NCBI RefSeq assembly: GCF_005871165.1
Contig: NZ_SWKP01000008.1
Location: 124,001 to 188,000 of the forward strand
DNA: 64,000 nucleotides
Origin: Maricaulis alexandrii
GTDB lineage: Bacteria; Pseudomonadota; Alphaproteobacteria; Caulobacterales; Maricaulaceae
Direction of reading: 5' to 3'
Shown: in pieces, positions 1 to 64,000 of the stretch
How the letters are laid out: the number at the start of each line of letters is the position of its first letter
How positions within the stretch are numbered: the first letter of the stretch is position 1
Notes under the pieces: model-generated
The model's database searches: none
Told to the model about the DNA's origin: nothing
Seen by the model: only the letters and a program-made list of their open reading frames with translations
Program-made: the position numbers and the translations under genes

Positions 1-551
1 CCTACGCGCATGTCATGCTGCTGGACTATGATACGGGCGACGCCGCGATTTTCCCGGTCGGGCGTGATGTGCCCGACAGCTCGCGCACCATTCTGCGCCT
101 GTCACCGGACCGCACGCCCATGGCCGATATCGGCTTTCGGGCTCCGGACATGCCGGCCCGGGGCCAGACCCTGAGCATTGCGGGGGAGACCTGCACCGAC
201 CACGTCCAGGACACCCAGAATGCCTACGGCGAAATCGTCCGCGCGGCGGCCTGCTTCACGCCGGACGGCATCCTTCTGCGGCAGGCCGTGGATGGCGAGG
301 TCCTCTACCAGGTGACCGCGATCGAACGCGCGCCGCAATCACCGGCCCTGTTCGAGACGCCCCAGGGCTATCTGGACCTCGACATGGGCGGGATGGCCGC
401 CGTGCCGGCCGGCGAGGATGAGGAGGCCGGCGTCCTGAACGGTGTGCTCGGTCGCTATGGCGACCAGGTGCGTGACCAGGCCGACCGCCGAACCGGTGAA
501 GAGGTCGAGGAACGAACCCGGAATGCCCTGAACCGCCTGTTCGGAAACTAG
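1..551 (+). CDS. Hypothetical protein, 5'-truncated by window edge
   Basis: The reading frame is open to the left edge, so the ATG at 15 need not be the true start and the N-terminus is probably missing. About 182 residues are visible. The region contains two cysteines (within GETCTD and AAACF) and ends in a charged, probably helical tail rich in Asp, Arg and Glu followed by NRLFGN. No membrane segment or catalytic motif is recognised. It lies 91 bp upstream of a lipoprotein gene on the same strand, so the two could be co-transcribed. I do not recognise the family and assign no function. Confidence 0.6.
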   Translation, partial: YAHVMLLDYDTGDAAIFPVGRDVPDSSRTILRLSPDRTPMADIGFRAPDMPARGQTLSIAGETCTDHVQDTQNAYGEIVRAAACFTPDGILLRQAVDGEVLYQVTAIERAPQSPALFETPQGYLDLDMGGMAAVPAGEDEEAGVLNGVLGRYGDQVRDQADRRTGEEVEERTRNALNRLFGN

Positions 552-642
552 TCCGGCCATCCGGCCCCTCGACGGCCTCCGGCTTGCCCGGACGGACGCT
601 CGCGGGGCCGCCCCACTCATTCATCCACAACGAGACGCTTCC

Positions 643-1143
643 ATGAACCACGTTTATCCGAAAGGGATTCAGATCCTGCTGGCCGGCAGCGCGGCCCTCG
701 CCCTCACCGCCTGCCAGTCGGACACGGCGCCCGCTCCGGGAACCGTCCAGATCACCTTCTACGCCCACGAGACCGAAGACGGAGTCTGCGAACCCCGGCG
801 CGTTGCCCGCGTCAATGTGCCGGAGACCGACCTGTATGCGGTGTACGGGGATGTCCGATTCGTCGACACGCGCGGACAGGGCATGACGCGCCTGCCCCTG
901 CAGTATGTCTTCAACGGCTATGATGACAGCGGGATTGCCGTGTCAGAGGCCCGAACCGGCCTCAACACCGACACGGCCTGTGCCGATCTGCGCATCGACA
1001 ACATGATTGATCATTGCCTGCTGAATGCCGATCGCCACGCGGAAGCGCCCTGTCCAACGCTGGAATATTCCGGCGAAGGCTTCCACAGCATCAACCTGAC
1101 ACAGGACCGCTCCCAGCTAGGCACCCCACCCGGGGACGGCTGA
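643..1143 (+). CDS. Small putative lipoprotein, unknown function
   Basis: A 166-aa protein with an N-terminal signal peptide ending in a lipobox (LTAC, Cys at about residue 24), so it is predicted to be lipidated and sent to the cell envelope. The mature part holds six further cysteines or so (for example VCEPRR, TACADL, HCLL, APCPT), which suggests disulfides in the periplasm. No domain is recognised. A strong intrinsic terminator follows 28 bp after the stop, making this the last gene of its transcript. Confidence 0.7.
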   Translation: MNHVYPKGIQILLAGSAALALTACQSDTAPAPGTVQITFYAHETEDGVCEPRRVARVNVPETDLYAVYGDVRFVDTRGQGMTRLPLQYVFNGYDDSGIAVSEARTGLNTDTACADLRIDNMIDHCLLNADRHAEAPCPTLEYSGEGFHSINLTQDRSQLGTPPGDG

Positions 1144-1170
1144 CGCCCCTCAACTCACGCAAACCCCGCA

Positions 1171-1206
1171 AGCCCCGGCGCGACCAGCGCCGGGGCTGAA
1201 TTTTTT
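1171..1206 (+). terminator. Rho-independent terminator
   Basis: A GC-rich hairpin (AGCCCCGGCGC / GCGCCGGGGCT, loop GACCA) is followed by GAATTTTTT. It ends the lipoprotein transcript. Confidence 0.85.
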
Positions 1207-1455
1207 GGACTGGGGGAATAATGGCGGGGCTGTCAGACAAATGCGCTGCGGTCTCGAAACACCGGATTTGAACCTGCATCAGGACGGAATTGACGCCATT
1301 CGCGCAAGGCGCTTGAACGGCCGTCCTCGACGTCGGTGCGTGTTCATGAATGGCGCCGACCTGTTACCGGCGCCAGGACCCTGTTTGGTCAGTCGAAACC
1401 AATCCGCATTTGTCGACAGCCGCCGCTGCCTCGCACCCTTGCGAGTCTATCGTCT

Positions 1456-4400
1456 CTAAAAGGGAAGGCTAACTTGCAGACGCCCGCTGCGGGCCGAGAA
1501 GTCACCCTCGCCGAGACCGTTGAAACTGGCTTCGCCGGACAGGAACACGCCGCCGGGCAAGCGCCCGCGCAGGGTGATTCCGGCATCGGCCCGCAAGGCG
1601 CCCGTCGAGACCGAATTGCCCTGCTCATCCATCAGGTCGGCCGGATCATAGTCCCAGACACCGCTCAGACTGACACCCGGTTCCCACCAAGTGCCGTCTT
1701 GCCGCTCGAACCGGTAGACGAATTCCGGTCCGGCCTCAAAGCGACCGACCGAAACAGTCTGCTCGGGGATATCGATACCCAGGCTGTCGACATAGGCATG
1801 CTGGGTCTCCTCGAAATGCGCCAGAGACGCTGAAGGCCGGATCCGCCAGTTATCCGAGCGCCACTCGCCCGTGATGTTGGCGCGCAACATCATCCGCGTC
1901 GTCTCGAATTCGTCTTCGTACAGACCCAGCGGATCAACCGTGTTGTCGGACTGCCCCCAAAGAGCCATCACGTCGACAAAGGTTCCATCGGCCACTTCCC
2001 AGACAGCGTAAGGACCTGCCATCCAGCCCGCGCCGTCAACACGTGCGCCCCGGATCGCTCCGGCCTCTTCGGCAATGTCGGCTGTCACTTCATCCATCCA
2101 GTCGCGCTGGAAGATGAGACCGACCAGGGATGCCTCATTCAGCTGCCAGTCGACGCCAAACTGCAACAGACCGAAATCGCTCGACACGTCCGCACCGTCA
2201 CGCGTGTCCGACAGCGCGCTGAAGTCCGCACGCATCCAGACATCAAACGACGTGCCCGCAGCGTCGGGGTCCAGCGTCACGCCCGGCATTTGCGGACGGC
2301 TTTGCTTCACGTGATTGCGAATGCCGGCCAGATTGGTCTGCATGGACATGACACTGCGCCCGCCCTGGATGTCCGCGCTGAAGCTGCCCGGCGACGAGGC
2401 CGTCCGGTCGCGCAAGCGCTGGGTCAGGTCCGGCGCGCCAGACAGGATGCGATCGGCGCGACGAACCATGAAGTTGTTGATGGTCCGCATGGTCGCCAGC
2501 CGGACCGCTTCCTCGTCACGCGTGTTATTGAAGGTACACACGATGGACTCGTTCGGATCGAGATCGATGTCCACACGCCCCGTACCCAGATCGATATTCG
2601 ATCCGCCATCCAGGTCGCCGGAGCAGGAAATGTCGTCCAAGCGCCAGCCGGCCGGCAGGGCCTGCGTGACGTCATAGGCGCCGAACCGGGTCTCGACGAT
2701 GGCCGAAGCCGCATAGCCTTGGCTGGTCGTCAGTTCGAGCCCGTCAAGCGCCGCCAGGGAAGAGGCGAAGACAAAGGTCTCGTCGCGCTGGACCCCACCG
2801 GGCGTTGTCGACACCAGCTGGATCGTGCCGAAACGCTCCTCGATCGTGACTGTCAGCGGAATCTCCACGACAATACTGTCGCCCTCGGCCCGCGCACGGG
2901 TGTTCGGTCCTTTCGCCGCAGCGGCGCCTGAGGTCTCGTTGATGATCGAGATAATGCCTGTGTACTCACCCGGTTCCAGATCATTCGCGGCCTCCAGAAT
3001 CGCGATGTTCAGCTCGATCGCGCCCAGCGACGGGATGGTGCCGGACGCAGGATCAACCGCGATCCAGGGCACATCCACCTCGACCCGGAACTGGATCTCC
3101 TGACTGCCCGGATTTGTGATCGTCGCCTGCGCCGAGATGTCCGTGACATTCTCCACATCATCGTCGATGACGACTGACACCTCTATGGGACGCGATATCG
3201 CCTCGATAGCGGCGTCCACGGCCGCGCTCTCATTGCCGGCGGCATCCTGTGCGGCGGCATCGGCAACGCTGACGACGATGTCACCCAGCGTTGCCGGCGT
3301 GATCGTCGCGGCGAAGACCTGATTGCTCTCGCTGGCAAAATCGGACACGGCACCATTCGACACGCTGATGTCCGACGCCTCAAAACCCGTCACATCTTCA
3401 GAGAATTCGAAGCGTGCCGTGAACGCGCCCTCTGTCTCCTCGCCCGGCAGGACGATCGACAGGACCGGCGCAGTCGAGTCGCTGCTAACAACCAGGGTGC
3501 CGGCCGCAGTGCTGTCATTGCCGGCACTGTCCTGTGCCGCGCCAGCCGCGATATCAATCGTCACATCGCCGTCATCGTCCGGCGTGATCAGCACGGTGAA
3601 CACCTCGCCATCACCGTCCAGGCCCGAGGCCGTACCATTGCTGATGACCAGATCGTCCAGGGCAAAGCCGGTAACCGTCTCGGCAAAGCTCACCGTCAGC
3701 GTGAACGGGCCGGACAGAACTCCATCCTCAGCCACAGACAGGGTGACCGCCGGCGGCGTCGCGTCGGTCTCGATTGAGAACGGCTCCGAAGCCGTATTGC
3801 CATTGCCCGCACTGTCCTGCGCGCTGTCAGCCGCGAGTTCGATGGTGACCGTGCCATCGCTCTCCGGCGTGATCTCGGCGGTATAGGTGTCACCGGAACC
3901 GGTCAGCTCTGCGGCCGTTCCGTTGGTCACGAGAAGTTCGGTCAGTTCGAGCCCGGTCACATCCTCCGAGAAGATCAGGGTCACCAGGAAGGAACCCGAC
4001 ACCGGAGCGTCGACGCCGGACGTGATCACCACACTTGGCGCGGTGCCGTCACTTTCGATGGACAATTGCGTTGCCGCACTATTGCCATTGCCGGCCGCAT
4101 CCTTCGCCGCATCGGCGCCGACCTCGATCGTCACAGCACCGTCAGCCGCCGGCGTGATGTCGGCTGTGTAGATGTTGCCGGATCCCGCCAAATTCGCAGC
4201 AGAGCCATTGCCGACACGGATGTCCGACGCGGCAAAGCCGGAAACGGACTCAGAGAAGGTGAAGGTCGCCGTGAAAGCGCCCGAGACCGGGTCGCTGGAC
4301 GCTGTGGAAATCGTCACGGTCGGCGCTGTCTGGTCATTCTCGATCGAGAACTGATCGGCGGCCGTATTGCCGTTTCCGGCATCATCCGCAGCCGCATCCG

Positions 4401-7400
4401 CCGCAACGTCCACCGTCACCGTGCCGTCCGCAGACGGCGTGACCGTCATTTCAAAGTCTGTGGAGCTGGACCCGACGAAATCCGAGATGACGCCATTGCC
4501 CACCGAGACGTCATCCACGGTAAAGCCCGAAACGCTTTCGGAGAACTGGATCAACACGTCGAAAGCGCCAGACACCGGTCCGGTCGAGGTCGAGCTGATC
4601 GACACCGACGGCGTCGTGCCGTCATAGGTCACCTCCAGGTCGTTGGAGGTTACATTGCCATTGCCAGCCGCATCGTTGGCGAGACCGCTTCCCAGGCCGA
4701 CGATCACAGTACCATTGGTCACCGGATTGATCGTCATCGTGTAGACCGAGCCGCTCGAGGCGGTGAAGTCGGTCACGGTGGCATTGGTCAGGCTGAGATC
4801 ACCTGCATCAAAGCCGGTGACATCCTCCGAGAAGGTTGCCGTCGCGGTGAAGGCTTCCGACACCAGGGCGGCGGCGTCCGTCGAGAACACGATGGTCGGT
4901 GCGGTTTCATCATTCTCGATGGAGAATTGCGTCGCCGCACTATTGCCATTGCCGGCCGCATCCTCGGCCGCATCGGCGCCGACATCGATCGTCACAGCAC
5001 CGTCAGCCGCCGGCGTGATGTCGGCTGTGTAGAGGTCGCCAGACCCCGCAAAATTGGAGGCAGAGCCATTGCCGACACTGATGTCCGACGCGGCAAAGCC
5101 GGAAACGGACTCAGAGAAAGTGAACGTCGCCGTGAATATGCCCGAGACCGGGTCGCCCGCAGACGTCGAAATCACAACGGAGGGCAGGCTGACATCGCTC
5201 TCGATCGAGAACTGCGTGGCCGCGGAATTGCCATTGCCGGCGGCGTCCTCGACGGCATTGAAGTCCAGATCCACGGTCACCGCACCGTCTGCAGACGGCG
5301 TGATGTCGGCCGTATAGGTATCGCCGGACCCCTGGAGATTGGAGGCGGTGCCATTGCCGACCGCAATCTCATCCACGGCAAAACCGGTCACATCTTCGGT
5401 GAAGGTGAAGGTGACGGAAAAAGCACCGGTCACCGGTTCCACGGCCGAGCTGGTGATCGTGACCTCCGGCGCGGCTGTGTCGACCTCGACCGAGTACACA
5501 TCCATGGCCGTGTTGGCGTTGCCCAGCTGGTCGGTGAAAACGCCGGCAGGCAGGGTCAGCGTCAGCGTGCCCGGGCCGTCGGGCATGAGCGTGACCAGAG
5601 CGCCGACAACCGAACCATTGTCTTCGATCATTTGCAGATCGGTCAGCGTGGCATTGCTCAAGACCAGGTCGCTGAATTCGAATCCGAGGGGGGCTTCCCC
5701 CCACAAGATTTGGAGTTCGAGACTGTCTCCCGTCACCGACCCGCTGGGCGGATAGCTCAGCGCCGGTGCCGGCCCGGTTTCATCATTGATGACATGGAGG
5801 GAATTGCTGTCCTCAGAGCCGTTACCGGCGGCATCCTCGGCCGCATCATTGCCCAGATAGACATAGACGTCGCCATCGGCGTCAGGCGTGATCGTGACGG
5901 AATATGTCGTCCCCGACCCGCTGAGATTGCTGGCGGTCGCATTGAGAAGATCGAAGTCCGACAGTTCGAGTCCGGTCACGGCCTCGCTGAACTCCACATC
6001 CACCGTGAAACTGCCGCTGACATAGTCATTGGTCACAAAATTGACGGTCTGCGAAGTGCCATCACTCGTGCTCAGACTGACCGTCGGTGCCTCATAATCG
6101 GTCTCAACGGAGAATTGCGACGCCGCCAGGCTGGCATTGCCCGCCGCGTCCTGTGCGGCTGCAGCCGGCACATCGATCGTCAACGTACCGTCCGTGGAGG
6201 GCACGATCAGTGCCGTGTAGACCGACGCGCTCACCGTGGAGAACGTGGACACACCGCCGCCGCTGACACTGATGTCCAACTGGTCGAAATCCGTCACATC
6301 CTCGGAGAAGGTGAAGGTCGCGGTGAAATTGCCGGAGATGGCCGGCATGCCACCGTTCGAGATCGTCAATGTCGGACCGGCGGAATCACTTTCATAACTG
6401 ACTTGCGGCGCCGCCGTATTGCCGTTCCCGGCCACATCCTGAACGCCATCGGCCGGGAAAATCACGGTCACCGTGCCGTCTGCATCGGGTGTGATCTGGA
6501 AGGTGTAGAAAGTGCTCGTGACCGGGGTCAGATTGCTGGCCGTGCCGTTGGTGACGGAAATATCGTCCACGGTCAGATCGACAACGGATTCGGAGAAGAC
6601 CAGCGAGACACTGGCGACGCCACTCGTCGCCGTGTCCGGCGCGTCCAGGCTCACCGTCGGCACGGTTCCGTCAAACGTCACGGACAGGGTGTTGCTGTCC
6701 AGGCTGTCAAAGCCGGCCGCATCCTGGGCCGCGCCCGAGCCGAGTGAAATATCGATTTCACCATCGGCAGCCGGTGTGATGCTGACCGTATAGGTCGTAC
6801 CGGAACCGGTCAGATTGCCGGCCGTGCCGTTGGAGACCACGAAATTCCCGGCCGTCAGCCCCGTGACTGCCTCGGTGAACTCGACATCGACCGTGAAGGG
6901 TGCCGTGACATAATCCGGCGAAGACGGATTGCCCGGTGTCTTCGCGCTGTCCGACGTACTCAGCGTGACGCCGGGCGCATAGAAATCCGCCTCGATCGTG
7001 AACTGGGTCGCAGCGGTATTGCCATTCCCGGACCCGTCTTCCGCAACATCAGCCGCCACATCGACGGTGACCGTGCCTTCGTCATCCGGTGATATGTCAG
7101 CCGTGTAAGTGTCTCCCGAACCGGCGAAATTGGACGCAGAACCATTGCCCACCACTATATCGCCGAGCACGAAGCCCGTGACATCCTCGGTGAAGGTGAA
7201 GGTGACAGAGAAAGCGCCCGTCACCGGGTCCGACGCCCCGCTGGAAATCGTGACATCCGGGCTTGTTACGTCGTTCTGCACGACGATGGCGTTGTTGTTC
7301 GTGCCGGTCGGCGTGGTGTTGACCAAAGCATTACCGGCCTTGTCGGTGATGGTGACACCACTGGCGAGGGACAGTTCCACCGTTGCATTCAGATTGGCCA

Positions 7401-10400
7401 TGTCCCCACCGGCCAGAGAGATCTCGTAACTATCGTCTGAGACATGGCTGGCGGTCGGTGTCGCCGTGGTGCCGGTCACCGAAAAGTCCGCGCCGGAGAT
7501 GCTCGTCGTGTCGAGATTTTCGCTGAATGTCACAGCCCAGGACACCGCATCGGCACTTGTCGGCGTGGACGTTCCCGGAAACAGGGCGATGCTCGAGACG
7601 GTCGGCGCCGTATTGTCCACCGTATAGCTGCGTTCATTCGCGCCGGTCGGCGTGCCGGTGGAAAGCACATTGCCGTACTCGTCCGCGACACCGCCGACCA
7701 GATTGATCAAGACCTCGCCGTCCAGACCGGCCAGGTCACCGCCACTGGCCGTCACAGTGAAGCCCGTGGAGTAGCGGGACACTGAAAGCGTCGCCGTCGT
7801 CCCGGTCAGCACGAAATTGGAAGCATCCAGATCGAAGCCTCCGGAAATCGAGCTGAACGCAAAGTCCCAGGTCAGCGTATCGGCATTGGTGAATTCATCG
7901 GTCGGGGATTGGCGCGTCAATGAGGCCAGAACCGGTGCCTGACTGGAGAGCGTATAGGTCTCATCCGTCGCCGGCTCGCCGGCCCCCAGCGCATTGCCCG
8001 TAGTGTCCGTGATGTTCTGCCCCGATGCCAGATTGAGGCCCACAGTTCCCGTCAGGGCGGCCAGGTCTCCACCGGACACGGTCAGCGTATAGCTGTCACC
8101 CGACCCGGCGATCACGCCGGTCGCGGTGGTGCCGGTGATCTCGAAATCATCGGCCGAGACATTGCTGACGCTTTCATCAAAGGTGATGTCGAAAACCAGC
8201 GTGTCGGCATTGGTATTTTCGCTCGAAGGCGTGTTGCGGGCAAAGGCCGTCAGCGTCGGGGCTGTCGCATCCGTCGCCGTCAGCGTGTCAGAGGCCGAGC
8301 CACTATTGCCGAGCGACGAGGTGAGATCGCCACTCGTATTGGCATAACTGCCGCTGGCGCTGGCTGTGACGTCCGCACCGACCGTACAGCTGGAATCAGC
8401 CGTAACAGCGCCTCCGGTATAGCTGATCGTGCCGCTACCAGCCGTCGCTGTCAGCGTGCCCCCCGTACAGGTCGTCGACGCGTTCGGCGGGGTTGCGATG
8501 ACGACACCGGACGGCAGGTTGTTGGTGAAATCGAGCGCTGTGGCATCGAAGCTGTTGCCCACATTGTCGATGGTGAAAGTCAGTGTCGACGTGCCGCCCT
8601 CGGCGATGGAGTCCGGCGAGAAGGCGGCCGAGAAGCCCGGAGCTTCGGTCGCGGAACCACTGACCCGGATGTCGTAATTGGCCTCATCTGCATCATCGCT
8701 GACAATGTCGAGGTCGAAGGAGAACCCGCCGGCACTGGCCGGCGTGTAAGTGACCGTAAAGGTTGCCGTGCCGCCCCCGGACGCGACCGTAGACGCGCTG
8801 AAAGAACCGACCGTCACGGAGCCGCTGATATTGGACGTGTTTGACGCCGACGCGCTGGTCAGGTTCAGCGTGTCCGATCCCGAATTGGTAATGGTGTAGG
8901 TGACCGTTTTCGCTGTTCCGGCCGGCTCAGCACCATGCAGGTCAATATTGTCATCGGCCACCGCGCCGCCTTCCGAAGACGAGATGGCGATTTCGGGCCG
9001 CTGAGCGTCGACCGTGAAGCTCGTTATCGCGATGGCGGAAGCCGCATTGCCGGCAGTATCCGTGACCGTCACGGTACAATTGGCGTAAGTGCCGTCAGCG
9101 AGGGCTGAGCTGTTGTCCGTATCGGTCAGCGTGATGGTCTGATTGCCGGTCGACGAGATGGTGGTCGACGAGCTGGTGCCACAACTCCCGCCCATCGCGA
9201 AGACGCCAGTCTCGTTCGTCGTGAAGGTATAGTTCGGCGTGCTGTCGCTCGTCGGCGAGGAGACCGCAGACACCTCCGACGTGGTCGGCTGGGTCGTGTC
9301 CAGGGTCAGTGCCAGCCCGCTCGAGGCCGAAGAGGTGTTGCCCGCAGCGTCGGTCGCTGTTGCTGTCAGCGTGTTGGATCCCGAGGTCAGCGTGCTGGCC
9401 GTGATGGACCAATTGCCGGATCCGTCCGCAGTCGTCGATCCCACGACGCCATCCACATTGGAACTCAGGATGACGGTGCTGGAGGCTTCGGACGTACCGG
9501 TCAGGGTCGGGGTCGTGTCATTGGTGATATTGTCGGTGCTGCTGCTGCCGCTGTCCGACGCGGCCGACAGATCAGGCGCCGACGGTGCGCTCGGGACTGT
9601 CGTATCGATCACAATGGCCAGGCCGCTCGAGGCCGCCGAGGTGTTGTTGGCACCATCCGTCGATGTCGCGGTCAGCGTGTGGCTGGTCGCTGTAAGCGTG
9701 CTGGCCGTGATCGACCAATTGCCTGATCCGTCCGAAGTCACAGACCCGATGGCCCCATCGACGTTGGAGAGCAGCGAGACCGTGACATTGGCGTCCGCGG
9801 TCCCGGTAATCGTCGGTGTCGTGTCGTTCGTGATGTTGTCCGTGCTGCTGGAGCCGGTGTCCGAGGCGCTCTCCAGATCCAGATTTGCCGGAACGCTGGG
9901 TGCATCCCGATCCACCGTATGGGTCGAACCGGATGTGTATGCCGCGACATAGCCGTTCGTGCCGTTTCCGTTCCCGGTGTCGTCGGTGATGTTGGTTGAG
10001 CCGTCCAGATCGAGCCGGATCGTCCCGGTCCCGGTGATCGAACCGACCGTGACGGTAATCGGGTCGCCACTGGACGCCGACACTGAGGACACGGAGCCTG
10101 TCGCCGTTCCCGACGCGGTCGTGACCGTGAAGTCGTCCGTCGACACATTGTTGGCGGTCTCATCGAAATCGACGACGAAGGACATGCTGGTGGCGTTTGC
10201 CGCCGGTGAGCCGGAGACGGTGATGGAAGAGACGGCGGGCGGGTCTGTATCGCCGGCCGCACCGATATCCGAGATGATGATTTCACCGATCGGCGCTGCA
10301 CTACCCCGGCTGGCCTGAGTGAAGCGCAAGCCGTACGCACCATCAAAATCGGTATTGCTGCTGAGCGTGTTCAATCCATCGCTCAACGCAACAGGGGAGC

Positions 10401-10833
10401 CTACAGGCGTGTTGGTGGCATCCAGAGCCTGCACCGACGTGCCCGTTGCCGCCGACACCCAGATGGAGGTCAGGTTGAAGCTCGTGCCCGCGCGAAGATC
10501 GCCATAGTCGAAATCGCCTGTGCCGGAGTTGAAACGCAACCACCCCCCTGAAGGGGCACCGGACAGCGTGGACGTTCCCAAGCGGACGCGATTCGTACAT
10601 CCCGTGGCGTCGCTGGTGACCGAGACAATAGTCCAGCCTTGCGCACTGGCCGTTTCGGTGCCGCAGATTGAGGAATCAATGACAAAGCCGTTGGTGCCGG
10701 TTGCAAACGTAGAAGTCGTGCTCGGCTGCGCATGGGCAGCGGTCGACAACATTGCCGCCGACATGACCGCCATGATTGTCGCAGCGGCAGGCCGCCGGAC
10801 CGACCGGACTCCTTGCGCCAGCCAGGACTGCAT
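1456..10833 (-). CDS. Giant Ig-like repeat autotransporter/adhesin
   Basis: Predicted surface protein of about 3125 aa. From the chosen ATG a 35-residue signal peptide ends in AHA-Q. An alternative in-frame ATG at 10878 has a better Shine-Dalgarno (GGGGA, 5-nt spacing) and would lengthen the signal region. After an N-terminal domain come two Ig-like modules built around NITNDTTPT and GSGNWSITASTL, a choice-of-anchor-like and a DUF11-like module, several cadherin-like modules, and then 14 tandem repeats of about 95-105 aa (PVSGAFTATFTFSE, GNGSASN, DITPAADG, AAQDAAGNGN), i.e. bacterial Ig-like domains. A BACON-like segment (VPWIAVDPASGTI), a prealbumin-like domain and a helical linker precede a ~270-residue C-terminal beta-barrel ending in Phe (VSLPF), as in autotransporters. 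Such proteins act in adhesion or biofilm; that role is inference. The gene stands alone with no type I secretion genes nearby. Low-complexity Asp/Thr/Ser composition is typical of marine surface proteins. Confidence 0.85.
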   Translation of the reverse strand: MQSWLAQGVRSVRRPAAATIMAVMSAAMLSTAAHAQPSTTSTFATGTNGFVIDSSICGTETASAQGWTIVSVTSDATGCTNRVRLGTSTLSGAPSGGWLRFNSGTGDFDYGDLRAGTSFNLTSIWVSAATGTSVQALDATNTPVGSPVALSDGLNTLSSNTDFDGAYGLRFTQASRGSAAPIGEIIISDIGAAGDTDPPAVSSITVSGSPAANATSMSFVVDFDETANNVSTDDFTVTTASGTATGSVSSVSASSGDPITVTVGSITGTGTIRLDLDGSTNITDDTGNGNGTNGYVAAYTSGSTHTVDRDAPSVPANLDLESASDTGSSSTDNITNDTTPTITGTADANVTVSLLSNVDGAIGSVTSDGSGNWSITASTLTATSHTLTATSTDGANNTSAASSGLAIVIDTTVPSAPSAPDLSAASDSGSSSTDNITNDTTPTLTGTSEASSTVILSSNVDGVVGSTTADGSGNWSITASTLTSGSNTLTATATDAAGNTSSASSGLALTLDTTQPTTSEVSAVSSPTSDSTPNYTFTTNETGVFAMGGSCGTSSSTTISSTGNQTITLTDTDNSSALADGTYANCTVTVTDTAGNAASAIAITSFTVDAQRPEIAISSSEGGAVADDNIDLHGAEPAGTAKTVTYTITNSGSDTLNLTSASASNTSNISGSVTVGSFSASTVASGGGTATFTVTYTPASAGGFSFDLDIVSDDADEANYDIRVSGSATEAPGFSAAFSPDSIAEGGTSTLTFTIDNVGNSFDATALDFTNNLPSGVVIATPPNASTTCTGGTLTATAGSGTISYTGGAVTADSSCTVGADVTASASGSYANTSGDLTSSLGNSGSASDTLTATDATAPTLTAFARNTPSSENTNADTLVFDITFDESVSNVSADDFEITGTTATGVIAGSGDSYTLTVSGGDLAALTGTVGLNLASGQNITDTTGNALGAGEPATDETYTLSSQAPVLASLTRQSPTDEFTNADTLTWDFAFSSISGGFDLDASNFVLTGTTATLSVSRYSTGFTVTASGGDLAGLDGEVLINLVGGVADEYGNVLSTGTPTGANERSYTVDNTAPTVSSIALFPGTSTPTSADAVSWAVTFSENLDTTSISGADFSVTGTTATPTASHVSDDSYEISLAGGDMANLNATVELSLASGVTITDKAGNALVNTTPTGTNNNAIVVQNDVTSPDVTISSGASDPVTGAFSVTFTFTEDVTGFVLGDIVVGNGSASNFAGSGDTYTADISPDDEGTVTVDVAADVAEDGSGNGNTAATQFTIEADFYAPGVTLSTSDSAKTPGNPSSPDYVTAPFTVDVEFTEAVTGLTAGNFVVSNGTAGNLTGSGTTYTVSITPAADGEIDISLGSGAAQDAAGFDSLDSNTLSVTFDGTVPTVSLDAPDTATSGVASVSLVFSESVVDLTVDDISVTNGTASNLTPVTSTFYTFQITPDADGTVTVIFPADGVQDVAGNGNTAAPQVSYESDSAGPTLTISNGGMPAISGNFTATFTFSEDVTDFDQLDISVSGGGVSTFSTVSASVYTALIVPSTDGTLTIDVPAAAAQDAAGNASLAASQFSVETDYEAPTVSLSTSDGTSQTVNFVTNDYVSGSFTVDVEFSEAVTGLELSDFDLLNATASNLSGSGTTYSVTITPDADGDVYVYLGNDAAEDAAGNGSEDSNSLHVINDETGPAPALSYPPSGSVTGDSLELQILWGEAPLGFEFSDLVLSNATLTDLQMIEDNGSVVGALVTLMPDGPGTLTLTLPAGVFTDQLGNANTAMDVYSVEVDTAAPEVTITSSAVEPVTGAFSVTFTFTEDVTGFAVDEIAVGNGTASNLQGSGDTYTADITPSADGAVTVDLDFNAVEDAAGNGNSAATQFSIESDVSLPSVVISTSAGDPVSGIFTATFTFSESVSGFAASDISVGNGSASNFAGSGDLYTADITPAADGAVTIDVGADAAEDAAGNGNSAATQFSIENDETAPTIVFSTDAAALVSEAFTATATFSEDVTGFDAGDLSLTNATVTDFTASSGSVYTMTINPVTNGTVIVGLGSGLANDAAGNGNVTSNDLEVTYDGTTPSVSISSTSTGPVSGAFDVLIQFSESVSGFTVDDVSVGNGVISDFVGSSSTDFEMTVTPSADGTVTVDVAADAAADDAGNGNTAADQFSIENDQTAPTVTISTASSDPVSGAFTATFTFSESVSGFAASDIRVGNGSAANLAGSGNIYTADITPAADGAVTIEVGADAAKDAAGNGNSAATQLSIESDGTAPSVVITSGVDAPVSGSFLVTLIFSEDVTGLELTELLVTNGTAAELTGSGDTYTAEITPESDGTVTIELAADSAQDSAGNGNTASEPFSIETDATPPAVTLSVAEDGVLSGPFTLTVSFAETVTGFALDDLVISNGTASGLDGDGEVFTVLITPDDDGDVTIDIAAGAAQDSAGNDSTAAGTLVVSSDSTAPVLSIVLPGEETEGAFTARFEFSEDVTGFEASDISVSNGAVSDFASESNQVFAATITPATLGDIVVSVADAAAQDAAGNESAAVDAAIEAISRPIEVSVVIDDDVENVTDISAQATITNPGSQEIQFRVEVDVPWIAVDPASGTIPSLGAIELNIAILEAANDLEPGEYTGIISIINETSGAAAAKGPNTRARAEGDSIVVEIPLTVTIEERFGTIQLVSTTPGGVQRDETFVFASSLAALDGLELTTSQGYAASAIVETRFGAYDVTQALPAGWRLDDISCSGDLDGGSNIDLGTGRVDIDLDPNESIVCTFNNTRDEEAVRLATMRTINNFMVRRADRILSGAPDLTQRLRDRTASSPGSFSADIQGGRSVMSMQTNLAGIRNHVKQSRPQMPGVTLDPDAAGTSFDVWMRADFSALSDTRDGADVSSDFGLLQFGVDWQLNEASLVGLIFQRDWMDEVTADIAEEAGAIRGARVDGAGWMAGPYAVWEVADGTFVDVMALWGQSDNTVDPLGLYEDEFETTRMMLRANITGEWRSDNWRIRPSASLAHFEETQHAYVDSLGIDIPEQTVSVGRFEAGPEFVYRFERQDGTWWEPGVSLSGVWDYDPADLMDEQGNSVSTGALRADAGITLRGRLPGGVFLSGEASFNGLGEGDFSARSGRLQVSLPF

Positions 10834-11235
10834 GCCCTGCCAGAATTGAGTCGGTTCAGTTGAGTGTTGGCAGCGCATTGGGGTCCCCGGACATGACTTG
10901 GCGGCGTTTTGCGGCACGCACGGAAAACACCTTGAATATGTTTCTGTTTTTCGGCGACCGGAATGCAACGAGCGCCCATCACGACCGACGAACAACACAT
11001 GCGGGGAGCCGCCGGTACGGCCCGACTGCAAAAGTGCTGGAGCTGAACAGGACCAAAACGCAAACGGTCGGCGCGCGTCAGTGCAGCATGGATTGGACGA
11101 ACTTGAAGGAAGCCGGTCTCGGGCTGGCCTCGCTTGCGCCAGCCGTCCTGAGCGTTCGCTCCAGTCTCCCTGGTAGGGATGACGGTGCTGTCAGACAAAA
11201 AAGGAGCGGGCCCTAAAGTCTGAGTTGAAGCCAAG
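10834..11235. other. Intergenic region upstream of the giant gene
   Basis: About 400 bp with no supported gene apart from a possible N-terminal extension of the adhesin. It contains a G+C-rich inverted repeat near 11124-11147 (GGCTGGC / GCCAGCC) with no T tract, and at 11189-11201 the 13-mer GCTGTCAGACAAA that also occurs at 1229-1241 beyond the 3' end of the adhesin gene. Its promoter is expected here but I cannot place it confidently. Confidence 0.4.
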
Positions 11236-11610
11236 TCAGGCGGCAAGTCGACGCCGTACGGCCAAGGCTTGGGTGCCGTTTTCCTTGAAATCTTCGCGGC
11301 GATAAACGTGGCGTTCAAGTTTGAATTGGTTGTGAACTGGGGATTGGACCGCGGCGAACTTGTGAAGATTTCGCATCGACCTGGACCGGTTCATGACTTT
11401 CTCTCGCCGCCGCAATGGCTGATAAGAGTTTTCGGCGCGATTGCAGAGCCACCTCCCGATCGCTTGGAGCCCAGGGCTTCCAAGATTGCGCAACGCTGCC
11501 TTGCAGGACGGCAGCTCATCGGTGACGTCCTGATCCGGCGCTCCATATCGCTTCATCGCTTTGCGCAGAAACTTCAGCGCTGCCGCGTTCGTGGAGAAGG
11601 TCTTCAAAGC
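11236..11610 (-). pseudogene. IS6-family transposase remnant (C-terminal part)
   Basis: About 123 codons match the C-terminal half of IS6/IS26-type DDE transposases: FLRKAMKRYG, then GRWLCNRAENSYQPLRRRE with the catalytic Glu, then KFAAVQSPVHNQFKLERH. The N-terminal HTH and first two Asp residues are absent; an in-frame stop lies just upstream of the preserved part. No terminal inverted repeats are found. A second, more decayed IS6 remnant in the same orientation lies at 28430-28650, so the copper cluster between them may once have been mobilised as an IS6-type pseudo-compound element. Confidence 0.75.
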
Positions 11611-11678
11611 TCCGAAACGACTAAACCGCCATCCCGATCACATGGCGAAGCGCCTCTGACAGAGCCCTCCACGACGCA

Positions 11679-11760
11679 CAGGCGCGCTAACCCGCGGACT
11701 ATCGGGGGTTTCCGGCGGGCGCCGGTGCCATATCCAGATTTGGAGGGAATAATGGCGGTG
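11679..11760 (+). repeat. Left copy of 70-bp direct repeat (candidate att)
   Basis: Positions 11679-11748 are identical to 60684-60753. Similarity continues to 11760/60765 with two mismatches, reaching the 3' end of tRNA-Ser in the right copy (shared ATGGCGGTG). It contains short inverted repeats (CCGGC/GCCGG). It is a candidate left boundary of a ~49-kb island, or a member of a tRNA-associated intergenic repeat family. Confidence 0.6.
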
Positions 11761-12042
11761 GAGGCAGACGGGAGCGAAGTGGTCTCTACCGGTGGGCGTT
11801 TCGAAATTAGCTGTCCCGTTCGGCGTCCGACGCGCGACACCGAATCTCGGCAGGTCTCAGGACGATGCCTCCTGGGGCGACTTGATTGCGCAATCTGTCG
11901 GTTGGTTTGAGCAGATGCCCACGCTGCAACCGGTTGTGCCCACACTCCCACCGCCTGATAGTCTTGTCGGCATATTCGGTTTATCGATGAGGGGGCTGCG
12001 CGCGTGCTGCGTATCGGGTCTGTGTCGATCTGGAGTTTCGAA

Positions 12043-12363
12043 ATGATCAGTGTTCTTGCATCTGCCCTTCTGGCCCTGACTGCCGCAGACCATCACGGCC
12101 ACCACGGCAACCATCACCAGGCCGAAGAACAGGCCAGCTCTACCGTCGCTGCGGATGTGCGGGCGGCGGACGCCGAAGACCGCACTGCGCTCGTTCGGCA
12201 TGATGCGCTGACCGAGCTCGGCATGGGCGCGATGATGATGCGCTTCTCAGTGGCCGAAGACGTGGATTTCGATCTGTTTCAGCCTGACGCGGCGCTGACC
12301 ATCACCGTCATCGGCGGCGAAAATGGCTTCGAGATCATCGCCGCCGAAGCGCGTTCGGAGTAA
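12043..12363 (+). CDS. CusF-like periplasmic copper-binding protein
   Basis: A 106-aa secreted protein. The start at 12043 has GGAG seven bases upstream and gives a hydrophobic signal sequence (MISVLASALLALTAA) followed by a His-rich stretch (DHHGHHGNHH). The C-terminal ~55 residues match the CusF/CusF_Ec fold: RHDALTELGMGAMMMRF lines up with the Cu(I)-binding HD-(x)-W-P-x-M-x-M segment of CusF, with Met in place of the capping Trp. CusF proteins hand periplasmic Cu(I)/Ag(I) to CusCBA. It is the only plus-strand gene of the copper cluster and converges on the DUF4198 gene through a shared terminator. Metal-binding assignment is firm at family level; the partner is inferred. Confidence 0.75.
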   Translation: MISVLASALLALTAADHHGHHGNHHQAEEQASSTVAADVRAADAEDRTALVRHDALTELGMGAMMMRFSVAEDVDFDLFQPDAALTITVIGGENGFEIIAAEARSE

Positions 12364-12397
12364 CCTTCCGCGAAATTACGCCCCGCATGGACATAGC

Positions 12398-12424
12398 CGG
12401 GCGAGCCTTCGGCTCGCCCGTTTA
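12398..12424. terminator. Hairpin terminator between convergent genes
   Basis: A perfect 10-bp stem CGGGCGAGCC / GGCTCGCCCG with loop TTC is followed by TTTAT on the plus strand. It sits between the CusF-like gene and the convergent DUF4198 gene and probably serves the plus-strand transcript. Confidence 0.7.
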
Positions 12425-12434
12425 TGTGCGGTCA

Positions 12435-13235
12435 TCAATCCAGGCGCACCGTCATCGTGGCCTGATCGCTGTGATAATTGCCGTCCGGTGTTTCCGGCAG
12501 ATCAATCGAAATCGCAGACAGCAGGACCTCGCCGTCCAGCTCAGCTGAAACGGTGAACCTGCCGATCTCGTCTGTCAGCGCGTCGAAATGCCGTCCGTCA
12601 GGCGTGTGGATCGTGACCCGATGGCCGGCCAGGGTCTCGCTGTCCTGGTAGAGCGCGAACCGTCGCGCCTCATTCTGCACCGGCACAAATTCAAGCGCCT
12701 GGCCCATCGGTGTGAACACGGCCTCTTCGCCGCCTTCACACGTCGCAACGCAGAAGATCGTCTTGGTGAGCTTGGAGTAGCTGCGCATCAGGGCGGGTGA
12801 GCCGGGCAGCGCATGAAAGGCCGCCTGCACGTCGGCGTCCGCATCGATCTCCTCGAAGTATACGTCGATGCTTTCCCGAGGAATTTCACCGGATCTTGGA
12901 TGGGTCGAGACCGCCAATACACCAAGCCCGACGGAAGTGGGTGTGAACCGAATGCCCAACGCAGTCTCGGATTCGGCATAGGAAAGGCCGTCCACGGCAA
13001 CGCCGCCGACTGTCGCTGATATAAATGCCACCCGGTCCTGGCCCAGACCAAACTGGATGTCCGGATATTCCAGCGCACTGGTCATCGCGATCTCGACAGT
13101 CTCTCCGGACGGCCAGATGGCTTCGCGTGAAGCCAGGAAAGTCTTGTGACCGAAGGCAGCAGAACTGGCGAGGAGCGCCGCGAGGCCACCCGCGAATACC
13201 GCCTTCATGCGCGGCGAGCGATTGTCAGTTTTCAT
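12435..13235 (-). CDS. DUF4198 periplasmic protein (NikM/CbiK-like)
   Basis: A 266-aa protein. The start at 13235 has GAGGGGA upstream and gives a signal peptide ending near SSAAFGHKTF, so the mature protein would begin close to a His. The body fits DUF4198: conserved early HKTFL, a middle domain, and a C-terminal Ig-like fold (HRVTIHTPDGRHFD...GRFTVSAELDGEVLLSA). DUF4198 proteins often accompany Ni/Co transporters or metal-efflux and TonB systems and are thought to bind metal in the periplasm. A Cys pair (FCVATCEGGEE) is a possible disulfide or metal site. The gene is 10 bp after the acyltransferase gene and is last in the minus-strand copper cluster. Its exact substrate is unknown. Confidence 0.7.
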   Translation of the reverse strand: MKTDNRSPRMKAVFAGGLAALLASSAAFGHKTFLASREAIWPSGETVEIAMTSALEYPDIQFGLGQDRVAFISATVGGVAVDGLSYAESETALGIRFTPTSVGLGVLAVSTHPRSGEIPRESIDVYFEEIDADADVQAAFHALPGSPALMRSYSKLTKTIFCVATCEGGEEAVFTPMGQALEFVPVQNEARRFALYQDSETLAGHRVTIHTPDGRHFDALTDEIGRFTVSAELDGEVLLSAISIDLPETPDGNYHSDQATMTVRLD

Positions 13236-13245
13236 CGTATTCCCC

Positions 13246-14373
13246 TCAGTTCTCCGGGCCCGCAGGCCCTTTTCTGTTGGCACTCCAAATTCGCCGAAGC
13301 CGGTCTCCGACCGCAGTCTTGAACGCAAGACTTGGTTTTTCCACGAGGCTCCAGGACATGGCGGAGACCAGACACGTGACCGGGACCGCAATGATACCGA
13401 TCTTCAACGGGTCGGCGTTCGGGTCGAAGAACAGCACCATCTGCATGATCGGATAGTGCCAGATATAGATTCCGTAGGACCAGTCCGGCAGATCCGCGCC
13501 GGTCGGCCAGCGATCGAGCGCCGCAAAGGCAACCGCAAACATCGCGGCGGCTATGGCGAGATTCATGAACAGCTCGGCACCAGGATGCTCGCCAAGGGCC
13601 AGCCAGAGCGGGACGACCAACAGCAGAGGCCAGGGCAGAATGGGGATGCGATGCCGCCAGGCATGAATGACCATCCCGATCGTGAAGGCCGAGGACAGGC
13701 GTGCGGCGCTGGCAATCAGGGCCGGCGCGTCATCCCAGAACAGGCTGATGAGAATATGGGCAGCGGTCGTGACAGCAAACAGGACGAAATGCGCGTGTCG
13801 GCCCCATGGCAGGGGCGAGAAGAAGATCAGGGCCGCCGCCACGTAGGCAATGACCTCGTACCGCAGCGTCCAGAGCGTGGCCGAAAATTCACCGCTCCAG
13901 GGATGACCTGAAAAGATACCGGCTGGCCCCTGGCTCGTATCAAGGAAGGCAAGAACATTGACCGGAAAGAACCAGGTTTGCGTAGACCCGAAATACTCGG
14001 GGACACTCAGTATCGTCACGGCGGGCCCGATAACGAAGACGGCCACGAGGGACAGAACAAGCAGCGCTGGCCACAGACGGAGAGCGCGGGCGGCGACGAA
14101 CTGGTAGGGGTCCGCGCGGCGCTCAAGACTGTCGGCAATCAGGAAGCCGCTGAGAATGAAAAAGGCGTTCACGGCCGCATAACTGAGCGACCAGCCGTTT
14201 ATCGCCAGCGGCGGAGGCGGTTCGGGGCCTTGCGTGACGATAATCGCGTGTTCGACTAGCACGGCCGAGGCCAGGACGAGGCGAATCGGGGTCAGGCGAT
14301 TATGCCGGCTCGTGAAAGCCGAACCGATGGTCTTCAAGCCGAAAATGGGCGCCCTCCCGATGCGATCCTTCAC
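13246..14373 (-). CDS. OafA/YrhL-type membrane acyltransferase
   Basis: A 375-aa polytopic membrane protein of the acyltransferase-3 family. Family signatures are visible: an N-terminal RLTPIRLVLASAVLVEHA segment (the catalytic His in the RxxxxxxVxxxH position), NAFFILSGFLIADSLERR, and RALRLWPALL. About ten hydrophobic segments follow. Family members transfer acyl groups (often acetyl or succinyl) to exopolysaccharide, LPS O-antigen, peptidoglycan or other periplasmic acceptors. A second member of the family lies at 16984-18087 in the same metal cluster. Its acceptor is unknown; envelope modification under metal stress is a possible role. Confidence 0.85.
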   Translation of the reverse strand: MKDRIGRAPIFGLKTIGSAFTSRHNRLTPIRLVLASAVLVEHAIIVTQGPEPPPPLAINGWSLSYAAVNAFFILSGFLIADSLERRADPYQFVAARALRLWPALLVLSLVAVFVIGPAVTILSVPEYFGSTQTWFFPVNVLAFLDTSQGPAGIFSGHPWSGEFSATLWTLRYEVIAYVAAALIFFSPLPWGRHAHFVLFAVTTAAHILISLFWDDAPALIASAARLSSAFTIGMVIHAWRHRIPILPWPLLLVVPLWLALGEHPGAELFMNLAIAAAMFAVAFAALDRWPTGADLPDWSYGIYIWHYPIMQMVLFFDPNADPLKIGIIAVPVTCLVSAMSWSLVEKPSLAFKTAVGDRLRRIWSANRKGPAGPEN

Positions 14374-14411
14374 CGGATACGCGGCGGGTCGAGCCTCCCC
14401 TCACCTTCGGG

Positions 14412-15137
14412 TCATTGCCGGCGCTTCGCGATTTCCATCCTCACCAGGCGCTGCATGCGCAGGACCAGCAGGAGAAGTCCGGCCAGTACCGTCACCAGAG
14501 CGAAAATCGATGCCGTAATCAGGAGCGGATTATTGAAATTCTCCCGCTCCTCATAGTCCATGATGTGGAGCATCCAGAAGAAGTCGAAGAAGCGCCAGTC
14601 ATCATTGCGGCGCGCCATCACCAGGCCGGTATCCGGTGAGACATAGATCCGCGTTCCCTCGCCATCAGCAAAGCTGATCCGCCAGGCAGCGCCCGGCCGC
14701 CTATACTCCCAGGTCGGGTCCTCGAAATACTCAACCGCAGCGATTTCCGGATCCCCGGCGTAATCGGCACGGGCCAGCTCGATCGCGGTTTCGCGGGAGA
14801 CCGGCGTGATACGCTCGCCGGTCATGGCATCGACCAACGCGGACGCGCCGTTGTGGGCAATCGCGTTATAGACCGGGCGTCCCTGCCAGGCCTGCAATCT
14901 GACTTCCTCGAAGGGCGCGCCGAGATCCAGGTCCGACAATGCCTGGTCAGCGGGTAGCACCGTATTCACATCGATCATCAGCGGCGCTGGCTCGGCCATA
15001 TTGTGCTCACCGCGGACACGTTCGAGCGGCAAAACGCTCATGACGACACCGCCGGTAATCCAGAGCACGATCTGGATGCCAACGATCAGGGCCAGCCATT
15101 TGTGAGCGCGAATTGTCCAGCGAAGCAGCGCTGTCAT
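14412..15137 (-). CDS. PepSY-domain membrane protein
   Basis: A 241-aa protein with one N-terminal and one C-terminal transmembrane segment flanking a periplasmic PepSY-type domain (ELARADYAGDPEIAAVEY, then RISFADGEGTRIYVSPDTG and a following RNDDWRFFDFFWMLHIMDY). This is the short relative of the PepSY-TM proteins found with TonB receptors and iron/copper reduction systems. The start at 15137 follows CAGGGG; an upstream in-frame Met would overlap the sigma-factor gene. It lies 65 bp after the sigma-factor gene and is probably in the same transcript. A role in metal reduction or envelope electron transfer is inference. Confidence 0.75.
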   Translation of the reverse strand: MTALLRWTIRAHKWLALIVGIQIVLWITGGVVMSVLPLERVRGEHNMAEPAPLMIDVNTVLPADQALSDLDLGAPFEEVRLQAWQGRPVYNAIAHNGASALVDAMTGERITPVSRETAIELARADYAGDPEIAAVEYFEDPTWEYRRPGAAWRISFADGEGTRIYVSPDTGLVMARRNDDWRFFDFFWMLHIMDYEERENFNNPLLITASIFALVTVLAGLLLLVLRMQRLVRMEIAKRRQ

Positions 15138-15202
15138 GAATATCCCCTGCCTGTCACGGCGCTGCCGGCTTGTCCCGATCAGAAAACACGTGAGCAAGAC
15201 GG

Positions 15203-15778
15203 CTATCCCTCACAGTAGAAGTCGTCCTTCAGCTTTTTTCTGGCCCGATAAACTCTCACTTCCGCGGCTTTTTCGGAAATTCCCATCGCAGCGCCGATTT
15301 CGGCCAGCGACAACCCCTCCAGGACGGATAGCAGAAGCGGTGTCCGCAAACCCTCGGGCAAAGCACGGATCAGGGCGTCTGCCCGGGCGAGGTCCGCCTT
15401 GTCTCCGACGGCCGTCTCAGGGTCTGGGTCCTCCGAGGGCATGATTTCGGTTCGATCTTCGAATCCGACCCAATTGAGAACCGCGCGGCGTCGATGATGA
15501 TCCTTCGCCTTGTTCCGGGCGATGAAAAACATCCAGGTCACGAAGGATTTGTCAGCGTCGAACCGCGCCAGATTGCGATGGATCGCGATGAATGTGTTCT
15601 GGGCGACATCTTCGGCATCCGCCCTGCCGCCCACCTGGCGCTCAAGGAACTGGACCAGCCTGGGCGCATGACGCTGCATGAGCTGGTTGAACGCCAGCTT
15701 TTCACCATCCCGGGCGCGGATTGCGAGTTGTTCGTCGGTCGGATCGAGGGCAGATCCGTCAGCCCTATCCCTCGACAT
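15203..15778 (-). CDS. ECF sigma factor, CnrH-like
   Basis: A 191-aa extracytoplasmic-function sigma-70 factor. Region 2 is seen in AFNQLMQRHAPRLVQFLERQ...DAEDVAQNTFIAIHRNL...SFVTWMFFIARNKAKDHHRR, and region 4 in LPEGLRTPLLLSVLEGLSLAEIGAAMGISEKAAEVRVYRARKKL, with the expected HTH. It overlaps the CnrX-like gene by about 14 bp and follows an anti-sigma-like gene, giving the order anti-sigma, sensor, sigma (CnrY-CnrX-CnrH), as in the nickel/cobalt cnr system. By family knowledge it would be released when the periplasmic sensor binds metal, and then drive resistance genes. The target promoters are not identified here. Confidence 0.85.
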   Translation of the reverse strand: MSRDRADGSALDPTDEQLAIRARDGEKLAFNQLMQRHAPRLVQFLERQVGGRADAEDVAQNTFIAIHRNLARFDADKSFVTWMFFIARNKAKDHHRRRAVLNWVGFEDRTEIMPSEDPDPETAVGDKADLARADALIRALPEGLRTPLLLSVLEGLSLAEIGAAMGISEKAAEVRVYRARKKLKDDFYCEG

Positions 15779-16199
15779 CAAAGGCGTTGGCCAGACGGTC
15801 ATCAAACTCGGCGCGCTGGTCATCGGTCATGACCTCGCGCATCGCCAAAATGTGATTGAGCGTGGCCAATTGCAGCTCACCCATCACATCGTGAAATGCC
15901 TCGGCCGCTTCGGCCACGTCGGCTGACATTTCGCGGTCTGCGAGGAGAGCCCGGCCAATTGCGCGCCGCGCCTCCGTGACCCGGTTTTCATACCCGGCCT
16001 TCTGCATCGCGAAACTTGCCTCGAGCGCTTCGATGACCGCTTCCTGCTCGTGATCAAGCGCTAGCTCGTCATGGATGATGGCGTGCAGGCTGGACGAGGC
16101 TCCATCGTGATGGCCAAGCACATTTACGCCCAACCAAACACCGGCAAATCCGCTGGTCAGCCCGAGGGCGGTTGCGACAACTCCAGCTCTCCAGATCAT
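15765..16199 (-). CDS. CnrX-like periplasmic metal sensor
   Basis: A 144-aa protein with an N-terminal signal anchor (about residues 5-27) and a helical periplasmic domain of the heavy-metal-resistance/Spy-CpxP-ZraP superfamily. The metal ligands of CnrX have direct counterparts: LHAIIHDEL gives the H-x3-H pair, and LNHILAM gives the later H-x3-M pair; Glu residues lie between. This is close to the His42/His46 and His119/Met123 arrangement of Cupriavidus CnrX. The gene overlaps the anti-sigma gene by ATGA and the sigma gene by about 14 bp, so the three are translationally coupled. It probably senses divalent metal (Ni/Co-like) or Cu; the sequence does not decide which. Confidence 0.8.
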   Translation of the reverse strand: MIWRAGVVATALGLTSGFAGVWLGVNVLGHHDGASSSLHAIIHDELALDHEQEAVIEALEASFAMQKAGYENRVTEARRAIGRALLADREMSADVAEAAEAFHDVMGELQLATLNHILAMREVMTDDQRAEFDDRLANAFDVEG

Positions 16200-16501
16200 C
16201 CGTCCGCCCCCTCATCCACGAGCGCGGTAAACGACCAGCCGGCATCGGCGTCGAATACCGCCAGGAGGTCCGGCTCGGCATGACCGATCGCACCGGCGCC
16301 GACGACCCCACCGATCAGCAACGCCACCGCAGCGGGGGCCGCACGCATGGCGAGAGCACGGCCAAGCGCTTCGCGGCCTGGATGGCCGTGCGCCGCGCCG
16401 TCGAGGCGTGCCCAGACTCGCGGCTGGAAATCGGCCATGTCGACCGGGGACGGCGCGCCGCCCATATTTTCGAGGATTTCGTCCAGCTTATCGTCGGACA
16501 T
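16196..16501 (-). CDS. Anti-sigma factor-like small membrane protein (CnrY-like)
   Basis: A 101-aa protein with a cytoplasmic N-terminal half (MSDDKLDEILENMGG..., about 50 aa), one transmembrane helix (about residues 54-74) and a short periplasmic tail. Size, topology and position directly before the CnrX-like sensor and the ECF sigma gene match CnrY/NccY anti-sigma factors, which sequester the sigma factor with a short helical segment. Sequence similarity alone is weak, so the call rests on topology and gene order. It overlaps the sensor gene by 4 bp. Confidence 0.65.
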   Translation of the reverse strand: MSDDKLDEILENMGGAPSPVDMADFQPRVWARLDGAAHGHPGREALGRALAMRAAPAAVALLIGGVVGAGAIGHAEPDLLAVFDADAGWSFTALVDEGADG

Positions 16502-16513
16502 GTCAGTTCTCCG

Positions 16514-16963
16514 TCAGGACGTGTGAAGGTGCTTGATGCGCCAACCGGTATCAGTGCGAACAAGTATAGCGGTTCCATGCGCGTCACGCTCCCGCGCCTC
16601 TCCACGCACCTCGTACTCCATCCGGATATCGAAGGTCGCGAACGCCACGTTCCGATCCGCATTCACCGAGTAGCCGGACCAGTCATAGACATGGAAGGTC
16701 ACATGCTCCGCCGCGAATTCAGGGGCCAGGTGATGATCACGATACTCCGCCCAACCGATATCGCTGCCACTACCTTCGAAGATTGTGAAATCGGTTCCGT
16801 CGGGAAGAACCCAGCGCTCGGCCTCTTGAACATTTTCCTCGGCAAGCGCGCCCGAATAGCTCTCTAGAACAGCGGTTATGTCTGCAGCATCATCCGCAAG
16901 AACGGGCGACGACATCGCGATCGCGGCCGCGGCTCCGATACTTCCGTGTCTGATCCAGTCCAT
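16514..16963 (-). CDS. Secreted NTF2/SnoaL-like protein
   Basis: A 149-aa protein with a signal peptide (cleavage near VLADDA) and a single NTF2-like cone fold of the DUF4440/SnoaL type: an N-terminal helix (ITAVLESYSGALAEENVQEAERW), then strands ending in GTAILVRTDTGWRIKHLHTS. Family members can be enzymes or ligand-binding proteins; no catalytic residues can be assigned. A good ribosome site (GAGAGGG) precedes the ATG. It lies 12 bp before the anti-sigma gene and 20 bp after the acyltransferase gene, so it belongs to the same minus-strand operon. Periplasmic NTF2-like proteins are frequent neighbours of copper genes; its role is unknown. Confidence 0.65.
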   Translation of the reverse strand: MDWIRHGSIGAAAAIAMSSPVLADDAADITAVLESYSGALAEENVQEAERWVLPDGTDFTIFEGSGSDIGWAEYRDHHLAPEFAAEHVTFHVYDWSGYSVNADRNVAFATFDIRMEYEVRGEARERDAHGTAILVRTDTGWRIKHLHTS

Positions 16964-16983
16964 TTTACCCTCTCATATCGTTT

Positions 16984-18087
16984 TCAGGTCCCGCGCCACC
17001 GGCTGATCCAGGCCTCACCCCATACGCGCAAACGAGTACGCGCCGGACGCTCTACCCACTCATATGTGCCCGCTGAAACACCGATCATCACGACCATCAT
17101 CGCCAGCAGTATCGGCCAGGATATCGTCTGATCGACCACGCCCAGGACGTCCTGCAAGAGATTGAAGCTGACCATGAAAAACGGCACGTGGATCATGTAG
17201 ACGCTGTAGGAAATGTCGCCGAGATAACTCATGGCCCCGGCTCTCGTTTTACCTGCATGCCGGTCCAGCTCTGCGAGGAGGAATATGAGCGGCGCTCCGA
17301 GCAGCGCGATCGCTCGATCATCCCAGGCGGTGTGGGCGGCCCAGAGGTAGCAAACGAGTACTGCGATGAATGCATATCGGGCGGTTACACGGGGCAAGGC
17401 ATACGCCTGGCCGAGCCTGTATAGGCCGACCCCGATGAGAAATTCGGGAATGATCCGGATGACGCCATAGCGCTCTGTCGCCATCGGCAGGGTCTCGGCA
17501 AAAAGGCGCAAATGGACTTGATCCAGTGCAAAAAAGAGAACGACGGCTATTCCCAGCAGCAGGCAGGGGCGATGCTTCAGGGCCCGCGCCGCCATCAGAT
17601 AGGCAGGAAAGGCCAGATAGGCGAACCATTCCGCGCTGATCGACCAGGACGGTCCATTCCAGCTCAGATCTGGCGCGAAACCCCACGCATGGATCATCAG
17701 GATATTGGCGGGCAGGTCAGCCAGGGCGAACCGCTCAATGTCGAAGGGCACACCAAGCGTGGCCGCCGTGACCCAGACGAGAATGAGAAACAGGATGACG
17801 GCGATGTGCAGCGGCCAGATCCTGGCGAATCGCGCAACCAGGAAGCGGGCGAAATCGAACCGGCCTTCTTCGCGCGCCACAAGGTAGACATGGGCGAGCA
17901 CAAATCCGGAGAGGATGAAGAACAGATCAACCCCGAACCGGCCCATTGCCAGCAATTGCGTGACCGCGTCGACGTCGAAGTCCCACGGTGCTCGCCAGTG
18001 ATAGAATACGACCCACAGGGCGGCGAAGAACCGCAATCTCGTGAGAGACGCCAGATGGGCAGGATAGCTCACCCTAGCCGCCGCCAA
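16984..18087 (-). CDS. OafA/YrhL-type membrane acyltransferase
   Basis: A 367-aa polytopic membrane protein of the acyltransferase-3 family. Signatures are LTRLRFFAALWVVFYHW (catalytic His region), GVDLFFILSGFVLAHVY, RFARIWPLHI, and a C-terminal GDISYSVYMIHVPFF and YEWVERPAR block. The last of these is the typical C-terminal signature, so the protein is complete. It overlaps the end of the DUF2231 gene by 14 bp, showing tight coupling. Its substrate is unknown. Two such enzymes in one metal operon suggest periplasmic glycan or lipid modification linked to the metal response; this is inference. Confidence 0.85.
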   Translation of the reverse strand: MAAARVSYPAHLASLTRLRFFAALWVVFYHWRAPWDFDVDAVTQLLAMGRFGVDLFFILSGFVLAHVYLVAREEGRFDFARFLVARFARIWPLHIAVILFLILVWVTAATLGVPFDIERFALADLPANILMIHAWGFAPDLSWNGPSWSISAEWFAYLAFPAYLMAARALKHRPCLLLGIAVVLFFALDQVHLRLFAETLPMATERYGVIRIIPEFLIGVGLYRLGQAYALPRVTARYAFIAVLVCYLWAAHTAWDDRAIALLGAPLIFLLAELDRHAGKTRAGAMSYLGDISYSVYMIHVPFFMVSFNLLQDVLGVVDQTISWPILLAMMVVMIGVSAGTYEWVERPARTRLRVWGEAWISRWRGT

Positions 18088-18853
18088 TCAGATGCCGCAG
18101 CCCGCCATGGGCCAGGGCGCCTCCGAGGAAGCCGTTGAGCATAAGCGCCAACGCAGATCCGAACAGCGCGATATTGAATAGAAGCGCGCCCAGCTGATTG
18201 CCCGGACGGCGTGACCACTCACCAAGCACTGCCAGGCCGACCAGCCCAAACAAAAGCGCTGTGCCCAGATAGCGGTGAGCCAGCATGACGCCGGCCTCAT
18301 TGGCGGCCATCGGACCGGAATGGGCCCAGCCGAGTAACCCGGCGACGACGCCGCCTGCGGCTCCGGTCCACACCAGGAAACGAACCGTATCGCCACCGCT
18401 GCCAAAGCGGCCGGCAAGCACGAATACCTGCGCGAGAGCGCCCGCGAGGATCAATGCAATCGGGAAATGCACCGCAATGGAGTGGAACACGCCGATGCGT
18501 GACATGACCCGCTCAAACGGGGTCGAGGCACCGCCTTCGCCCCAGTGCGAATGGCCGCCTGCCGGGCCGGCTTCAGCATCATGATGGCTATCATCAACAC
18601 ACGGGTCGGGCTCGTCTCCATGATCATGCTCGAACGCATCTGCCAGCGTGTCGCTGGATGCCGGGGCTGCCTCGCTTTCGGCGCCGACTTCCCCGACGGT
18701 CTCGGCAACCGGTTCGGCGCTCGTGGATTGCTCCTGAGCCCCGGTCTCTTCAGCGGGCTCATGCTGGGCCGGCGGATGCGCCCAGCCCGGCGCCGATGCG
18801 AATAAGATAACCCCTGCGCCTGCAAGCGCGGCCAAAGCGATGCGAAGCCCCAC
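18074..18853 (-). CDS. DUF2231 membrane protein with His/Asp-rich periplasmic loop
   Basis: A 259-aa protein with a signal peptide or first helix, then a ~90-residue acidic and His-rich segment (EHDHGDEPDPCVDDSHHD, GGHSHW), then about four transmembrane helices. The membrane part begins FHSIAVHFPIALILAG, typical of DUF2231. The His/Asp/Cys segment looks suited to binding metal in the periplasm. It follows copA by 54 bp and precedes the acyltransferase with overlap. DUF2231 proteins are often encoded with copper or cytochrome genes but lack a defined biochemical role. Confidence 0.7.
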   Translation of the reverse strand: MGLRIALAALAGAGVILFASAPGWAHPPAQHEPAEETGAQEQSTSAEPVAETVGEVGAESEAAPASSDTLADAFEHDHGDEPDPCVDDSHHDAEAGPAGGHSHWGEGGASTPFERVMSRIGVFHSIAVHFPIALILAGALAQVFVLAGRFGSGGDTVRFLVWTGAAGGVVAGLLGWAHSGPMAANEAGVMLAHRYLGTALLFGLVGLAVLGEWSRRPGNQLGALLFNIALFGSALALMLNGFLGGALAHGGLRHLIGGG

Positions 18854-18907
18854 GGCATCGTCCTCCTGATCGTTCAGTCCGGACTACGCACCTCGTAGCG
18901 CTTTCCC

Positions 18908-21268
18908 TCAGCCGAGCTGAACCGATCTCAGGCGCAGGGAGTTGGTGATGACCGAGACCGAGGACAGGCTCATGGCCGCCGCAGCAATCATCGGTGACAG
19001 CATGGTTCCGAAAACCGGGTAGAGGATGCCGGCGGCTACAGGCACACCCGCCGCATTGTAGATAAGAGCAAAGAACAGGTTCTCACGGATATTGCGCATG
19101 GTCGCGAGGGCCAGCTTGCGGGCGCGAACAATGCCGGTCAGATCGCCCTTTACCAGCGTCAGGCCTGCACTTTCGATGGCGACATCGGCGCCTGTGCCCA
19201 TGGCAATGCCCACATCGGCCTGCGCCAGAGCGGGGGCATCATTGACACCATCACCGGCCATGGCAACGCCGTGCCCGTCGGCTTGCAGCTCTTCCACGAT
19301 CCGCGCCTTGTCACGCGGCAGGACGTCGGCTCGCACCTCGTCCAGCCCGAGCCGGGCCGCCACCGACTTCGCGGTGCGCTCATTGTCGCCGGTCGCCATC
19401 ACGATGCGGAATCCCAGTTTGTGCAGGTCTTCCAGCGCCTGGGCTGTCGTCGGCTTGATCGGGTCCACAACGCAGACCATGCCCGCCAGCTGGCCATCAA
19501 CCGCCACAAACATGACGGTCTCTCCGTCATCTCTTCGCACATTGGCTTCGCCCGTCGCTGCCTCGCTGACCGCTATGCCTTGGGCATCCATGAGTGCAGC
19601 ATTGCCCAGAGCAACAGCCCGACCGCGAACCCGACCCGTCACGCCCTTGCCGGTGACGGCTTCGAACTCATCAGCGGTATCCATCGTCACGCCACGGCTC
19701 TTGGCGCCCTGGACAATGGCTTCAGCGAGCGGATGTTCGGACCCGCGCTCAAGGCTGGCGGCCGCGGTCAGGACGTCATCCTCATTGTTGTTGGAAAACG
19801 CGATCACGGCAGCCAGCTCGGGCTTTCCCATCGTCAGCGTTCCGGTCTTGTCGACGACCAGCGTATCCACCTTGGCGAAGCGCTCGAGCGCCTCGGCATT
19901 CTTGATCAGGACGCCGGCCTGGGCGCCGCGACCGGTAGCGGTCATGACGGACATGGGCGTCGCCAGACCCAGCGCGCAGGGACAGGCAATGATCAGGACG
20001 GACACGGCTGCAATCAGCCCATAGGCCGAGGCCGGTTCCGGACCCCAGATCGACCAAGCGATGAAGGCGATGGCGGCGACCGCGATCACCGCGGGCACAA
20101 ACCGGCCCGACGCCATATCGGCAAACTTCTGGATCGGAGCACGGCTGCGTTGGGCATTGGCCACCATCTCCACGATCTGGCTGAGCACCGTGTCCTTGCC
20201 GACCCGTCGGGCTTCGATGACCAGGCTACCATTGCCGTTGACCGTGGCCCCTGTCACGGGTTCGCCTTCGACCTTCTCCACCGGCACAGGTTCACCCGAG
20301 ATCATTGACTCATCCACCGATGAGCGGCCTTCGACGACGACGCCATCGACCGGGACTTTCTCGCCGGGCCGGACCCGCAATCGATCTCCTGTCCGGATCA
20401 TGTCCAGTGCGACTTCCCGGTCCTCGCCGTCAGACTCCACGCGCCGCGCCGTCTTTGGGGCCAGGTCAAGCAGTGCACGGATCGCGGACCCGGTCTGCTC
20501 CCGCGCCCGCAACTCCATGATCTGGCCCAGCAGGACCAAAACGATGATGACGGCTGCGGCTTCGAAATAAACACCCACATGGCCACTGCCGTGCCGAAAG
20601 GCTTCCGGGAAGACATCCGGTGCCAACACGGCCACCACGCTGAAAATGTAGGCCGCACCGGTTCCCATCGCGATCAGGGTGAACATGTTGAGGTGGCGGT
20701 TGATCACCGACTTCACGCCGCGCTCGAAGAAGGGCCAGCCCGACCAAAGGACCACCGGGGTGGCCAGCACCAGCTCCGCCCAGACGGCACGCGTTTCACC
20801 GAGAGCGTCACGCAGGAAGTCCAGGCCGATCATGGGACCCATAGCGAGCAGCAGGACCGGCACGGTCAAGACGGCGCCGACCCAGAACCGGCGGGCAAAA
20901 TCGACCAGTTCAGGATTGGGGCCCTCTTCACCGGTCGGCACACCCATCGGCTCAAGCGCCATGCCGCAAATGGGGCAATCGCCCGGCTCGTCACGGATGA
21001 TCTCGGGGTCCATCGGGCAGGTGTATTTCGTCCCTTCCGGCATGTCCTCATAGGACTGCAAATGGGCCCCGGTCAGGAAGTGATCAGGATCGTCGACGAA
21101 CCGGTCGTGACAGCGCTGGGAACAGAAATGGTAGGTTTCCCCGTCATGCGCATGACTGGGCTTTCCGGCTCCGATGCGCACCTCCATCCCGCAGACCGGG
21201 TCGGTCGCAACAGGCTGATGATGCAGGTCTTCTTGTGTCTCTTCGGGCGAGCAATGCTGACAACTCAT
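18908..21268 (-). CDS. copA: Copper-translocating P-type ATPase CopA
   Basis: A 786-aa P1B-type ATPase that exports Cu(I) from the cytoplasm. Instead of CxxC ferredoxin-like metal domains, the N-terminus has a YHS-type segment (DPVCGM at about 23-28, FCSQRC at about 48-53) and a heavy-metal-binding domain (YTCPMDPEI ... CPICGM at about 82-103). Core motifs are complete: [13 protein letters not shown] (transport CPC), [11 protein letters not shown] (phosphorylated Asp), the ATP-domain SEHPLAEA, and [16 protein letters not shown]. The C-terminal helices carry [15 protein letters not shown], the MxxSS signature of Cu(I) pumps. The gene is preceded by a CueR-type promoter and lies 53 bp downstream of cueR. 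Confidence 0.95.
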
Positions 21269-21294
21269 CGGGCAGTCCTCCTTTGGATGTCCCG

Positions 21295-21325
21295 GTTGTG
21301 AGGCTTCCAGTCACTGGAAGGTCAA
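21295..21325 (-). promoter_or_regulatory. CueR-type promoter/operator of copA
   Basis: On the minus strand, TTGACC is followed by a 19-bp spacer holding a near-perfect dyad (CTTCCAGTGACTGGAAG) and then a weak -10 (CACAAC). A dyad within an over-long 19-bp spacer is the hallmark of MerR-family activation, and the ACCTTCCAG/CTGGAAG arms match Cu(I)-responsive CueR sites. The element overlaps the 3' end of cueR and drives copA. Confidence 0.8.
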
Positions 21326-21729
21326 GCGGCCGGTTTCATTTTTTTCTCGCCGGCGAGCCCTTCAACGATGGGACAGTCCGGCCGATCATCGCCATGGCAG
21401 GCCGAAACGAGGCGTTGCAGCTCTGACTTGATGGCCGTCATTTCGGCCAGTTTCCGATCAATCTGGGCAACATGGTCCTGCGCCAGGGCTTTCACGTCGG
21501 CACTCGCCCTGGACCGGTCTTCGTACAAGGACAGCAGCGCCCGGCAATCGTCGAGCGAAAAGCCGAGGCTTCGCGCTCGACCGACAAAGGCGAGCTTGTG
21601 GAGATCGCTGTCTTGATAGACACGGTATCCATTGGCCGCCCGGGCCGGGGCGACCAGCCCCACATCCTCGTAGTATCGCAAGGTTTTCGAGGGCAAACCG
21701 GTCGCCCAGGCAGCGTCCTTCACATTCAT
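21322..21729 (-). CDS. cueR: Cu(I)-responsive MerR-family regulator CueR
   Basis: A 135-aa MerR-family activator. The N-terminal winged helix is clear (GLPSKTLRYYEDVGLV, ANGYRVYQDSDLHKLAFV), followed by the dimerisation helix and a metal-binding loop CHGDDRPDC. Two Cys separated by seven residues, as in CueR/HmrR, indicate monovalent Cu/Ag sensing. It is encoded directly after cusA (ATGA overlap) and before copA, whose promoter carries a matching operator overlapping the end of this gene. Confidence 0.9.
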   Translation of the reverse strand: MNVKDAAWATGLPSKTLRYYEDVGLVAPARAANGYRVYQDSDLHKLAFVGRARSLGFSLDDCRALLSLYEDRSRASADVKALAQDHVAQIDRKLAEMTAIKSELQRLVSACHGDDRPDCPIVEGLAGEKKMKPAA

Positions 21730-24700
21730 GACGCGGCTCCTTCCTCCGGCAGGGCCTGACGGATCCGGCCAAGTCCCGTCCGTTTCCAGATCAGGAAGGC
21801 CGCAGGGATCACCAGAAGTGTGAGGATGGTCGCACTGGTCATGCCTCCCACCATCGGCGCCGCGATCCGCCGCATCACTTCCGAACCGGTCCCGTCGCCA
21901 AACATGATCGGCAGCAGGCCGGCGATGGTCGCGATCACGGTCATCATGATGGGACGCACGCGCAACAGGGCTCCTTCGATCACCGCTTCGTCCAGATCGG
22001 ACCGGTTCAGCGGCCGGCCGGCCTCATCGGCCAGCGCCTGATGCCGGGTGAGCGCCTGTTCCAGATAGACGATCATCAAGACCCCGATCTCCACGGCCAC
22101 GCCGGCCAGGGCGATGAAGCCCACACCGACGGCGACCGAAAGATTATACCCGAGCAGGTCGAGCAGCCAGACGCCGCCCACGAGCGCCAGAGGCAGGGTG
22201 CCCATGATCATCAGAACCGGGGTCAGCCTGCGGAAGTTCAAGAACAGCAACAGCAGGATGATCACCAGGGTGACCGGAACGACCACAGCCAGCTTGGCCT
22301 TGGCCCGCTCCATGTATTCGAACTGGCCGGACCAGCTGATCGAATAGCCTGGCGGCAGGTCCACATACTCCGCCAGCGCCTGTTGAGCTTCCTCGACATA
22401 GCTGCCGATGTCGACACCGTTGATATCGACATAGACCCAGCCATTGGTGCGGGCATTCTCGCTGCGGATCACACCGGGACCATCGGCGATGGAGATATCG
22501 GCGACCCGGCCCAGCGGAATCTCCGCCCCGGTCGGCGTGATCACCGGCAGGTCCCGGAGCGAGTCCACCGAATTGCGGTAGTCGCGCGGGTAGCGAAGAT
22601 TGATGGGATAGCGTTCGCGGCCTTCGACGCTTTCGCTGACCGACATGCCGCCGATGGCTGTGCGGACCACATCATGCACGTCAGCCACATTGAGACCGAA
22701 GCGGGCCGCTTCCAGCCGGTTCACATCGATATCGACGAATCGCCCGCCGGTCACACGTTCGGCATAGACCGAGGCTGTACCTTCGAGGGTTTCGATGATG
22801 GCTTCGACCTCCTCCCCGATTTCCGCAATCACATCCAGATCCGGACCGGCGATCTTGATCCCGACCGGGGTCTTGATCCCGGTGGCCAGCATGTCGATCC
22901 GACCCCGGATCGGCATGATCCAGGCATTGGTGAGGCTGGGCACATCCACGACCGCGTCCAGTTCAGCCCGGATATCGTCGATCGTGACGCCCGGCCGCCA
23001 CTCCTCCCGCGGACGCAACTGGATCGTCGTCTCGATCATGGTCAGGGGCGCGGGGTCGGTCGCGGTTTCGGCTCTTCCAGCCTTGCCGTGAACCGTGAGG
23101 ACTTCCGGGACCGTCATGATCAGCCGGTTGGTTTGCTGCAACAGCTCGGTGACCTTGCCCGCCGACACGCCGGGAAAGGCGCTCGGCATGTAGAGAATAT
23201 CGCCCTCATCCAGGTCCGGCATGAATTCGCTGCCCATGCGCGAGAGCGGTATCGCCGCGCTCGCCAGCACCAGACCGGCTGTCAGGAGAACCGTGACCGG
23301 ACGGCGGATCGCCAGACCGATGAAAGGCCGGTAGCCGGCAATCAGCAGGCGGTTGACCGGATTCTTGTGCTCCGGCGTGATGCGGCCGCGCACCAGATAG
23401 CCCATCAGAACGGGAACCAGTGTGATCGCCAGACCGGCCGCCGCGGCCATCGCATAGGTCTTGGTGAAGGCCAGCGGATGGAACAGGCGGCCTTCCTGCG
23501 CCTCCAGGGCAAAGATCGGCACAAAGCTGAATGTGACGATCAGGAGTGAAAAGAAGAGCGCCGGCCCGACTTCGACCGAAGCCTTGGAGACAATCTCCCA
23601 GCGGTTTTCCCGCGTGATCGGCTCGCGTTCGGCATGCTTGTGCATGTTCTCGATCATGACGATCGCGGCATCCACCATGGCACCAATGGCAATGGCGATC
23701 CCGCCCAGCGACATGATGTTGGCGTTGATGCCCTGCGCGTTCATCACGATGATCGCGGTGAGAATGCCAAGCGGCAGGCTGAGCACGATCACCAGGGAAG
23801 AGCGGAAGTGGAAGAGGAAGAGCGCGCAGATCAGCGCGACCACCAGGAACTCCTCCACCAGTTTTTCCTGCAGCGAGGACACCGCTCGTTCAATCAGGCT
23901 GGCACGGTTATAGGTCGTCACGATCTCCACGCCGTCTGGCAGTGACGCACTGAGTTCTTCCAGCCGGTCCTCGACGCGCTGGATGGTCGCCCGGGCATTC
24001 TCGCCATAGCGCATGACAACCACGCCGCCGACGGCCTCGCCCTCGCCATTGAGCTCGCCAATGCCGCGACGCAATTCCGGCCCGATCGTGATGTCGGCGA
24101 CATCGGACAACAGGATGGGCGTGCCGGTTTCCGTGACAGAGACCGGGATCGCCTCAAGATCCTCGACGCCCTCGATATAGCCCGAGGCCCGGACCATGTA
24201 TTCGGCCTCCGCCATCTCGATGACCCGGCCGCCGCTCTCCTGATTGCCGCGTTCGATCGCGGTTCGAACCGCAGAGAGAGGGATGCCCTGGGCCCGCAAC
24301 CGGTCCGGATCGGCGATCACCTGATACTGGCGCACCATGCCGCCGATCGTGGCAACCTCGGACACACCCTCAATGGTCTGGAGCTCGTATTTGAGGAACC
24401 AGTCCTGGATGGAGCGCAATTCGGCGAGGTCATGTTGCCCGGTCCGGTCGACGAGGGCGTATTGGTAGATCCAGCCCACACCGGTCGCGTCAGGCCCCAA
24501 GGCGGGGCGGGCGGCGTCCGGCAAGGTCGGGGCGACCTGAGACAGGTATTCCAGCACCCGGGAGCGGGCCCAGTAGAGGTCCGTCCCGTCTTCGAAAATC
24601 ACATAGACATAGCTGTCATTGAAGAAGGAATAGCCTCGGACGGTAACGGCGCCCGGCACGGCCAGCATGGCCGTGGTCAACGGATAGGTGACCTGGTCCT

Positions 24701-24884
24701 CAACGACCTGCGGGGCCTGGCCGGGATAGGTCGTCTTGATGATGACCTGCACATCGGACAGATCGGGAATGGCGTCCATCGGCGTGCGGACGAGCGAGTA
24801 CAACCCGCTCCCGGCCAGCAGGGTCGCCAGAATCAGGACGATCAGACGATTGCCGATCGACCAGCGTATGATCGCGCTGATCAT
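21726..24884 (-). CDS. cusA: Cu(I)/Ag(I) efflux RND transporter CusA
   Basis: A 1052-aa inner-membrane RND pump of the heavy-metal-efflux class. Twelve transmembrane helices and two large periplasmic loops are visible. The proton-relay helix reads IAIGAMVDAAIVMIENMHKH, as in CusA. The methionine relay expected of CusA is present: EFMPDLDEGDILYMP, APLTMIET, and MPIRGRIDMLATGIKTP. These residues favour Cu/Ag over divalent metals. It overlaps cusB upstream by 4 bp and cueR downstream by 4 bp, so the operon is cusC-cusB-cusA-cueR. Confidence 0.93.
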   Translation of the reverse strand: MISAIIRWSIGNRLIVLILATLLAGSGLYSLVRTPMDAIPDLSDVQVIIKTTYPGQAPQVVEDQVTYPLTTAMLAVPGAVTVRGYSFFNDSYVYVIFEDGTDLYWARSRVLEYLSQVAPTLPDAARPALGPDATGVGWIYQYALVDRTGQHDLAELRSIQDWFLKYELQTIEGVSEVATIGGMVRQYQVIADPDRLRAQGIPLSAVRTAIERGNQESGGRVIEMAEAEYMVRASGYIEGVEDLEAIPVSVTETGTPILLSDVADITIGPELRRGIGELNGEGEAVGGVVVMRYGENARATIQRVEDRLEELSASLPDGVEIVTTYNRASLIERAVSSLQEKLVEEFLVVALICALFLFHFRSSLVIVLSLPLGILTAIIVMNAQGINANIMSLGGIAIAIGAMVDAAIVMIENMHKHAEREPITRENRWEIVSKASVEVGPALFFSLLIVTFSFVPIFALEAQEGRLFHPLAFTKTYAMAAAAGLAITLVPVLMGYLVRGRITPEHKNPVNRLLIAGYRPFIGLAIRRPVTVLLTAGLVLASAAIPLSRMGSEFMPDLDEGDILYMPSAFPGVSAGKVTELLQQTNRLIMTVPEVLTVHGKAGRAETATDPAPLTMIETTIQLRPREEWRPGVTIDDIRAELDAVVDVPSLTNAWIMPIRGRIDMLATGIKTPVGIKIAGPDLDVIAEIGEEVEAIIETLEGTASVYAERVTGGRFVDIDVNRLEAARFGLNVADVHDVVRTAIGGMSVSESVEGRERYPINLRYPRDYRNSVDSLRDLPVITPTGAEIPLGRVADISIADGPGVIRSENARTNGWVYVDINGVDIGSYVEEAQQALAEYVDLPPGYSISWSGQFEYMERAKAKLAVVVPVTLVIILLLLFLNFRRLTPVLMIMGTLPLALVGGVWLLDLLGYNLSVAVGVGFIALAGVAVEIGVLMIVYLEQALTRHQALADEAGRPLNRSDLDEAVIEGALLRVRPIMMTVIATIAGLLPIMFGDGTGSEVMRRIAAPMVGGMTSATILTLLVIPAAFLIWKRTGLGRIRQALPEEGAAS

Positions 24885-26605
24885 TCCTCGCCTCCCGCAT
24901 CACCCATGGACATCACAGAAATGCCGGTGAGCTGCCATTGACCGGGTCCGGCCTCATCAATCGTGAAGCGGACATGGTCGCCTTCGGCGAGCCCGTCGAG
25001 CGTGACGCCCTCGGTCAGCTCGTAGACCATGCTCATGGCGGGCATATCGATCGCTTCGATCCGCTCATGGTCGATCTCGACCATGCCGATATCGCCCATC
25101 AGCGTGACCACACGGCCATGCCCCTCGACCTCAGCCTCGGCGGATCCGTCTTGAGACGCGTCCGGTCCTGAGATCGAGGCAATGCGCCATTGGCCGTCAT
25201 CGTTCTGCCGCAAGGTGAAGTTCACGGCATCCCCTTCCGACAGACCCTCCAGTGAAACACCCTCCAGCGTGAAGAAGGACATGCTCATCACCGGCCAATC
25301 GAGCGCGGGGATGGGATCATGGGTGAGATCGATCATCCCGTGGGACGCCATGACACCGTCGACTGTGCCGGTCCCTTGGACCGTCTCCGGCGGCGCAGCG
25401 GGCTCCTCGGCACCGGCCATGCGCAGGGCTACGCCCTGAAGACTCGCTTCGGAGTCGATCAGGAACTGGCTGGACACGACCACGCGTTCGCCATCTGAAA
25501 GACCGGACAGGATTTCGGACCGCCCCCCCGCTTCGGCTCCGCTTCTCACCTGGGCCAAGCGGTACCGACCGTCACCCAGAGCCAGAACCACCCGCTCCGA
25601 TCGACCGGTGCGGATCACGGCTTCGGCTGGAACCGAAAGGACATTCTCCCGCGGCGACACCTCGATCCGCACATTCACATAAGCTTCCGGGCGCAAGGCC
25701 CCGTCGCCATTGCTGAAGCGCATGCGCACAGGGATCGAGCGGCTGCGCGGGTCCACTGTGGGATAGAGGTACTCCACACGCCCATGCCACATCCGGCCCG
25801 GCTGGGCACGGGTCTGCATGTGGACGCTTTGCCCGAGCTCGATGGTTGCAGCCTCGTCTTCAAACAGGTCCGCGATAACCCAGACCTCGCGCAGATCGGC
25901 GATCGTCATCACCACCATGCTCGGATGGGCATGGGCGCCCTCGCGGACATTCATTTCCAGGACGACACCGGTTCGTGGTGCATAGACGTCGACCAGTCTC
26001 TGCGGGGTGCCACGGCGCGCGATTGCATCGATCTGGGCCTCGTTTACCCCCAGCGCCTGCAAGCGTGAACGGGCAGCCGAGATCAGGCCAGGCCGGGCGA
26101 CATTGAGCGCCTGCAGGAACTCGCTTTGCGCTGTCACGATCTCCGGTGAGTACATGCGGAAGAGCAAATCTCCGGCCTCCACGACATCGCCAACAGCGGC
26201 GACCCGCAGATCCTCGATCCAGCCCTGCGCCCGGACATCCACAACGGAGGTCAGGTCATCGACCGGACGGACATAGCCAACCGTGTCGAGATCCTCGGCA
26301 AACCGGTCCCGTGTCACCAGGGCGGTGCGCACGCCGATATTGTTCTCCACGGCGGAAGAAATGGTGATGGTGGAATTGTCCGCAGGTTCATCGCCGGCAT
26401 AGACGGGGATCAAATCCATCCCCATGGGCGACTTGCCCGGTTCATCGCGCCGGAAATTCGGGTCCATCGGCGCCACCCAGTAGAGGATTTCGGGCTCATT
26501 CGAGGCGGGCGCCGAGCCGCCATCCATCAGGCGCATGCCAAGGGATCCGATGATAATACCGGCGATCAGCGCGACGGCTCCGAGAATGAGAGTGCGCGGG
26601 GTCAT
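24881..26605 (-). CDS. cusB: CusB periplasmic adaptor with two C-terminal CusF domains
   Basis: A 574-aa membrane-fusion adaptor that joins CusA to the outer-membrane channel. After an N-terminal membrane anchor come a metal-binding Met-rich segment (YWVAPMDPNFRRDEPG, KSPMGMDLIPVY), the lipoyl/hairpin and beta-barrel domains, and then, unusually, two CusF-type copper-binding domains in tandem. The first has HDPIPALDWPVMSMSF (Trp present), the second HERIEAIDMPAMSMVY (Met in place of Trp). Standard CusB is about 400 aa, so the extra ~170 residues are a real fusion. The gene overlaps cusC and cusA by 4 bp each. Confidence 0.92.
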   Translation of the reverse strand: MTPRTLILGAVALIAGIIIGSLGMRLMDGGSAPASNEPEILYWVAPMDPNFRRDEPGKSPMGMDLIPVYAGDEPADNSTITISSAVENNIGVRTALVTRDRFAEDLDTVGYVRPVDDLTSVVDVRAQGWIEDLRVAAVGDVVEAGDLLFRMYSPEIVTAQSEFLQALNVARPGLISAARSRLQALGVNEAQIDAIARRGTPQRLVDVYAPRTGVVLEMNVREGAHAHPSMVVMTIADLREVWVIADLFEDEAATIELGQSVHMQTRAQPGRMWHGRVEYLYPTVDPRSRSIPVRMRFSNGDGALRPEAYVNVRIEVSPRENVLSVPAEAVIRTGRSERVVLALGDGRYRLAQVRSGAEAGGRSEILSGLSDGERVVVSSQFLIDSEASLQGVALRMAGAEEPAAPPETVQGTGTVDGVMASHGMIDLTHDPIPALDWPVMSMSFFTLEGVSLEGLSEGDAVNFTLRQNDDGQWRIASISGPDASQDGSAEAEVEGHGRVVTLMGDIGMVEIDHERIEAIDMPAMSMVYELTEGVTLDGLAEGDHVRFTIDEAGPGQWQLTGISVMSMGDAGGEE

Positions 26606-27852
26606 TGGACATCTCCGGTCAGGAACAAGATCCGGCTGTGCGCCTGCAAGGCATCAACGCGTGTCCGGATCAGGGTCAGTTCGATATCAAGCAGGGCCAG
26701 TTCCGAGCGGACCAGTTCGGCGAAATCCGCTTGCTCATTCTCATAGGCCGCGAGGACGGCGGCCGCCGTTTCGCGTGCGCGTTCCAGCACGCCAGTTTCG
26801 TAAGCCGAGGCAGTCTGGTTCAGGCGCTCAAACCGCACCCAGTCCTCATCGAGCTGTCGGCGCAAATCGAGCAGGAGTGCCTGGCGATCCAGCTCCTCCG
26901 CCGAGCGCATTTGCCGGGCACCGGCAACGCTTTCATCCTGTCGGCGCTGGCTGAAGATCGGCATCTGCACGCTTACACCAATACTGGCGACGTCAGACCG
27001 GCTACCTCGCACACCATAGCCCGCATCGACGCTCCAGGTCGGATTATAGGCGTCCAGCGCCAGGTCAATCTCGCGCTCGCTGGCCTCGATCCGGGCATTT
27101 CGGGAGATGATGGACGGGTGCCTGGCAAGCGCATTCACCGCCTCATCGGCATCTGGCAACGCGGGCAGAACCGGCAAGCGCGGCAGCATGTCCCGCCCTG
27201 CCGCATCTGATCCGACATGGCGCGCCAATTGAGCCCGGGCGGTCCCGATCTGCCGCTCGATTTCGATCAGACGCGCATCCAGCAAGGCGGTCTCCAGATC
27301 CACCCGGATCACGTCATGGGAATTGACGCGCCCGCTGGCGAACAGGGCTGTCGCCACTTCGCTGAGCTGCCGGATCTCCTCGCGCCGCGCCCGCGTCAGC
27401 TCACTGGCCCGCTCCCAGTAGTAAGCCTCCAGCCATGCCAGTCGTACCGACCGCGTGATCATGCGTTCTTCCAGCCCGCCCAGGGCGCGGAGGCCTTCGG
27501 CCTGAGCCCTTTGACGCTCACGCTGGAGATGACGGCTCGCCCCGCTGGGAATGACCTGTCGCACGCCGACCTGCCACTGCGTCATGGCTTCACGATTGGG
27601 ATCAAGATCGCTCAAGGGAAGATTGGCGAGACCGACCCGCATCATCGGATCCGGCAGGGCCAACGCCGCTTCGCCGGCATGCTCGAGCGCGCCCGCACGA
27701 GACTGCAAGCTGGCAATCGCCGGGTCTTCGGCTTGTCCGGCGATCAGGACAGCCTCCGGCAGGCTGAGCGGGGGCAGTTCAGAAACAGGTTGCGCGGTTG
27801 CAGCCGAAAGCTGGAGCGCGGCCGCAAGTACGGCATGGGCAGGCAGGGACAT
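26602..27852 (-). CDS. cusC: TolC-family outer-membrane efflux channel (CusC-like)
   Basis: A 416-aa outer-membrane factor. The ATG at 27852 has GGAG six bases upstream and begins a signal peptide (MSLPAHAVLAAALQLSAATA); the upstream Met adds a non-signal tail. The long heptad-rich helices of two OEP repeats are visible (EAVLIAGQAEDPAIASLQSR, LERARETAAAVLAAYENEQ). It is the channel of the tripartite Cus pump and overlaps cusB by ATGA. There is no lipobox. The cusC name rests on operon position. Confidence 0.85.
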   Translation of the reverse strand: MSLPAHAVLAAALQLSAATAQPVSELPPLSLPEAVLIAGQAEDPAIASLQSRAGALEHAGEAALALPDPMMRVGLANLPLSDLDPNREAMTQWQVGVRQVIPSGASRHLQRERQRAQAEGLRALGGLEERMITRSVRLAWLEAYYWERASELTRARREEIRQLSEVATALFASGRVNSHDVIRVDLETALLDARLIEIERQIGTARAQLARHVGSDAAGRDMLPRLPVLPALPDADEAVNALARHPSIISRNARIEASEREIDLALDAYNPTWSVDAGYGVRGSRSDVASIGVSVQMPIFSQRRQDESVAGARQMRSAEELDRQALLLDLRRQLDEDWVRFERLNQTASAYETGVLERARETAAAVLAAYENEQADFAELVRSELALLDIELTLIRTRVDALQAHSRILFLTGDVQ

Positions 27853-27912
27853 GGAGGTCTCCGATGCGGGCAGAACGAAGTGAAAAGAGCCCATCAACAA
27901 GGCTCGGCTTCG

Positions 27913-28314
27913 TCAAGCGCGTGGAGGACGGTCCAGATTGTCAGGCGTGTTGGAAACCGGTCTCAGCATGACCTGGCGAGCGGTGCGTTCGACGAGGCCC
28001 GATGCCAGACGAGAGGCCGGGCCACTCGGGATCAGGGTCGAAAAGGAGGAGGCCAGACTGCACTTATTTGCGGAACATCCATCCATGTCGTCACAGGGTT
28101 GAGCATGGTGCGCCCCGTCAGACTCCACCATGTCCGTGCCGTCGGGGCAGCAATCATGATCCGCCATCGCGGTCATGTCGGCCGTCTGCATGACATCGGC
28201 ATGCGCATCAGGCGCATAGCCCGTCCCGCCCAGCGCAAGCGCACCGAGCAAAAACAGGATCAGGCTGACATGCCGCCAAGTCAAAATCGGGAGCGTCCTT
28301 ATGGTTCCAATCAT
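27913..28314 (-). CDS. Small Cys/His/Met-rich envelope protein, CzcI/DUF2946-like
   Basis: A 133-aa protein with an N-terminal hydrophobic segment (about 15-35) and a region rich in putative metal ligands (TADMTAMADHDCCPDG, GAHHAQPCDDMDGCSANKC). It ends in NTPDNLDRPPRA, a tail resembling those of the CzcI/DUF2946 group, small periplasmic proteins encoded at the head of metal-efflux operons. It lies 60 bp upstream of cusC on the same strand, which fits that pattern. A role in buffering or sensing copper is inference. The gene could instead be an unrelated hypothetical protein; similarity is judged by layout and composition. Confidence 0.6.
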   Translation of the reverse strand: MIGTIRTLPILTWRHVSLILFLLGALALGGTGYAPDAHADVMQTADMTAMADHDCCPDGTDMVESDGAHHAQPCDDMDGCSANKCSLASSFSTLIPSGPASRLASGLVERTARQVMLRPVSNTPDNLDRPPRA

Positions 28315-28429
28315 GACACCCTATACGATCCGGATGAGGATTTCCCTCACGCAAAGTGTCACAGGGTCGTGCCTTAACACGATGCTGAACGACAAAAACG
28401 GGCTGACCTCGAATTCCATAACTTGGGCC

Positions 28430-28650
28430 TAGTGCGGGCCGCGATTTGACGCTTGTCGTCCAGCGCGGTGGCGCGGGAATTCTCAAAGTCAGGCCGTGAA
28501 TAGAGGTGGCGCTCGAGATTGAAGTGGTTGCGAACTGAGGCTTGGACCGCGGCAAATTTCTAAAGGCTTTGCATTGACCGTAAGCGAGGCATGCATTCCC
28601 TGCCCAACCGGAGCGGCTGATATGAATTTTCGGTCGATTGTTGATCAACC
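28430..28650 (-). pseudogene. Decayed IS6-family transposase remnant
   Basis: Reading the minus strand and allowing one frameshift and one internal stop, the sequence spells the IS6 C-terminal motifs: LINNR, then (after a frameshift) ENSYQPLR, then RSMQSL-stop-KFAAVQASVRNHFNLERH and LYSRPDFENSRATALDDKRQ. It is more degraded than the copy at 11236-11610 but has the same orientation. No terminal repeats are recognised. Together they bracket the copper cluster. Confidence 0.7.
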
Positions 28651-28695
28651 TCCTCGTTTCCGGGCGGCGAGAGCTTTCTGGATCACCCACAGCGG

Positions 28696-29148
28696 CTAGG
28701 TTCTGGACTCAATAGCTCGCATCCAGATTCTCGCTGAGGCGAGTGCTATTGCGGCGAGGAAGTTTGCAGCGTGTTTTTCGAAGCGCGTTGCGATGCGGCG
28801 GAAGTGTTTGAGTTTGCAGAAGAAGCGCTCGACCAGATTGCGCTTGCGGTAGAGGTCTCGCGGCACGCTGCGCTGGATACGGACGCGGCTCTGCGTGGGG
28901 AAGTGAGCAACGCCTCCGCGCGCTGCGACCCGGTTGACCAAGGCCAGGCTGTCATAGCCACGATCTGCAATGACGCAGCCCGGCGGCAAGGCGTCGAGCA
29001 GAAGGGGGGCGATCGTCTTGTCGGCCGCTTGGCCGGGCGAGATCGCCAGCCTCACCGGTAGGCCATCCTGATCGACGACGGCGTGGATCTTGGTGCTCAG
29101 TCCGCCACGAGAACGGCCAATGGCGTGATCCGGACCCCTTTTTTCCAC
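28696..29148 (-). CDS. IS5-family (IS427 group) transposase, orfB part
   Basis: 150 codons of the second reading frame of the IS element. It carries the C-terminal DDE half: GRSRGGLSTKIHAVVDQDGLP, ADRGYDSLALV (second catalytic Asp), and RNLVERFFCKLKHFRRIATRFEK (the catalytic Glu in the YREK-like signature). In IS427-group elements this half is produced as a fusion with orfA by frameshifting on an A-run; the A6 run is at 29139-29144. The ORF stop falls at the very tip of the element. Confidence 0.88.
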   Translation of the reverse strand: MEKRGPDHAIGRSRGGLSTKIHAVVDQDGLPVRLAISPGQAADKTIAPLLLDALPPGCVIADRGYDSLALVNRVAARGGVAHFPTQSRVRIQRSVPRDLYRKRNLVERFFCKLKHFRRIATRFEKHAANFLAAIALASARIWMRAIESRT

Positions 29149-29533
29149 CGGCGGCGTGTTGGTGGGCGCGGACGATGGAACTATCGATCAGCTGCAGCGA
29201 CTGGGGCGAAAGACGCGCCAATTCTTCGAAAACTTTCAGCCATATACCGCGCTTGGCCCAGCGGTTGAACCGGTTATAGGCCGTCGTGTAAGGCCCATAC
29301 CGACCCGGCAGATCGCGCCAGGGCGCGCCGGTGCGAAGCACGTAGAAGATCGCATTCACGATCCGCCGATCATCAACCCGATGTTTGCCCCGCCCCGGCT
29401 TGGGAAGAAGTGGTGCGACAATCGCCCACTCCTCATCACTCAAATCATACCGAGCCATGATCCGCTCCAAACCAAAGCCCAGAGTGAATCATGCGTCGCG
29501 CCTCGGGTGAATCCCGAAATTGAGTACAGAACC
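28699..29533 (-). mobile_element. IS5-family element, IS427 group
   Basis: An 835-bp insertion sequence with 15-bp terminal inverted repeats: GGTTCTGGACTCAAT at 28699-28713 and the complement of GGTTCTGTACTCAAT at 29519-29533 (14/15 match). TA flanks both ends (28697-28698 and 29534-29535), as expected for the TA/TNA duplications of this group. It has two overlapping frames, a slippery A6 run and no evident decay, so it may be active. Confidence 0.88.
28952..29458 (-). CDS. IS5-family (IS427 group) transposase, orfA part
   Basis: First frame of the element, read from the ATG at 29458 (a TTG lies four codons upstream). It holds the N-terminal DUF4096-type domain: YDLSDEEWAIVAPLLPKPGRGKHRVDDRRIVNAIFYVLRTGAPWRDLP, and LQLIDSSIVRAHQHAAGGKKG with the first catalytic Asp. 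After the A6 run the useful frame continues in orfB, so the residues past GGKKG in this frame are probably not part of the functional fusion transposase. Confidence 0.85.
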   Translation of the reverse strand: MARYDLSDEEWAIVAPLLPKPGRGKHRVDDRRIVNAIFYVLRTGAPWRDLPGRYGPYTTAYNRFNRWAKRGIWLKVFEELARLSPQSLQLIDSSIVRAHQHAAGGKKGSGSRHWPFSWRTEHQDPRRRRSGWPTGEAGDLARPSGRQDDRPPSARRLAAGLRHCRSWL

Positions 29534-29535
29534 TA

Positions 29536-29966
29536 GGCGGTTAAGCTAAGGCGAAACGCTCAAAGACCGGAACGGATTACGCTCTGGCAAAGACGACGTA
29601 TTCAGACGTGCCGACTCAAACCCATCGTCATCTGATGGGGCCTCACGCTGCGCACACGCAGAAGCATGAGAGCTTCTCGAACTACCAGATTGCCAGCCAT
29701 ACTCGTTCCAGCGAATCGCAAAGGCTACATAAAGCTACCAATCGCACATCCATCAATAGTTTGAGGCCCTGAAACAGCTCGCTGCACTTCTGAGAAAAAT
29801 CACGGGCCAGTGCGAGCGAACGGACGAACCCGATTGCGCTTTGGTCCTGTCGCTGAAGTCGTCAAAGACAGCGCTGAACTAACTCGCCTGAAAACGCCCT
29901 ACCCCGTCGACAAACCTATCTGGGTTAATCTGCATCCAGCGGCACGAACCAGTGGTTCGCGTTGGA
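29536..29966. other. Gap of ~430 bp with no recognised gene
   Basis: Between the IS element and the methyltransferase-like gene no coding frame has a ribosome site plus recognisable protein, and no RNA gene or clear terminator is seen. It is probably degraded DNA at the junction of two acquired modules. Confidence 0.5.
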
Positions 29967-30521
29967 CTACCAATATCTCCGCACAGTTCCAGCATATCGC
30001 TCAAACGCCTCCCCAAAGGTCCGTTTCATGTGCGGCTCTTCGACCCAGGTGATAAACACATGGATGATCACCAAGAACGAGATTGCCGACAGAAGCGCGA
30101 ATGTTGATCCGGCGGCCACCGCACTGCCGACGAACATGGCTCCATAACCCACATACTGAGGATTGCGGGTACGTTGATAGATCCCGTGTTGGATCAGCTC
30201 ATCTTCGAGGAGACCATAAACGCGCTCCTGCGAACCATAGGCGTAGCGTCCGAGAAAGATGACAAACGCGCCGCCAAGAAAGAGTGCGCCACCCAATGCA
30301 AGCGAGATCAGGTTCGGTGCGAACAAGCTACCACGGTCTAGCCACGCGAGCCCGAGCGTTGCGAGGAAATGCCCATGCATGATGACCCCCGAGAAGACCG
30401 CCGTTGGTCGAGACCATTTCCCTTGGCGCTGGAAATCTGCGCGGGCTTGCAGCGTGAACGGGACGGCGAGCACGGCGTTGATGAGGACATACCCCACGAC
30501 GATCGTAAGTAAGGGCGACAT
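29967..30521 (-). CDS. Isoprenylcysteine carboxylmethyltransferase-like membrane protein
   Basis: A 184-aa membrane protein with four to five hydrophobic segments. The C-terminal half has the ICMT/PEMT-family signature: GIYQRTRNPQYVGYGAMF (SAM-binding RxxRNPxY) and EEPHMKRTFGEAFERYAGTVRRYW. Short family members are common in metal-resistance clusters, often beside CDF genes, with no defined substrate. The start codon abuts the stop of the CDF gene (30522), so the two are coupled. A methyltransferase role follows from the family; the substrate is unknown. Confidence 0.75.
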   Translation of the reverse strand: MSPLLTIVVGYVLINAVLAVPFTLQARADFQRQGKWSRPTAVFSGVIMHGHFLATLGLAWLDRGSLFAPNLISLALGGALFLGGAFVIFLGRYAYGSQERVYGLLEDELIQHGIYQRTRNPQYVGYGAMFVGSAVAAGSTFALLSAISFLVIIHVFITWVEEPHMKRTFGEAFERYAGTVRRYW

Positions 30522-31160
30522 TTAGGCGTCTCCGGCTTCAGCGATGGGGTGGTTGTGGCTACGCAGCTCGGCAAGCGCCTGACTGCAGATCAACCATGCA
30601 GAGCGTGTGAAGAGCGCGGCCAATGCGAAGGCCAGAACAAGATCGGGCCAAGCCGATCCGGTTAGGGCTACAAGCCCACCGGCGATCATCACGCCGACAT
30701 TGCCGATGGCGTCATTGCGGGAGCACAGCCAAACCGAGCGCACATTTGCATCACCGTCTCTCCATTTGAGGAGGATGAGGACGCTGGCCGCGTTAGCAAG
30801 GAGTGCTGCGAAGCCAACGATGCCCATGGTTTCCGCGACGGGCGGTTCGCCGGACAGGGCGCGCATCAGCGTCATACCGAGCACCGAGACCGCGATCACG
30901 ATTAGCAGGCCGCCTTTAAAGAGCGCGGCCCGAGCACGTAACGCCAGGCTCGAACCGATCACCAGCAGGCTGATGGTGTAGGTCATGGTGTCACCGGCGA
31001 AGTCGAGGGCGTCGGCTTTAAGGGCTTGAGAGCCGGAGGCGAACCCGGCTGTGATCTCGACGGCGAACATCACCAGATTGATGAGAATGACGGCCCATAG
31101 GGCGCGACGATACGCAACTGATGTACCGTCGAATTTTTGGTCGTTTGAGCAACAACTCAT
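30522..31160 (-). CDS. CDF-family divalent cation transporter
   Basis: A 212-aa cation-diffusion-facilitator-like protein with about six membrane helices. Helix II contains ALKADALDFAGDTMTYTISLL and helix V contains SRNDAIGNVGVMIAGG; the Asp residues correspond to the transport site. The cytoplasmic C-terminal domain of longer CDFs is lacking. The N-terminus has a Cys pair (MSCCSND). The ATG at 31160 has AGGAG eight bases upstream and follows the MerR-type promoter; an upstream ATG at 31184 would start within a few bases of the -10. Probable substrates are Zn, Cd or Co, inferred from the neighbouring czc genes and MerR regulator. Confidence 0.85.
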   Translation of the reverse strand: MSCCSNDQKFDGTSVAYRRALWAVILINLVMFAVEITAGFASGSQALKADALDFAGDTMTYTISLLVIGSSLALRARAALFKGGLLIVIAVSVLGMTLMRALSGEPPVAETMGIVGFAALLANAASVLILLKWRDGDANVRSVWLCSRNDAIGNVGVMIAGGLVALTGSAWPDLVLAFALAALFTRSAWLICSQALAELRSHNHPIAEAGDA

Positions 31161-31186
31161 TTTCTTGACTCCTACCTTTGACATGG

Positions 31187-31217
31187 AGTCTAGTTTCTAC
31201 AGCGACTATAGAAGCAA
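31187..31217 (-). promoter_or_regulatory. MerR-type promoter of the CDF gene
   Basis: On the minus strand: TTGCTT (-35), a 19-bp spacer containing the dyad TCTATAG-TCG-CTGTAGA (one mismatch), then TAGACT (-10). The long spacer with an internal dyad is characteristic of MerR-activated promoters. It lies between the divergent CDF and merR genes. Confidence 0.75.
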
Positions 31218-31224
31218 GAAGAAA

Positions 31225-31671
31225 ATGACAAAAGAATTCAGTATCGGCAAAGCGGCAAAAACCTCCGGCGTCAAAGTGACGACGATCCGCTACTACGAGA
31301 GCGTTGGTTTGATGCCGGAACCAAGGCGGGTAGAAAGCGGCCGCCGGGTCTACGATCAAGCGTCAGTGGATCTGCTTGGATTTATCCGGCATGCGCGCGA
31401 CCTTGGTTTTACCGTCGAGGCGATACGTGACTTGATCGACCTGCAGGAGAACCCTGGTACAGATTGCACAAGGGCTGACGAGTTGGCTCGTCATCATCTT
31501 GTCGAGACGCAAAAACGCATCGAGCAGCTACGCGTTCTTGAGCATGAGCTCAAACGTATGATCGAGGGATGTGCAGGCGGAAAAGTTGGCAGTTGCGAGA
31601 TCGTCACCAGCCTGTTCGATCATTCGAAATGCTTGTCAGATCACAGCCCGGCACGGATAGGAAAAAAGTGA
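31225..31671 (+). CDS. MerR-family metal-responsive regulator (ZntR/CadR-like)
   Basis: A 148-aa MerR-family protein. The winged helix reads FSIGKAAKTSGVKVTTIRYYESVGLMPEPRR and GRRVYDQASVDLLGFIRHARDLGFT. The effector part has Cys at TDCTRADEL, a loop CAGGKVGSC, and a C-terminal HSKCLSDH, compatible with divalent-metal sensing. The start at 31225 follows a purine-rich AAGAAG; an upstream ATG at 31183 would add 14 residues. It is divergent from the CDF gene, whose promoter carries a MerR-type dyad. Metal specificity (Zn, Cd, Co or Pb) cannot be settled by eye. Confidence 0.85.
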   Translation: MTKEFSIGKAAKTSGVKVTTIRYYESVGLMPEPRRVESGRRVYDQASVDLLGFIRHARDLGFTVEAIRDLIDLQENPGTDCTRADELARHHLVETQKRIEQLRVLEHELKRMIEGCAGGKVGSCEIVTSLFDHSKCLSDHSPARIGKK

Positions 31672-31690
31672 TCAACGTATCCCCGGCACC

Positions 31691-32203
31691 TTAAACTTTG
31701 AGCCGCTTCCATCCGAGAATTAACAATGCCGCCCCTATGAAAATGAAGACATCGGCCAGATTGAAGGTGGGCCAGCGCAGCGCTTGCCATCCAAAATCAA
31801 GGTAGTCTGTAACAACTCCGTCGCCGAGCCGATCGATAGCATTGGCCAACCCACCTGACGCAAACAAAATACCGGCGGCATTAACAAGTTTCGACTTTTG
31901 CTCCGCGGTCCAAATCAAAACTGCTACGACAAGAACGACTGCCACACTCGAAAGAATATAGGGCGCAATCCAATGATCGCTATCCAATACCCCAAAACTA
32001 ACGCCCCTGTTGTGGCCGAGCGTTAGGTTAAACCCGGGCACCAGCGGCACCGACGTGCCAACATCAACAAGCAGGCGTTCGATTTGGGATTTCACGATCA
32101 AATCGAACGCGACTAAGAACACCCAAAAAATTAAGTACACTGAGCGTATCCGGCGAAGGCCAAACATCTTGCTCTGAATGTAGGCGGGTCGAATAATTGG
32201 CAT
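31691..32203 (-). CDS. lspA: Signal peptidase II (prolipoprotein signal peptidase)
   Basis: A 170-aa membrane aspartic protease that cleaves lipoprotein signal peptides. Four transmembrane helices are present. The catalytic signature is intact: GGLANAIDRLGDGVVTDYLDF (first Asp) and TFNLADVFIF (second Asp). It sits 155 bp downstream of czcA in the same direction. Extra lspA copies are common in Czc/Pbr-type metal islands, and CzcB here is a predicted lipoprotein and so a plausible client. It is probably a second copy besides a chromosomal one (inference). Confidence 0.9.
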   Translation of the reverse strand: MPIIRPAYIQSKMFGLRRIRSVYLIFWVFLVAFDLIVKSQIERLLVDVGTSVPLVPGFNLTLGHNRGVSFGVLDSDHWIAPYILSSVAVVLVVAVLIWTAEQKSKLVNAAGILFASGGLANAIDRLGDGVVTDYLDFGWQALRWPTFNLADVFIFIGAALLILGWKRLKV

Positions 32204-32301
32204 CTTCAGTTTGTCCCTCTAGTCGAGTGAAACTCAATCAAGTGAACCAAGCAGCCCCGAGCGACTGTGCAGGGGGGGACAGGACGCCCGGGGCAGCCGG
32301 C

Positions 32302-32344
32302 GGATCTGGTGGGTGCGAGAACAAAGGGTTGCCCCACCAGATCC
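32302..32344 (-). other. Perfect 12-bp stem-loop between czcA and lspA
   Basis: GGATCTGGTGGG (32302-32313) pairs perfectly with CCCACCAGATCC (32333-32344) across a 19-nt loop. There is no T tract. It could be an mRNA-processing or attenuation structure separating czcCBA from lspA, or a protein-binding dyad. Confidence 0.5.
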
Positions 32345-32358
32345 TCACCTGTCTTCGG

Positions 32359-35300
32359 TTAGGTAGACAGGCGTTCTTGAGCGCGCTTTTGTGGATGTGG
32401 CGCGAACCACTTGTAGACAGCTGGCAGTACCAACAACGTCAGTACGGTCGAGGTGACCAGGCCGCCGATAACAACGGCGGCGAGCGGTCGCTGAACCTCC
32501 GAGCCAATCCCCGATGCAAACAACAACGGCATCAGACCAAGTCCGGTGGTTGTCGCCGTCATCAAGACAGGTTGAGCTCGGCGTACCGCAGCCTCGACGC
32601 TGAAAGCATCAACATCCAGACGTTCTTTGGCAAAACGGTCTAGGAAAGACACCAGGACCATGCCGTTACCCAGGGCGATACCAAACAGAGCGATGAAGCC
32701 AACCGATGCCGGGACCGATAGATTTTGCCCCGTCAGCCAGAGCGCCGCTATTCCTCCGACGAGGGCCAGCGGGATGTTGGCGATGATGAGCAGAGCGCTC
32801 TTTAAGCGACCAAAGCTGAACAGCAAAAGCAAAAACACGACACCGAGCGTGACTGGAATCACGATCGCGAAACGCGCATTTGCTTGTTGCTGAAGCTCGA
32901 ACTGGCCACCCCATTCAACAAAATACCCTGGAGGCAATTCAATGTTTCCAGCAACGGCATTTTGGCCTTCCGCTACAAACGATCCGATATCGCGTTCACG
33001 AACATTGGTTTGGATCGTGATGTACCGTTGACCATTTTCACGCGTGACCTGGCGAGGCCCTTCAATCCGTTCAACGGAGGCAACTTGGCTCAGTGGGATA
33101 ATCTCATCCCCTGGGCCGTTCAGAACAATCCGGCTGATACGTTCGGCATTCAGTCGGTCTTGCTCGCGATATCGAACGATGATGTCGAACCGTCGAACCC
33201 CTTCGAAAACCTGGCCAGCCTGCGAACCGCCGATCGCGGTGCGAACAACAGACAAAACATCTTCTACGTTCAAGCCATATCGACTTATTGCTTCTCGGTT
33301 CACCGTTATCCGGAGTTGCGGCGCCCCTGTTACTTGGTCGGTTTGAACATCGGCTGATCCCGAAATGTCACGAATGACGCCTGCAATTTGCGCTGCGTAG
33401 TCCTCGAGGACAGCCATGTCCTCTCCGAACAGCTTAATCGCCAAATCAGCTTTCGTTCCGGTCAGCAACTCGTCGGTTGCAGCAGCAATGGGCTGCGTGA
33501 AGTTAAACCGGGCCCCTGGGAACGCTTCGAAGCTCTCACTCATCATCGCGAGAAGCGCTTCTTGCGTGCTTGCGGTTTGCCACTCATCTCGCGGTGCGAG
33601 AGCGACGAAAGCCTCCGCACTGTTGACAGGATCAGCGTGCGCACCCACTTCCCCGCGGCCGATACGCGTCACGATGCGCTCGACCTCAGGAAAGTTAGAG
33701 AGCAGTTGTTGTTCAAAGCGCGTTACCGTCTCCCGAGCTTCCGGCAATGAAATCGACGGAGCCATTGTCAATCGAACGAGCAAATCGCCTTCATTCATTC
33801 GTGGCGTAAACTCAGAACCCAAACGTGGGAAAATCGCACCGCCAACCATGAGCATTGCGGCCGCCAGTACGAGCGCCGCCCACCGTTTATGAACGAAAAA
33901 ACGCACAAGTGGAGCAAATCGCCGTTCGTAGAAATCGGGCTCATCAGAACCCAACGAATTGTTGCCGATCTTCAAGCCGAGCATCGACGCCGCAGGCGCC
34001 AGCAGCACAGCGAAAACCAACGACCCTGCCATAGCGAAGACGACCGAAAACGCCAGTGGTCGGAACATTTTTCCTTCGACGCCCTCAAGCGTCAGGATCG
34101 GCACAAACACAACGACCACAATCAAGATTGCGAAAACGAGCGGTTGCAGCACTTCCGCACACGCGTTCGCGATAAGCGCACGCTTGTCCTCGCCCTCGGT
34201 TGACGCGTTTAATATGCGGTTCGCGTTTTCTACAATGACGACCGCGCCATCCACCATCATCCCAATGGCGATGGCGATACCGCCTAGGGACATGAGGTTT
34301 GCAGAAACGCCGAAAAACTGCATCGAGAGCAATGCGAAACCCACCGAAAATGGGATCGAAGCCACAACGATCAAGCTTGGGCGCCAGCCTCGAAGGAAGA
34401 GGAATAGGATCACAGCTACGAGTAGCGCACCCTGCCACAAAGCTGTGGTCATCGTGCGAACCGCAGCGCCAACCAACTCGGACTGATCATAATAGGGAAC
34501 AGCCGTCACGCCGGGCGGGAGAGACGCATTGATCCGTTCCATCCGATCGTGAACGCGCGCGATCACTTCATTCGTGTTTGCGCCGAGCAGTTTCAGCACG
34601 AGGCCGGCAACGACTTCGCCTTCCCCGTCCATGGTGGCCATGCCTTGCCGCGGGGCGCCCCCAATCTCGATGTTCGCGATATCGCGAACACGAACTGGCA
34701 CGCCGTCCTCGACCTTCACGATAATGTCGGAGAGGTCGTGAATTCCTTGGGCCAACCCAACTGCACGCACGGTGTATTGCTCGCTGTTCTCGATGAGAAA
34801 CTGAGCGCCCGCATTTGCGTTATTGGCCTCAACAGCCGCGACAATGTCTTCGATCGCTAATTGGTATCGAAGCAAAGCGTCCGGGCGAACGTTGATTTGA
34901 TACTGCTGCTCAAATCCACCGAGTGACAAAACTTCCGTCACACCGCGTACCGTTTGAAGGTCGAATTTGACCTGCCAATCTTGCAATGTCCGCAGCTGAA
35001 CACCGTCGAGATTTTCATCTGTAGTCTGCAAGAAATAGAATAGAATTTGCCCGAGCCCAGTGGTGATGGGCCCCATTCCGGGATCACCAAATCCTTCGGG
35101 AATTTCTTCTCTGGCTTGTTGTAGCCGTTCACCAACGAGTTGCCTCGCCCAATAGATATCAACGCCATCTTCGAAGTAGATGTTGACGACAGACAAACCA
35201 AAGTTTGACGTCGACCGCACCTCGCGAAGCCGGGGCAGCCCGTTCATGGACGTTTCTACGGGAAACGTGACATATCGCTCGACTTCTTCCGGAGCGAGAC

Positions 35301-35499
35301 CTTCAGTTTCTGTGAACACCTGCACGAGCGTGGGTGTTACATCCGGAAACGCGTCTACTGGCATTGTCCGAAATGTGACGATTCCGCCGATGAGGACGAA
35401 TGCAAATGCAAGAGCCGCAAGAAGGCGCCCTCCAGCAATGCGATGTAGCAAGCCCGCCAAACCGGCGGCTTGTTGTGAGGAGTTAGTGCGCGTGTCCAT
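32359..35499 (-). CDS. czcA: Heavy-metal efflux RND transporter CzcA
   Basis: A 1046-aa HME-RND pump. The family signature is clear: the N-terminus has FRTMPVDAFPDVTPTLVQVFT, and the proton-relay helix IAIGMMVDGAVVIVENANRIL has the DG-AVVIVEN form of divalent-cation pumps (CzcA/CnrA/NccA), unlike the DAAIVMIEN of CusA at 21726. Twelve transmembrane helices are visible. It overlaps czcB by 17 bp. It exports Co/Zn/Cd or Ni with CzcB and CzcC; exact specificity is not determined from sequence. Confidence 0.9.
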   Translation of the reverse strand: MDTRTNSSQQAAGLAGLLHRIAGGRLLAALAFAFVLIGGIVTFRTMPVDAFPDVTPTLVQVFTETEGLAPEEVERYVTFPVETSMNGLPRLREVRSTSNFGLSVVNIYFEDGVDIYWARQLVGERLQQAREEIPEGFGDPGMGPITTGLGQILFYFLQTTDENLDGVQLRTLQDWQVKFDLQTVRGVTEVLSLGGFEQQYQINVRPDALLRYQLAIEDIVAAVEANNANAGAQFLIENSEQYTVRAVGLAQGIHDLSDIIVKVEDGVPVRVRDIANIEIGGAPRQGMATMDGEGEVVAGLVLKLLGANTNEVIARVHDRMERINASLPPGVTAVPYYDQSELVGAAVRTMTTALWQGALLVAVILFLFLRGWRPSLIVVASIPFSVGFALLSMQFFGVSANLMSLGGIAIAIGMMVDGAVVIVENANRILNASTEGEDKRALIANACAEVLQPLVFAILIVVVVFVPILTLEGVEGKMFRPLAFSVVFAMAGSLVFAVLLAPAASMLGLKIGNNSLGSDEPDFYERRFAPLVRFFVHKRWAALVLAAAMLMVGGAIFPRLGSEFTPRMNEGDLLVRLTMAPSISLPEARETVTRFEQQLLSNFPEVERIVTRIGRGEVGAHADPVNSAEAFVALAPRDEWQTASTQEALLAMMSESFEAFPGARFNFTQPIAAATDELLTGTKADLAIKLFGEDMAVLEDYAAQIAGVIRDISGSADVQTDQVTGAPQLRITVNREAISRYGLNVEDVLSVVRTAIGGSQAGQVFEGVRRFDIIVRYREQDRLNAERISRIVLNGPGDEIIPLSQVASVERIEGPRQVTRENGQRYITIQTNVRERDIGSFVAEGQNAVAGNIELPPGYFVEWGGQFELQQQANARFAIVIPVTLGVVFLLLLFSFGRLKSALLIIANIPLALVGGIAALWLTGQNLSVPASVGFIALFGIALGNGMVLVSFLDRFAKERLDVDAFSVEAAVRRAQPVLMTATTTGLGLMPLLFASGIGSEVQRPLAAVVIGGLVTSTVLTLLVLPAVYKWFAPHPQKRAQERLST

Positions 35500-36811
35500 C
35501 GTCGAACTCCCCTTTTTGTAATTCTGCTTTCAACGAGAACGTCTCGGTAGTAGCGATCATCTCGCCCAGACTGACGCCTGACAGGATCTCTGCGAAGCGA
35601 TCCGACCTCCGCCCTAAGCGCACTTCACGGACCTCAAAACCATCCGCGCTACGAACGAAAACAACCGTTTCGCCATCCACTGTCTGGAGCGCGGTAACTG
35701 GCACGCGTACTGTTGGTTGGGCATCAGAAGCCGCCGCAAACACCGTCACAAACATCCCGGGCCGCAACCGATCTCCTGGATTTTCAATGACAATTCGAGC
35801 ACGACCAGTTCGCGTCCTCTCACCGATTTGAGGGCTCACGAAGTCGATGGTTGACTCTATTGGTGGACCACCGTCACCAGGGTCAATTGAAACCGGTGCA
35901 CCTGAGCGAATCCGCCCAAGATCAGCGCCGTAGATTGCCGCATCGACCCACACTGAATCAGTATCCGCCACAATGAACGCAGGTGGCTGAGCACCTTCTT
36001 CCAACACCTCTCCAAGCACGGCGTGGCGCTCGATAATCGTGCCGGAAATCGGGGCTGCCAGCTCGTATCGGGTAAGCGATACATCTGACGATGCCACCAT
36101 TCGAGGCAGAGACGACACATCAACGCCCAATGCATCGAGTTGTTGGCCGGCACTGCGAACCTCAATTCGAGCCTCCTCAAGCGCCCGTCGGGCATCCAGG
36201 AAGTCCTGTTCCGCAGAGATCTGGCGTTCCCATAAACGCTCTTCACGTTCGAAAGAACTTTCAGCCAGGTCCAATCTGGCGCGCGCTGAAAGGTAGGACG
36301 CCTTGGCGTCAGCGAGCGGGCGGCTGTTTAGAACGGCCAACACGTCGCCTGCCTCAACACGATCCCCCTCAGCCACCGCGACGCTTCGCACAATGCCAGA
36401 TACCCGAGGCGATACGTGAGCGAGATGATTCAGGTCAAAACCAACTTCAGCGGGCAGCTCAAGAATGCCGTCAACCGCACCGCTGGAGACAGGAGATACG
36501 ATAATACCAAGATCAGATATTTGGCTGGCATCGAGATGAACTTCAGCACTTTCACTGTGCTCGTTGTCTTCACCATGACCATCGTCATCTTCGTGGCCTT
36601 CGTCTCCATCGTCATCCTCGGCATGGCCCTCCGCTTCGGCGTGGTTCTCATCCTCGCCATGATCGTCGTGTCGAGTTTCGGATGTCACGTTGTCTGCGAC
36701 GCTAGAGCGATCGCCGTTTCCAGATTGTTCGCTCTGACTTTCAGGAGAACATGCCGCTAGAGCCAGAACGCTGGCCGTAATCAGCAGGAGATTGATTTTG
36801 TTTTTGGTCAT
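35483..36811 (-). CDS. czcB: CzcB-type periplasmic adaptor, lipoprotein with His/Asp-rich segment
   Basis: A 442-aa membrane-fusion adaptor. It begins with a lipoprotein signal (lipobox LAAC, Cys21). Residues about 45-95 are dominated by His, Asp and Glu (EGHAEDDDGDEGHEDDDGHG), a probable periplasmic metal-binding region as in CzcB. The lipoyl-like half (VAEGDRVEAGDVLAVLNSRP), the hairpin and the beta-barrel follow. It is coupled to czcC upstream (ATGA overlap) and to czcA downstream (17-bp overlap). Confidence 0.9.
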   Translation of the reverse strand: MTKNKINLLLITASVLALAACSPESQSEQSGNGDRSSVADNVTSETRHDDHGEDENHAEAEGHAEDDDGDEGHEDDDGHGEDNEHSESAEVHLDASQISDLGIIVSPVSSGAVDGILELPAEVGFDLNHLAHVSPRVSGIVRSVAVAEGDRVEAGDVLAVLNSRPLADAKASYLSARARLDLAESSFEREERLWERQISAEQDFLDARRALEEARIEVRSAGQQLDALGVDVSSLPRMVASSDVSLTRYELAAPISGTIIERHAVLGEVLEEGAQPPAFIVADTDSVWVDAAIYGADLGRIRSGAPVSIDPGDGGPPIESTIDFVSPQIGERTRTGRARIVIENPGDRLRPGMFVTVFAAASDAQPTVRVPVTALQTVDGETVVFVRSADGFEVREVRLGRRSDRFAEILSGVSLGEMIATTETFSLKAELQKGEFDDGHAH

Positions 36812-38121
36812 TGTACTGCCTCCTCTGAGTTGGTTTCGACCAGTCGATTGAGTTGCGGTGCGCCTGCCAGAACATCAAGCTCGATCGCGGCACGCGCCAG
36901 CTCGGCGCGAGCAGTAATCAGATCCACTCGCACATCGAAGTACGACCGCTGGATATCCAGGAAATTGAGGATATCTAGAGCCCCTTCACGATACGCCCCT
37001 TGCGCGGCCCCAAGCGCATTTTCAGACGCCGGGAGGATGTTCTCGTTGAGTTGCGTATAGGTCGATTGCGCTCGTGCGAAACGACCAGCCGATGAGGCAT
37101 ATTGAGCGATCAAAGATCGTCTCATTACCTCTTCGTTGAGCCGCGCTGCATTTTCGCGCGACGCCGCAGCAGCGACACCGCCCTGATTACGATTCAGAAC
37201 CGGAATAGGGACCTCAAGGGTTGCGACAAACGCTGTTTCATCGGTGCCTCCGAAGCGCCGAACGCCGGCTCCGACGGTAAGATCCGGAATCGCAGCGGCA
37301 CGCTCTCGACGAATTTCTTGGCTGCGTGCGCGGGTAATGGCCCTGAGTTGGAGAAGCTCAGGATTGTCGGATATCCAATTTACCGGTTGAGCGTCAGAGT
37401 AGGCGGTCAGATCGAACGCCTGAAGTGGCGGCGCCAACTCGCCGTTGACCGGTCCTCCAGACCAGATCGCAACGAGTTGATTATTAGCTGCCGATTGTGC
37501 GCTAGCGGCATCGTTGGCGGCAATTGTGGCCAGCCCAACGAGCATATCCGCTCGGTTTCGTTCGATCGGAGAAGCCCGACCGGCCTCGACGCGGGAACGG
37601 ATCGCGTCAGCGGAATTATTGGCAATTTCCAACAACTCCATTCGCAATGACAATGTTTCTGACGCCGCTTGTGCGGCAACGTATGCCTGCGCGGTGCTGG
37701 CCAAGAGACGGTTTCGTTGAAGTGCGAGTTCCGCGCTTGCGGCACTAGCCCAAGCGTTTGCAGCCTCGCGAGCTCGCCCTCGATCACCACCTAGGGGGAT
37801 CGTTTGATTGATCGACAAGGTGGTATCCGCATCGCCGAGACCTCCGCGATCAGATCCGAATTCCTCTATTTCTGCTCCAAGAGTGGGGTTATCCCACAGC
37901 CCGGCCTGCAGCGCGTCGGCTTCGGCGGCGCGTATTTCTGCACGCGCCGCTCCAGTTATTGGGTTATTCTCCAGCGCGAGACTTAGCGCACCAGAAAGGT
38001 TCAACGGGTCAGCAGAGGTCGTTTGAGCCTCAGCTGCGCCGATGGAGACTCCGGCAAGCACGATTGCTGCCACAGCTCTCCGCCCTAGCCAGTTTGGCCA
38101 GGCGACAAATTTTGATTTCAT
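36808..38121 (-). CDS. czcC: CzcC-type TolC-family outer-membrane channel
   Basis: A 437-aa outer-membrane factor with a signal peptide (cleavage near AEAQTTSA). Two OEP repeats are recognised (LALENNPITGAARAEIRAAEADALQAG with LWDNPTLGAEIEE, and ILPASENALGAAQGAYREGALDILNFLDIQR). It completes the Czc tripartite pump. The gene is the first of the czcCBA set, 42 bp after the CzcI-like gene. Confidence 0.88.
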   Translation of the reverse strand: MKSKFVAWPNWLGRRAVAAIVLAGVSIGAAEAQTTSADPLNLSGALSLALENNPITGAARAEIRAAEADALQAGLWDNPTLGAEIEEFGSDRGGLGDADTTLSINQTIPLGGDRGRAREAANAWASAASAELALQRNRLLASTAQAYVAAQAASETLSLRMELLEIANNSADAIRSRVEAGRASPIERNRADMLVGLATIAANDAASAQSAANNQLVAIWSGGPVNGELAPPLQAFDLTAYSDAQPVNWISDNPELLQLRAITRARSQEIRRERAAAIPDLTVGAGVRRFGGTDETAFVATLEVPIPVLNRNQGGVAAAASRENAARLNEEVMRRSLIAQYASSAGRFARAQSTYTQLNENILPASENALGAAQGAYREGALDILNFLDIQRSYFDVRVDLITARAELARAAIELDVLAGAPQLNRLVETNSEEAVQ

Positions 38122-38163
38122 CTAGAATAATTTCCGATTGTTAGTTTCAGTTGGACGAATAGG

Positions 38164-38490
38164 TCAGACTGAAACTTCAATCGGGGGCTGGAATGGTGGT
38201 TCTAGTGCGCGTGAAGAAACGCGTTCACTGGAGAGATCAAAATGGTGCTCTGTAGCGGTCATGTCGACAACCAGGAGCAGCGATCGACTACCAACGACAT
38301 GATGGCAGACGCCACATCCATGCAGAGCGTGCGAACCATGGTCCGTGTCAGCCGGCCCGTGGCTTTCGATATCTAACACGCTATCGACATGATGGTCATG
38401 ATCAGCCGAGGCTGCCAGCATGGCTTCGCCGCCCATTGAAATTGTCACGGCAATCAAAATTATGAACTGCAAGCTGATCCGCATGCCCAA
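38164..38490 (-). CDS. CzcI-like small His-rich periplasmic protein
   Basis: A 108-aa protein with a signal peptide and many His residues (ADHDHHVDSVLD, TDHGSHALHGCGVCHHVVG). The Cys-x2-Cys-His core and the ALEPPFQPP tail match the layout of CzcI/DUF2946-type proteins, which are encoded at the head of czcCBA operons and are thought to modulate the metal response. Its position directly upstream of czcC supports this. The biochemical role is not established. Confidence 0.7.
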   Translation of the reverse strand: MGMRISLQFIILIAVTISMGGEAMLAASADHDHHVDSVLDIESHGPADTDHGSHALHGCGVCHHVVGSRSLLLVVDMTATEHHFDLSSERVSSRALEPPFQPPIEVSV

Positions 38491-38591
38491 TTCTTAGTTC
38501 AAACTCTTCTCGATTGAAAGCCTCCGAATCTCCCGGTCACGCTGGCGGAGCTGCCAAATGGCATCTCACAAAGGGCAGCGGAACCTATTCT

Positions 38592-38613
38592 CGTACTGCC
38601 TATTATGCGCAGA
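38592..38613 (+). repeat. 22-nt direct repeat, left copy
   Basis: The 22 bases matching CGTACTGCC-t-ATTATGCGCA-g-A recur at 45070-45091 with two mismatches, in the same orientation. The pair brackets the recombinase-ParB-RepB, nuclease and toxin-antitoxin block (6.5 kb) and may mark recombination sites. Confidence 0.5.
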
Positions 38614-38697
38614 TGCTAAAGAGCTTATTCAATCTCCCCGGCGCGTCGTCCATCCCGGTACTATGTGAGCTGCACTCACCAGCATGCTCAGACGCGA

Positions 38698-39072
38698 TCA
38701 GCCAGAATCGCTGTTCGAATTGGTCGACGAAGCTATTGCCTCATCCAGTTGCTGTACCAACGACAATAGCTGCTGCCTCAACCCAGCCCAACGCACGCTA
38801 ACTGCAGCAGCGGGGCGATCTGCAGCCACAAGGATATAGATGAGAATCGCATCGCTATGTTTGGCCAGCGCAATCAAGTGACGGCCGCTCGGCCCATGCG
38901 TGCCTGACAACCAGTGCTTGGCTGAGCGCTCGCTCGCCCCAGTCCAGCTCATCAATGTTTTGATCGCCTGATGCGACGTCCCAAGTTCGCTTCGCAGCGC
39001 CATGGCTATGGTTTGCTCGTATCCACCGGGCCCGCCGCGACCAGGCAATTCATTGCCCATTTTTGGAAACAT
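38698..39072 (-). CDS. Hypothetical HTH-like protein divergent from the recombinase
   Basis: A 124-aa protein whose middle (ALRSELGTSHQAIKTLMSWTGASERSAKHWLSGTHGPSGRHLIALAKHSD) looks like a helix-turn-helix of the XRE/Cro type, with GGGCGGG upstream of the ATG. A second Met at 39060 is possible. It is transcribed away from the serine-recombinase operon, and the 169-bp shared intergenic space is suited to a regulator. I read it as a likely regulator of the recombinase-ParB-RepB operon. The HTH assignment is by pattern only. Confidence 0.55.
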   Translation of the reverse strand: MFPKMGNELPGRGGPGGYEQTIAMALRSELGTSHQAIKTLMSWTGASERSAKHWLSGTHGPSGRHLIALAKHSDAILIYILVAADRPAAAVSVRWAGLRQQLLSLVQQLDEAIASSTNSNSDSG

Positions 39073-39241
39073 GTTGCCCGCCCTTTGCGTCTAACGTGGT
39101 GGCGCCTGTCAGATTTCACCGCCCGACAGGTCGAGCGGGCATTGCTCCGTTGTTCAACATCGTGATTGGCGACTGCGTGACAGGCAGCCTCGCTGAGGAT
39201 CGTGACATCCATCATCGCAACAGACAAAAGGTCGCAAATCT

Positions 39242-40771
39242 ATGGTGAAGGGACTTAAGGCAGCGGAATACGTCCGCATGTCGACCGACCACCAAAGATA
39301 CTCTACCCAGAACCAGTCTGACGCCATCAGACAGTATGCTCACGCACGCTCAATCGAGATCGTGCGAACCTACGCTGACCAAGGCAAAAGCGGACTTAGC
39401 CTGGACGGGCGAGACGCATTGAAACAATTGATTGATGACGTTGAAAACGGTCGCGCAGACTTTGAGACTGTGCTCGTCTATGACGTCAGCCGTTGGGGCC
39501 GGTTCCAGGATGCCGATGAGAGCGCCTACTACGAATACATCTGCAAACGAGCGGGCATCAGCGTGCAGTATTGCGCTGAGCAGTTCGAAAATGACGGAAG
39601 CCCGGTCTCTACGATCGTAAAGGGCGTCAAACGCGCTATGGCAGGAGAGTATAGCCGCGAGCTGTCCTCCAAAGTGTTTGCGGGTCAATGCCGGCTGATT
39701 GAGCTGGGGTATCGCCAAGGCGGCGTAGCTGGGTTTGGCTTTCGAAGAACGCTGGTGGACCAATCGGGCGCGGTGAAAGGGCAACTTCGCACCGGTGAAC
39801 ACAAGAGCATCCAAACAGACCGCGTCGTACTCACTCCCGGGCCAAGCGACGAACTTGAAATCGTCCGAAATATATATCGGCGCTTTGTGCAGGATCAAAA
39901 AAGCGAGCGAGAGATATCTGACGAGCTCAATGAAGCGGGACGATTTCGCGAGAACCAGCAAGCCTGGACACGCGGCACCGTTCACCAAATTCTGATCAAC
40001 GAGAAGTACGCTGGTCACAATGTCTGGAACCGCGTCTCCTTCAAACTCAAGAAGAAACGCGTGCGAAACGATCCCCAAATGTGGGTCCGCGCCGATAGCG
40101 TCTTTCCCGCCATCATTGATCAGGCCACGTACGACGCGGCTCAAACCATCATCCAAGCGCGCAGCTTTCGCATGTCCAACGAAGATATGCTGGACGCGCT
40201 TCGCTCGCTCCGCTTAAGAGAAGGACTGCTTTCAGGTCTGATCATAGACGAAGAAGACGGCATCCCGTCCAGCAGTGCCTACCGATCTCGTTTCGGCAGC
40301 TTGTTGCAAGTCTATCGATTGGTCGGATTCACGCCGCGGCGCGACTATCGATATATCGAGATCAATCGACATCTTCGCACGCTTCATCCGGGCTTGCTCG
40401 ACGAGCTAAAGAGCGGCTTGAAGGCCACTGGAAGCCGCCTTCAAACTGACCCGGATACCCAGCTCATCCATATAAATTCCGAGTTGAGCATATCCGTTGT
40501 GATCGTGCGTTGTCGGCGCACGCAAGGTGGCGCCATGCGCTGGCAACTTCGCTTGGACACCGGTCTACGGCCCGACATCACAGTCGCCATTCGCATGAAC
40601 GCGACCAATCAAGCGCCTCTCGATTTCTACATACTGCCGCGCATCGACATTGCCTCTGCCAGGTTGAGACTAGCAGAGGCCAATGGCTTGGCGCTTGATG
40701 CCTATCGGTTTGACGATTTTGAGGAATTTTTTGAGCTTTTCAGACCGGTCCCAATCTTGGAGGCAGCGTGA
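39242..40771 (+). CDS. Large serine recombinase, first gene of a ParB/RepB trio
   Basis: A 509-aa serine recombinase. The catalytic domain begins AEYVRMSTDHQRYSTQNQ (nucleophile Ser14) and continues with DQGKSGLSLDGRDALKQL and VLVYDVSRWGRFQD (conserved Arg residues). A recombinase domain follows (about 180-300; AGFGFRR, GTVHQILINEKYAG). The C-terminal ~190 residues lack the usual zinc-ribbon/coiled-coil and instead carry GSLLQVYRLVGFTPRRDYRY and a strand-rich tail. The stop overlaps the start of the next gene (TGATG), so recombinase, ParB and RepB form one tightly coupled operon. A link between serine recombination and ParB-type DNA binding is not explained by known phage or IS biology. Confidence 0.85.
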   Translation: MVKGLKAAEYVRMSTDHQRYSTQNQSDAIRQYAHARSIEIVRTYADQGKSGLSLDGRDALKQLIDDVENGRADFETVLVYDVSRWGRFQDADESAYYEYICKRAGISVQYCAEQFENDGSPVSTIVKGVKRAMAGEYSRELSSKVFAGQCRLIELGYRQGGVAGFGFRRTLVDQSGAVKGQLRTGEHKSIQTDRVVLTPGPSDELEIVRNIYRRFVQDQKSEREISDELNEAGRFRENQQAWTRGTVHQILINEKYAGHNVWNRVSFKLKKKRVRNDPQMWVRADSVFPAIIDQATYDAAQTIIQARSFRMSNEDMLDALRSLRLREGLLSGLIIDEEDGIPSSSAYRSRFGSLLQVYRLVGFTPRRDYRYIEINRHLRTLHPGLLDELKSGLKATGSRLQTDPDTQLIHINSELSISVVIVRCRRTQGGAMRWQLRLDTGLRPDITVAIRMNATNQAPLDFYILPRIDIASARLRLAEANGLALDAYRFDDFEEFFELFRPVPILEAA

Positions 40772-41667
40772 TGACTGAACCGTCCGAACGTCAAATCGAG
40801 CTAATTCCGATCAACAGCATTCACGTACTAAACCCTCGGACGCGCAACAAGCGGCTCCACCGGGAAATCGTCGACAACATTGCCGTGGTCGGCCTCAAAC
40901 GCCCCATCACTGTAAGCCGCCGCGTTGGAAGTAGCCCACAAAGTTTCGATTTGGTGTGTGGTGAAGGGCGCTTGGAAGCCTTTCGAATGCTAGGAGAAAC
41001 TGAAATCCCAGCGATGATAATCGACGCGTCGGAAGCCGACTGCTTTGTCATGAGTTTGGTTGAAAACATCGCTCGCCGGCAACACAGACCGATCGACCTG
41101 ATGCACGAGATCGGCAGCCTCAATAAGCGAGGATATTCAGACACCCAGATCGCGCAGAAGATCGGCGTTACGGCTAGCTGGGTCAGCATGATTGTCAGCC
41201 TCCTCGACAAAGGAGAGGAACGGCTAGTGGCCGCTGTTGAATCGGGACTCATGCCAATCAGTTTGGCGGTGGACATTGCACGCGCCGATCACAGCGAAGT
41301 GCAAAATGTGCTGATGGATGCGTACGATGCTGGAAAAATCAAAGGCAAAAAGCTCGCCACTGTTCGGCGCATGCTCGACCAAAGAATGCGCCGCAGCAAG
41401 GTTTTTCGGGAAGGAAAGATGGGGCTGAAAAACTCGTCCCGTCGCCCGACTGCGGCAGATCTGATGCGTCTTTATGAACGGGAAGCGGAAAAGCAGCGGC
41501 TCCTGGTCAAGAAGTCCGACTACACCCAGGCGAAACTACTATTTTTGGTCGAAGCTCTCAAAGAACTCTTTTCCGACGAGGCATTCGCAACCCTTCTTCG
41601 GGCAGAAAGACTTGAGACGATGCCCCGCGCGCTTGCCTCACGGGTTATTGGGGAGATGGTATCATGA
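40771..41667 (+). CDS. ParB/RepB/Spo0J-family protein, no ParA partner
   Basis: A 298-aa ParB-like protein. The N-terminal ParB/Srx-like fold has NPRTRNKRLHREIVDNIAVVGLKRPITV, CGEGRLEAFRMLGETEIPAMII and a GExxR-type box (GEGR), then SLVENIARRQHRPIDLMHEIGSL. A central HTH reads YSDTQIAQKIGVTASWVSMIVSLLDKGEE. The start at 40771 (ATG, with GGAGG seven bases upstream) overlaps the recombinase stop; a GTG lies one codon upstream. No parA is present, which argues against classical plasmid partition. It overlaps the next gene by ATGA. Confidence 0.85.
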   Translation: MTEPSERQIELIPINSIHVLNPRTRNKRLHREIVDNIAVVGLKRPITVSRRVGSSPQSFDLVCGEGRLEAFRMLGETEIPAMIIDASEADCFVMSLVENIARRQHRPIDLMHEIGSLNKRGYSDTQIAQKIGVTASWVSMIVSLLDKGEERLVAAVESGLMPISLAVDIARADHSEVQNVLMDAYDAGKIKGKKLATVRRMLDQRMRRSKVFREGKMGLKNSSRRPTAADLMRLYEREAEKQRLLVKKSDYTQAKLLFLVEALKELFSDEAFATLLRAERLETMPRALASRVIGEMVS

Positions 41668-42593
41668 TCCAACATCCTACCGCGCCGCCGAGCCCCGTAA
41701 AGCTGGCGTTTGAGCGTGAGATGGTTCTCGTCGACTTGGCTGCGGTCATTCCGCTCAAATCACTAAAGCCCGGCGTCAAAGACAGCAAAAAATACGCTCA
41801 AATTCTGTCTTCAGTGCGGACCATCGGCATTGTTGAACCCCCTGTGGTCGTGCCGGAGCCAGGTCGATCTCAACGATATTTCTTGCTTGATGGATTAATG
41901 CGTCTAGAGGCTTTGAAAGATCTGGGCATCACGCGAGTTGAGTGCCTCGTCGCCACAGATGATGAGGCCTACACCTACAACAAACGGGTCAATCGGCTTG
42001 CGGCGGTGCAAGAGCATAAAATGATTGTTCGCGCCGTGGATCGCGGAGTTCCTCCCGAGCGAATTGCCGAAGCGCTTGGATTGGATGTCGTCACAATCCG
42101 CCGCCGCTTTAAGATGCTTGATGGGATTTGCCCCGAGGCCGTAGAGTTACTGAAGGACACGACTTGTCCCCTCGCTGTCTTTGAGATCTTGAGGCACATG
42201 GCACCTATTCGCCAAGTGGAAGCGGCGGATCTGATGATCGGTCAGAACAATTTTTCAACAATGTTTGCCCGGGCTTTGCATGCAGCAACGCCTCCTACAC
42301 AGCTGGTGGATGCCCGGAAACGAAAACCCAAAGGCACTACCGCCGTAACAGCCGAGCAAATTGCCCGCATGGAGCGTGAACTCGCGAGCTTGCAAAGCCG
42401 AGTGAAGCTAGTTGAAGAAAACTACGGGTTGGACAACCTGCATTTGACCGTCGCCAAAGGCTACATATCCAAGCTGCTGAGCAATCCGCGGATTGTCCGA
42501 TGGCTAAGCCAAAACCGCCAAGAGTATGTCGCCGAATTTCAGGGTGTCGCAGAAATTGAAAATCTTGCCCATGACCATGTTGGGGCCGAGTAG
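41664..42593 (+). CDS. Second ParB-like protein with RepB C-terminal domain
   Basis: A 309-aa protein with a ParB-like N-terminal half (LKPGVKDSKKYAQILSSVRTIGIVEPPVVV, LLDGLMRLEALKDLGI) and HTH (VPPERIAEALGLDVVTIRRRFKML). The C-terminal part matches the plasmid RepB C-terminal domain (CPLAVFEILRHMAPIRQVEAADLMI), ending in a coiled helix. Two different ParB-type proteins in series with a recombinase suggest a complex that binds a centromere-like or recombination site. The 4-bp overlap implies equimolar translation. This gene is last in the trio. Confidence 0.85.
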   Translation: MIQHPTAPPSPVKLAFEREMVLVDLAAVIPLKSLKPGVKDSKKYAQILSSVRTIGIVEPPVVVPEPGRSQRYFLLDGLMRLEALKDLGITRVECLVATDDEAYTYNKRVNRLAAVQEHKMIVRAVDRGVPPERIAEALGLDVVTIRRRFKMLDGICPEAVELLKDTTCPLAVFEILRHMAPIRQVEAADLMIGQNNFSTMFARALHAATPPTQLVDARKRKPKGTTAVTAEQIARMERELASLQSRVKLVEENYGLDNLHLTVAKGYISKLLSNPRIVRWLSQNRQEYVAEFQGVAEIENLAHDHVGAE

Positions 42594-42646
42594 CTCCTTC
42601 GTGCAATCAACGATGCCCAAGCTGCCGGCAAATGACCGTTGTTCGA

Positions 42647-42664
42647 TGACCGTGTCCTAGGTCA
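42647..42664 (+). promoter_or_regulatory. Inverted repeat upstream of the nuclease gene
   Basis: TGACC-GTGTCCTA-GGTCA forms an 18-bp dyad 52 bp before the nuclease start codon. It resembles an operator; the cognate factor is not known. Confidence 0.4.
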
Positions 42665-42716
42665 CAGATCCACGCGTATTGTGCTTCTATGATGTTCGGA
42701 CGATCGGGAGACGAGC

Positions 42717-43631
42717 ATGCGATTGATATTTGGATCTTTGTGTTTGCTTTGGACACTAACCAACACCGCATTCGCACAATCTTGCCCAGCGTTGTCTCCC
42801 GCCCAGGCCGCCCATGCGGCCGCGCTGCACTCATTTGCCGGTTTACCGAGCGAGGATTCTATCTTGGTTCGAAGGGGCTATGTGCTCTCGTACGACCATA
42901 CCCATCGCGTTCCGCGTTGGGCCTCATGGCATGCATCCCCTGCCTACCGAGCAGTTCCTGATCGTGACGTATCGCGTTGGGGGCGCTTTCACACAGATCC
43001 GGACATCACCAATCCGGTTGAGGACGATGACTTTGATGGTCTCTTTCGCACCGCAGACAATTTCGCCAGAGGCCACATCGTTCCTTACTACATCTCTGGA
43101 GGAGACAGAGACGGTGATAGCCTGGGGGCGGCTGACGCTGAGGGTGATGAGCTAGTCGACCTGGACGATGCCTGTACAGTCTTTGAGATCATGTACATGT
43201 CCAACATCGCCCCACAATACCACTATCGCTTCAATGGCTCCGGTGGGCTTTGGTATGAACTCGAAACAGCGTTGCGCGATCTGATCGATAGCCAAGACGC
43301 AGAGTTCCATGTGATCGCCGGCACGGTATTTGGTGCCCAGGACGTCCAGTTCGTTGGTCCTGCCAACGATCAAACCATTGGCGTGCCTGACATGTTCTTT
43401 AAGATCGTCGTGACCGACGCGGGCCCCATCGGCTTCCTGTTCACGCACCGGCGTCAGCTCATCCCCGAGGCCTGCCCGCTGGAAGCAGAACTCGTAGACT
43501 GCATCGTTCCTATTTCCGTAATCGAGAACGTGAGCGGGCTGGATTTCTTTTCTAGCCTGGGCCCGACTGAAAGCGGCTTTGAGACGATTGATGGTTTAGC
43601 TGCGTGGCAAACGGTCACAGGAACGCCATGA
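42717..43631 (+). CDS. Secreted DNA/RNA non-specific endonuclease (NucA-like)
   Basis: A 304-aa protein with a signal peptide (MRLIFGSLCLLWTLTNTAFAQ) and the beta-beta-alpha-metal nuclease fold of NucA/EndoG. The catalytic motif is NFARGHIVPYY (RGH in the DRGH position), followed by MYMSNIAPQYHYRFNGSGGLW with the metal-binding Asn. A good ribosome site (GGGAG) precedes the ATG. An acidic, Asp-rich insertion (ITNPVEDDDFDGLFRT, GGDRDGDSLGAADAEGDELVD) is unusual. It lies 123 bp after the RepB gene. It may degrade extracellular DNA or act as a toxin; neither is shown by the sequence. Confidence 0.85.
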   Translation: MRLIFGSLCLLWTLTNTAFAQSCPALSPAQAAHAAALHSFAGLPSEDSILVRRGYVLSYDHTHRVPRWASWHASPAYRAVPDRDVSRWGRFHTDPDITNPVEDDDFDGLFRTADNFARGHIVPYYISGGDRDGDSLGAADAEGDELVDLDDACTVFEIMYMSNIAPQYHYRFNGSGGLWYELETALRDLIDSQDAEFHVIAGTVFGAQDVQFVGPANDQTIGVPDMFFKIVVTDAGPIGFLFTHRRQLIPEACPLEAELVDCIVPISVIENVSGLDFFSSLGPTESGFETIDGLAAWQTVTGTP

Positions 43632-43765
43632 ACGGGTACGAGAAATACTCGCGCGACTATGGGGGCCCGCCTCCGGGGTGGGGCGACCGTGTTTTGACAG
43701 TCATTCTGTTACTTCTAGCCATCGCAATTGTTGGATACGCTGTTTGGCGCTCATTTGGCGCCTAG
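43628..43765 (+). CDS. 45-aa single-pass membrane protein
   Basis: A short ORF overlapping the nuclease stop by ATGA: MNGYEKYSRDYGGPPPGWGD followed by one transmembrane helix (about residues 22-40) and WRSFGA. The 4-bp overlap and clear helix suggest a real, co-translated protein. It could anchor or regulate the nuclease, for example as an immunity protein, but no family is recognised. Confidence 0.6.
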   Translation: MNGYEKYSRDYGGPPPGWGDRVLTVILLLLAIAIVGYAVWRSFGA

Positions 43766-43943
43766 GTGGTTTGCCGGTGGTTGAGGGCCGTAGTTCGCCT
43801 GCAGCGCCCATTCGTTTCAAATGCATGCTTTGGCTCGATCTAAATCGTTCCGAAATTTCGTTCCAGTTTTCGGCACTACGAAAAACTCTCGCGAATTTGG
43901 AGCGCTCCGCGCATTGCGGATTTGTGAGTTGAATTAATCCCCA

Positions 43944-43979
43944 TTTCGCTTATTTCGTTTATTGCGTTAAATTCGTTTA
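43944..43979 (+). repeat. Four tandem 9-bp repeats upstream of the toxin-antitoxin pair
   Basis: TTTCGCTTA, TTTCGTTTA, TTGCGTTAA and ATTCGTTTA are arranged head to tail at 43944-43979, ending 26 bp before the antitoxin ATG. They are AT-rich compared with their surroundings and look like an iteron-type operator for the adjacent DNA-binding antitoxin. Confidence 0.6.
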
Positions 43980-44005
43980 GACGCATTCCAAGGATGGGTG
44001 AGATT

Positions 44006-44470
44006 ATGAGTGCTGCACACCAACTCGATTTTTCAGACCGCATGCCGGATGAAATCGATAGTCGCGCTGCCAACGACCTTCGCACGATCATCGCCAGCCT
44101 GACTAAAGACGATCAACCGACCGAGCTCAAACTAGCCCTTGGTAAAGGCAAGATCGCCGATGTCATTCTAACGCCGGCGCTAACCCAAACACTTCTCGAC
44201 GTATTGCGTCTTGTCGGGGCCGGTCGGGGCTTCCAGGTCATTCCAGTGGAAGCTTCACTAACGACCCAACAGGCCGCAGATCTCCTCAATGTCTCGCGCC
44301 CGTATCTCGTAGGATTGCTCGATAAAGCGGAAATCCCCTTCCACAAAGTAGGGCGCCACCGCCGCATCCGCGCTGAGGATCTATTTGCTTATCGGCACAA
44401 GCGCGATGAAAAGCGCGCATCTGCGCTTTCCGCTCTGGCCGAAGACGACGCGAAGCTCGACCTTATATGA
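44006..44470 (+). CDS. Excisionase-like HTH antitoxin
   Basis: A 154-aa protein. The start at 44006 follows GGGTGAG; an upstream ATG at 43994 is less well placed. The C-terminal half has the MerR/excisionase-type HTH (LTTQQAADLLNVSRPYLVGLLDKAEIPFHKVGRHRRIRAEDLFAYRHKRDE), typical of the DNA-binding antitoxins paired with PIN-domain toxins. The N-terminal part would bind the toxin. It overlaps the PIN gene by ATGA, and four 9-bp tandem repeats upstream may be its operator. Confidence 0.8.
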   Translation: MSAAHQLDFSDRMPDEIDSRAANDLRTIIASLTKDDQPTELKLALGKGKIADVILTPALTQTLLDVLRLVGAGRGFQVIPVEASLTTQQAADLLNVSRPYLVGLLDKAEIPFHKVGRHRRIRAEDLFAYRHKRDEKRASALSALAEDDAKLDLI

Positions 44471-45042
44471 GTGAACGCGCCGATCGATTTACGGTCGTCC
44501 TCGACGCAAATGTTCTCGCAACCGGATTGGGGCGGAACATGCTTCTCTCGCTCGCAGAAGCCGGCTTGTTCCGCCCGCGTTGGACGGCCGACATTCTGGA
44601 TGAGACCGAGGGCGCGATCCGCAAAATCATCAAAGATCCGGAGAAAGCGAAAACACAGCGCCAACGCATTGACGAGGCCTTCCCGGAAGCCTGCATCAAT
44701 GGGCATGAGATATTTGTGGATGGCCTTAAGCTCAAAGACCCGGATGATCGACATGTCGTAGCTGCCGCGATCCGAACGCGTGCCGCCATCATCGTGACCG
44801 AAAACCTCAAGGACTTTGACCCGGAGGTCCTTGAAGCGTTGGATATTCAGTGCCTGAGCTTGGACGATTTTGTCGCTGACTTAATAGACTTGGCCGGCCC
44901 GGAAGCCATCGAAGCCCTTAGAGTAATGCGCAAGCGCTTCAAGAATCCCGAAACCACGGCCGAAGCCTTAATTCGTCGCATAGAAGCCAAAGGGTACGTT
45001 CAAACGGCAAGCTTGTTGGAACGCTTCGCGAGTCTACTCTGA
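44467..45042 (+). CDS. PIN-domain toxin (VapC-like ribonuclease)
   Basis: A 191-aa PIN-fold protein. The first acidic residue is in FTVVLDANVLATGLG, the later ones in VDGLKLKDPDDRHVVAAAIRTRAAIIVTENLKDFDPEVL, giving the four acidic metal ligands of PIN ribonucleases. It is longer than VapC (about 130 aa), matching the PIN family paired with excisionase-like antitoxins. The 4-bp overlap with the preceding HTH gene supports a type II toxin-antitoxin operon. The RNA target is unknown. Confidence 0.82.
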   Translation: MSERADRFTVVLDANVLATGLGRNMLLSLAEAGLFRPRWTADILDETEGAIRKIIKDPEKAKTQRQRIDEAFPEACINGHEIFVDGLKLKDPDDRHVVAAAIRTRAAIIVTENLKDFDPEVLEALDIQCLSLDDFVADLIDLAGPEAIEALRVMRKRFKNPETTAEALIRRIEAKGYVQTASLLERFASLL

Positions 45043-45069
45043 GAGCCAGGATCCAAGTTCCGAATAGCG

Positions 45070-45091
45070 CGTACTGCCAATTATGCGCAAA
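45070..45091 (+). repeat. 22-nt direct repeat, right copy
   Basis: Twenty of 22 bases match the copy at 38592-38613. It lies 28 bp after the PIN-toxin stop in the convergent gap before the AAA_13 ATPase gene. Confidence 0.5.
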
Positions 45092-45171
45092 GTGTCGGGT
45101 AATCATGACATCGAAGGATGTCTGCTTCATCCCGGGAACGGACATTGCGCAGTCAACGGGACTTTCCATTC

Positions 45172-47460
45172 TCAAGCTTGGAGCGCGTTGACGATCTTCA
45201 GCGTTCGGCGCACATAGCCGGTTAGTTCCGTAGTATCGATCTCATCCGGCGAGCCATCGGCCACATCTTCGCCGTGGTAATACCGGCTGGTATAGTCGTT
45301 GATCTGGTCGATTTCGTCATAAAGCGCGCTGGCCGGATGTTCTTCCCCGCCTTCCCTGATCTTCCGCGCGATTTCGCCCAGCCAATCCTGGCCCGCAGAA
45401 AATGATGCGGGATAAGTGGTCCAACAGTGCGTTTCCAGCACGCCCCGCATCTTGCGGATCAGATCGATGCGATTTCCCGCGCCAGTCGACATGAAGTCCT
45501 GCAGGTCATCGATATCCGTGGCCGTCCGGCCTTGGCACGCCCGCTCAAGATCAATGGCCGTTATCTTCGAACCCTGCGCGCGATGATCGGCCAGCGTAAG
45601 CGCGATGCGCTCGGCCGCAGGCGCCTTGTCCCATACTTGCTTCAAGAACGTCGCGTCGTGGGAAAGCACGATGACTTGCGCGCAGCGCCTGGCGACCTTG
45701 ACGATTTCATAAACCGTCTGGCGCCGCCGGAAGGCGTCTTGGCTGCTGAACGGGTCATCGAAGACGACGATCTTGTTCGCGATATCCGGGTCCTGTTCCA
45801 GATGGGCTAGGAAGAAGGCCAGCGCCAACGTCGTCCGATCGCCGGCGCTGAGCGTATTCTTGAAGCTGGGGCGATCAGCCGGCGTCCGGCCGTCGCCCAG
45901 ATCGATGGGGGTATTGTTGATGACTAGCTGGTAGCTTGAGGCCGCTGTACCGCCCGGGTATGCATGCTTCGTTTCCGCAATCGAAAAGCCGGCGTTGAAG
46001 GCCGCCAGGTAATGGTTGATGCGGTTTTGATACGGTCGCAAGACGGCCGCCGTATGCCGATCCAATTCGGCGCGCGCGGCTTCCTTCCGCTGATCGATAT
46101 CATCCTTTTCCCCCTTCAGCCGAACATGATCCGCGCACAGGCCGGCAACCGGTTCCGAATGGCGAGTTCGGATCGCCCGCCGCAATTCCAGTTCCGCTTC
46201 GGCGGCATTTACATCAGCGGCGCCGGTCTCATGTTTCTTCGCCGCGATCAGGGCGTTCGCTTCGCGTACCGCCAAGGCGATGATTTCGGCCGTCTCCCGC
46301 GCGGCCTCCCACGCCGCCTGCGCGGCCCGGAATGCTTCATCGGGCTCGATCCTATCCAGTGGCGCCACGGCTTTGCGCGCCAACAGCGCACTTGCCGCCC
46401 CACCCATCGCGCGCATCGCATCAGTGATTTCTGCCGGCAGGGCCAGCGTTGGCGCATCGATGCCGCAGTACCGGGCCCAGAATTCGGCCGATCCGGCGTC
46501 CTGTTCCCGGCTGGTGTTCAGCGCGCCAACGGCCCCATTCCCGAACCGTTCATCGATCTGTTCGGCCATGGCCGATATCGCGGCGCGGAGATCCGCGTAG
46601 CGTTCGCTGAAGACCGACCGGTAGGCCGCGATCAGGGGCAGGCCCTCGATCCCCTGACCGCAAAATGGGCATGTCTCATCCGCATGCGGCAAGCCCTCCG
46701 CGATCCAGTTCCCCCCGCCATCTGTCATCGCATGCGCCGCCAGATGTTCAGCAATCCGGGCTTCTGCATCGGCCGCTACATCGTCCAGCGTTCGGCCAAG
46801 GATTTCGAGGAAGCCTTCCGGCAGTTCCGGAAGGGCCACTTCGGCCAGTGCCGCGCGATCGTTGATCTGGCGCGCCTGGCGAACTGCCTCAACATTGCGC
46901 TCCTGTTCTTCGATGCGCCGATCGACTTCCGGATCGGCCGTCAGGGCGATGAATTGATCCAAGTTCATGCCCTGCGGTAGATGTGGCTGGATGGCCCTTG
47001 CCGCCGCGGTGATCTCACCGGTCTTTTCTCGACTTGCCGTCGCCAGTTGCGAATCCGCTACGGCTAGGCCTACGCCTTCTTCGCCGATGATGACGCGGTA
47101 CAGGTTGCGGCGGTGTTCGATATCGACCACTTCGCCGGAATGCACATTTTCGGCAACGAACACGCCATCGAAGATGGCCAGGCCGGGGCATGTCGCGTTC
47201 CAGGCTTCGCCGTTGAAGCGCGACATGCCCGCTGCCATCAGCAATTCGATACCGATCGGAGCTTCAACGCCCAGGGTCTTTCGGCCCGCTACATGGGCGG
47301 CTTCCCCAGTCTTCAAAGACCGAAGGATCGCACAGATAGTCGTCTTGCCGAAGCCGTTCCCGCCAGCGATCAATGTATACCGAGATAAATCTGGATTGCC
47401 TGGGGCGGCCGAATTGATGAACCGGCCTACGTTTTTGATTGTAACGATTTTCCGCAGCAT
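45172..47460 (-). CDS. AAA_13/Rad50-like ATPase with zinc-hook motif (RloC-like)
   Basis: A ~762-aa ABC-type ATPase of the AAA_13 family. Walker A is IAGGNGFGKTTICAIL near the N-terminus. A central coiled coil is interrupted by CPFCGQGIEG, a candidate zinc hook. Near the C-terminus are an ABC signature (FKNTLSAGDRTTLALAFFLA) and Walker B (KIVVFDDPFSSQDAF). The tail after about residue 650 is helical with RGVLETHCW and DYTSRYYHGED, possibly a HEPN-like RNase remnant as in RloC/PrrC. Stand-alone AAA_13 proteins occur in defence islands, and RloC cuts tRNA after phage infection. The ATG at 47460 has a GAGAG site; a TTG lies five codons upstream. Its neighbours (PIN, YobI, TIR) also look like conflict genes. 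Confidence 0.82.
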   Translation of the reverse strand: MLRKIVTIKNVGRFINSAAPGNPDLSRYTLIAGGNGFGKTTICAILRSLKTGEAAHVAGRKTLGVEAPIGIELLMAAGMSRFNGEAWNATCPGLAIFDGVFVAENVHSGEVVDIEHRRNLYRVIIGEEGVGLAVADSQLATASREKTGEITAAARAIQPHLPQGMNLDQFIALTADPEVDRRIEEQERNVEAVRQARQINDRAALAEVALPELPEGFLEILGRTLDDVAADAEARIAEHLAAHAMTDGGGNWIAEGLPHADETCPFCGQGIEGLPLIAAYRSVFSERYADLRAAISAMAEQIDERFGNGAVGALNTSREQDAGSAEFWARYCGIDAPTLALPAEITDAMRAMGGAASALLARKAVAPLDRIEPDEAFRAAQAAWEAARETAEIIALAVREANALIAAKKHETGAADVNAAEAELELRRAIRTRHSEPVAGLCADHVRLKGEKDDIDQRKEAARAELDRHTAAVLRPYQNRINHYLAAFNAGFSIAETKHAYPGGTAASSYQLVINNTPIDLGDGRTPADRPSFKNTLSAGDRTTLALAFFLAHLEQDPDIANKIVVFDDPFSSQDAFRRRQTVYEIVKVARRCAQVIVLSHDATFLKQVWDKAPAAERIALTLADHRAQGSKITAIDLERACQGRTATDIDDLQDFMSTGAGNRIDLIRKMRGVLETHCWTTYPASFSAGQDWLGEIARKIREGGEEHPASALYDEIDQINDYTSRYYHGEDVADGSPDEIDTTELTGYVRRTLKIVNALQA

Positions 47461-47484
47461 CACTGCATCTCTCAATGGGTACCT

Positions 47485-47754
47485 TTAAGCGGCCGCGCGT
47501 CTTCGCCCGCGGCATTCGATCAGGCTCGCAATCTTTGAAGACCGGGTGTCGGTGCTGGGCCTTCGGTATTCAATTTCTAGTATTAAGCAACTCAAAAGGG
47601 AGAGACAAATTTCGTCTCCTCCGCCGACGGCCTCGGCATCCCGAAAGCGGCCGTCAGCTTCTCGACGGAACTGGATCAAGACCAACGGGAGGTGGGCATT
47701 CAACGCGGCCTGTGCCGAAGGCCGTATTGCGGACAAAATTGCCTCCCGCATCAT
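47485..47754 (-). CDS. Possible small protein upstream of the AAA_13 gene
   Basis: An 89-codon ORF 24 bp upstream of the AAA_13 gene on the same strand. Composition is plausible (MREAILSAIRPSAQAALN, FRREADGRFRDAEAVGG) but there is no good ribosome site and no recognised family. It could be a small partner of the ATPase or a chance ORF. Confidence 0.35.
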   Translation of the reverse strand: MMREAILSAIRPSAQAALNAHLPLVLIQFRREADGRFRDAEAVGGGDEICLSLLSCLILEIEYRRPSTDTRSSKIASLIECRGRRRAAA

Positions 47755-47982
47755 CTAAATGGATGACTGTAAGCAGTCATAGCTCGTGCAGACTTGTGAC
47801 ACGCCCGGAGGAAATTGGGAGTTCGGGTCGATCGCAGCGCACAGCTTTTTAGGGACCCAAAACGCGGGTTGTCTGCTTAGAGTAAGCGTGCACGCCATAA
47901 CGGACGTTCCGCCGAAACGCGCATGGTCGTCTCAATTCTAAATGCGACTGGGATATAACTTCGAACATGGTAGACAGCCGTT

Positions 47983-50900
47983 ATGAATACTATCCTTACC
48001 AGAACCGGCCTTTGGATCTCCGATAAGCTCAGCAAGATTGCACAAGAGCTGCGCGTTCGCTCCGTTTCGCGAGTGGAGCGAGCGAAATTCGTCGACCTCG
48101 CCCCAACTGATACAGCTGACCAAGGAGGGGTATATTCGGCTGCATTAAAGTTCGCGACCGACAATCCGGACGTTTCGAACATTGCTCTCACCGGACCTTA
48201 TGGCTCTGGCAAAAGCAGCATTATCCGATCGTTCCTAAAGTCCTACCCCCGCCATGCCCTGCATATTTCTCTTGCCGCTTTCTTACCGGAAACAGGCGAT
48301 GAAGGACGCACTGTCCCTAGACAGGAGATAACTAAACAGCAGATCGAGCGGAGCATCCTCCAGCAACTGCTTTACGGAGCAGACGCGAAAAAACTGCCAC
48401 TCTCACGCTTCAAGCGTATCCAGTCGCCAGGATATTGGGGAACTTTCCGATCACTCTACATTCTTGCCGGGCTTCTCGCTTTTGGGCTTGTTTTCCAAAG
48501 TCGCGCAGCGATTTTTGATGGGTCGTACTTCGAACCGTTCGATTTTACGAACTGGCTTGATATCTTCGTGGTTGCTTTCGCGTTGATCTTTCTTTGGTCC
48601 GCGATCCATCACCTCTACGTCGCCAGTTTCGGCATGTCGCTCAAAAGCATTTCGCTGAAAGATATCGAGATACGACCGTCTTCAGACGACCAGGACTCGA
48701 TCCTCAACCGTCACCTGGACGAGATCGTCTACTTCTTCCAACGAACTCGGTACGACCTCGTTGTCGTAGAGGATCTCGATCGCTTCGAGGATTCAAACAT
48801 CTTCGTCACCCTTCGCGAGATCAACAGTCTCGTGAACGGTAATGTGGGGGTGAGGCGCCGGGTCAGATTCCTCTATGCGTTGCGCGACGACATGTTCGTC
48901 AATACCGACCGCACCAAGTTCTTCGAATTCATCATCCCAGTCATTCCGATTATCAACAGCTCGAACTCGATCGACATGGTGCTCGCGCAGGGCAAGCGGC
49001 TAGAGCTAGACGGAAGGCTCGATCAGCAGTTCCTGCGCGAAGTTTCTCGCCACCTGAGCGATCTCCGACTGATACACAACATCTTCAACGAGTACGCGAT
49101 TTATGTCGCCAATCTGGAGACCGATGGCGAGAACGTGCTCGACGCCACAAAGCTCCTCGCCGTGCTGATCTATAAGAATGTGTATCCTAGGGATTTCGAA
49201 CGGCTCCATCGCGGCGAAGGGCAGCTCGCTGGAATTCTCGGACGTAAAGACGAGCTCATCGCCGCACTTGAGCAGAACCATCGATCTGAAATCGCCGCAC
49301 TCGAACGTGATATCGCAGCGGCGGACCAGCAGATCGCAAAGGATTTGCGCGAGCTAAGGCGCATTTACGCGATGGCCCTTCTCGAAACGCTGCCAGCCAA
49401 TGTCGCCGCCCTAAGCCAGAACGGACAGGCGTTTGTCGCGCCCGCTCAATTGTCCGAGCAAGAAGATTTTGAACACTTCGTCACCACGCCAACCATGCAC
49501 TTCCACCGTTTCAATGGCGGCCGGCAAAGGCAGGACAATGCCGCCTTCCAAGACAGTGTTGACCCTAAAGCAAGTTATGCCGAACGGGTACAAAGCATCG
49601 AACACAAGGAGGACGCATATAAGAAGGCTGCACAGCGAAGGATCGCCCACCTGAGAGGCGAGATCAAAACGATCCGGACGAGCAAGTTCAACGTCCTGCT
49701 GCGCTCCAGCCCACAAGAAATCGAATCCCTCTTTGAAAATCTCGGCGGCGGCGGTGAACTCGCTCGGTTCCTGCTTTTGGAGGGCCATCTCGACGACAGC
49801 TATTACCAGTACACGTCTCTGTTCCACGCCGGGCGGCTATCGCCGAACGATAACAAGTTCCTGATCCAAATCAGGGCTTTCCAAACACCTGACCCCCTGT
49901 TCCCGATCGACAACCCGAGTGAAGTAATTGCGGGAATGAGGGAGGAGGATTTCGGCCTCGATTATGCGCTAAACATTCGGCTCGTCGACGCGCTCTTGGA
50001 AAGCGGGGAGCATAATGAGCGGCTCAGGAAGGTTTTCGCATACCTTTCCAACGAGTTTCCGAACCAGCAGGAGTTCTTCGAAGCCTACTACATGACAGGG
50101 TCGCGAGTTGGCGAATTCTTGAGGCAGCTCGTCGACGCTTGGCGCGGCTTCGTGCCGATGGCCATTGTTGGTTCCTTCGCAGTCTTGCATATCGCGCGCC
50201 TTATCGAACATCTTCCTTCGGCCATGCTGGCTCGCGAGCGCAAAGAGCACCCCGAACTGCGGACGTTTGCAGCGGACAATCTCTTAGACATTCTCGGTCT
50301 TTTGGAGGGGGTCGATCCGGCCAAGTTTGACGAGTTGCAGATCGAGACAAAGGACCTTGCGGCAATCAATGGATTTCCGAACGTAGTACGCAGACTGTAT
50401 GAGCTCGGATATTACCGCCTGAACAAAGCGAATTTCAGCTACATCGTCGGCTCAATACTCGGAGAAGAAACCGGCCCTACCTTTCGTAAGCGGCATTACT
50501 CGAGAGTTCGAAGCTCCAGAGCCGAACCCCTCCTCGACCGTGTCGAGAGCGATTTCGCGGCGTACTTCAAGAACGTGCTGCTCGAGATGGACGATAACGA
50601 TGAAGAGGATGTCGACGCGATACTAGCTGTGATGTCTCACGATGAGCTCGACGCCGAAGAGATAGAGACCTTCGTCCTGCGCCAAACAGAGCTATTACCG
50701 ACACTCGAAGATGTACCCGAGCGCTTTCAGACCACGGTGGTCCGCGAGGCCAAGATGGCTCCCACTTGGCCGAACTGCCTAGCCTATGTCCAGTCAGAGA
50801 CTTTCGAGAGCGACGCTCTCATCACCTTCCTTGATGATGAGGAGGTCCGCACCGCTCTTCTGGAAACGCCGATTCCGGCAACGAAGGAAGCGCTCCCTCT

Positions 50901-51603
50901 CCGCCAGTTCCTGATCAATGCCGAGGAATTCGAGGATAGGGTGTATGGCGCTTACATCCGGGCGCTACCCGAGAAATTCAAGAAATTTCCCGAATCCATA
51001 GGTGCCGGCAAGCTCCTGATACTTATCGATGAGCGGCGTGTCACGTTCGATGCCAGTAACTTGGCAGCACTCGACGGTGAAGTCGATCTTCAAACCGCAT
51101 TCGTCTCCCGGAACATCGCCTCCTATCTTGGCGACCCCACCTCTTTCTCGATCGACGATGACTTCCACGAGCGATTGCTCGGCACCGATATCTCAGACGA
51201 ACACAAACGTGCGATCATCGGTTTGATGGACTTGAACGGTCTTTACAACCTTCCAGAGCGCGCCGGCATTATTGGGCCAATCCTGTTGCGTACAAATGGC
51301 GCGCTGTCTTCACTCACGCCTGATATCGTCAAGGCAGTTGTCGTGAACGCTAAGCCAGTCGCCACACAGGTCCAGTTGCTCAACCAACTTCACGAAACAC
51401 TCGACATGATCGAGGTTCGTCAGGTTCTGGGGCAGCTTCCTTATCCATACTCGAAAATCCAAACCGGATATGCTCGCCCGAGGTTAAAAAGGACGATTGA
51501 AAATAGCGAGCTGGTCAGATGGTTGGATGAGCGAGACATCATCTCTTCGGTGGGGAAGTCGTCTTGGTCGAACGATATAGTGGTTAATCTATATCGATCT
51601 TAG
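47983..51603 (+). CDS. YobI-type membrane-inserted P-loop NTPase
   Basis: A 1206-aa protein. Walker A is ALTGPYGSGKSSIIRSF (about residues 68-84) and Walker B is RYDLVVVEDLDRFEDSNIF (about 260-280). Two transmembrane helices (about 155-180 and 190-215) are inserted inside the NTPase domain, as in YobI and KAP-type P-loop ATPases. A coiled coil follows (ALEQNHRSEIAALERDIAAADQQIAKDL), and the C-terminal ~800 residues are mostly helical with no recognised domain. Proteins of this type are predicted conflict/defence sensors held at the inner membrane. The gene stands alone between the AAA_13 and TIR genes, with short gaps on both sides. Confidence 0.7.
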   Translation: MNTILTRTGLWISDKLSKIAQELRVRSVSRVERAKFVDLAPTDTADQGGVYSAALKFATDNPDVSNIALTGPYGSGKSSIIRSFLKSYPRHALHISLAAFLPETGDEGRTVPRQEITKQQIERSILQQLLYGADAKKLPLSRFKRIQSPGYWGTFRSLYILAGLLAFGLVFQSRAAIFDGSYFEPFDFTNWLDIFVVAFALIFLWSAIHHLYVASFGMSLKSISLKDIEIRPSSDDQDSILNRHLDEIVYFFQRTRYDLVVVEDLDRFEDSNIFVTLREINSLVNGNVGVRRRVRFLYALRDDMFVNTDRTKFFEFIIPVIPIINSSNSIDMVLAQGKRLELDGRLDQQFLREVSRHLSDLRLIHNIFNEYAIYVANLETDGENVLDATKLLAVLIYKNVYPRDFERLHRGEGQLAGILGRKDELIAALEQNHRSEIAALERDIAAADQQIAKDLRELRRIYAMALLETLPANVAALSQNGQAFVAPAQLSEQEDFEHFVTTPTMHFHRFNGGRQRQDNAAFQDSVDPKASYAERVQSIEHKEDAYKKAAQRRIAHLRGEIKTIRTSKFNVLLRSSPQEIESLFENLGGGGELARFLLLEGHLDDSYYQYTSLFHAGRLSPNDNKFLIQIRAFQTPDPLFPIDNPSEVIAGMREEDFGLDYALNIRLVDALLESGEHNERLRKVFAYLSNEFPNQQEFFEAYYMTGSRVGEFLRQLVDAWRGFVPMAIVGSFAVLHIARLIEHLPSAMLARERKEHPELRTFAADNLLDILGLLEGVDPAKFDELQIETKDLAAINGFPNVVRRLYELGYYRLNKANFSYIVGSILGEETGPTFRKRHYSRVRSSRAEPLLDRVESDFAAYFKNVLLEMDDNDEEDVDAILAVMSHDELDAEEIETFVLRQTELLPTLEDVPERFQTTVVREAKMAPTWPNCLAYVQSETFESDALITFLDDEEVRTALLETPIPATKEALPLRQFLINAEEFEDRVYGAYIRALPEKFKKFPESIGAGKLLILIDERRVTFDASNLAALDGEVDLQTAFVSRNIASYLGDPTSFSIDDDFHERLLGTDISDEHKRAIIGLMDLNGLYNLPERAGIIGPILLRTNGALSSLTPDIVKAVVVNAKPVATQVQLLNQLHETLDMIEVRQVLGQLPYPYSKIQTGYARPRLKRTIENSELVRWLDERDIISSVGKSSWSNDIVVNLYRS

Positions 51604-51923
51604 TTTGATCGTCTTGGATTCCGGCTCTTTCGCAAGTCCACTTGCTCCGGCGTTCCAACATTCGGCAAATGCATGCACTGGCGCTGAAAGCCGATTGGCC
51701 ACTTTGAATGATCATGAAAATGGCGAAACTGTCTGAAATCGAACGGCTGAAGCTGCTCAGGCTACCGACAGGAAATGATCAACCCTTGTCACTCAGGCGT
51801 TGGATTTCTTTCGCCCCCTCCTGCGCCGAAGCGAACGTTCCGCCACACCGCTAGAAGGCGTCCATCGACAAGAGCAGGGAATCTCCGCCAAATTGCCCGC
51901 CTACTGACGCGCCGGAGAGTTCA
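51604..51923 (+). other. Gap of 320 bp; only a 44-codon ORF
   Basis: The interval holds no recognised gene. An ATG at 51720 opens a 44-codon frame (MAKLSEIERLKLLRLPTGND...) ending at 51854. Its first 20 residues look protein-like but the rest does not, so it may be the stump of a lost gene. No terminator or RNA is recognised. Confidence 0.35.
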
Positions 51924-52883
51924 TTGCCCAGCTTGTTCTTTTCCTATTCCCACCAAGACGAGGACCTCCGCGACCAGTTGGAAACTCAGCTCGCGATGTT
52001 GAAACGCCAAGGCGTCATCGACGCGTGGCACGACCGACGAATCCCTGCCGGCGGAGAACTGGATCTGGAGATCGACCAGCATATCAACACGGACGACATT
52101 ATTCTGCTGCTTGTCAGTCCCGATTTCATCGCATCGGACTATTGCTACGAAGTCGAGATGAAGCGGGCGATGGAACGTCACGGCGCCGGCGAAGCCATTG
52201 TCATTCCAGTGATCTTGCGTGCTTGCGACTGGCAGCCAGCACCATTCGGACGCCTCAAAGCGGTTCCGCGGGATGGCAAGCCTGTGAAGCAATGGACGGA
52301 CTTGGACGAAGCCTTTTTGGACGTGGCAAAAGAAATCAGGGCTGTCGCACAGCGCTTCACGGACGTTGAACACGCCACCTTTGTGGCGACCGCCCCGGTG
52401 GCACCCGCAACGGCGACACCTGCGATCCAAACACCGCCGCGGTCGAGCAATCTACGCGTGGCAAAAACCTTCTCGCAGCGCGACAAAGACGCGTTCAAAC
52501 ATGAGACCTTCGCCTTCATGGCCCGCTTTTTCGAGAATTCCCTGGACGAGCTCGCGGCCAGAAATCCTGAGCTAGAAGGCGTGTTCCGACACATCGATGC
52601 CAATCGCTTCACCGCTGTGATCTATCGCGCAGGCGCGGTCGTCTGCAGCTGCACGATCTTCATGGGCGGTGGGTTCGGCAACGGGATCAATTTCGTCCAC
52701 GGCGAGACCAGCGAAAGCAACTCCATGAACGAGTCCCTGCGCGTCGAAGCGGACGACCAATCGCTTTATTTCACCAGCATGGGCATGGCCATGTTCAACG
52801 CATCACGCGAACGAGACATGAAGCTTTCCCAAGAGGGGGCCGCCGAGCTTTACTGGGGCCTTCTCATCGCTCCGTTGCAGTAG
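51924..52883 (+). CDS. TIR-domain protein with unassigned C-terminal domain
   Basis: A 319-aa protein. Residues 1-140 form a TIR domain: SLFFSYSHQDEDLRDQLETQL, IDAWHDRRIPAG, INTDDIILLLVSPDFIASDYCYEVEMKRA. Glu76 or Glu78 is a candidate NADase catalytic Glu, and WHDR fits the TIR BB-loop region. A Pro/Ala-rich linker (about 150-175) leads to a ~145-residue C-terminal domain (FMARFFENSLDELAARNPELEGVFRHIDANRFTAVIYRAG...CTIFMGGGFG), which I do not recognise and which may be the sensor. Bacterial TIR proteins often act as NAD-depleting abortive-infection effectors. A small gene follows 12 bp downstream. Confidence 0.82.
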   Translation: MPSLFFSYSHQDEDLRDQLETQLAMLKRQGVIDAWHDRRIPAGGELDLEIDQHINTDDIILLLVSPDFIASDYCYEVEMKRAMERHGAGEAIVIPVILRACDWQPAPFGRLKAVPRDGKPVKQWTDLDEAFLDVAKEIRAVAQRFTDVEHATFVATAPVAPATATPAIQTPPRSSNLRVAKTFSQRDKDAFKHETFAFMARFFENSLDELAARNPELEGVFRHIDANRFTAVIYRAGAVVCSCTIFMGGGFGNGINFVHGETSESNSMNESLRVEADDQSLYFTSMGMAMFNASRERDMKLSQEGAAELYWGLLIAPLQ

Positions 52884-52895
52884 TTCGAGGCCATT

Positions 52896-53357
52896 ATGAT
52901 TTCTATCTCACAGGCATTTGCTGGCAGCCTGCAAGACGCTCCACCAATGTCATTCTTCGTCGCCACTTCGTTGGGTGGGCTGGAGTTGCTGGTAATAGGC
53001 ACTCCTGACAATCGGTCGGCCGTCGTCTTGTCGGGCGAAGACCCGTTTGTTGCTTATGGGCGCGAATTTGATGATTGGGCGGGGCTGATCATACGGGATG
53101 TTGCCATCGAACTGGACCAAACGTGCGTGTTCGATTCCAGAACCGGGCAGGCTCCTGCGGGCTGTATCATTTTGGCGGGTGACAAGCCTTATATCCGGCT
53201 CGTCGGCAATCACGGCACTAGGTATATGGCGGCGATCGAAGACTCTGCACAACCACATCAGGCAAGCATCGGAGTGGCGTTCCCACGCTGGCAAATCACC
53301 CTTGGCCAGGGCGAGCAAAAGCAGGTCTTGAAGACCATCGACGTCGGCCCCAAATAG
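52896..53357 (+). CDS. Hypothetical protein coupled to the TIR gene
   Basis: A 153-aa protein, 12 bp after the TIR stop, with CGAGG five bases before the ATG. It looks beta-rich (MSFFVATSLGGLELLVIGTPDNRSAVVLSG, RLVGNHGTRYMAAIE) with no signal peptide or membrane helix. The tight spacing suggests co-expression with the TIR protein, as a regulator or sensor partner. I do not recognise its family. Confidence 0.6.
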   Translation: MISISQAFAGSLQDAPPMSFFVATSLGGLELLVIGTPDNRSAVVLSGEDPFVAYGREFDDWAGLIIRDVAIELDQTCVFDSRTGQAPAGCIILAGDKPYIRLVGNHGTRYMAAIEDSAQPHQASIGVAFPRWQITLGQGEQKQVLKTIDVGPK

Positions 53358-53376
53358 CCCAACCGCTCCTTCAGCC

Positions 53377-53583
53377 TCACTCCCCCAACATCTCATCAAA
53401 CCCCACGCCCAGCGCCCGCACGATCTGTTCGAGCGAGACGATGGTGGGGGCTTTCTTGCAGCGTTCGAGCTGGGAGATGTAGGTGCGGTGAAGGCCGGCC
53501 TCGTGCGCCAGGTCTTCTTGCGACCAACCGCGCTCTTTGCGCAGGCGTTTCATGTTGGCGGCAAGGCGGGCGCTGATATCCAT
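53377..53583 (-). CDS. XRE-family HTH protein, controller (C)-protein-like
   Basis: A 68-aa single-domain HTH protein (LAANMKRLRKERGWSQEDLAHEAGLHRTYISQLERCKKAPTIVSLEQIVRALGVGFDEML). Size and sequence match controller proteins of restriction-modification systems. It is divergent from the nuclease gene at 53698. The 114-bp intergenic region carries an inverted pair CCTATGAGTCTC / GAGACTCATAGG, one arm of which overlaps the nuclease start, as expected for C-protein operators. Confidence 0.75.
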   Translation of the reverse strand: MDISARLAANMKRLRKERGWSQEDLAHEAGLHRTYISQLERCKKAPTIVSLEQIVRALGVGFDEMLGE

Positions 53584-53612
53584 CTGCAGTAAAGGACGGA
53601 TATGCAGCCCAT

Positions 53613-53697
53613 AAGACTACAGCCTATGAGTCTCATTTCGAGTTGACTGGCGCGCCAAAGGACGCTGTCTGCCAGTGAGCTGGACGAGACTCATAGG
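53613..53697. promoter_or_regulatory. Candidate C-protein operator
   Basis: CCTATGAGTCTC at 53623-53634 is the exact inverted complement of GAGACTCATAGG at 53686-53697. The first arm contains the palindrome ATGAGTCTCAT, and a GACT/AGTC pair spans 53614-53632. The second arm ends directly at the nuclease ATG, so binding there could repress nuclease expression. Confidence 0.7.
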
Positions 53698-54636
53698 ATG
53701 CAGACCCGAACACCTTTTCCGATCGCCCCCACGGCCGTGCGCTATATCAAGCTCGGCGCTGGCGGCGTGTTCGCGAAGGACGCCCTGGCGACAGGTAAGC
53801 TGGTCCTAGATTTTCATGAGATTGACCACGGCGTCGCCGCATCGGGAGACGCCGAGGCTCTCTTCGCAGCCTGCCTCGCTTTCCGCGATGGCAAAGCCCA
53901 GTCCGCCCGCGGAGATGCGCGGGAGATCACAGCCTTCTATCAAGCCGCAGAGACCGACCTCTGGATCACGCTGGAAGCGGGCAAGCTCTGGTGGGGCTTT
54001 GCGGAGGCCGAGGTCATTCCAACCGATCCCGCTGACGGACTGGGCGCGCGCTATCGGCGCATAGCCGGTGGCTGGTCATCACACGACGCGCAAGGGATCC
54101 CGCTGGAGCTCCGCGATCTGGACGGACGGATCGCATCCCTGGCCGGTTATCGCCGCACCCTCTGCAATGTCAAAGAAGCCGAGCGTGTTGTCCGCCTCAT
54201 CAACGCCACGCCCCATCCCGAAGTCGTCGCCGCGGAGAAGGCGCGCGAAAAGCTCCTAGCCTTGGTGCGCACGCTCATCCCGATGCTGTCGGCCGATGAC
54301 TTTGAAATCTTGATCGACCTCATCGTCGCACGGTCGGGCTGGGAACGCGTCGGAGCCATCGGCGGGGTCCAGAAGACCGTCGATCTCGAGGTCGTCCAGC
54401 CGCTGACCGGTGAGCGCGCTTTCGTGCAGGTTAAGTCACGTACCCGCCAATCCGAGTTCGACGTCTATCTCGGAGAATTTGAGGCCTATGGGGTCGACCG
54501 GATGATCTACGCCTATCATACCGGACCGGCGCTAAAATGCACCGACCCGCGCGTGCAGATCATGGATCTAGGCGTAATAGCCAACAGCGTTTTGGAGCGG
54601 GGATTGCTGCGGTGGCTCACAAATCGCGTCCGATGA
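53698..54636 (+). CDS. PD-(D/E)XK-type restriction endonuclease-like protein
   Basis: A 312-aa protein. The C-terminal part carries an Mrr-like nuclease core: IDLIVARSGWERVGAIGGVQ, KTVDLEVVQPLTGERAFVQVKSR (D...QVK active site), then SEFDVYLGEFEAYGVDRMIYAYHTG. The N-terminal ~190 residues are not recognised and may recognise DNA or another signal. It is divergent from a C-protein-like gene with a shared operator and upstream of a DNA methyltransferase gene, so a restriction-modification role is likely. The methyltransferase at 54941 may or may not be the cognate enzyme, because it has a phage-type ParB domain. Confidence 0.7.
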   Translation: MQTRTPFPIAPTAVRYIKLGAGGVFAKDALATGKLVLDFHEIDHGVAASGDAEALFAACLAFRDGKAQSARGDAREITAFYQAAETDLWITLEAGKLWWGFAEAEVIPTDPADGLGARYRRIAGGWSSHDAQGIPLELRDLDGRIASLAGYRRTLCNVKEAERVVRLINATPHPEVVAAEKAREKLLALVRTLIPMLSADDFEILIDLIVARSGWERVGAIGGVQKTVDLEVVQPLTGERAFVQVKSRTRQSEFDVYLGEFEAYGVDRMIYAYHTGPALKCTDPRVQIMDLGVIANSVLERGLLRWLTNRVR

Positions 54637-54940
54637 GCGATTTTGCAACTGGACAGTTCCAATTTTGCGCCGAAACCCCTATAATAATTGACGTCTGAGA
54701 CACCAAACTGACCCAAGCGTGATGCGACAGGTCGTGGAAGGTCCCGGGGATTTTGAGCGGACATGGCGCTGCTCCCCCAACGTCGCTGACGCGCTCTCGC
54801 GACATGGTGCGCGATGATCGTCGAACGACACTCCGATGACATGGGTCTGCGGAGCTTTCACCCCAAATTTTCATCTTATCCGGCGCCGCGCACGGACTCC
54901 TTTCTCATGCGCGCTGCCGCCGGCCTTTGGAGATAGACCT
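54637..54940 (+). other. Gap of ~300 bp upstream of the methyltransferase
   Basis: No gene is supported. A possible promoter is TTCCAA (54657-54662), 17-bp spacer, TATAAT (54680-54685). The -10 is good but the -35 is poor, so this is tentative. Confidence 0.35.
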
Positions 54941-56338
54941 ATGTCTACCAAGCAACCTCACGCACGTGACTTCGACGTGATCCCGGCAGACCCATGCCAG
55001 CTTGTCCCCTACGAGAAGAACGCCCGAACGCATTCCGACCGCCAGATCGACAAGCTGGCGCGCTCGATCGAGACCTTCGGTTTTACCAACCCTGTGCTAA
55101 CCGATGGCGAAAACGGCATCTTGGCGGGTCACGGCCGGGTCATGGCGGCCATCAAGCTGGGCCTCAAAACCGTGCCCACCATCCCTTTGGCACACCTCAG
55201 CCCAGCGCAGCGCCGAGCCTACATCCTGGCGGATAACCGGCTGGCGGAAGATGCCGGCTGGGACCGTGACCTCCTGCGCTTGGAACTGGGTGCGCTGGAG
55301 CTGGACGCGGACGAGATCGAGCTGACCGATACCGGGTTCGAGATCGGTGAGATCGACCAGATCCTGCTGGAAGACGAACCGGCCGACGCTGAAGATACCG
55401 TACCGGAGCCTGAGGCTGGGCCCGCGATCACCCAGCCGGGCGATGTCTGGATCTTCGCGGGTGGTGACCACAAGCTCATCTGCGGCAACGCCTTAGACGC
55501 AGACGACCGAGCCGCGCTAATGGGTGAAGACCGGGCCCAGCTCTTGCTGACCGACCCGCCCTATAATGTGAAGGTCGACGGGCATGTGGGCGGCCTGGGC
55601 AAGGTCAAGCACGCCGAGTTCGCTTTCGCGTCCGGTGAAATGGACAAGGCGGGCTTCACAGACTTCCTGACCAACGCGCTCACGGGCGCAGCCGGTCAGC
55701 TCGTAGACGGGGCGCTCGCCTTCGTCTTCATGGACTGGCGGCATGTCGAAGAGATGATGGCCGCGGGCGGCGCCGCGTTTGATGAGTTCAAGAACATCTG
55801 CGTGTGGGCCAAAACCAATGGCGGTATGGGCTCGCTCTACCGGTCCGCGCACGAGTTCTGCTTCATCTTCAAGTCAGGCCGGGGAGCACACATCAACACG
55901 GTCGAGCTCGGCCGCCACGGGCGCAACCGAACCAATGTATGGTCCTGCGCGGGAGCAAACAGCTTCTCTGCCTCGCGAGACAAGGACCTCGCCGACCATC
56001 CGACGGTCAAGCCTGTCGGTCTCCTGGCCGATGCGATCCTCGACGTAACCCGGCGCGGGGACATCGTACTCGATGTCTTTGGCGGATCCGGTTCGACCCT
56101 GATGGCGGCGCACAGAACCGGCCGGCGATCCCGGCTGGTTGAGTATGAGCCGCGATACTGTGACGTCACTGTGCGCCGCTGGATCGAGCGCTATGGCGAC
56201 GTCCCGGTCCTCGCTGCAACCGGCGAGACTTTTGATGAGGTCGCGGCGCGGCGGGCGGTAGATGCAATAGCAGCTGAAGCTGAGGCGCCGGCGAATGATG
56301 CGGACGCGACGACCTCCGGCGATGAGGAGGCTGCGTGA
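54941..56338 (+). CDS. DNA methyltransferase with N-terminal ParB-like domain
   Basis: A 465-aa protein. The ATG at 54941 has GGAG eight bases upstream; upstream codons lack a good site. Residues 1-130 form a ParB/Srx-like domain (NARTHSDRQIDKLARSIETFGFTNPVL, LAGHGRVMAAIKLGL). The C-terminal half is an N6-adenine/N4-cytosine methyltransferase of the beta group: LLTDPPYNV (DPPY catalytic motif) precedes HPTVKPVGLLADAILDVTRRGDIVLDVFGGSGSTLMAA (SAM-binding FxGxG motif). This fusion is frequent in prophages. The gene overlaps the DUF5681 gene by 4 bp, supporting a phage origin. It could protect DNA from the nuclease at 53698; this is inference. Confidence 0.88.
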   Translation: MSTKQPHARDFDVIPADPCQLVPYEKNARTHSDRQIDKLARSIETFGFTNPVLTDGENGILAGHGRVMAAIKLGLKTVPTIPLAHLSPAQRRAYILADNRLAEDAGWDRDLLRLELGALELDADEIELTDTGFEIGEIDQILLEDEPADAEDTVPEPEAGPAITQPGDVWIFAGGDHKLICGNALDADDRAALMGEDRAQLLLTDPPYNVKVDGHVGGLGKVKHAEFAFASGEMDKAGFTDFLTNALTGAAGQLVDGALAFVFMDWRHVEEMMAAGGAAFDEFKNICVWAKTNGGMGSLYRSAHEFCFIFKSGRGAHINTVELGRHGRNRTNVWSCAGANSFSASRDKDLADHPTVKPVGLLADAILDVTRRGDIVLDVFGGSGSTLMAAHRTGRRSRLVEYEPRYCDVTVRRWIERYGDVPVLAATGETFDEVAARRAVDAIAAEAEAPANDADATTSGDEEAA

Positions 56339-56823
56339 TGGCCCGGTCGAAAAAGCTGCCGGCGAATTCGATGCCCGCGACGGCGACGGATGACGAAGAG
56401 GCGGTCGGCTACTGCAAACCGCCGAAGGAGCATCAGTTCAAACCCGGCCAGAGTGGCAACCCGAACGGCCGCCCGAAGAAGAAGGGGCCGACCGCCCGGG
56501 AATTGATGGCCGATTTTGCGTCCGAGACGATCCCCATCAAGCGCGGCGGCCGCGTTGAGAACGTGCCGCGCTTCAGGGCGTTCCAAGAAAAGCTCTTCCA
56601 ACTGGCCATGAATGACAACACAGCCGCCGGGAACATGTTTATCAAGCTATTGGGGATGTCAGGACAACTTGCTCCCCCTGAGCCGCAAGACCTGACGGAA
56701 ACGAAGTTTATCTACTTCGGGCTGCCAGAGCCGTGCAATTCCGACGAGGAATGGGAAGCCTTGCCGAATGAACAGGTCGTCGACGAGGGCGAGTGGCTGC
56801 GCAGCCAAAACATAAACGGATAG
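56335..56823 (+). CDS. DUF5681-containing phage-type protein
   Basis: A 162-aa protein with the DUF5681 signature KPPKEHQFKPGQSGNPNGRPKKKG, a short basic domain found in small proteins next to phage terminase genes. The rest is unremarkable. It overlaps the ParB-methyltransferase gene by ATGA and is followed at once by a strong terminator. No terminase or capsid gene follows, so this is a prophage remnant rather than a prophage. Confidence 0.75.
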   Translation: MMARSKKLPANSMPATATDDEEAVGYCKPPKEHQFKPGQSGNPNGRPKKKGPTARELMADFASETIPIKRGGRVENVPRFRAFQEKLFQLAMNDNTAAGNMFIKLLGMSGQLAPPEPQDLTETKFIYFGLPEPCNSDEEWEALPNEQVVDEGEWLRSQNING

Positions 56824-56842
56824 TCGTTCTATCGTGCGCTTT

Positions 56843-56870
56843 GCCGGGGCCTTTGCGCCCCGGCTTTTTT
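56843..56870 (+). terminator. Rho-independent terminator after DUF5681 gene
   Basis: An 8-bp stem GCCGGGGC / GCCCCGGC with loop CTTTGC is followed by TTTTTT. Confidence 0.88.
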
Positions 56871-56920
56871 CTGCGCGCTGCTGGATGGACTGTCCGGGCG
56901 GGTCGGTCCTCCTTGGCGCC

Positions 56921-57172
56921 ATGAGTGACGATCTTGAAGACCCGCCCGAACCGCGCACGCAGTTTTATGAACTCGACCCCGCCCACATCATGATGGTTGA
57001 AGCCTGCACGCTGTTGAGCAACGCCTCGGAAGCCGCCCTCGCCGTCGGCAATGTCCGCGCAAACGCCCAAGCCATCATCACCGCCTGCTATGACATCGAG
57101 CGCAGCTGTGACCTCGCCCGCACCATTCTGCGCGAGGCGGCCCGGTTCGCTGGTGATCAACTGGACATGTGA
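56921..57172 (+). CDS. Small hypothetical protein
   Basis: An 83-aa acidic protein chosen from the internal ATG at 56921, because the upstream part of the frame runs into the terminator and reads as random sequence. The middle is helical (LDPAHIMMVEACTLLSNASEAALAVGNVRANAQAIITACYDIERSCDLART). The ribosome site is poor. No family recognised. It opens the cassette leading to DUF3489, DUF2924 and the recombinase. Confidence 0.45.
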   Translation: MSDDLEDPPEPRTQFYELDPAHIMMVEACTLLSNASEAALAVGNVRANAQAIITACYDIERSCDLARTILREAARFAGDQLDM

Positions 57173-57240
57173 CGACACACCGATTGCCGACTGGACTTCC
57201 TGCCGGACCCGAGCGGTGGTGACGAGACAGGAGACTTCGC

Positions 57241-57606
57241 ATGACTGATCCGCTTTACGACCTTCTTGAAGAAGCGCGGCGACAATGTCTGGAAGCCCGC
57301 GAGCTGACGGATTGCCCTACACTTCGACCGCGACTGACCGCAATTTCGGCCTTGCTTGAACAGGCCCATATCCCACCCAGGATTCAGACCGCCAGGCGAC
57401 GGCGACCGCACACCAAGCGCGCAGCCTTGATCGATTGGCTCAAACACCCTGATGGCGCGAGCGCCGAGGCGATAGAGAACCGCTTCCAATGGTCCAGCGG
57501 CGCCTTATCGGCCGTGCTGACGGATATTCGCCAAGAAGGCTATGTGATCGAACGAAATCGGCTGCCCGGCCAGAAACGATCAACCTACCGCATCCTGCGG
57601 GACTAA
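57241..57606 (+). CDS. Hypothetical protein with DUF3489-like winged helix
   Basis: A 121-aa protein with AGGAG upstream of the ATG. The C-terminal half (TKRAALIDWLKHPDGASAEAIENRFQWSSGALSAVLTDIRQEGYVIERNR) resembles the winged-helix unit of the DUF3489 protein encoded next, so it is probably a paralogue or relative. It is likely to bind DNA and to belong to the recombinase cassette. Confidence 0.6.
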   Translation: MTDPLYDLLEEARRQCLEARELTDCPTLRPRLTAISALLEQAHIPPRIQTARRRRPHTKRAALIDWLKHPDGASAEAIENRFQWSSGALSAVLTDIRQEGYVIERNRLPGQKRSTYRILRD

Positions 57607-57753
57607 AAGCCTAAATGAGCACAGTCGGACTGGACTTCCTGCCCGACCCGAGCATGCATGCTGACCACGCCCGGACGGCTCCGCTTCAAGGACCCGGGCT
57701 TGTCTCAGTGCAGCCCCTCGCATCCCGCGACGGGGCCATCACAGGAGACAGAC

Positions 57754-58257
57754 ATGTCCAAACTCACACCCACCCACCTTGCCATCCTCAAGTCCCTCGG
57801 CGCCCAGGACGGCCCCACGCCCGTCGATCAGCTCTCCGGTCTGCCGGCCTCGGGCGCCGCTCTGGTCGCGCATCTCGATCACCTCGCCAGCCGCGGACTT
57901 CTCACGCGGACAGGCAAAGCCATCGCTCTCACCGAGGTGGGTCAGGCCGCCCTCTCTGAAGCGCCGACGAAGGCCACCGGGACGGCGAAGAGCAAGCCCG
58001 GCTCCGTGCCAGCGCCAGAGCCTGAGCCCTCGGAAGCAAAGCCCGACGGACCGACGACCAAAAAGGCCCGCCTGATCGCGCTCCTGACCGCCGAGAAGGG
58101 CGTCACCGTGCCTGATCTGGCAGCGGCGCTCGAATGGCTGCCCCATACCACACGGGCCGCCCTGACGGGCCTCAAGAAGGCCGGCTACACGATCGACAAA
58201 CTTCCCCCGCCCGAAGGCAGCCGGTCCTCGCGTTACAAACTCGTCGAGGCGGCCTGA
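57754..58257 (+). CDS. DUF3489 domain protein
   Basis: A 167-aa protein. The ATG at 57754 has AGGAG nine bases upstream. The C-terminal DUF3489 domain reads KKARLIALLTAEKGVTVPDLAAALEWLPHTTRAALTGLKKAGYTIDK. The N-terminal ~65 aa (LTPTHLAILKSLGAQDGPTPVDQL) is a second winged-helix-like unit, joined by a Pro/Glu-rich linker. DUF3489 genes are found next to DUF2924 and serine-recombinase genes in Alphaproteobacteria. It may be a directionality or DNA-binding factor. Confidence 0.78.
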   Translation: MSKLTPTHLAILKSLGAQDGPTPVDQLSGLPASGAALVAHLDHLASRGLLTRTGKAIALTEVGQAALSEAPTKATGTAKSKPGSVPAPEPEPSEAKPDGPTTKKARLIALLTAEKGVTVPDLAAALEWLPHTTRAALTGLKKAGYTIDKLPPPEGSRSSRYKLVEAA

Positions 58258-58694
58258 TGGCGCGGCGCAAACGCTCGGTCGAGATTGATCTCGATCGCCT
58301 GGTTGAACGACCGCGGGATGAGCTGGTGGCGATCTGGCTGGCCAGCTTTGCCACCAAACCGCCGCGTGGATCGAGCCAGGCGTTTCTGGCCCGTCTTCTG
58401 GCCTACGACCTTCAGGTCGAGGCCAGGGGCGGGCTTGGCCCGCGCCTGGAAAAACGCCTGCTTTCGCTTGCCGCCGGTGAGACACCCAAGCCCGCGGCCC
58501 CCAAACTCAAACCCGGCGCGCAGCTGATGCGCACCTGGAATGGAATCACGCACCGCGTCGATGTCGTTGAAGAAGGCTATCGCTACCGCGACGAGACCTT
58601 CACCTCGCTGTCCGCCATCGCCAAGGCGATCACGGGCACGCACTGGTCAGGCCCACGCTTCTTCGGGCTCGTCTCGCGCAAGAAGGCCGCGTGA
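58257..58694 (+). CDS. DUF2924 domain protein
   Basis: A 145-aa basic protein with the DUF2924 pattern: DRLVERPRDELVAIWLASFATKPPRGSSQAFLARLLAYDLQVEARGGL, then LKPGAQLMRTWNGITHRVDVVEEGYRYRDETFTSLSAIAKAITGTHWSGPRFFGL. It probably binds DNA. Starts overlap the neighbours by one base on each side (TGATG junctions), so the DUF3489, DUF2924 and recombinase genes form one coupled operon. Confidence 0.85.
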   Translation: MARRKRSVEIDLDRLVERPRDELVAIWLASFATKPPRGSSQAFLARLLAYDLQVEARGGLGPRLEKRLLSLAAGETPKPAAPKLKPGAQLMRTWNGITHRVDVVEEGYRYRDETFTSLSAIAKAITGTHWSGPRFFGLVSRKKAA

Positions 58695-60442
58695 TGGACC
58701 GAGCCCCGGGAAACGCCCGCCGCACCATCCGCTGCGCGATCTATACCCGCAAGTCCTCCGAGGAGGGACTGGACCAGGAGTTCAACTCGCTGGACGCCCA
58801 GTTCGAGGCTTGCGCGGCCTATATCGCCAGTCAGAAAGCTGAGGGCTGGAAGCTATTGCCCGAGCGCTATGATGATGGTGGCATTTCCGGCGGCACGCTG
58901 GAGCGCCCCGCCATCCAGCGTCTCATGGCCGATATCGATGGCGGTCGGGTCGATATGATCGTCGTCTACAAGATCGACCGGCTGACCCGTTCGCTGGCGG
59001 ATTTTTCCCGGTTGATCGACCGGCTGGATGCGGCGGACTGTTCCTTCGTTTCGGTCACCCAGGCCTTCAACACCTCAACCTCGATGGGCCGGCTGACGCT
59101 GAACGTTCTGCTTTCCTTTGCCCAGTTCGAGCGGGAGGTCACATCCGAGCGCATCCGCGACAAGATCGCGGCCTCCAAGAAGAAGGGCATGTGGATGGGC
59201 GGCATGGTGCCCACCGGCTATGACGTCGATCCCGACCCCAATGCCAGAGGCCTGATCGTCAACGCCGGTGAGGCAGACAATGTCCGCACCCTGTTCGCGC
59301 TCTATGACGAACATGAATGTCTTTCCACCGTCGCGGCCCAGGCCGAGGCTCAAGGAATCCGTTCGAAGCATCGAACCTTCGCCTCGGGCAAGCAGTATGG
59401 CGGGGCCGTTCTGTCCCATGGCGCGATCCACAATATCCTGACCAACCCGATCTATGTCGGCCGCATCCGTCACAAGCTGGAGACCTATGACGGCCAGCAC
59501 GAGGCCATCATCGCTGAAGATCTCTGGGCCCGTGTACAGGACAAACTCCAGGCCCAAGCTGCCCGACCGCGCGTACGAGATCCCGCCACCAAAGCGCTCA
59601 AACAACCCGATCAGAAATCACCGCTCGCCGGAAAGCTCTTTGATGAGACGGGTGATCGCCTGACGCCCAGCCATTCGCGGCGCAAGACGGAAAACGGTCA
59701 CAAGCGCATCCGATATTATGTCTCACGGCGGCTGATGAAGGGCGCGGCAGACGATCCCTCCGGTTGGCGCCTGCCGGCCCTCAAACTGGAGCGGGCCGTT
59801 TGTGGTGCGATCGTCAGTCACCTCGACGGGGTCGGTGAGCAGCTTTTCTGCGAACCCGATCCCATCGCGATTTACAGGGCGCAGGACGCGCTCGGTCGGG
59901 TAAAGACCCGACTGGATGCGCGCGACGGGGAGACGCTGCGCGTGATCACCCAGACGGTCCGCGTGTCGCCGAACCGGCTTCGCATCGACCTCGACCGTGC
60001 GGGGCTGGCGGAAGCACTGGACATCGACCCGAGCGCACTCGCCGAGGATCAGCTCACCATCGAGACCGGGTTTGAGCTGCGCCGGCGCGGTGTTGAGATC
60101 AAGATCATCACCGGCCAGTTCGAACGGGCCCCGGACCAAACCCTGATCAATGCCATCGCGAAGGCCCACCAATGGCTCGCCGAAGCTCGCCGCGGCGTCT
60201 CTCTGGCCGCCATCGGTCGACGCTATGGCTGGACCGATAGTCCTATCCGCCAGCGCATCCGCCTGGCCTTCCTGTCGCCCGACATCACCGCGGCGATCCT
60301 TGACGGGCGCCAGCCGCCAGAGCTGACCTTGCAGCATCTTCTCACCCACCCCATTCCTCTGGACTGGGATGCACAGGCGCGGGTGTTGGGGTTTTCCGAA
60401 ATCGGCCGAACAGAGCCTGTTTTGGTCCAAAACAGGGCCTGA
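58694..60442 (+). CDS. Large serine recombinase (integrase-type)
   Basis: A 582-aa serine recombinase. The N-terminal catalytic domain has CAIYTRKSSEEGLDQEFNSL (nucleophile Ser21) and VYKIDRLTRSLADFSRL; a recombinase domain follows (about 170-280; VPTGYDVDPDP, NILTNPIYVGRI), and a zinc-ribbon/coiled-coil region lies about 285-370. The C-terminal third has an HTH-like unit (VSLAAIGRRYGWTDSPIRQRIRL). A GTG lies one codon upstream of the chosen ATG. Its proximity to the tRNA-Ser gene and the long direct repeat fits an integrase of the surrounding island. This cassette type is widespread but has not been functionally characterised as far as I know. Confidence 0.88.
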   Translation: MDRAPGNARRTIRCAIYTRKSSEEGLDQEFNSLDAQFEACAAYIASQKAEGWKLLPERYDDGGISGGTLERPAIQRLMADIDGGRVDMIVVYKIDRLTRSLADFSRLIDRLDAADCSFVSVTQAFNTSTSMGRLTLNVLLSFAQFEREVTSERIRDKIAASKKKGMWMGGMVPTGYDVDPDPNARGLIVNAGEADNVRTLFALYDEHECLSTVAAQAEAQGIRSKHRTFASGKQYGGAVLSHGAIHNILTNPIYVGRIRHKLETYDGQHEAIIAEDLWARVQDKLQAQAARPRVRDPATKALKQPDQKSPLAGKLFDETGDRLTPSHSRRKTENGHKRIRYYVSRRLMKGAADDPSGWRLPALKLERAVCGAIVSHLDGVGEQLFCEPDPIAIYRAQDALGRVKTRLDARDGETLRVITQTVRVSPNRLRIDLDRAGLAEALDIDPSALAEDQLTIETGFELRRRGVEIKIITGQFERAPDQTLINAIAKAHQWLAEARRGVSLAAIGRRYGWTDSPIRQRIRLAFLSPDITAAILDGRQPPELTLQHLLTHPIPLDWDAQARVLGFSEIGRTEPVLVQNRA

Positions 60443-60757
60443 TACTTGCTCGAACAGGGAATAAAGTTTCCCTGTTCGGGGTTTAGGGAAACCCATATAA
60501 CTCATTGATTATATTAACGACACAGGATCGTCCGATCCGGCGTTCGCTGTTGTTCTCGCAAAAATCCCTGTTTTTGGGGCCAGAGCAGGCAAATCCGCTA
60601 CCCGATCTGCCCGAACTGGGCCCGCGAGACCTCAGGGGAATTTTAGCCCAGATACGCCCGATCCCGAAGCTCTCTAAGGCGCGCAGGCGCGCTAACCCGC
60701 GGACTATCGGGGGTTTCCGGCGGGCGCCGGTGCCATATCCAGATTTGGAGGGATAAA
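60443..60757. other. Recombinase-tRNA gap: hairpin and direct repeat
   Basis: No gene is supported. It holds a 10-bp perfect hairpin just after the recombinase stop (CGAACAGGGA 60451-60460 / TCCCTGTTCG 60469-60478), possibly a weak terminator, and the right copy of the 70-bp repeat (60684-60753) next to the tRNA 3' end. Confidence 0.6.
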
Positions 60758-60765
60758 TGGCGGTG
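60684..60765 (+). repeat. Right copy of 70-bp direct repeat (candidate att)
   Basis: Positions 60684-60753 are identical to 11679-11748. The copy continues into the 3' end of the tRNA-Ser gene (positions to 60765, two mismatches to the left copy), i.e. the place where islands commonly insert. Confidence 0.6.
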
Positions 60766-60848
60766 AGGGTGGGATTCGAACCCACGAGACGGGGACACCG
60801 CCTACACGCGTTCCAGGCGTGCGCCTTCGACCACTCGGCCACCTCACC
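60758..60848 (-). tRNA. tRNA-Ser (anticodon GGA), CCA encoded
   Basis: The minus strand gives a 91-nt tRNA: acceptor GGTGAGG/CCTCACC, D arm TGGCCGAGTGG, anticodon stem CACGC/GCGTG with loop CTGGAAC (anticodon GGA), the long variable arm typical of tRNA-Ser, T loop TTCGAATC, discriminator G and encoded CCA. Confidence 0.95.
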
Positions 60849-61008
60849 GCAAGAGGCGCGGACTATACTCATAAGAGCGCGGCGGGCAAGGCATCTCGCT
60901 CAGTTGAAACACCTGTCCAAACTTTCACTCGCTCCCGGCCCGTCCTGCCGCGAAAGTCGCGGGGGACGCAGACGCCGAACAAACCGGCGCAACACAAAGG
61001 GGAGTTCC

Positions 61009-61617
61009 ATGAAAAACAAGCAGTTGAAGGCCATTTTCCTGAGCGGCATCACGGGCCTGCTGGTCCTTGGCGCGCCGGCAGTCCTGGCACAGGACAATGC
61101 CACGCGACGCAGTTGGGGCGAGGAGGCTCGGCAGGAAATGGCCCGGCTGGCCCCGCTCGCCGGGGATTGGGTGGTCACGGAGCAGGATTTCGGACGCGAT
61201 GGCGAATGGCACACTGCGGAGACGGTATACCGGGAGACCACGCGCTACCTGCTCGACGGCATGGCGTTGCGGATCGAACCGGCAGAACGCCCGGCGAAGG
61301 CCTGGCGGCTGGAGACCACGATCCAGTATGACCAGAACCGCGATGTCTTCCGTCTCGTCGCCCTGGACGACACCTGGGGCAATCTGGATGTCTTCGAAGG
61401 CGATTTCGACACGGACGGGCATCTGGTGGTCACCAATCTTCGGGTCGACACGCCCTATATCGATCCCGACGGTGTGCGCACACACTTCCGGCTCAGCTTC
61501 CAGCTCACCGACCTGCATCGCAATGCCCTGGTGATCGATGCGACGACGGATGGCGGTGAGACCTGGACCCCGTTCCAGCGCATCGACCGGGTGCGCTTTG
61601 GCAGTGAGGTGCACTGA
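61009..61617 (+). CDS. Secreted DUF1579-like protein
   Basis: A 202-aa protein with GGGGAG upstream of the ATG and a signal peptide (MKNKQLKAIFLSGITGLLVLGAPAVLAQ). The body (LAPLAGDWVVTEQDFGRDGEW, YRETTRYLLDGMALRIEP, DVFRLVALDDTWGNLDVFEGDF) has the lipocalin/DUF1579-like arrangement of small secreted proteins. No catalytic residues are seen. It is immediately beyond the tRNA in chromosomal backbone and is followed by msrA. Confidence 0.7.
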   Translation: MKNKQLKAIFLSGITGLLVLGAPAVLAQDNATRRSWGEEARQEMARLAPLAGDWVVTEQDFGRDGEWHTAETVYRETTRYLLDGMALRIEPAERPAKAWRLETTIQYDQNRDVFRLVALDDTWGNLDVFEGDFDTDGHLVVTNLRVDTPYIDPDGVRTHFRLSFQLTDLHRNALVIDATTDGGETWTPFQRIDRVRFGSEVH

Positions 61618-61683
61618 CGCCTCTGGCATTCCGTGTCATGGCCCCTAAATTGGGGATCAGAAGGCTTGTTCCAGGACACCCCC

Positions 61684-62343
61684 ATGATCCCCACCCCGTG
61701 GAAAACCGACCTCATTCCGGCCGACAAGGCCCTGCCCGGACGTGATACGGCCCTGCCGACCGCCGACACCCATTTTGTCACCGGGCGCGATCTGAAGATC
61801 GCGGTGCCGGACGGCATGGAGGAGATCGTCTTCGGCATGGGCTGTTTCTGGGGCGTGGAGCGCCTGTTCTGGCAGACGCCCGGGATCTGGCACACGGCGG
61901 TCGGCTATGCCGGCGGCAGCACGCCCAATCCGACCTATGAGGAAGTGTGTTCCGGTCGCACCGGCCACGCCGAAGTGGTGCGGGTCATCTATGATCCGAC
62001 CCTGATCGCGCCGGATGATGTGCTGAAGGTTTTCTGGGAAGGGCATGACCCGACCCAGGGCATGCGCCAGGGCAATGACCAGGGCACGCAATACCGCTCG
62101 GCCATCTACACGATGACCGAAGAACAGGCCGAACTGGCCCGGGTCAGCCAGGCGCGCTACCAGGACGAGCTCGACAAGGCCGGCCTGGGCAGGATCACCA
62201 CGGAAATCCGTCCGGCGGGCGATTTCTACTACGCCGAGGATTACCACCAGCAATACCTGGCCAAGAATCCGGACGGGTATTGCGGCATTGGCGGCACCGG
62301 CGTGGTCTGCCCGATCGGGCTGGGCGTCAACGCGCAGGCCTGA
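61684..62343 (+). CDS. msrA: Peptide methionine-(S)-sulfoxide reductase MsrA
   Basis: A 219-aa enzyme that reduces Met-(S)-sulfoxide in proteins. The catalytic GCFWG (Cys about 54) and the downstream [25 protein letters not shown] block are typical; the C-terminal [15 protein letters not shown] supplies recycling cysteines. The ATG at 61684 is chosen for its fit to the family length (about 200 aa), with GGACA upstream. Confidence 0.93.
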
Positions 62344-62415
62344 CCGTCAAAACAGACTGACAAGCCGGTCCGGGCTTTCTAGACTCGCGGTCTGGACTGC
62401 CCGGGACCTGCGCAC

Positions 62416-63090
62416 GTGACACGCCTGATTGCCTTCGACGTCGATTCCACCCTGTTGCGGGTGGAATCCCTGGACACCGCACTGGAAGCGGCCTTTGCCG
62501 CCCTGCCCGACCCGGCGACCGCCCGCAAGCAATTGCACGAGATCACCAATGCCGGCATGTCCGGCCGCATGGCACTGCGCGACAGTCTGGAAGCGCGGCT
62601 GAAACTGGCCGGTCTCGACAAGGCCGGGGTCGACATGATCGCCCAGACCCTGCGCCAGCGGATCACGCCGGGCATGTCGCCGCTGATCCGGAAACTGCGC
62701 GAGCGCGGTGATGCCCTGCATGCCGTTTCCGGCGGGTTTGCCGACCTGATCGAACCGGTGCTGGAGGATCTGGGCTTCCAGCAGGGCGACATCCATGCCA
62801 ACCGCTTTGTCTGGCAAGAGGCCCGGGTCGTGGGGCTGGACATTGACTGCCCGCTCTCGCGCAATGGCGGCAAGGCGGAAGTGCTCGACAAGATTGCCGC
62901 CTCGGCCAGCGAAACCATCGTCGTCGGGGACGGGATGACGGATTTCGAGGCTTTCGAAAATGGCGCCGCCGACCGTTTCATCGGCTTCGGCGCCATCGCC
63001 AAACGCGATGTCGTCATCGCGGCGTGCGAGTATTCCGGCGCGGATTATGTCCGCAGTGTTGCCGACCTGGCCAAGGCGCTGGGCGTCTAG
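62416..63090 (+). CDS. serB: Phosphoserine phosphatase SerB (GTG start)
   Basis: A 224-aa HAD-family phosphatase for the last step of serine synthesis. Motif I is FDVDSTLL (nucleophile Asp), motif II is HAVSGGFADLI, and motif III is VVGDGMTDFEAF, the GDGMTD form seen in PSPH-type enzymes. It starts with GTG. It converges on serA, the two overlapping at their stop codons, so both ends of the serine pathway are adjacent. Confidence 0.9.
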   Translation: MTRLIAFDVDSTLLRVESLDTALEAAFAALPDPATARKQLHEITNAGMSGRMALRDSLEARLKLAGLDKAGVDMIAQTLRQRITPGMSPLIRKLRERGDALHAVSGGFADLIEPVLEDLGFQQGDIHANRFVWQEARVVGLDIDCPLSRNGGKAEVLDKIAASASETIVVGDGMTDFEAFENGAADRFIGFGAIAKRDVVIAACEYSGADYVRSVADLAKALGV

Positions 63091-64000
63091 TCCGGATAGA
63101 TCAGGCGCGCGCGGATCGAGCCTTCCAGCGCATTCACCCGGTCCATGAAATCATCGGGCAGCGGACCTTCCAGATCGGAGGCCACATAGCCCAGCTGACC
63201 GCGGGTCTCCAGCTGCTGGGCCGCCACGTTCGCCGAGGTCGCCGAAATCGCCTCGTTGAGGCGCATCAGGAAGCCCGGCGCATTGGCGTGGAAGGACAGG
63301 AGGCGCACCCGCCCCGGCTTTACATCGCCCGGCTCGATCTCGGGGACATTGACGGCCCCCTTGGTCGACCCCTGCGACAGATAGCGGGTCAGCTTGGCGG
63401 ACACATCCTCGCCAATGGCGGCCTGGGCCTCCAGCGTGGAGCCGCCGACATGCGGCGTCAGGATGACATTCTCAAATCGTTGCAGCGGCGAAACGAAGGC
63501 TTCGTCCTTGGAGGCCGGCTCTTTCGGGAAGACATCGATGGCCGCGCCCAGCAGGCGTCCCTCGGCCAGGGCATCGGCCAGGGCATCGATATCGACCAGA
63601 TCGCCACGGGCGTGATTGATCAGGAAACTGCCCGGCTTCATCTTCGCGATGGCCTCGCGGCTCATGATATTGCGCGTCTGCGGCGAGGACGGGACGTGAA
63701 GCGTGACGACGTCACACGTCTCCAGAAGCTCGTCCAGCGAGGCACAGGAGCGGGCATTGCCGTGGGCCAGCTTGGGCTCGACGTCATAATAATAGACATG
63801 CATGCCCAGTCCCGAGGCCAGGACGGAGAGCTGGGAGCCGATATTGCCGTAGCCGACAATGCCCAGCTTCTTGGCGCGGACCTCGTGGGAATTCGTCGCC
63901 GTCTTCATCCATTCGCCCCGCTTGGCCGCGGCGGAGCGCATCGGCACGCCGCGCATCAGCATCACGACGGAGGCCAGGGTCAGCTCCGCCACGGAACGGG
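63087..64000 (-). CDS. serA: D-3-phosphoglycerate dehydrogenase SerA, 5' part beyond window
   Basis: The C-terminal 304 residues are visible. The NAD-binding Rossmann motif is KLGIVGYGNIGSQLSVLASGLGMHV, the catalytic region has NHARGDLVDIDAL and VILTPHVGGSTLEAQ (catalytic His), and a C-terminal ACT-like regulatory domain follows (RVRLLSFHANAPGFLMRLNEAIS). It catalyses the first step of serine synthesis. The gene is truncated by the right edge of the window; its start is not seen. Confidence 0.93.
   Translation of the reverse strand, partial: RSVAELTLASVVMLMRGVPMRSAAAKRGEWMKTATNSHEVRAKKLGIVGYGNIGSQLSVLASGLGMHVYYYDVEPKLAHGNARSCASLDELLETCDVVTLHVPSSPQTRNIMSREAIAKMKPGSFLINHARGDLVDIDALADALAEGRLLGAAIDVFPKEPASKDEAFVSPLQRFENVILTPHVGGSTLEAQAAIGEDVSAKLTRYLSQGSTKGAVNVPEIEPGDVKPGRVRLLSFHANAPGFLMRLNEAISATSANVAAQQLETRGQLGYVASDLEGPLPDDFMDRVNALEGSIRARLIYPD

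Follow-up and report, generated by a model that had tools for sequence, protein, structure and literature searches.

A serine recombinase gene conserved beside two ParB-like genes in bacterial islands, plasmids and prophage contigs

Introduction

What might a large serine recombinase do when it is encoded in one overlapping unit with two ParB-like proteins? The locus that raises this question lies in a 64,000-nucleotide stretch of a Maricaulis alexandrii contig (NZ_SWKP01000008.1), the whole of which is called the window here. A sequence-only reading had proposed that the three genes form a linked, operon-like unit without a ParA partner, in a non-plasmid context, in which the ParB pair might direct or regulate recombination, or that they are an autonomous mobile or phase-switching element. 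The features at the core of the locus are as follows.

38698..39072, minus strand: candidate regulator, a small HTH-like gene of 124 aa that is divergent from REC
39242..40771, plus strand: REC, serine recombinase, 509 aa, Resolvase and Recombinase domains
40768..41667, plus strand: PB1, 299 aa, GTG start, ParB_N and RepB domains
41664..42593, plus strand: PB2, 309 aa, divergent ParB-like protein with a RepB domain
42594..42716, no strand: position of the R1 element in relatives, empty in the window (cmsearch negative)

Domain content of the trio

The REC/PB1 and PB1/PB2 reading frames of the window overlap by 4 bp each. REC matches the Resolvase (PF00239, 6.5e-24) and Recombinase (PF07508, 1.8e-21) families and no further Pfam family at E<=0.1, zinc-ribbon families included. 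Its S14 is invariant across 26 alignment rows, and its profile matches TP901-1, TnpX and YokA chains.

The sequence-only reading had assigned a RepB domain to the second ParB-like protein. PB2 indeed carries one (PF07506, 7.3e-49), but so does PB1 (1.1e-29), which also has a ParB_N domain (8.1e-9); the ParB_N match of PB2 is weak (0.0048) and under Pfam's cut-off. By alignment, PB1 retains GLKRPITV, CGxGRLEA and ENxARR, which we take to be the three ParB nucleotide motifs, and its profile matches Spo0J, Noc and KorB structure chains. With all three motif regions in place, PB1 is predicted to be a ParB-type CTPase. The prediction does not extend to PB2, in which YNKR.NRL replaces the third motif region.

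ParA families are absent among the 27 window proteins scanned (none of them left of 26 kb), as the sequence-only reading had stated. Nor is the unit a repABC backbone: PB1 and PB2 score 34.8 and 18.5 bits against the repABC RepB model TIGR03454 (cut-off 201.5), and theirs are the only two occurrences of PF07506 in their own genome.

The divergent HTH gene, which the earlier reading had not included, has no Pfam match at E<=0.1. In 35 of 61 loci, tblastn places its relatives upstream of REC and on the opposite strand. The gap between the two genes (39073-39241) holds only an imperfect dyad in the window, and several relatives also have dyads there.

Conservation and spread

The order REC-PB1-PB2 is kept on a single strand in 56 of 61 loci, distant genomes among them (L063-L123, chosen for matching PB2 or REC, with L112 a duplicate of L080), so the linkage is not due to chance and the three overlapping genes are a real operon-like unit. 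The five loci without the full order (L071, L084, L090, L091 and L094) are fragments or contig edges. Among 50 copies with all three reading frames called, the REC-PB1 junction is -4 or -1 in 42; outlying values of -4211, -262 and -83 stem from start choice or tandem copies. Evolutionary distances agree as well, with r of 0.91 between PB1 and PB2 and 0.65-0.70 between REC and each of them, against a permutation maximum of 0.25. The trio occurs in tandem in L114, L118 and L120, and strong repeats between these copies were not found.

Relatives of PB2 are present on 99 plasmid records (conjugative by typing in 68) and in only 1 of 50,697 annotated phage records. The non-plasmid context is thus a feature of the window that the family as a whole does not share. 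The trio is a conserved gene set of bacterial islands, plasmids and prophage contigs: its genes are consistently adjacent and its ParB genes are not always repABC, the opposite of the two outcomes set in advance as grounds for giving up a linked system. No description of the trio or of R1 turned up in the literature searched, and the passages of PMC12839542 on ParB and related terms do not deal with this unit.

A structured element downstream of PB2

Many copies of the trio are followed by a structured element of ~130 nt, R1, which is a further addition to the earlier reading. Of 71 relative loci, 36 have it 3' of PB2 by covariance-model search (E<=4.4e-22), and 26 of these were themselves rows of the model; the best hit on 28 control stretches is E=2. 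Compensated base-pair cells number 72, compared with 21.4 in shuffles, and 0 of 500 shuffles reach 72. Both sides have changed in 15 of 31 pairs. Across 385 genomes of the class, 17 copies occur in 14 genomes, all of them 3' of PB2 or a PB2 remnant: 13 of these genomes have PB2, and the 14th has a remnant 43 bp upstream of R1. Rfam 15 gives no gathering-level match in the R1 regions of four loci and no match at E<=1 in L101 10850-11300, making R1 an unlisted structured element as far as these regions go.

Folding of four single R1 copies is no better than that of shuffles (z of +1.68, -0.65, +0.29 and -1.19). One frame of R1 is open in many copies, though a 1-nt gap interrupts L065 and L075. 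A transcript of R1, if there is one, would run from the 3' end of PB2 to the GGCACGCCC hairpin. The last hairpin of R1 has a long variable loop.

R1 is missing from about half of the loci, a few of which stop just after PB2. The window belongs to this half, with no match at E<=10 over its whole length, and its nearest relative carries R1. The element is therefore not essential to every copy. Conversely, at least four viral contigs have R1 without the trio.

The surrounding island

On a larger scale, the window trio lies within a 49-kb island.

11675..11761, plus strand: left 86-bp island repeat, 96.5% identical to about 60680-60766
58134..58694, plus strand: DUF2924 gene of the likely integrase module of the island (PF11149, 1.7e-38)
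58691..60442, plus strand: second large serine recombinase (PF00239 and PF07508), 316 bp from the tRNA-Ser gene
60680..60766, plus strand: right 86-bp island repeat, which overlaps tRNA-Ser(GGA) at its 3' end
60758-60848, minus strand: tRNA-Ser(GGA)

The recombinase at 58691-60442 is likely the integrase of this island. What stands of the proposed autonomous element is the linked unit; the window trio itself sits inside an island whose likely integrase is a different serine recombinase, and across the genomes of the class the trio is statistically associated with the DUF2924 gene that accompanies this integrase. Matches to DUF2924 occur in 12 of 23 genomes with PB2, compared with 58 of 385 class genomes (Fisher 1.7e-5), and in 9 of the 12 the gene lies 2.5-30 kb from the trio on the same contig. 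The remaining 11 PB2 genomes have no match, and none was found in the seven plasmid stretches searched. DUF2924 and the integrase are found, with the same polarity, at the far ends of all four viral contigs chosen from 16.

The integrase is matched in eight loci. In five of them (L070, L074, L076, L078 and L089) it shares the strand of the trio and lies to its right; in L077 it comes immediately after PB2 but on the opposite strand, and in L069 it lies left of the trio. L102 has only a weak partial match. The integrase is 175-362 bp from a tRNA gene in L076, L078, L089 and the window, and of 10 cases of whole right-flank tRNAs, the window included, 9 are oriented towards the trio (exception L116). 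Left of the HTH gene, truncated tRNA 3' ends are present in L067, L076, L080/L112, L111 and L113, where ARAGORN finds no whole tRNA (L112 was outside the run), and a split tRNA is visible by eye in L064. The left break of L101-L104 carries the tRNA-Ser-end-like TGGCGGAG. A tRNA 3' end was rejected as the target of REC because the tRNA repeat of the window is 27 kb from REC, on its left, and goes with the second recombinase, the likely island integrase.

Flanks and cargo

Closer to the trio, the window copy is bounded by two short repeats that enclose further genes.

38592..38611, plus strand: left 20-bp dif-like repeat, where the alignment with congener G388 ends
42717..43631, plus strand: DNA/RNA non-specific endonuclease, cargo (PF01223, 1.8e-27)
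43994..44470, plus strand: excisionase-type HTH protein, cargo (PF12728, TIGR01764)
44467..45042, plus strand: PIN-domain protein, cargo (PF13470)
45070..45089, plus strand: right 20-bp dif-like repeat, 19/20 identical to the left one

The HTH and PIN genes are probably an antitoxin and toxin pair. One arm, TTATGCGC, is common to both repeats and the likely dif site of the genus; the other arm is partial. The two repeats are placed as attL and attR around a single site in the congener. The same 17-mer is exact in G386, G388 and G393, with differing flanks. In G388 an HNH gene follows the single site, so this genome does not offer a clean empty site. As an att site of the trio itself the 20-bp motif was rejected: no such pair occurs at other trio loci within 4 mismatches, where dif-like sites (score 14 or more) number 190, compared with 213 per shuffle. 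The repeats are dif-like rather than trio-specific, a point absent from the earlier reading.

Related locus pairs have little in common beyond the four genes and R1, after which they diverge. L133 and L134 share relative positions -803 to +3391; between PB2 and a region in common with L134, L133 contains 4.4 kb that include a UvrD gene, and L134 has about 55 bp in their place. L080 and L113 share -2162 to +3434, stopping at the end of R1, and L068 and L069 are 99.8% alike upstream and lose similarity at +3467, inside R1. Homologous recombination could also produce such sharp breaks. A scan of neighbouring genes (92 of 179 listed ORFs, mostly the nearest on each side) finds 121 Pfam families, of which 108 occur in one member only, and UvrD is the commonest with five members; the output of a PADLOC scan was swamped by UvrD/GajB models.

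Clear direct repeats surround the module in only 2 of the 30 R1 loci tested. The left copy in L127 belongs with ars cargo, and the 44-bp repeats of L067 (-748 and +3610) lie tightly around the module. Ends common to all copies were rejected, left-versus-right direct-repeat searches having yielded no shared motif.

Possible functions of the module

Several readings compete to explain these observations. PB1 and PB2 might be centromere-type binders that, with REC as a multimer resolvase, keep plasmids or excised islands, using a host ParA or none. The many plasmid records, most of them conjugative, and the structural matches of PB1 favor such a maintenance role. It is nevertheless improbable, given the lack of ParA among the window proteins scanned, the presence of the trio on chromosomal contigs, the differences in adjoining DNA between near-identical copies, and REC domains typical of large recombinases rather than small resolvases. 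We also consider it unlikely that the trio, lying across attP from the DUF2924-linked integrase in a circular form, sets excision or its direction. The linkage within 30 kb, the short integrase-to-tRNA distances and the opposite ends occupied in the four checked viral contigs would fit this, but 11 PB2 genomes and seven plasmid stretches are without a DUF2924 match, L077 and L069 break the polarity, and a catalytic recombinase would be an odd direction factor.

That the four genes and R1 form a small autonomous mobile element is quite unlikely. The conserved block does coincide with the module in several locus pairs, tandem copies exist, and L067 has its tight repeats; against this, copies share no common ends, strong repeats are confined to two of the 30 R1 loci tested, and none was found between the tandem copies. 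A further reading is compatible with the others and concerns the window alone: there, the chances are about even that the trio is mere cargo of a Xer-dependent dif module. The shared arm, the attL/attR placement and the 17-mer in different flanks argue for it, whereas the lack of such pairs at other trio loci and the HNH gene after the G388 site argue against it.

We favor, with a probability of roughly 0.35, a reading in which the HTH gene, REC, PB1 and PB2, plus R1 where it survives, constitute a conserved accessory recombination or nucleoprotein module of mobile elements, the hosts being best read as serine-integrase islands, prophages and some plasmids. Gene linkage, R1 with its covariation, the variable neighbours and the statistical tie to DUF2924 are the observed basis of this reading. 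Weighing against it are the scarcity of clear direct repeats around the module, the copies without R1, the R1 copies without a trio, the single phage record, the uneven polarity relative to the integrase and the unremarkable folding of single R1 sequences. Its action, including all binding, catalysis and any role of R1, is what we infer as follows. PB1, a putative ParB-type nucleotide-switch clamp, and its degenerate paralogue PB2 would load beside the module, and their nucleoprotein complex would supply REC with site choice and synapsis, making up for a zinc-ribbon and coiled-coil region, which seems to be missing from REC. As a transcript of the operon's 3' end, or as a folded DNA site, R1 would serve as a cofactor or boundary mark. 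REC would then recombine DNA adjoining R1, leading to exchange of cargo beside the module, and another recombinase would insert the whole element into the chromosome. The window copy, having no R1, may work poorly or rely on other elements. In the data analysed, neither a product of recombination nor a site of binding nor a transcript was seen for the trio.

A more specific version, in which structured RNA R1 held by the ParB-type clamp pair directs site choice and allows RNA-assisted cargo exchange at island or prophage ends, is very unlikely; to our knowledge, it would resemble no known serine recombinase system. In this version the long variable loop of the last R1 hairpin would be the candidate for pairing with target DNA. 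The trio ties a recombinase to a partition-type protein pair and, in about half of the copies, to an unlisted structured element, and it is widespread and linked to a common, DUF2924-associated integrase family. It therefore offers a direct route to ask whether ParB-type clamps or RNA steer serine recombination, with R1 as a potential marker of element boundaries.

Comparison with known systems

REC shares its Resolvase and Recombinase domains with large serine recombinases such as SCCmec Ccr, TP901-1, TnpX and SPbeta YokA, and differs from them in having no zinc-ribbon match and in its operon with two ParB-like proteins. It is distant from SCCmec CcrB (55.3 bits, cut-off 900). PB1 keeps three motif regions like the nucleotide-switch proteins ParB, Noc and KorB; unlike them, it has a degenerate paralogue and a recombinase as its partners, and no adjoining ParA was found. 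Among the 27 window proteins scanned, the trio lacks the ParA beside ParB that marks ParABS partition. With repABC RepB, PB1 and PB2 have PF07506 in common, and both fall far under the TIGR03454 cut-off.

GMT trio islands likewise combine a recombinase with conserved partners, although the recombinase or partner families differ; the literature searched yielded no paper with GmtY or GmtZ. IS607 and IS110 RNA-linked elements are similar in that an RNA lies at an end of the mobile element, and their recombinase or partner families are likewise different. In the parts of the source consulted, Acinetobacter pdif modules are accessory genes between dif-like sites (PMC6449649). The window segment is similar to these modules in having genes between dif-like sites, and it differs from the plasmid-borne Acinetobacter examples in lying on a chromosomal contig of an alphaproteobacterial genus, where use by Xer is putative.

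Conserved gene order of the trio

A serine recombinase (REC) and two ParB-like proteins (PB1 and PB2) make up the trio. A small divergent HTH-like ORF is counted as a fourth member of the set, since its relatives sit on the opposite strand upstream of REC in 35 of 61 loci.

38698-39072, minus strand: small HTH-like ORF, divergent from REC
39242-40771, plus strand: REC, serine recombinase
40768-41667, plus strand: PB1, ParB-like protein
41664-42593, plus strand: PB2, ParB-like protein

The positions that the sequence-only reading gave the three ORFs are correct, and each neighboring pair overlaps by 4 bp. Both core large-serine-recombinase domains are present in REC (Pfam). The RepB domain (PF07506) assigned to the second ParB-like protein is indeed found in PB2, but PB1 carries it too, together with a clear ParB_N domain. 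Regions GLKRPITV, CGxGRLEA, and ENxARR, presumably the ParB nucleotide motifs, are highly conserved across 27 aligned PB1 rows, and a YNKR.NRL-type sequence stands in place of the third in the PB2 alignment (28 rows).

The suggestion that the three genes form a linked set was borne out: REC, PB1, and PB2 follow one another in this order on one strand in 56 of the 61 loci (L063-L123, picked for a PB2 or REC match; L112 duplicates L080), and the other five are fragments or contig edges. Protein distances over 49 loci plus the window correlate at 0.91 for PB1-PB2, 0.70 for REC-PB1, and 0.65 for REC-PB2, against a permutation maximum of 0.25. Host labels span Alpha- and Betaproteobacteria, plus metagenome-assembled genomes labeled Acidobacteria, Fuerstiella (Planctomycetota), and Desulfovibrionaceae, for which contamination is possible. 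Of 385 class genomes, 23 have PB2, the window's own among them; it also occurs on 99 plasmid records and 1 of 50,697 phage records. Strong REC matches (58-62%) occur in 5 of 60 other near relatives, all five with adjacent PB1 and PB2, and in none of 18 congeners; two more matches are weak (26-29%).

Tandem double trios are found on Paraburkholderia/Burkholderia contigs L114, L118, and L120, the last also with a third recombinase. Sinorhizobium meliloti pSymA replicons (L129-L131 and other matches) each have PB2 relatives at one to four sites, and many of these are split into two or three pieces, as though broken.

A structured element downstream of PB2

R1, an element of about 130 nt, was first noticed as a common stretch in the DNA directly 3' of PB2 when several relatives were compared. 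It starts -2 to 72 nt past the PB2 stop (25 loci measured), and nhmmer detects it once per locus in 33 of 65 sequences, a set of 64 loci and the window in which duplicates and near-identical plasmids were kept. A covariance model recovers R1 from 36 of the 71 relative loci, all at E ≤ 4.4e-22. Of these 36, 26 are the model's own rows; among the 71 are three pSymA loci and plasmids that are nearly identical. The next-best match has E = 0.33, the best of 28 control stretches reaches E = 2, and the same search of the window returned no R1.

In an alignment of 26 distinct rows, 96.6% of cells are paired, both sides have changed in 15 of 31 pairs, and compensated cells number 72 versus 21.4 in shuffles. 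The structure had been drawn from a nearly identical alignment, which makes this test somewhat favorable to it. A one-base shift of the pairing makes it collapse. However, individual copies give folds no better than those of shuffled sequences, which counts against structure. The covariation would fit an RNA or a folded DNA site alike and cannot tell them apart. By a permissive script test, 19 of 27 loci have a further hairpin after R1, its stem of the GGGCGTGCC type and its loop variable.

Under strict filters, the 385 class genomes hold 17 R1 copies in 14 genomes, and a PB2 gene or fragment directly precedes every copy (17/17). Thirteen of these genomes have PB2, and the fourteenth (G093) has a PB2 remnant just upstream of R1. 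In a 50-row tree of PB2, where 26 rows have R1, the element appears in both halves and its label requires 11 changes, seven or more of them on starred branches; L087 and L092, scored as lacking it, lie on contigs that stop 100-123 bp past PB2. The window's sister on this tree, Phyllobacterium L093, has R1, and the element was likely lost in the window's lineage. At L071, L084, L090, L091, and L257, trios are decayed or cut, and the 3' part of PB2 stands together with R1.

Searching viral contigs for an exact R1 core pattern gave 16 contigs. PB2 lies in the fetched piece of ten and is absent from that of six, two of which (L264, L272) end at R1; 7 of the 16 whole contigs have a REC match. Six viral contigs share a gene that lies 61-409 bp from R1 and has a weak pectate-lyase-like match under Pfam's cut-off; one of the six (L266) also has the trio. 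Of the 13 contigs that exceed 30 kb, 12 have R1 within 7 kb of an end. Far ends were fetched for four viral contigs, all with the R1-adjoining gene, and in all four, DUF2924 and an integrase match lie no more than about 5 kb from that end, in the same polarity.

dif-like repeats around the trio segment

Two 20-bp repeats, differing at one position, bound the window's trio segment (38592-45089), which also encodes an endonuclease and what is probably a toxin pair. A congener, G388, has a single copy of the 20-bp site at the equivalent place, and each of its flanks, left and right, resembles the flank on the matching side in the window; an HNH gene follows the site. The exact 17-mer of the repeats also occurs in G386, G388, and G393, and at up to one mismatch in 8 of 137 family genomes.

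The repeats have TTATGCGC in common with a genus site, CTCATAATATT[T/C/G]ATTATGCGC, which among the matches listed occurs in 11 of 14 congener or own genomes; G388 and G395 have close variants of it, and G396 (65% complete) has none. This genus site is probably dif. Two dif-like sites lie in the same orientation around 4433 and 10647 of L208 (G395:C40), 6.2 kb apart, and from this pair dif modules may be common in the genus.

Genomic context and working model

The trio lies within a 49-kb island of the window.

about 11675-11761 and 60680-60766: 86-bp repeat, 96.5% identity, bracketing the island
58134-58694, plus strand: DUF2924 gene
58691-60442: second large serine recombinase, after DUF3489 and DUF2924 genes and beside tRNA-Ser(GGA)

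Adjoining the trio segment are an AAA_13 ATPase (45172-47475), a YobI-like ATPase (47983-51603), and a TIR-domain gene (51924-52883), possibly a defense cluster. A DNA methylase fused with a ParB_N-like stretch (54836-56338) is followed by a DUF5681 gene, with relatives close to several trios.

Both flanks of the unit are variable: 92 of 179 nearby ORFs, scanned with Pfam, gave 121 families, 108 in a single member. Alignments between related copies break near the unit ends or within R1 in several pairs, and the L101/L102 and L103/L104 pairs stay alike several kb further on the right. The variable flanks and these breaks lead us to favor a module that would exchange or fix cargo beside itself, with PB1 and PB2 as its putative nucleoprotein scaffold and R1 as a possible cofactor or boundary. 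A maintenance module is a close rival to this cargo reading. So is control of the DUF2924-linked integrase by the trio. DUF2924 occurs in 58 of 385 class genomes versus 12 of the 23 PB2-bearing ones (Fisher 1.7e-5, or 5.9e-5 with the own genome removed, both uncorrected for genome size and phylogeny), and 9 of the 12 co-occurring genomes have DUF2924 and PB2 on a single contig, separated by 2.5-30 kb. Where loci have an integrase match, it lies to the right of the trio and in the trio's orientation in the window and five others; L077, L069, and L102 (a weak match) are exceptions. Left of the HTH-like ORF in L064 (relative position about -1050 to -700), a tRNA-like gene appears by eye to be split by about 190 bp, resembling the insertion of a group I intron.

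Comparison with known systems

A literature search found no description of the trio or R1, and Rfam 15 gave no match over the R1 regions searched; the combination and R1 appear to be new. The trio's component families are known: TP901-1, TnpX, and YokA chains match the REC profile, and Spo0J, Noc, and KorB chains match that of PB1.
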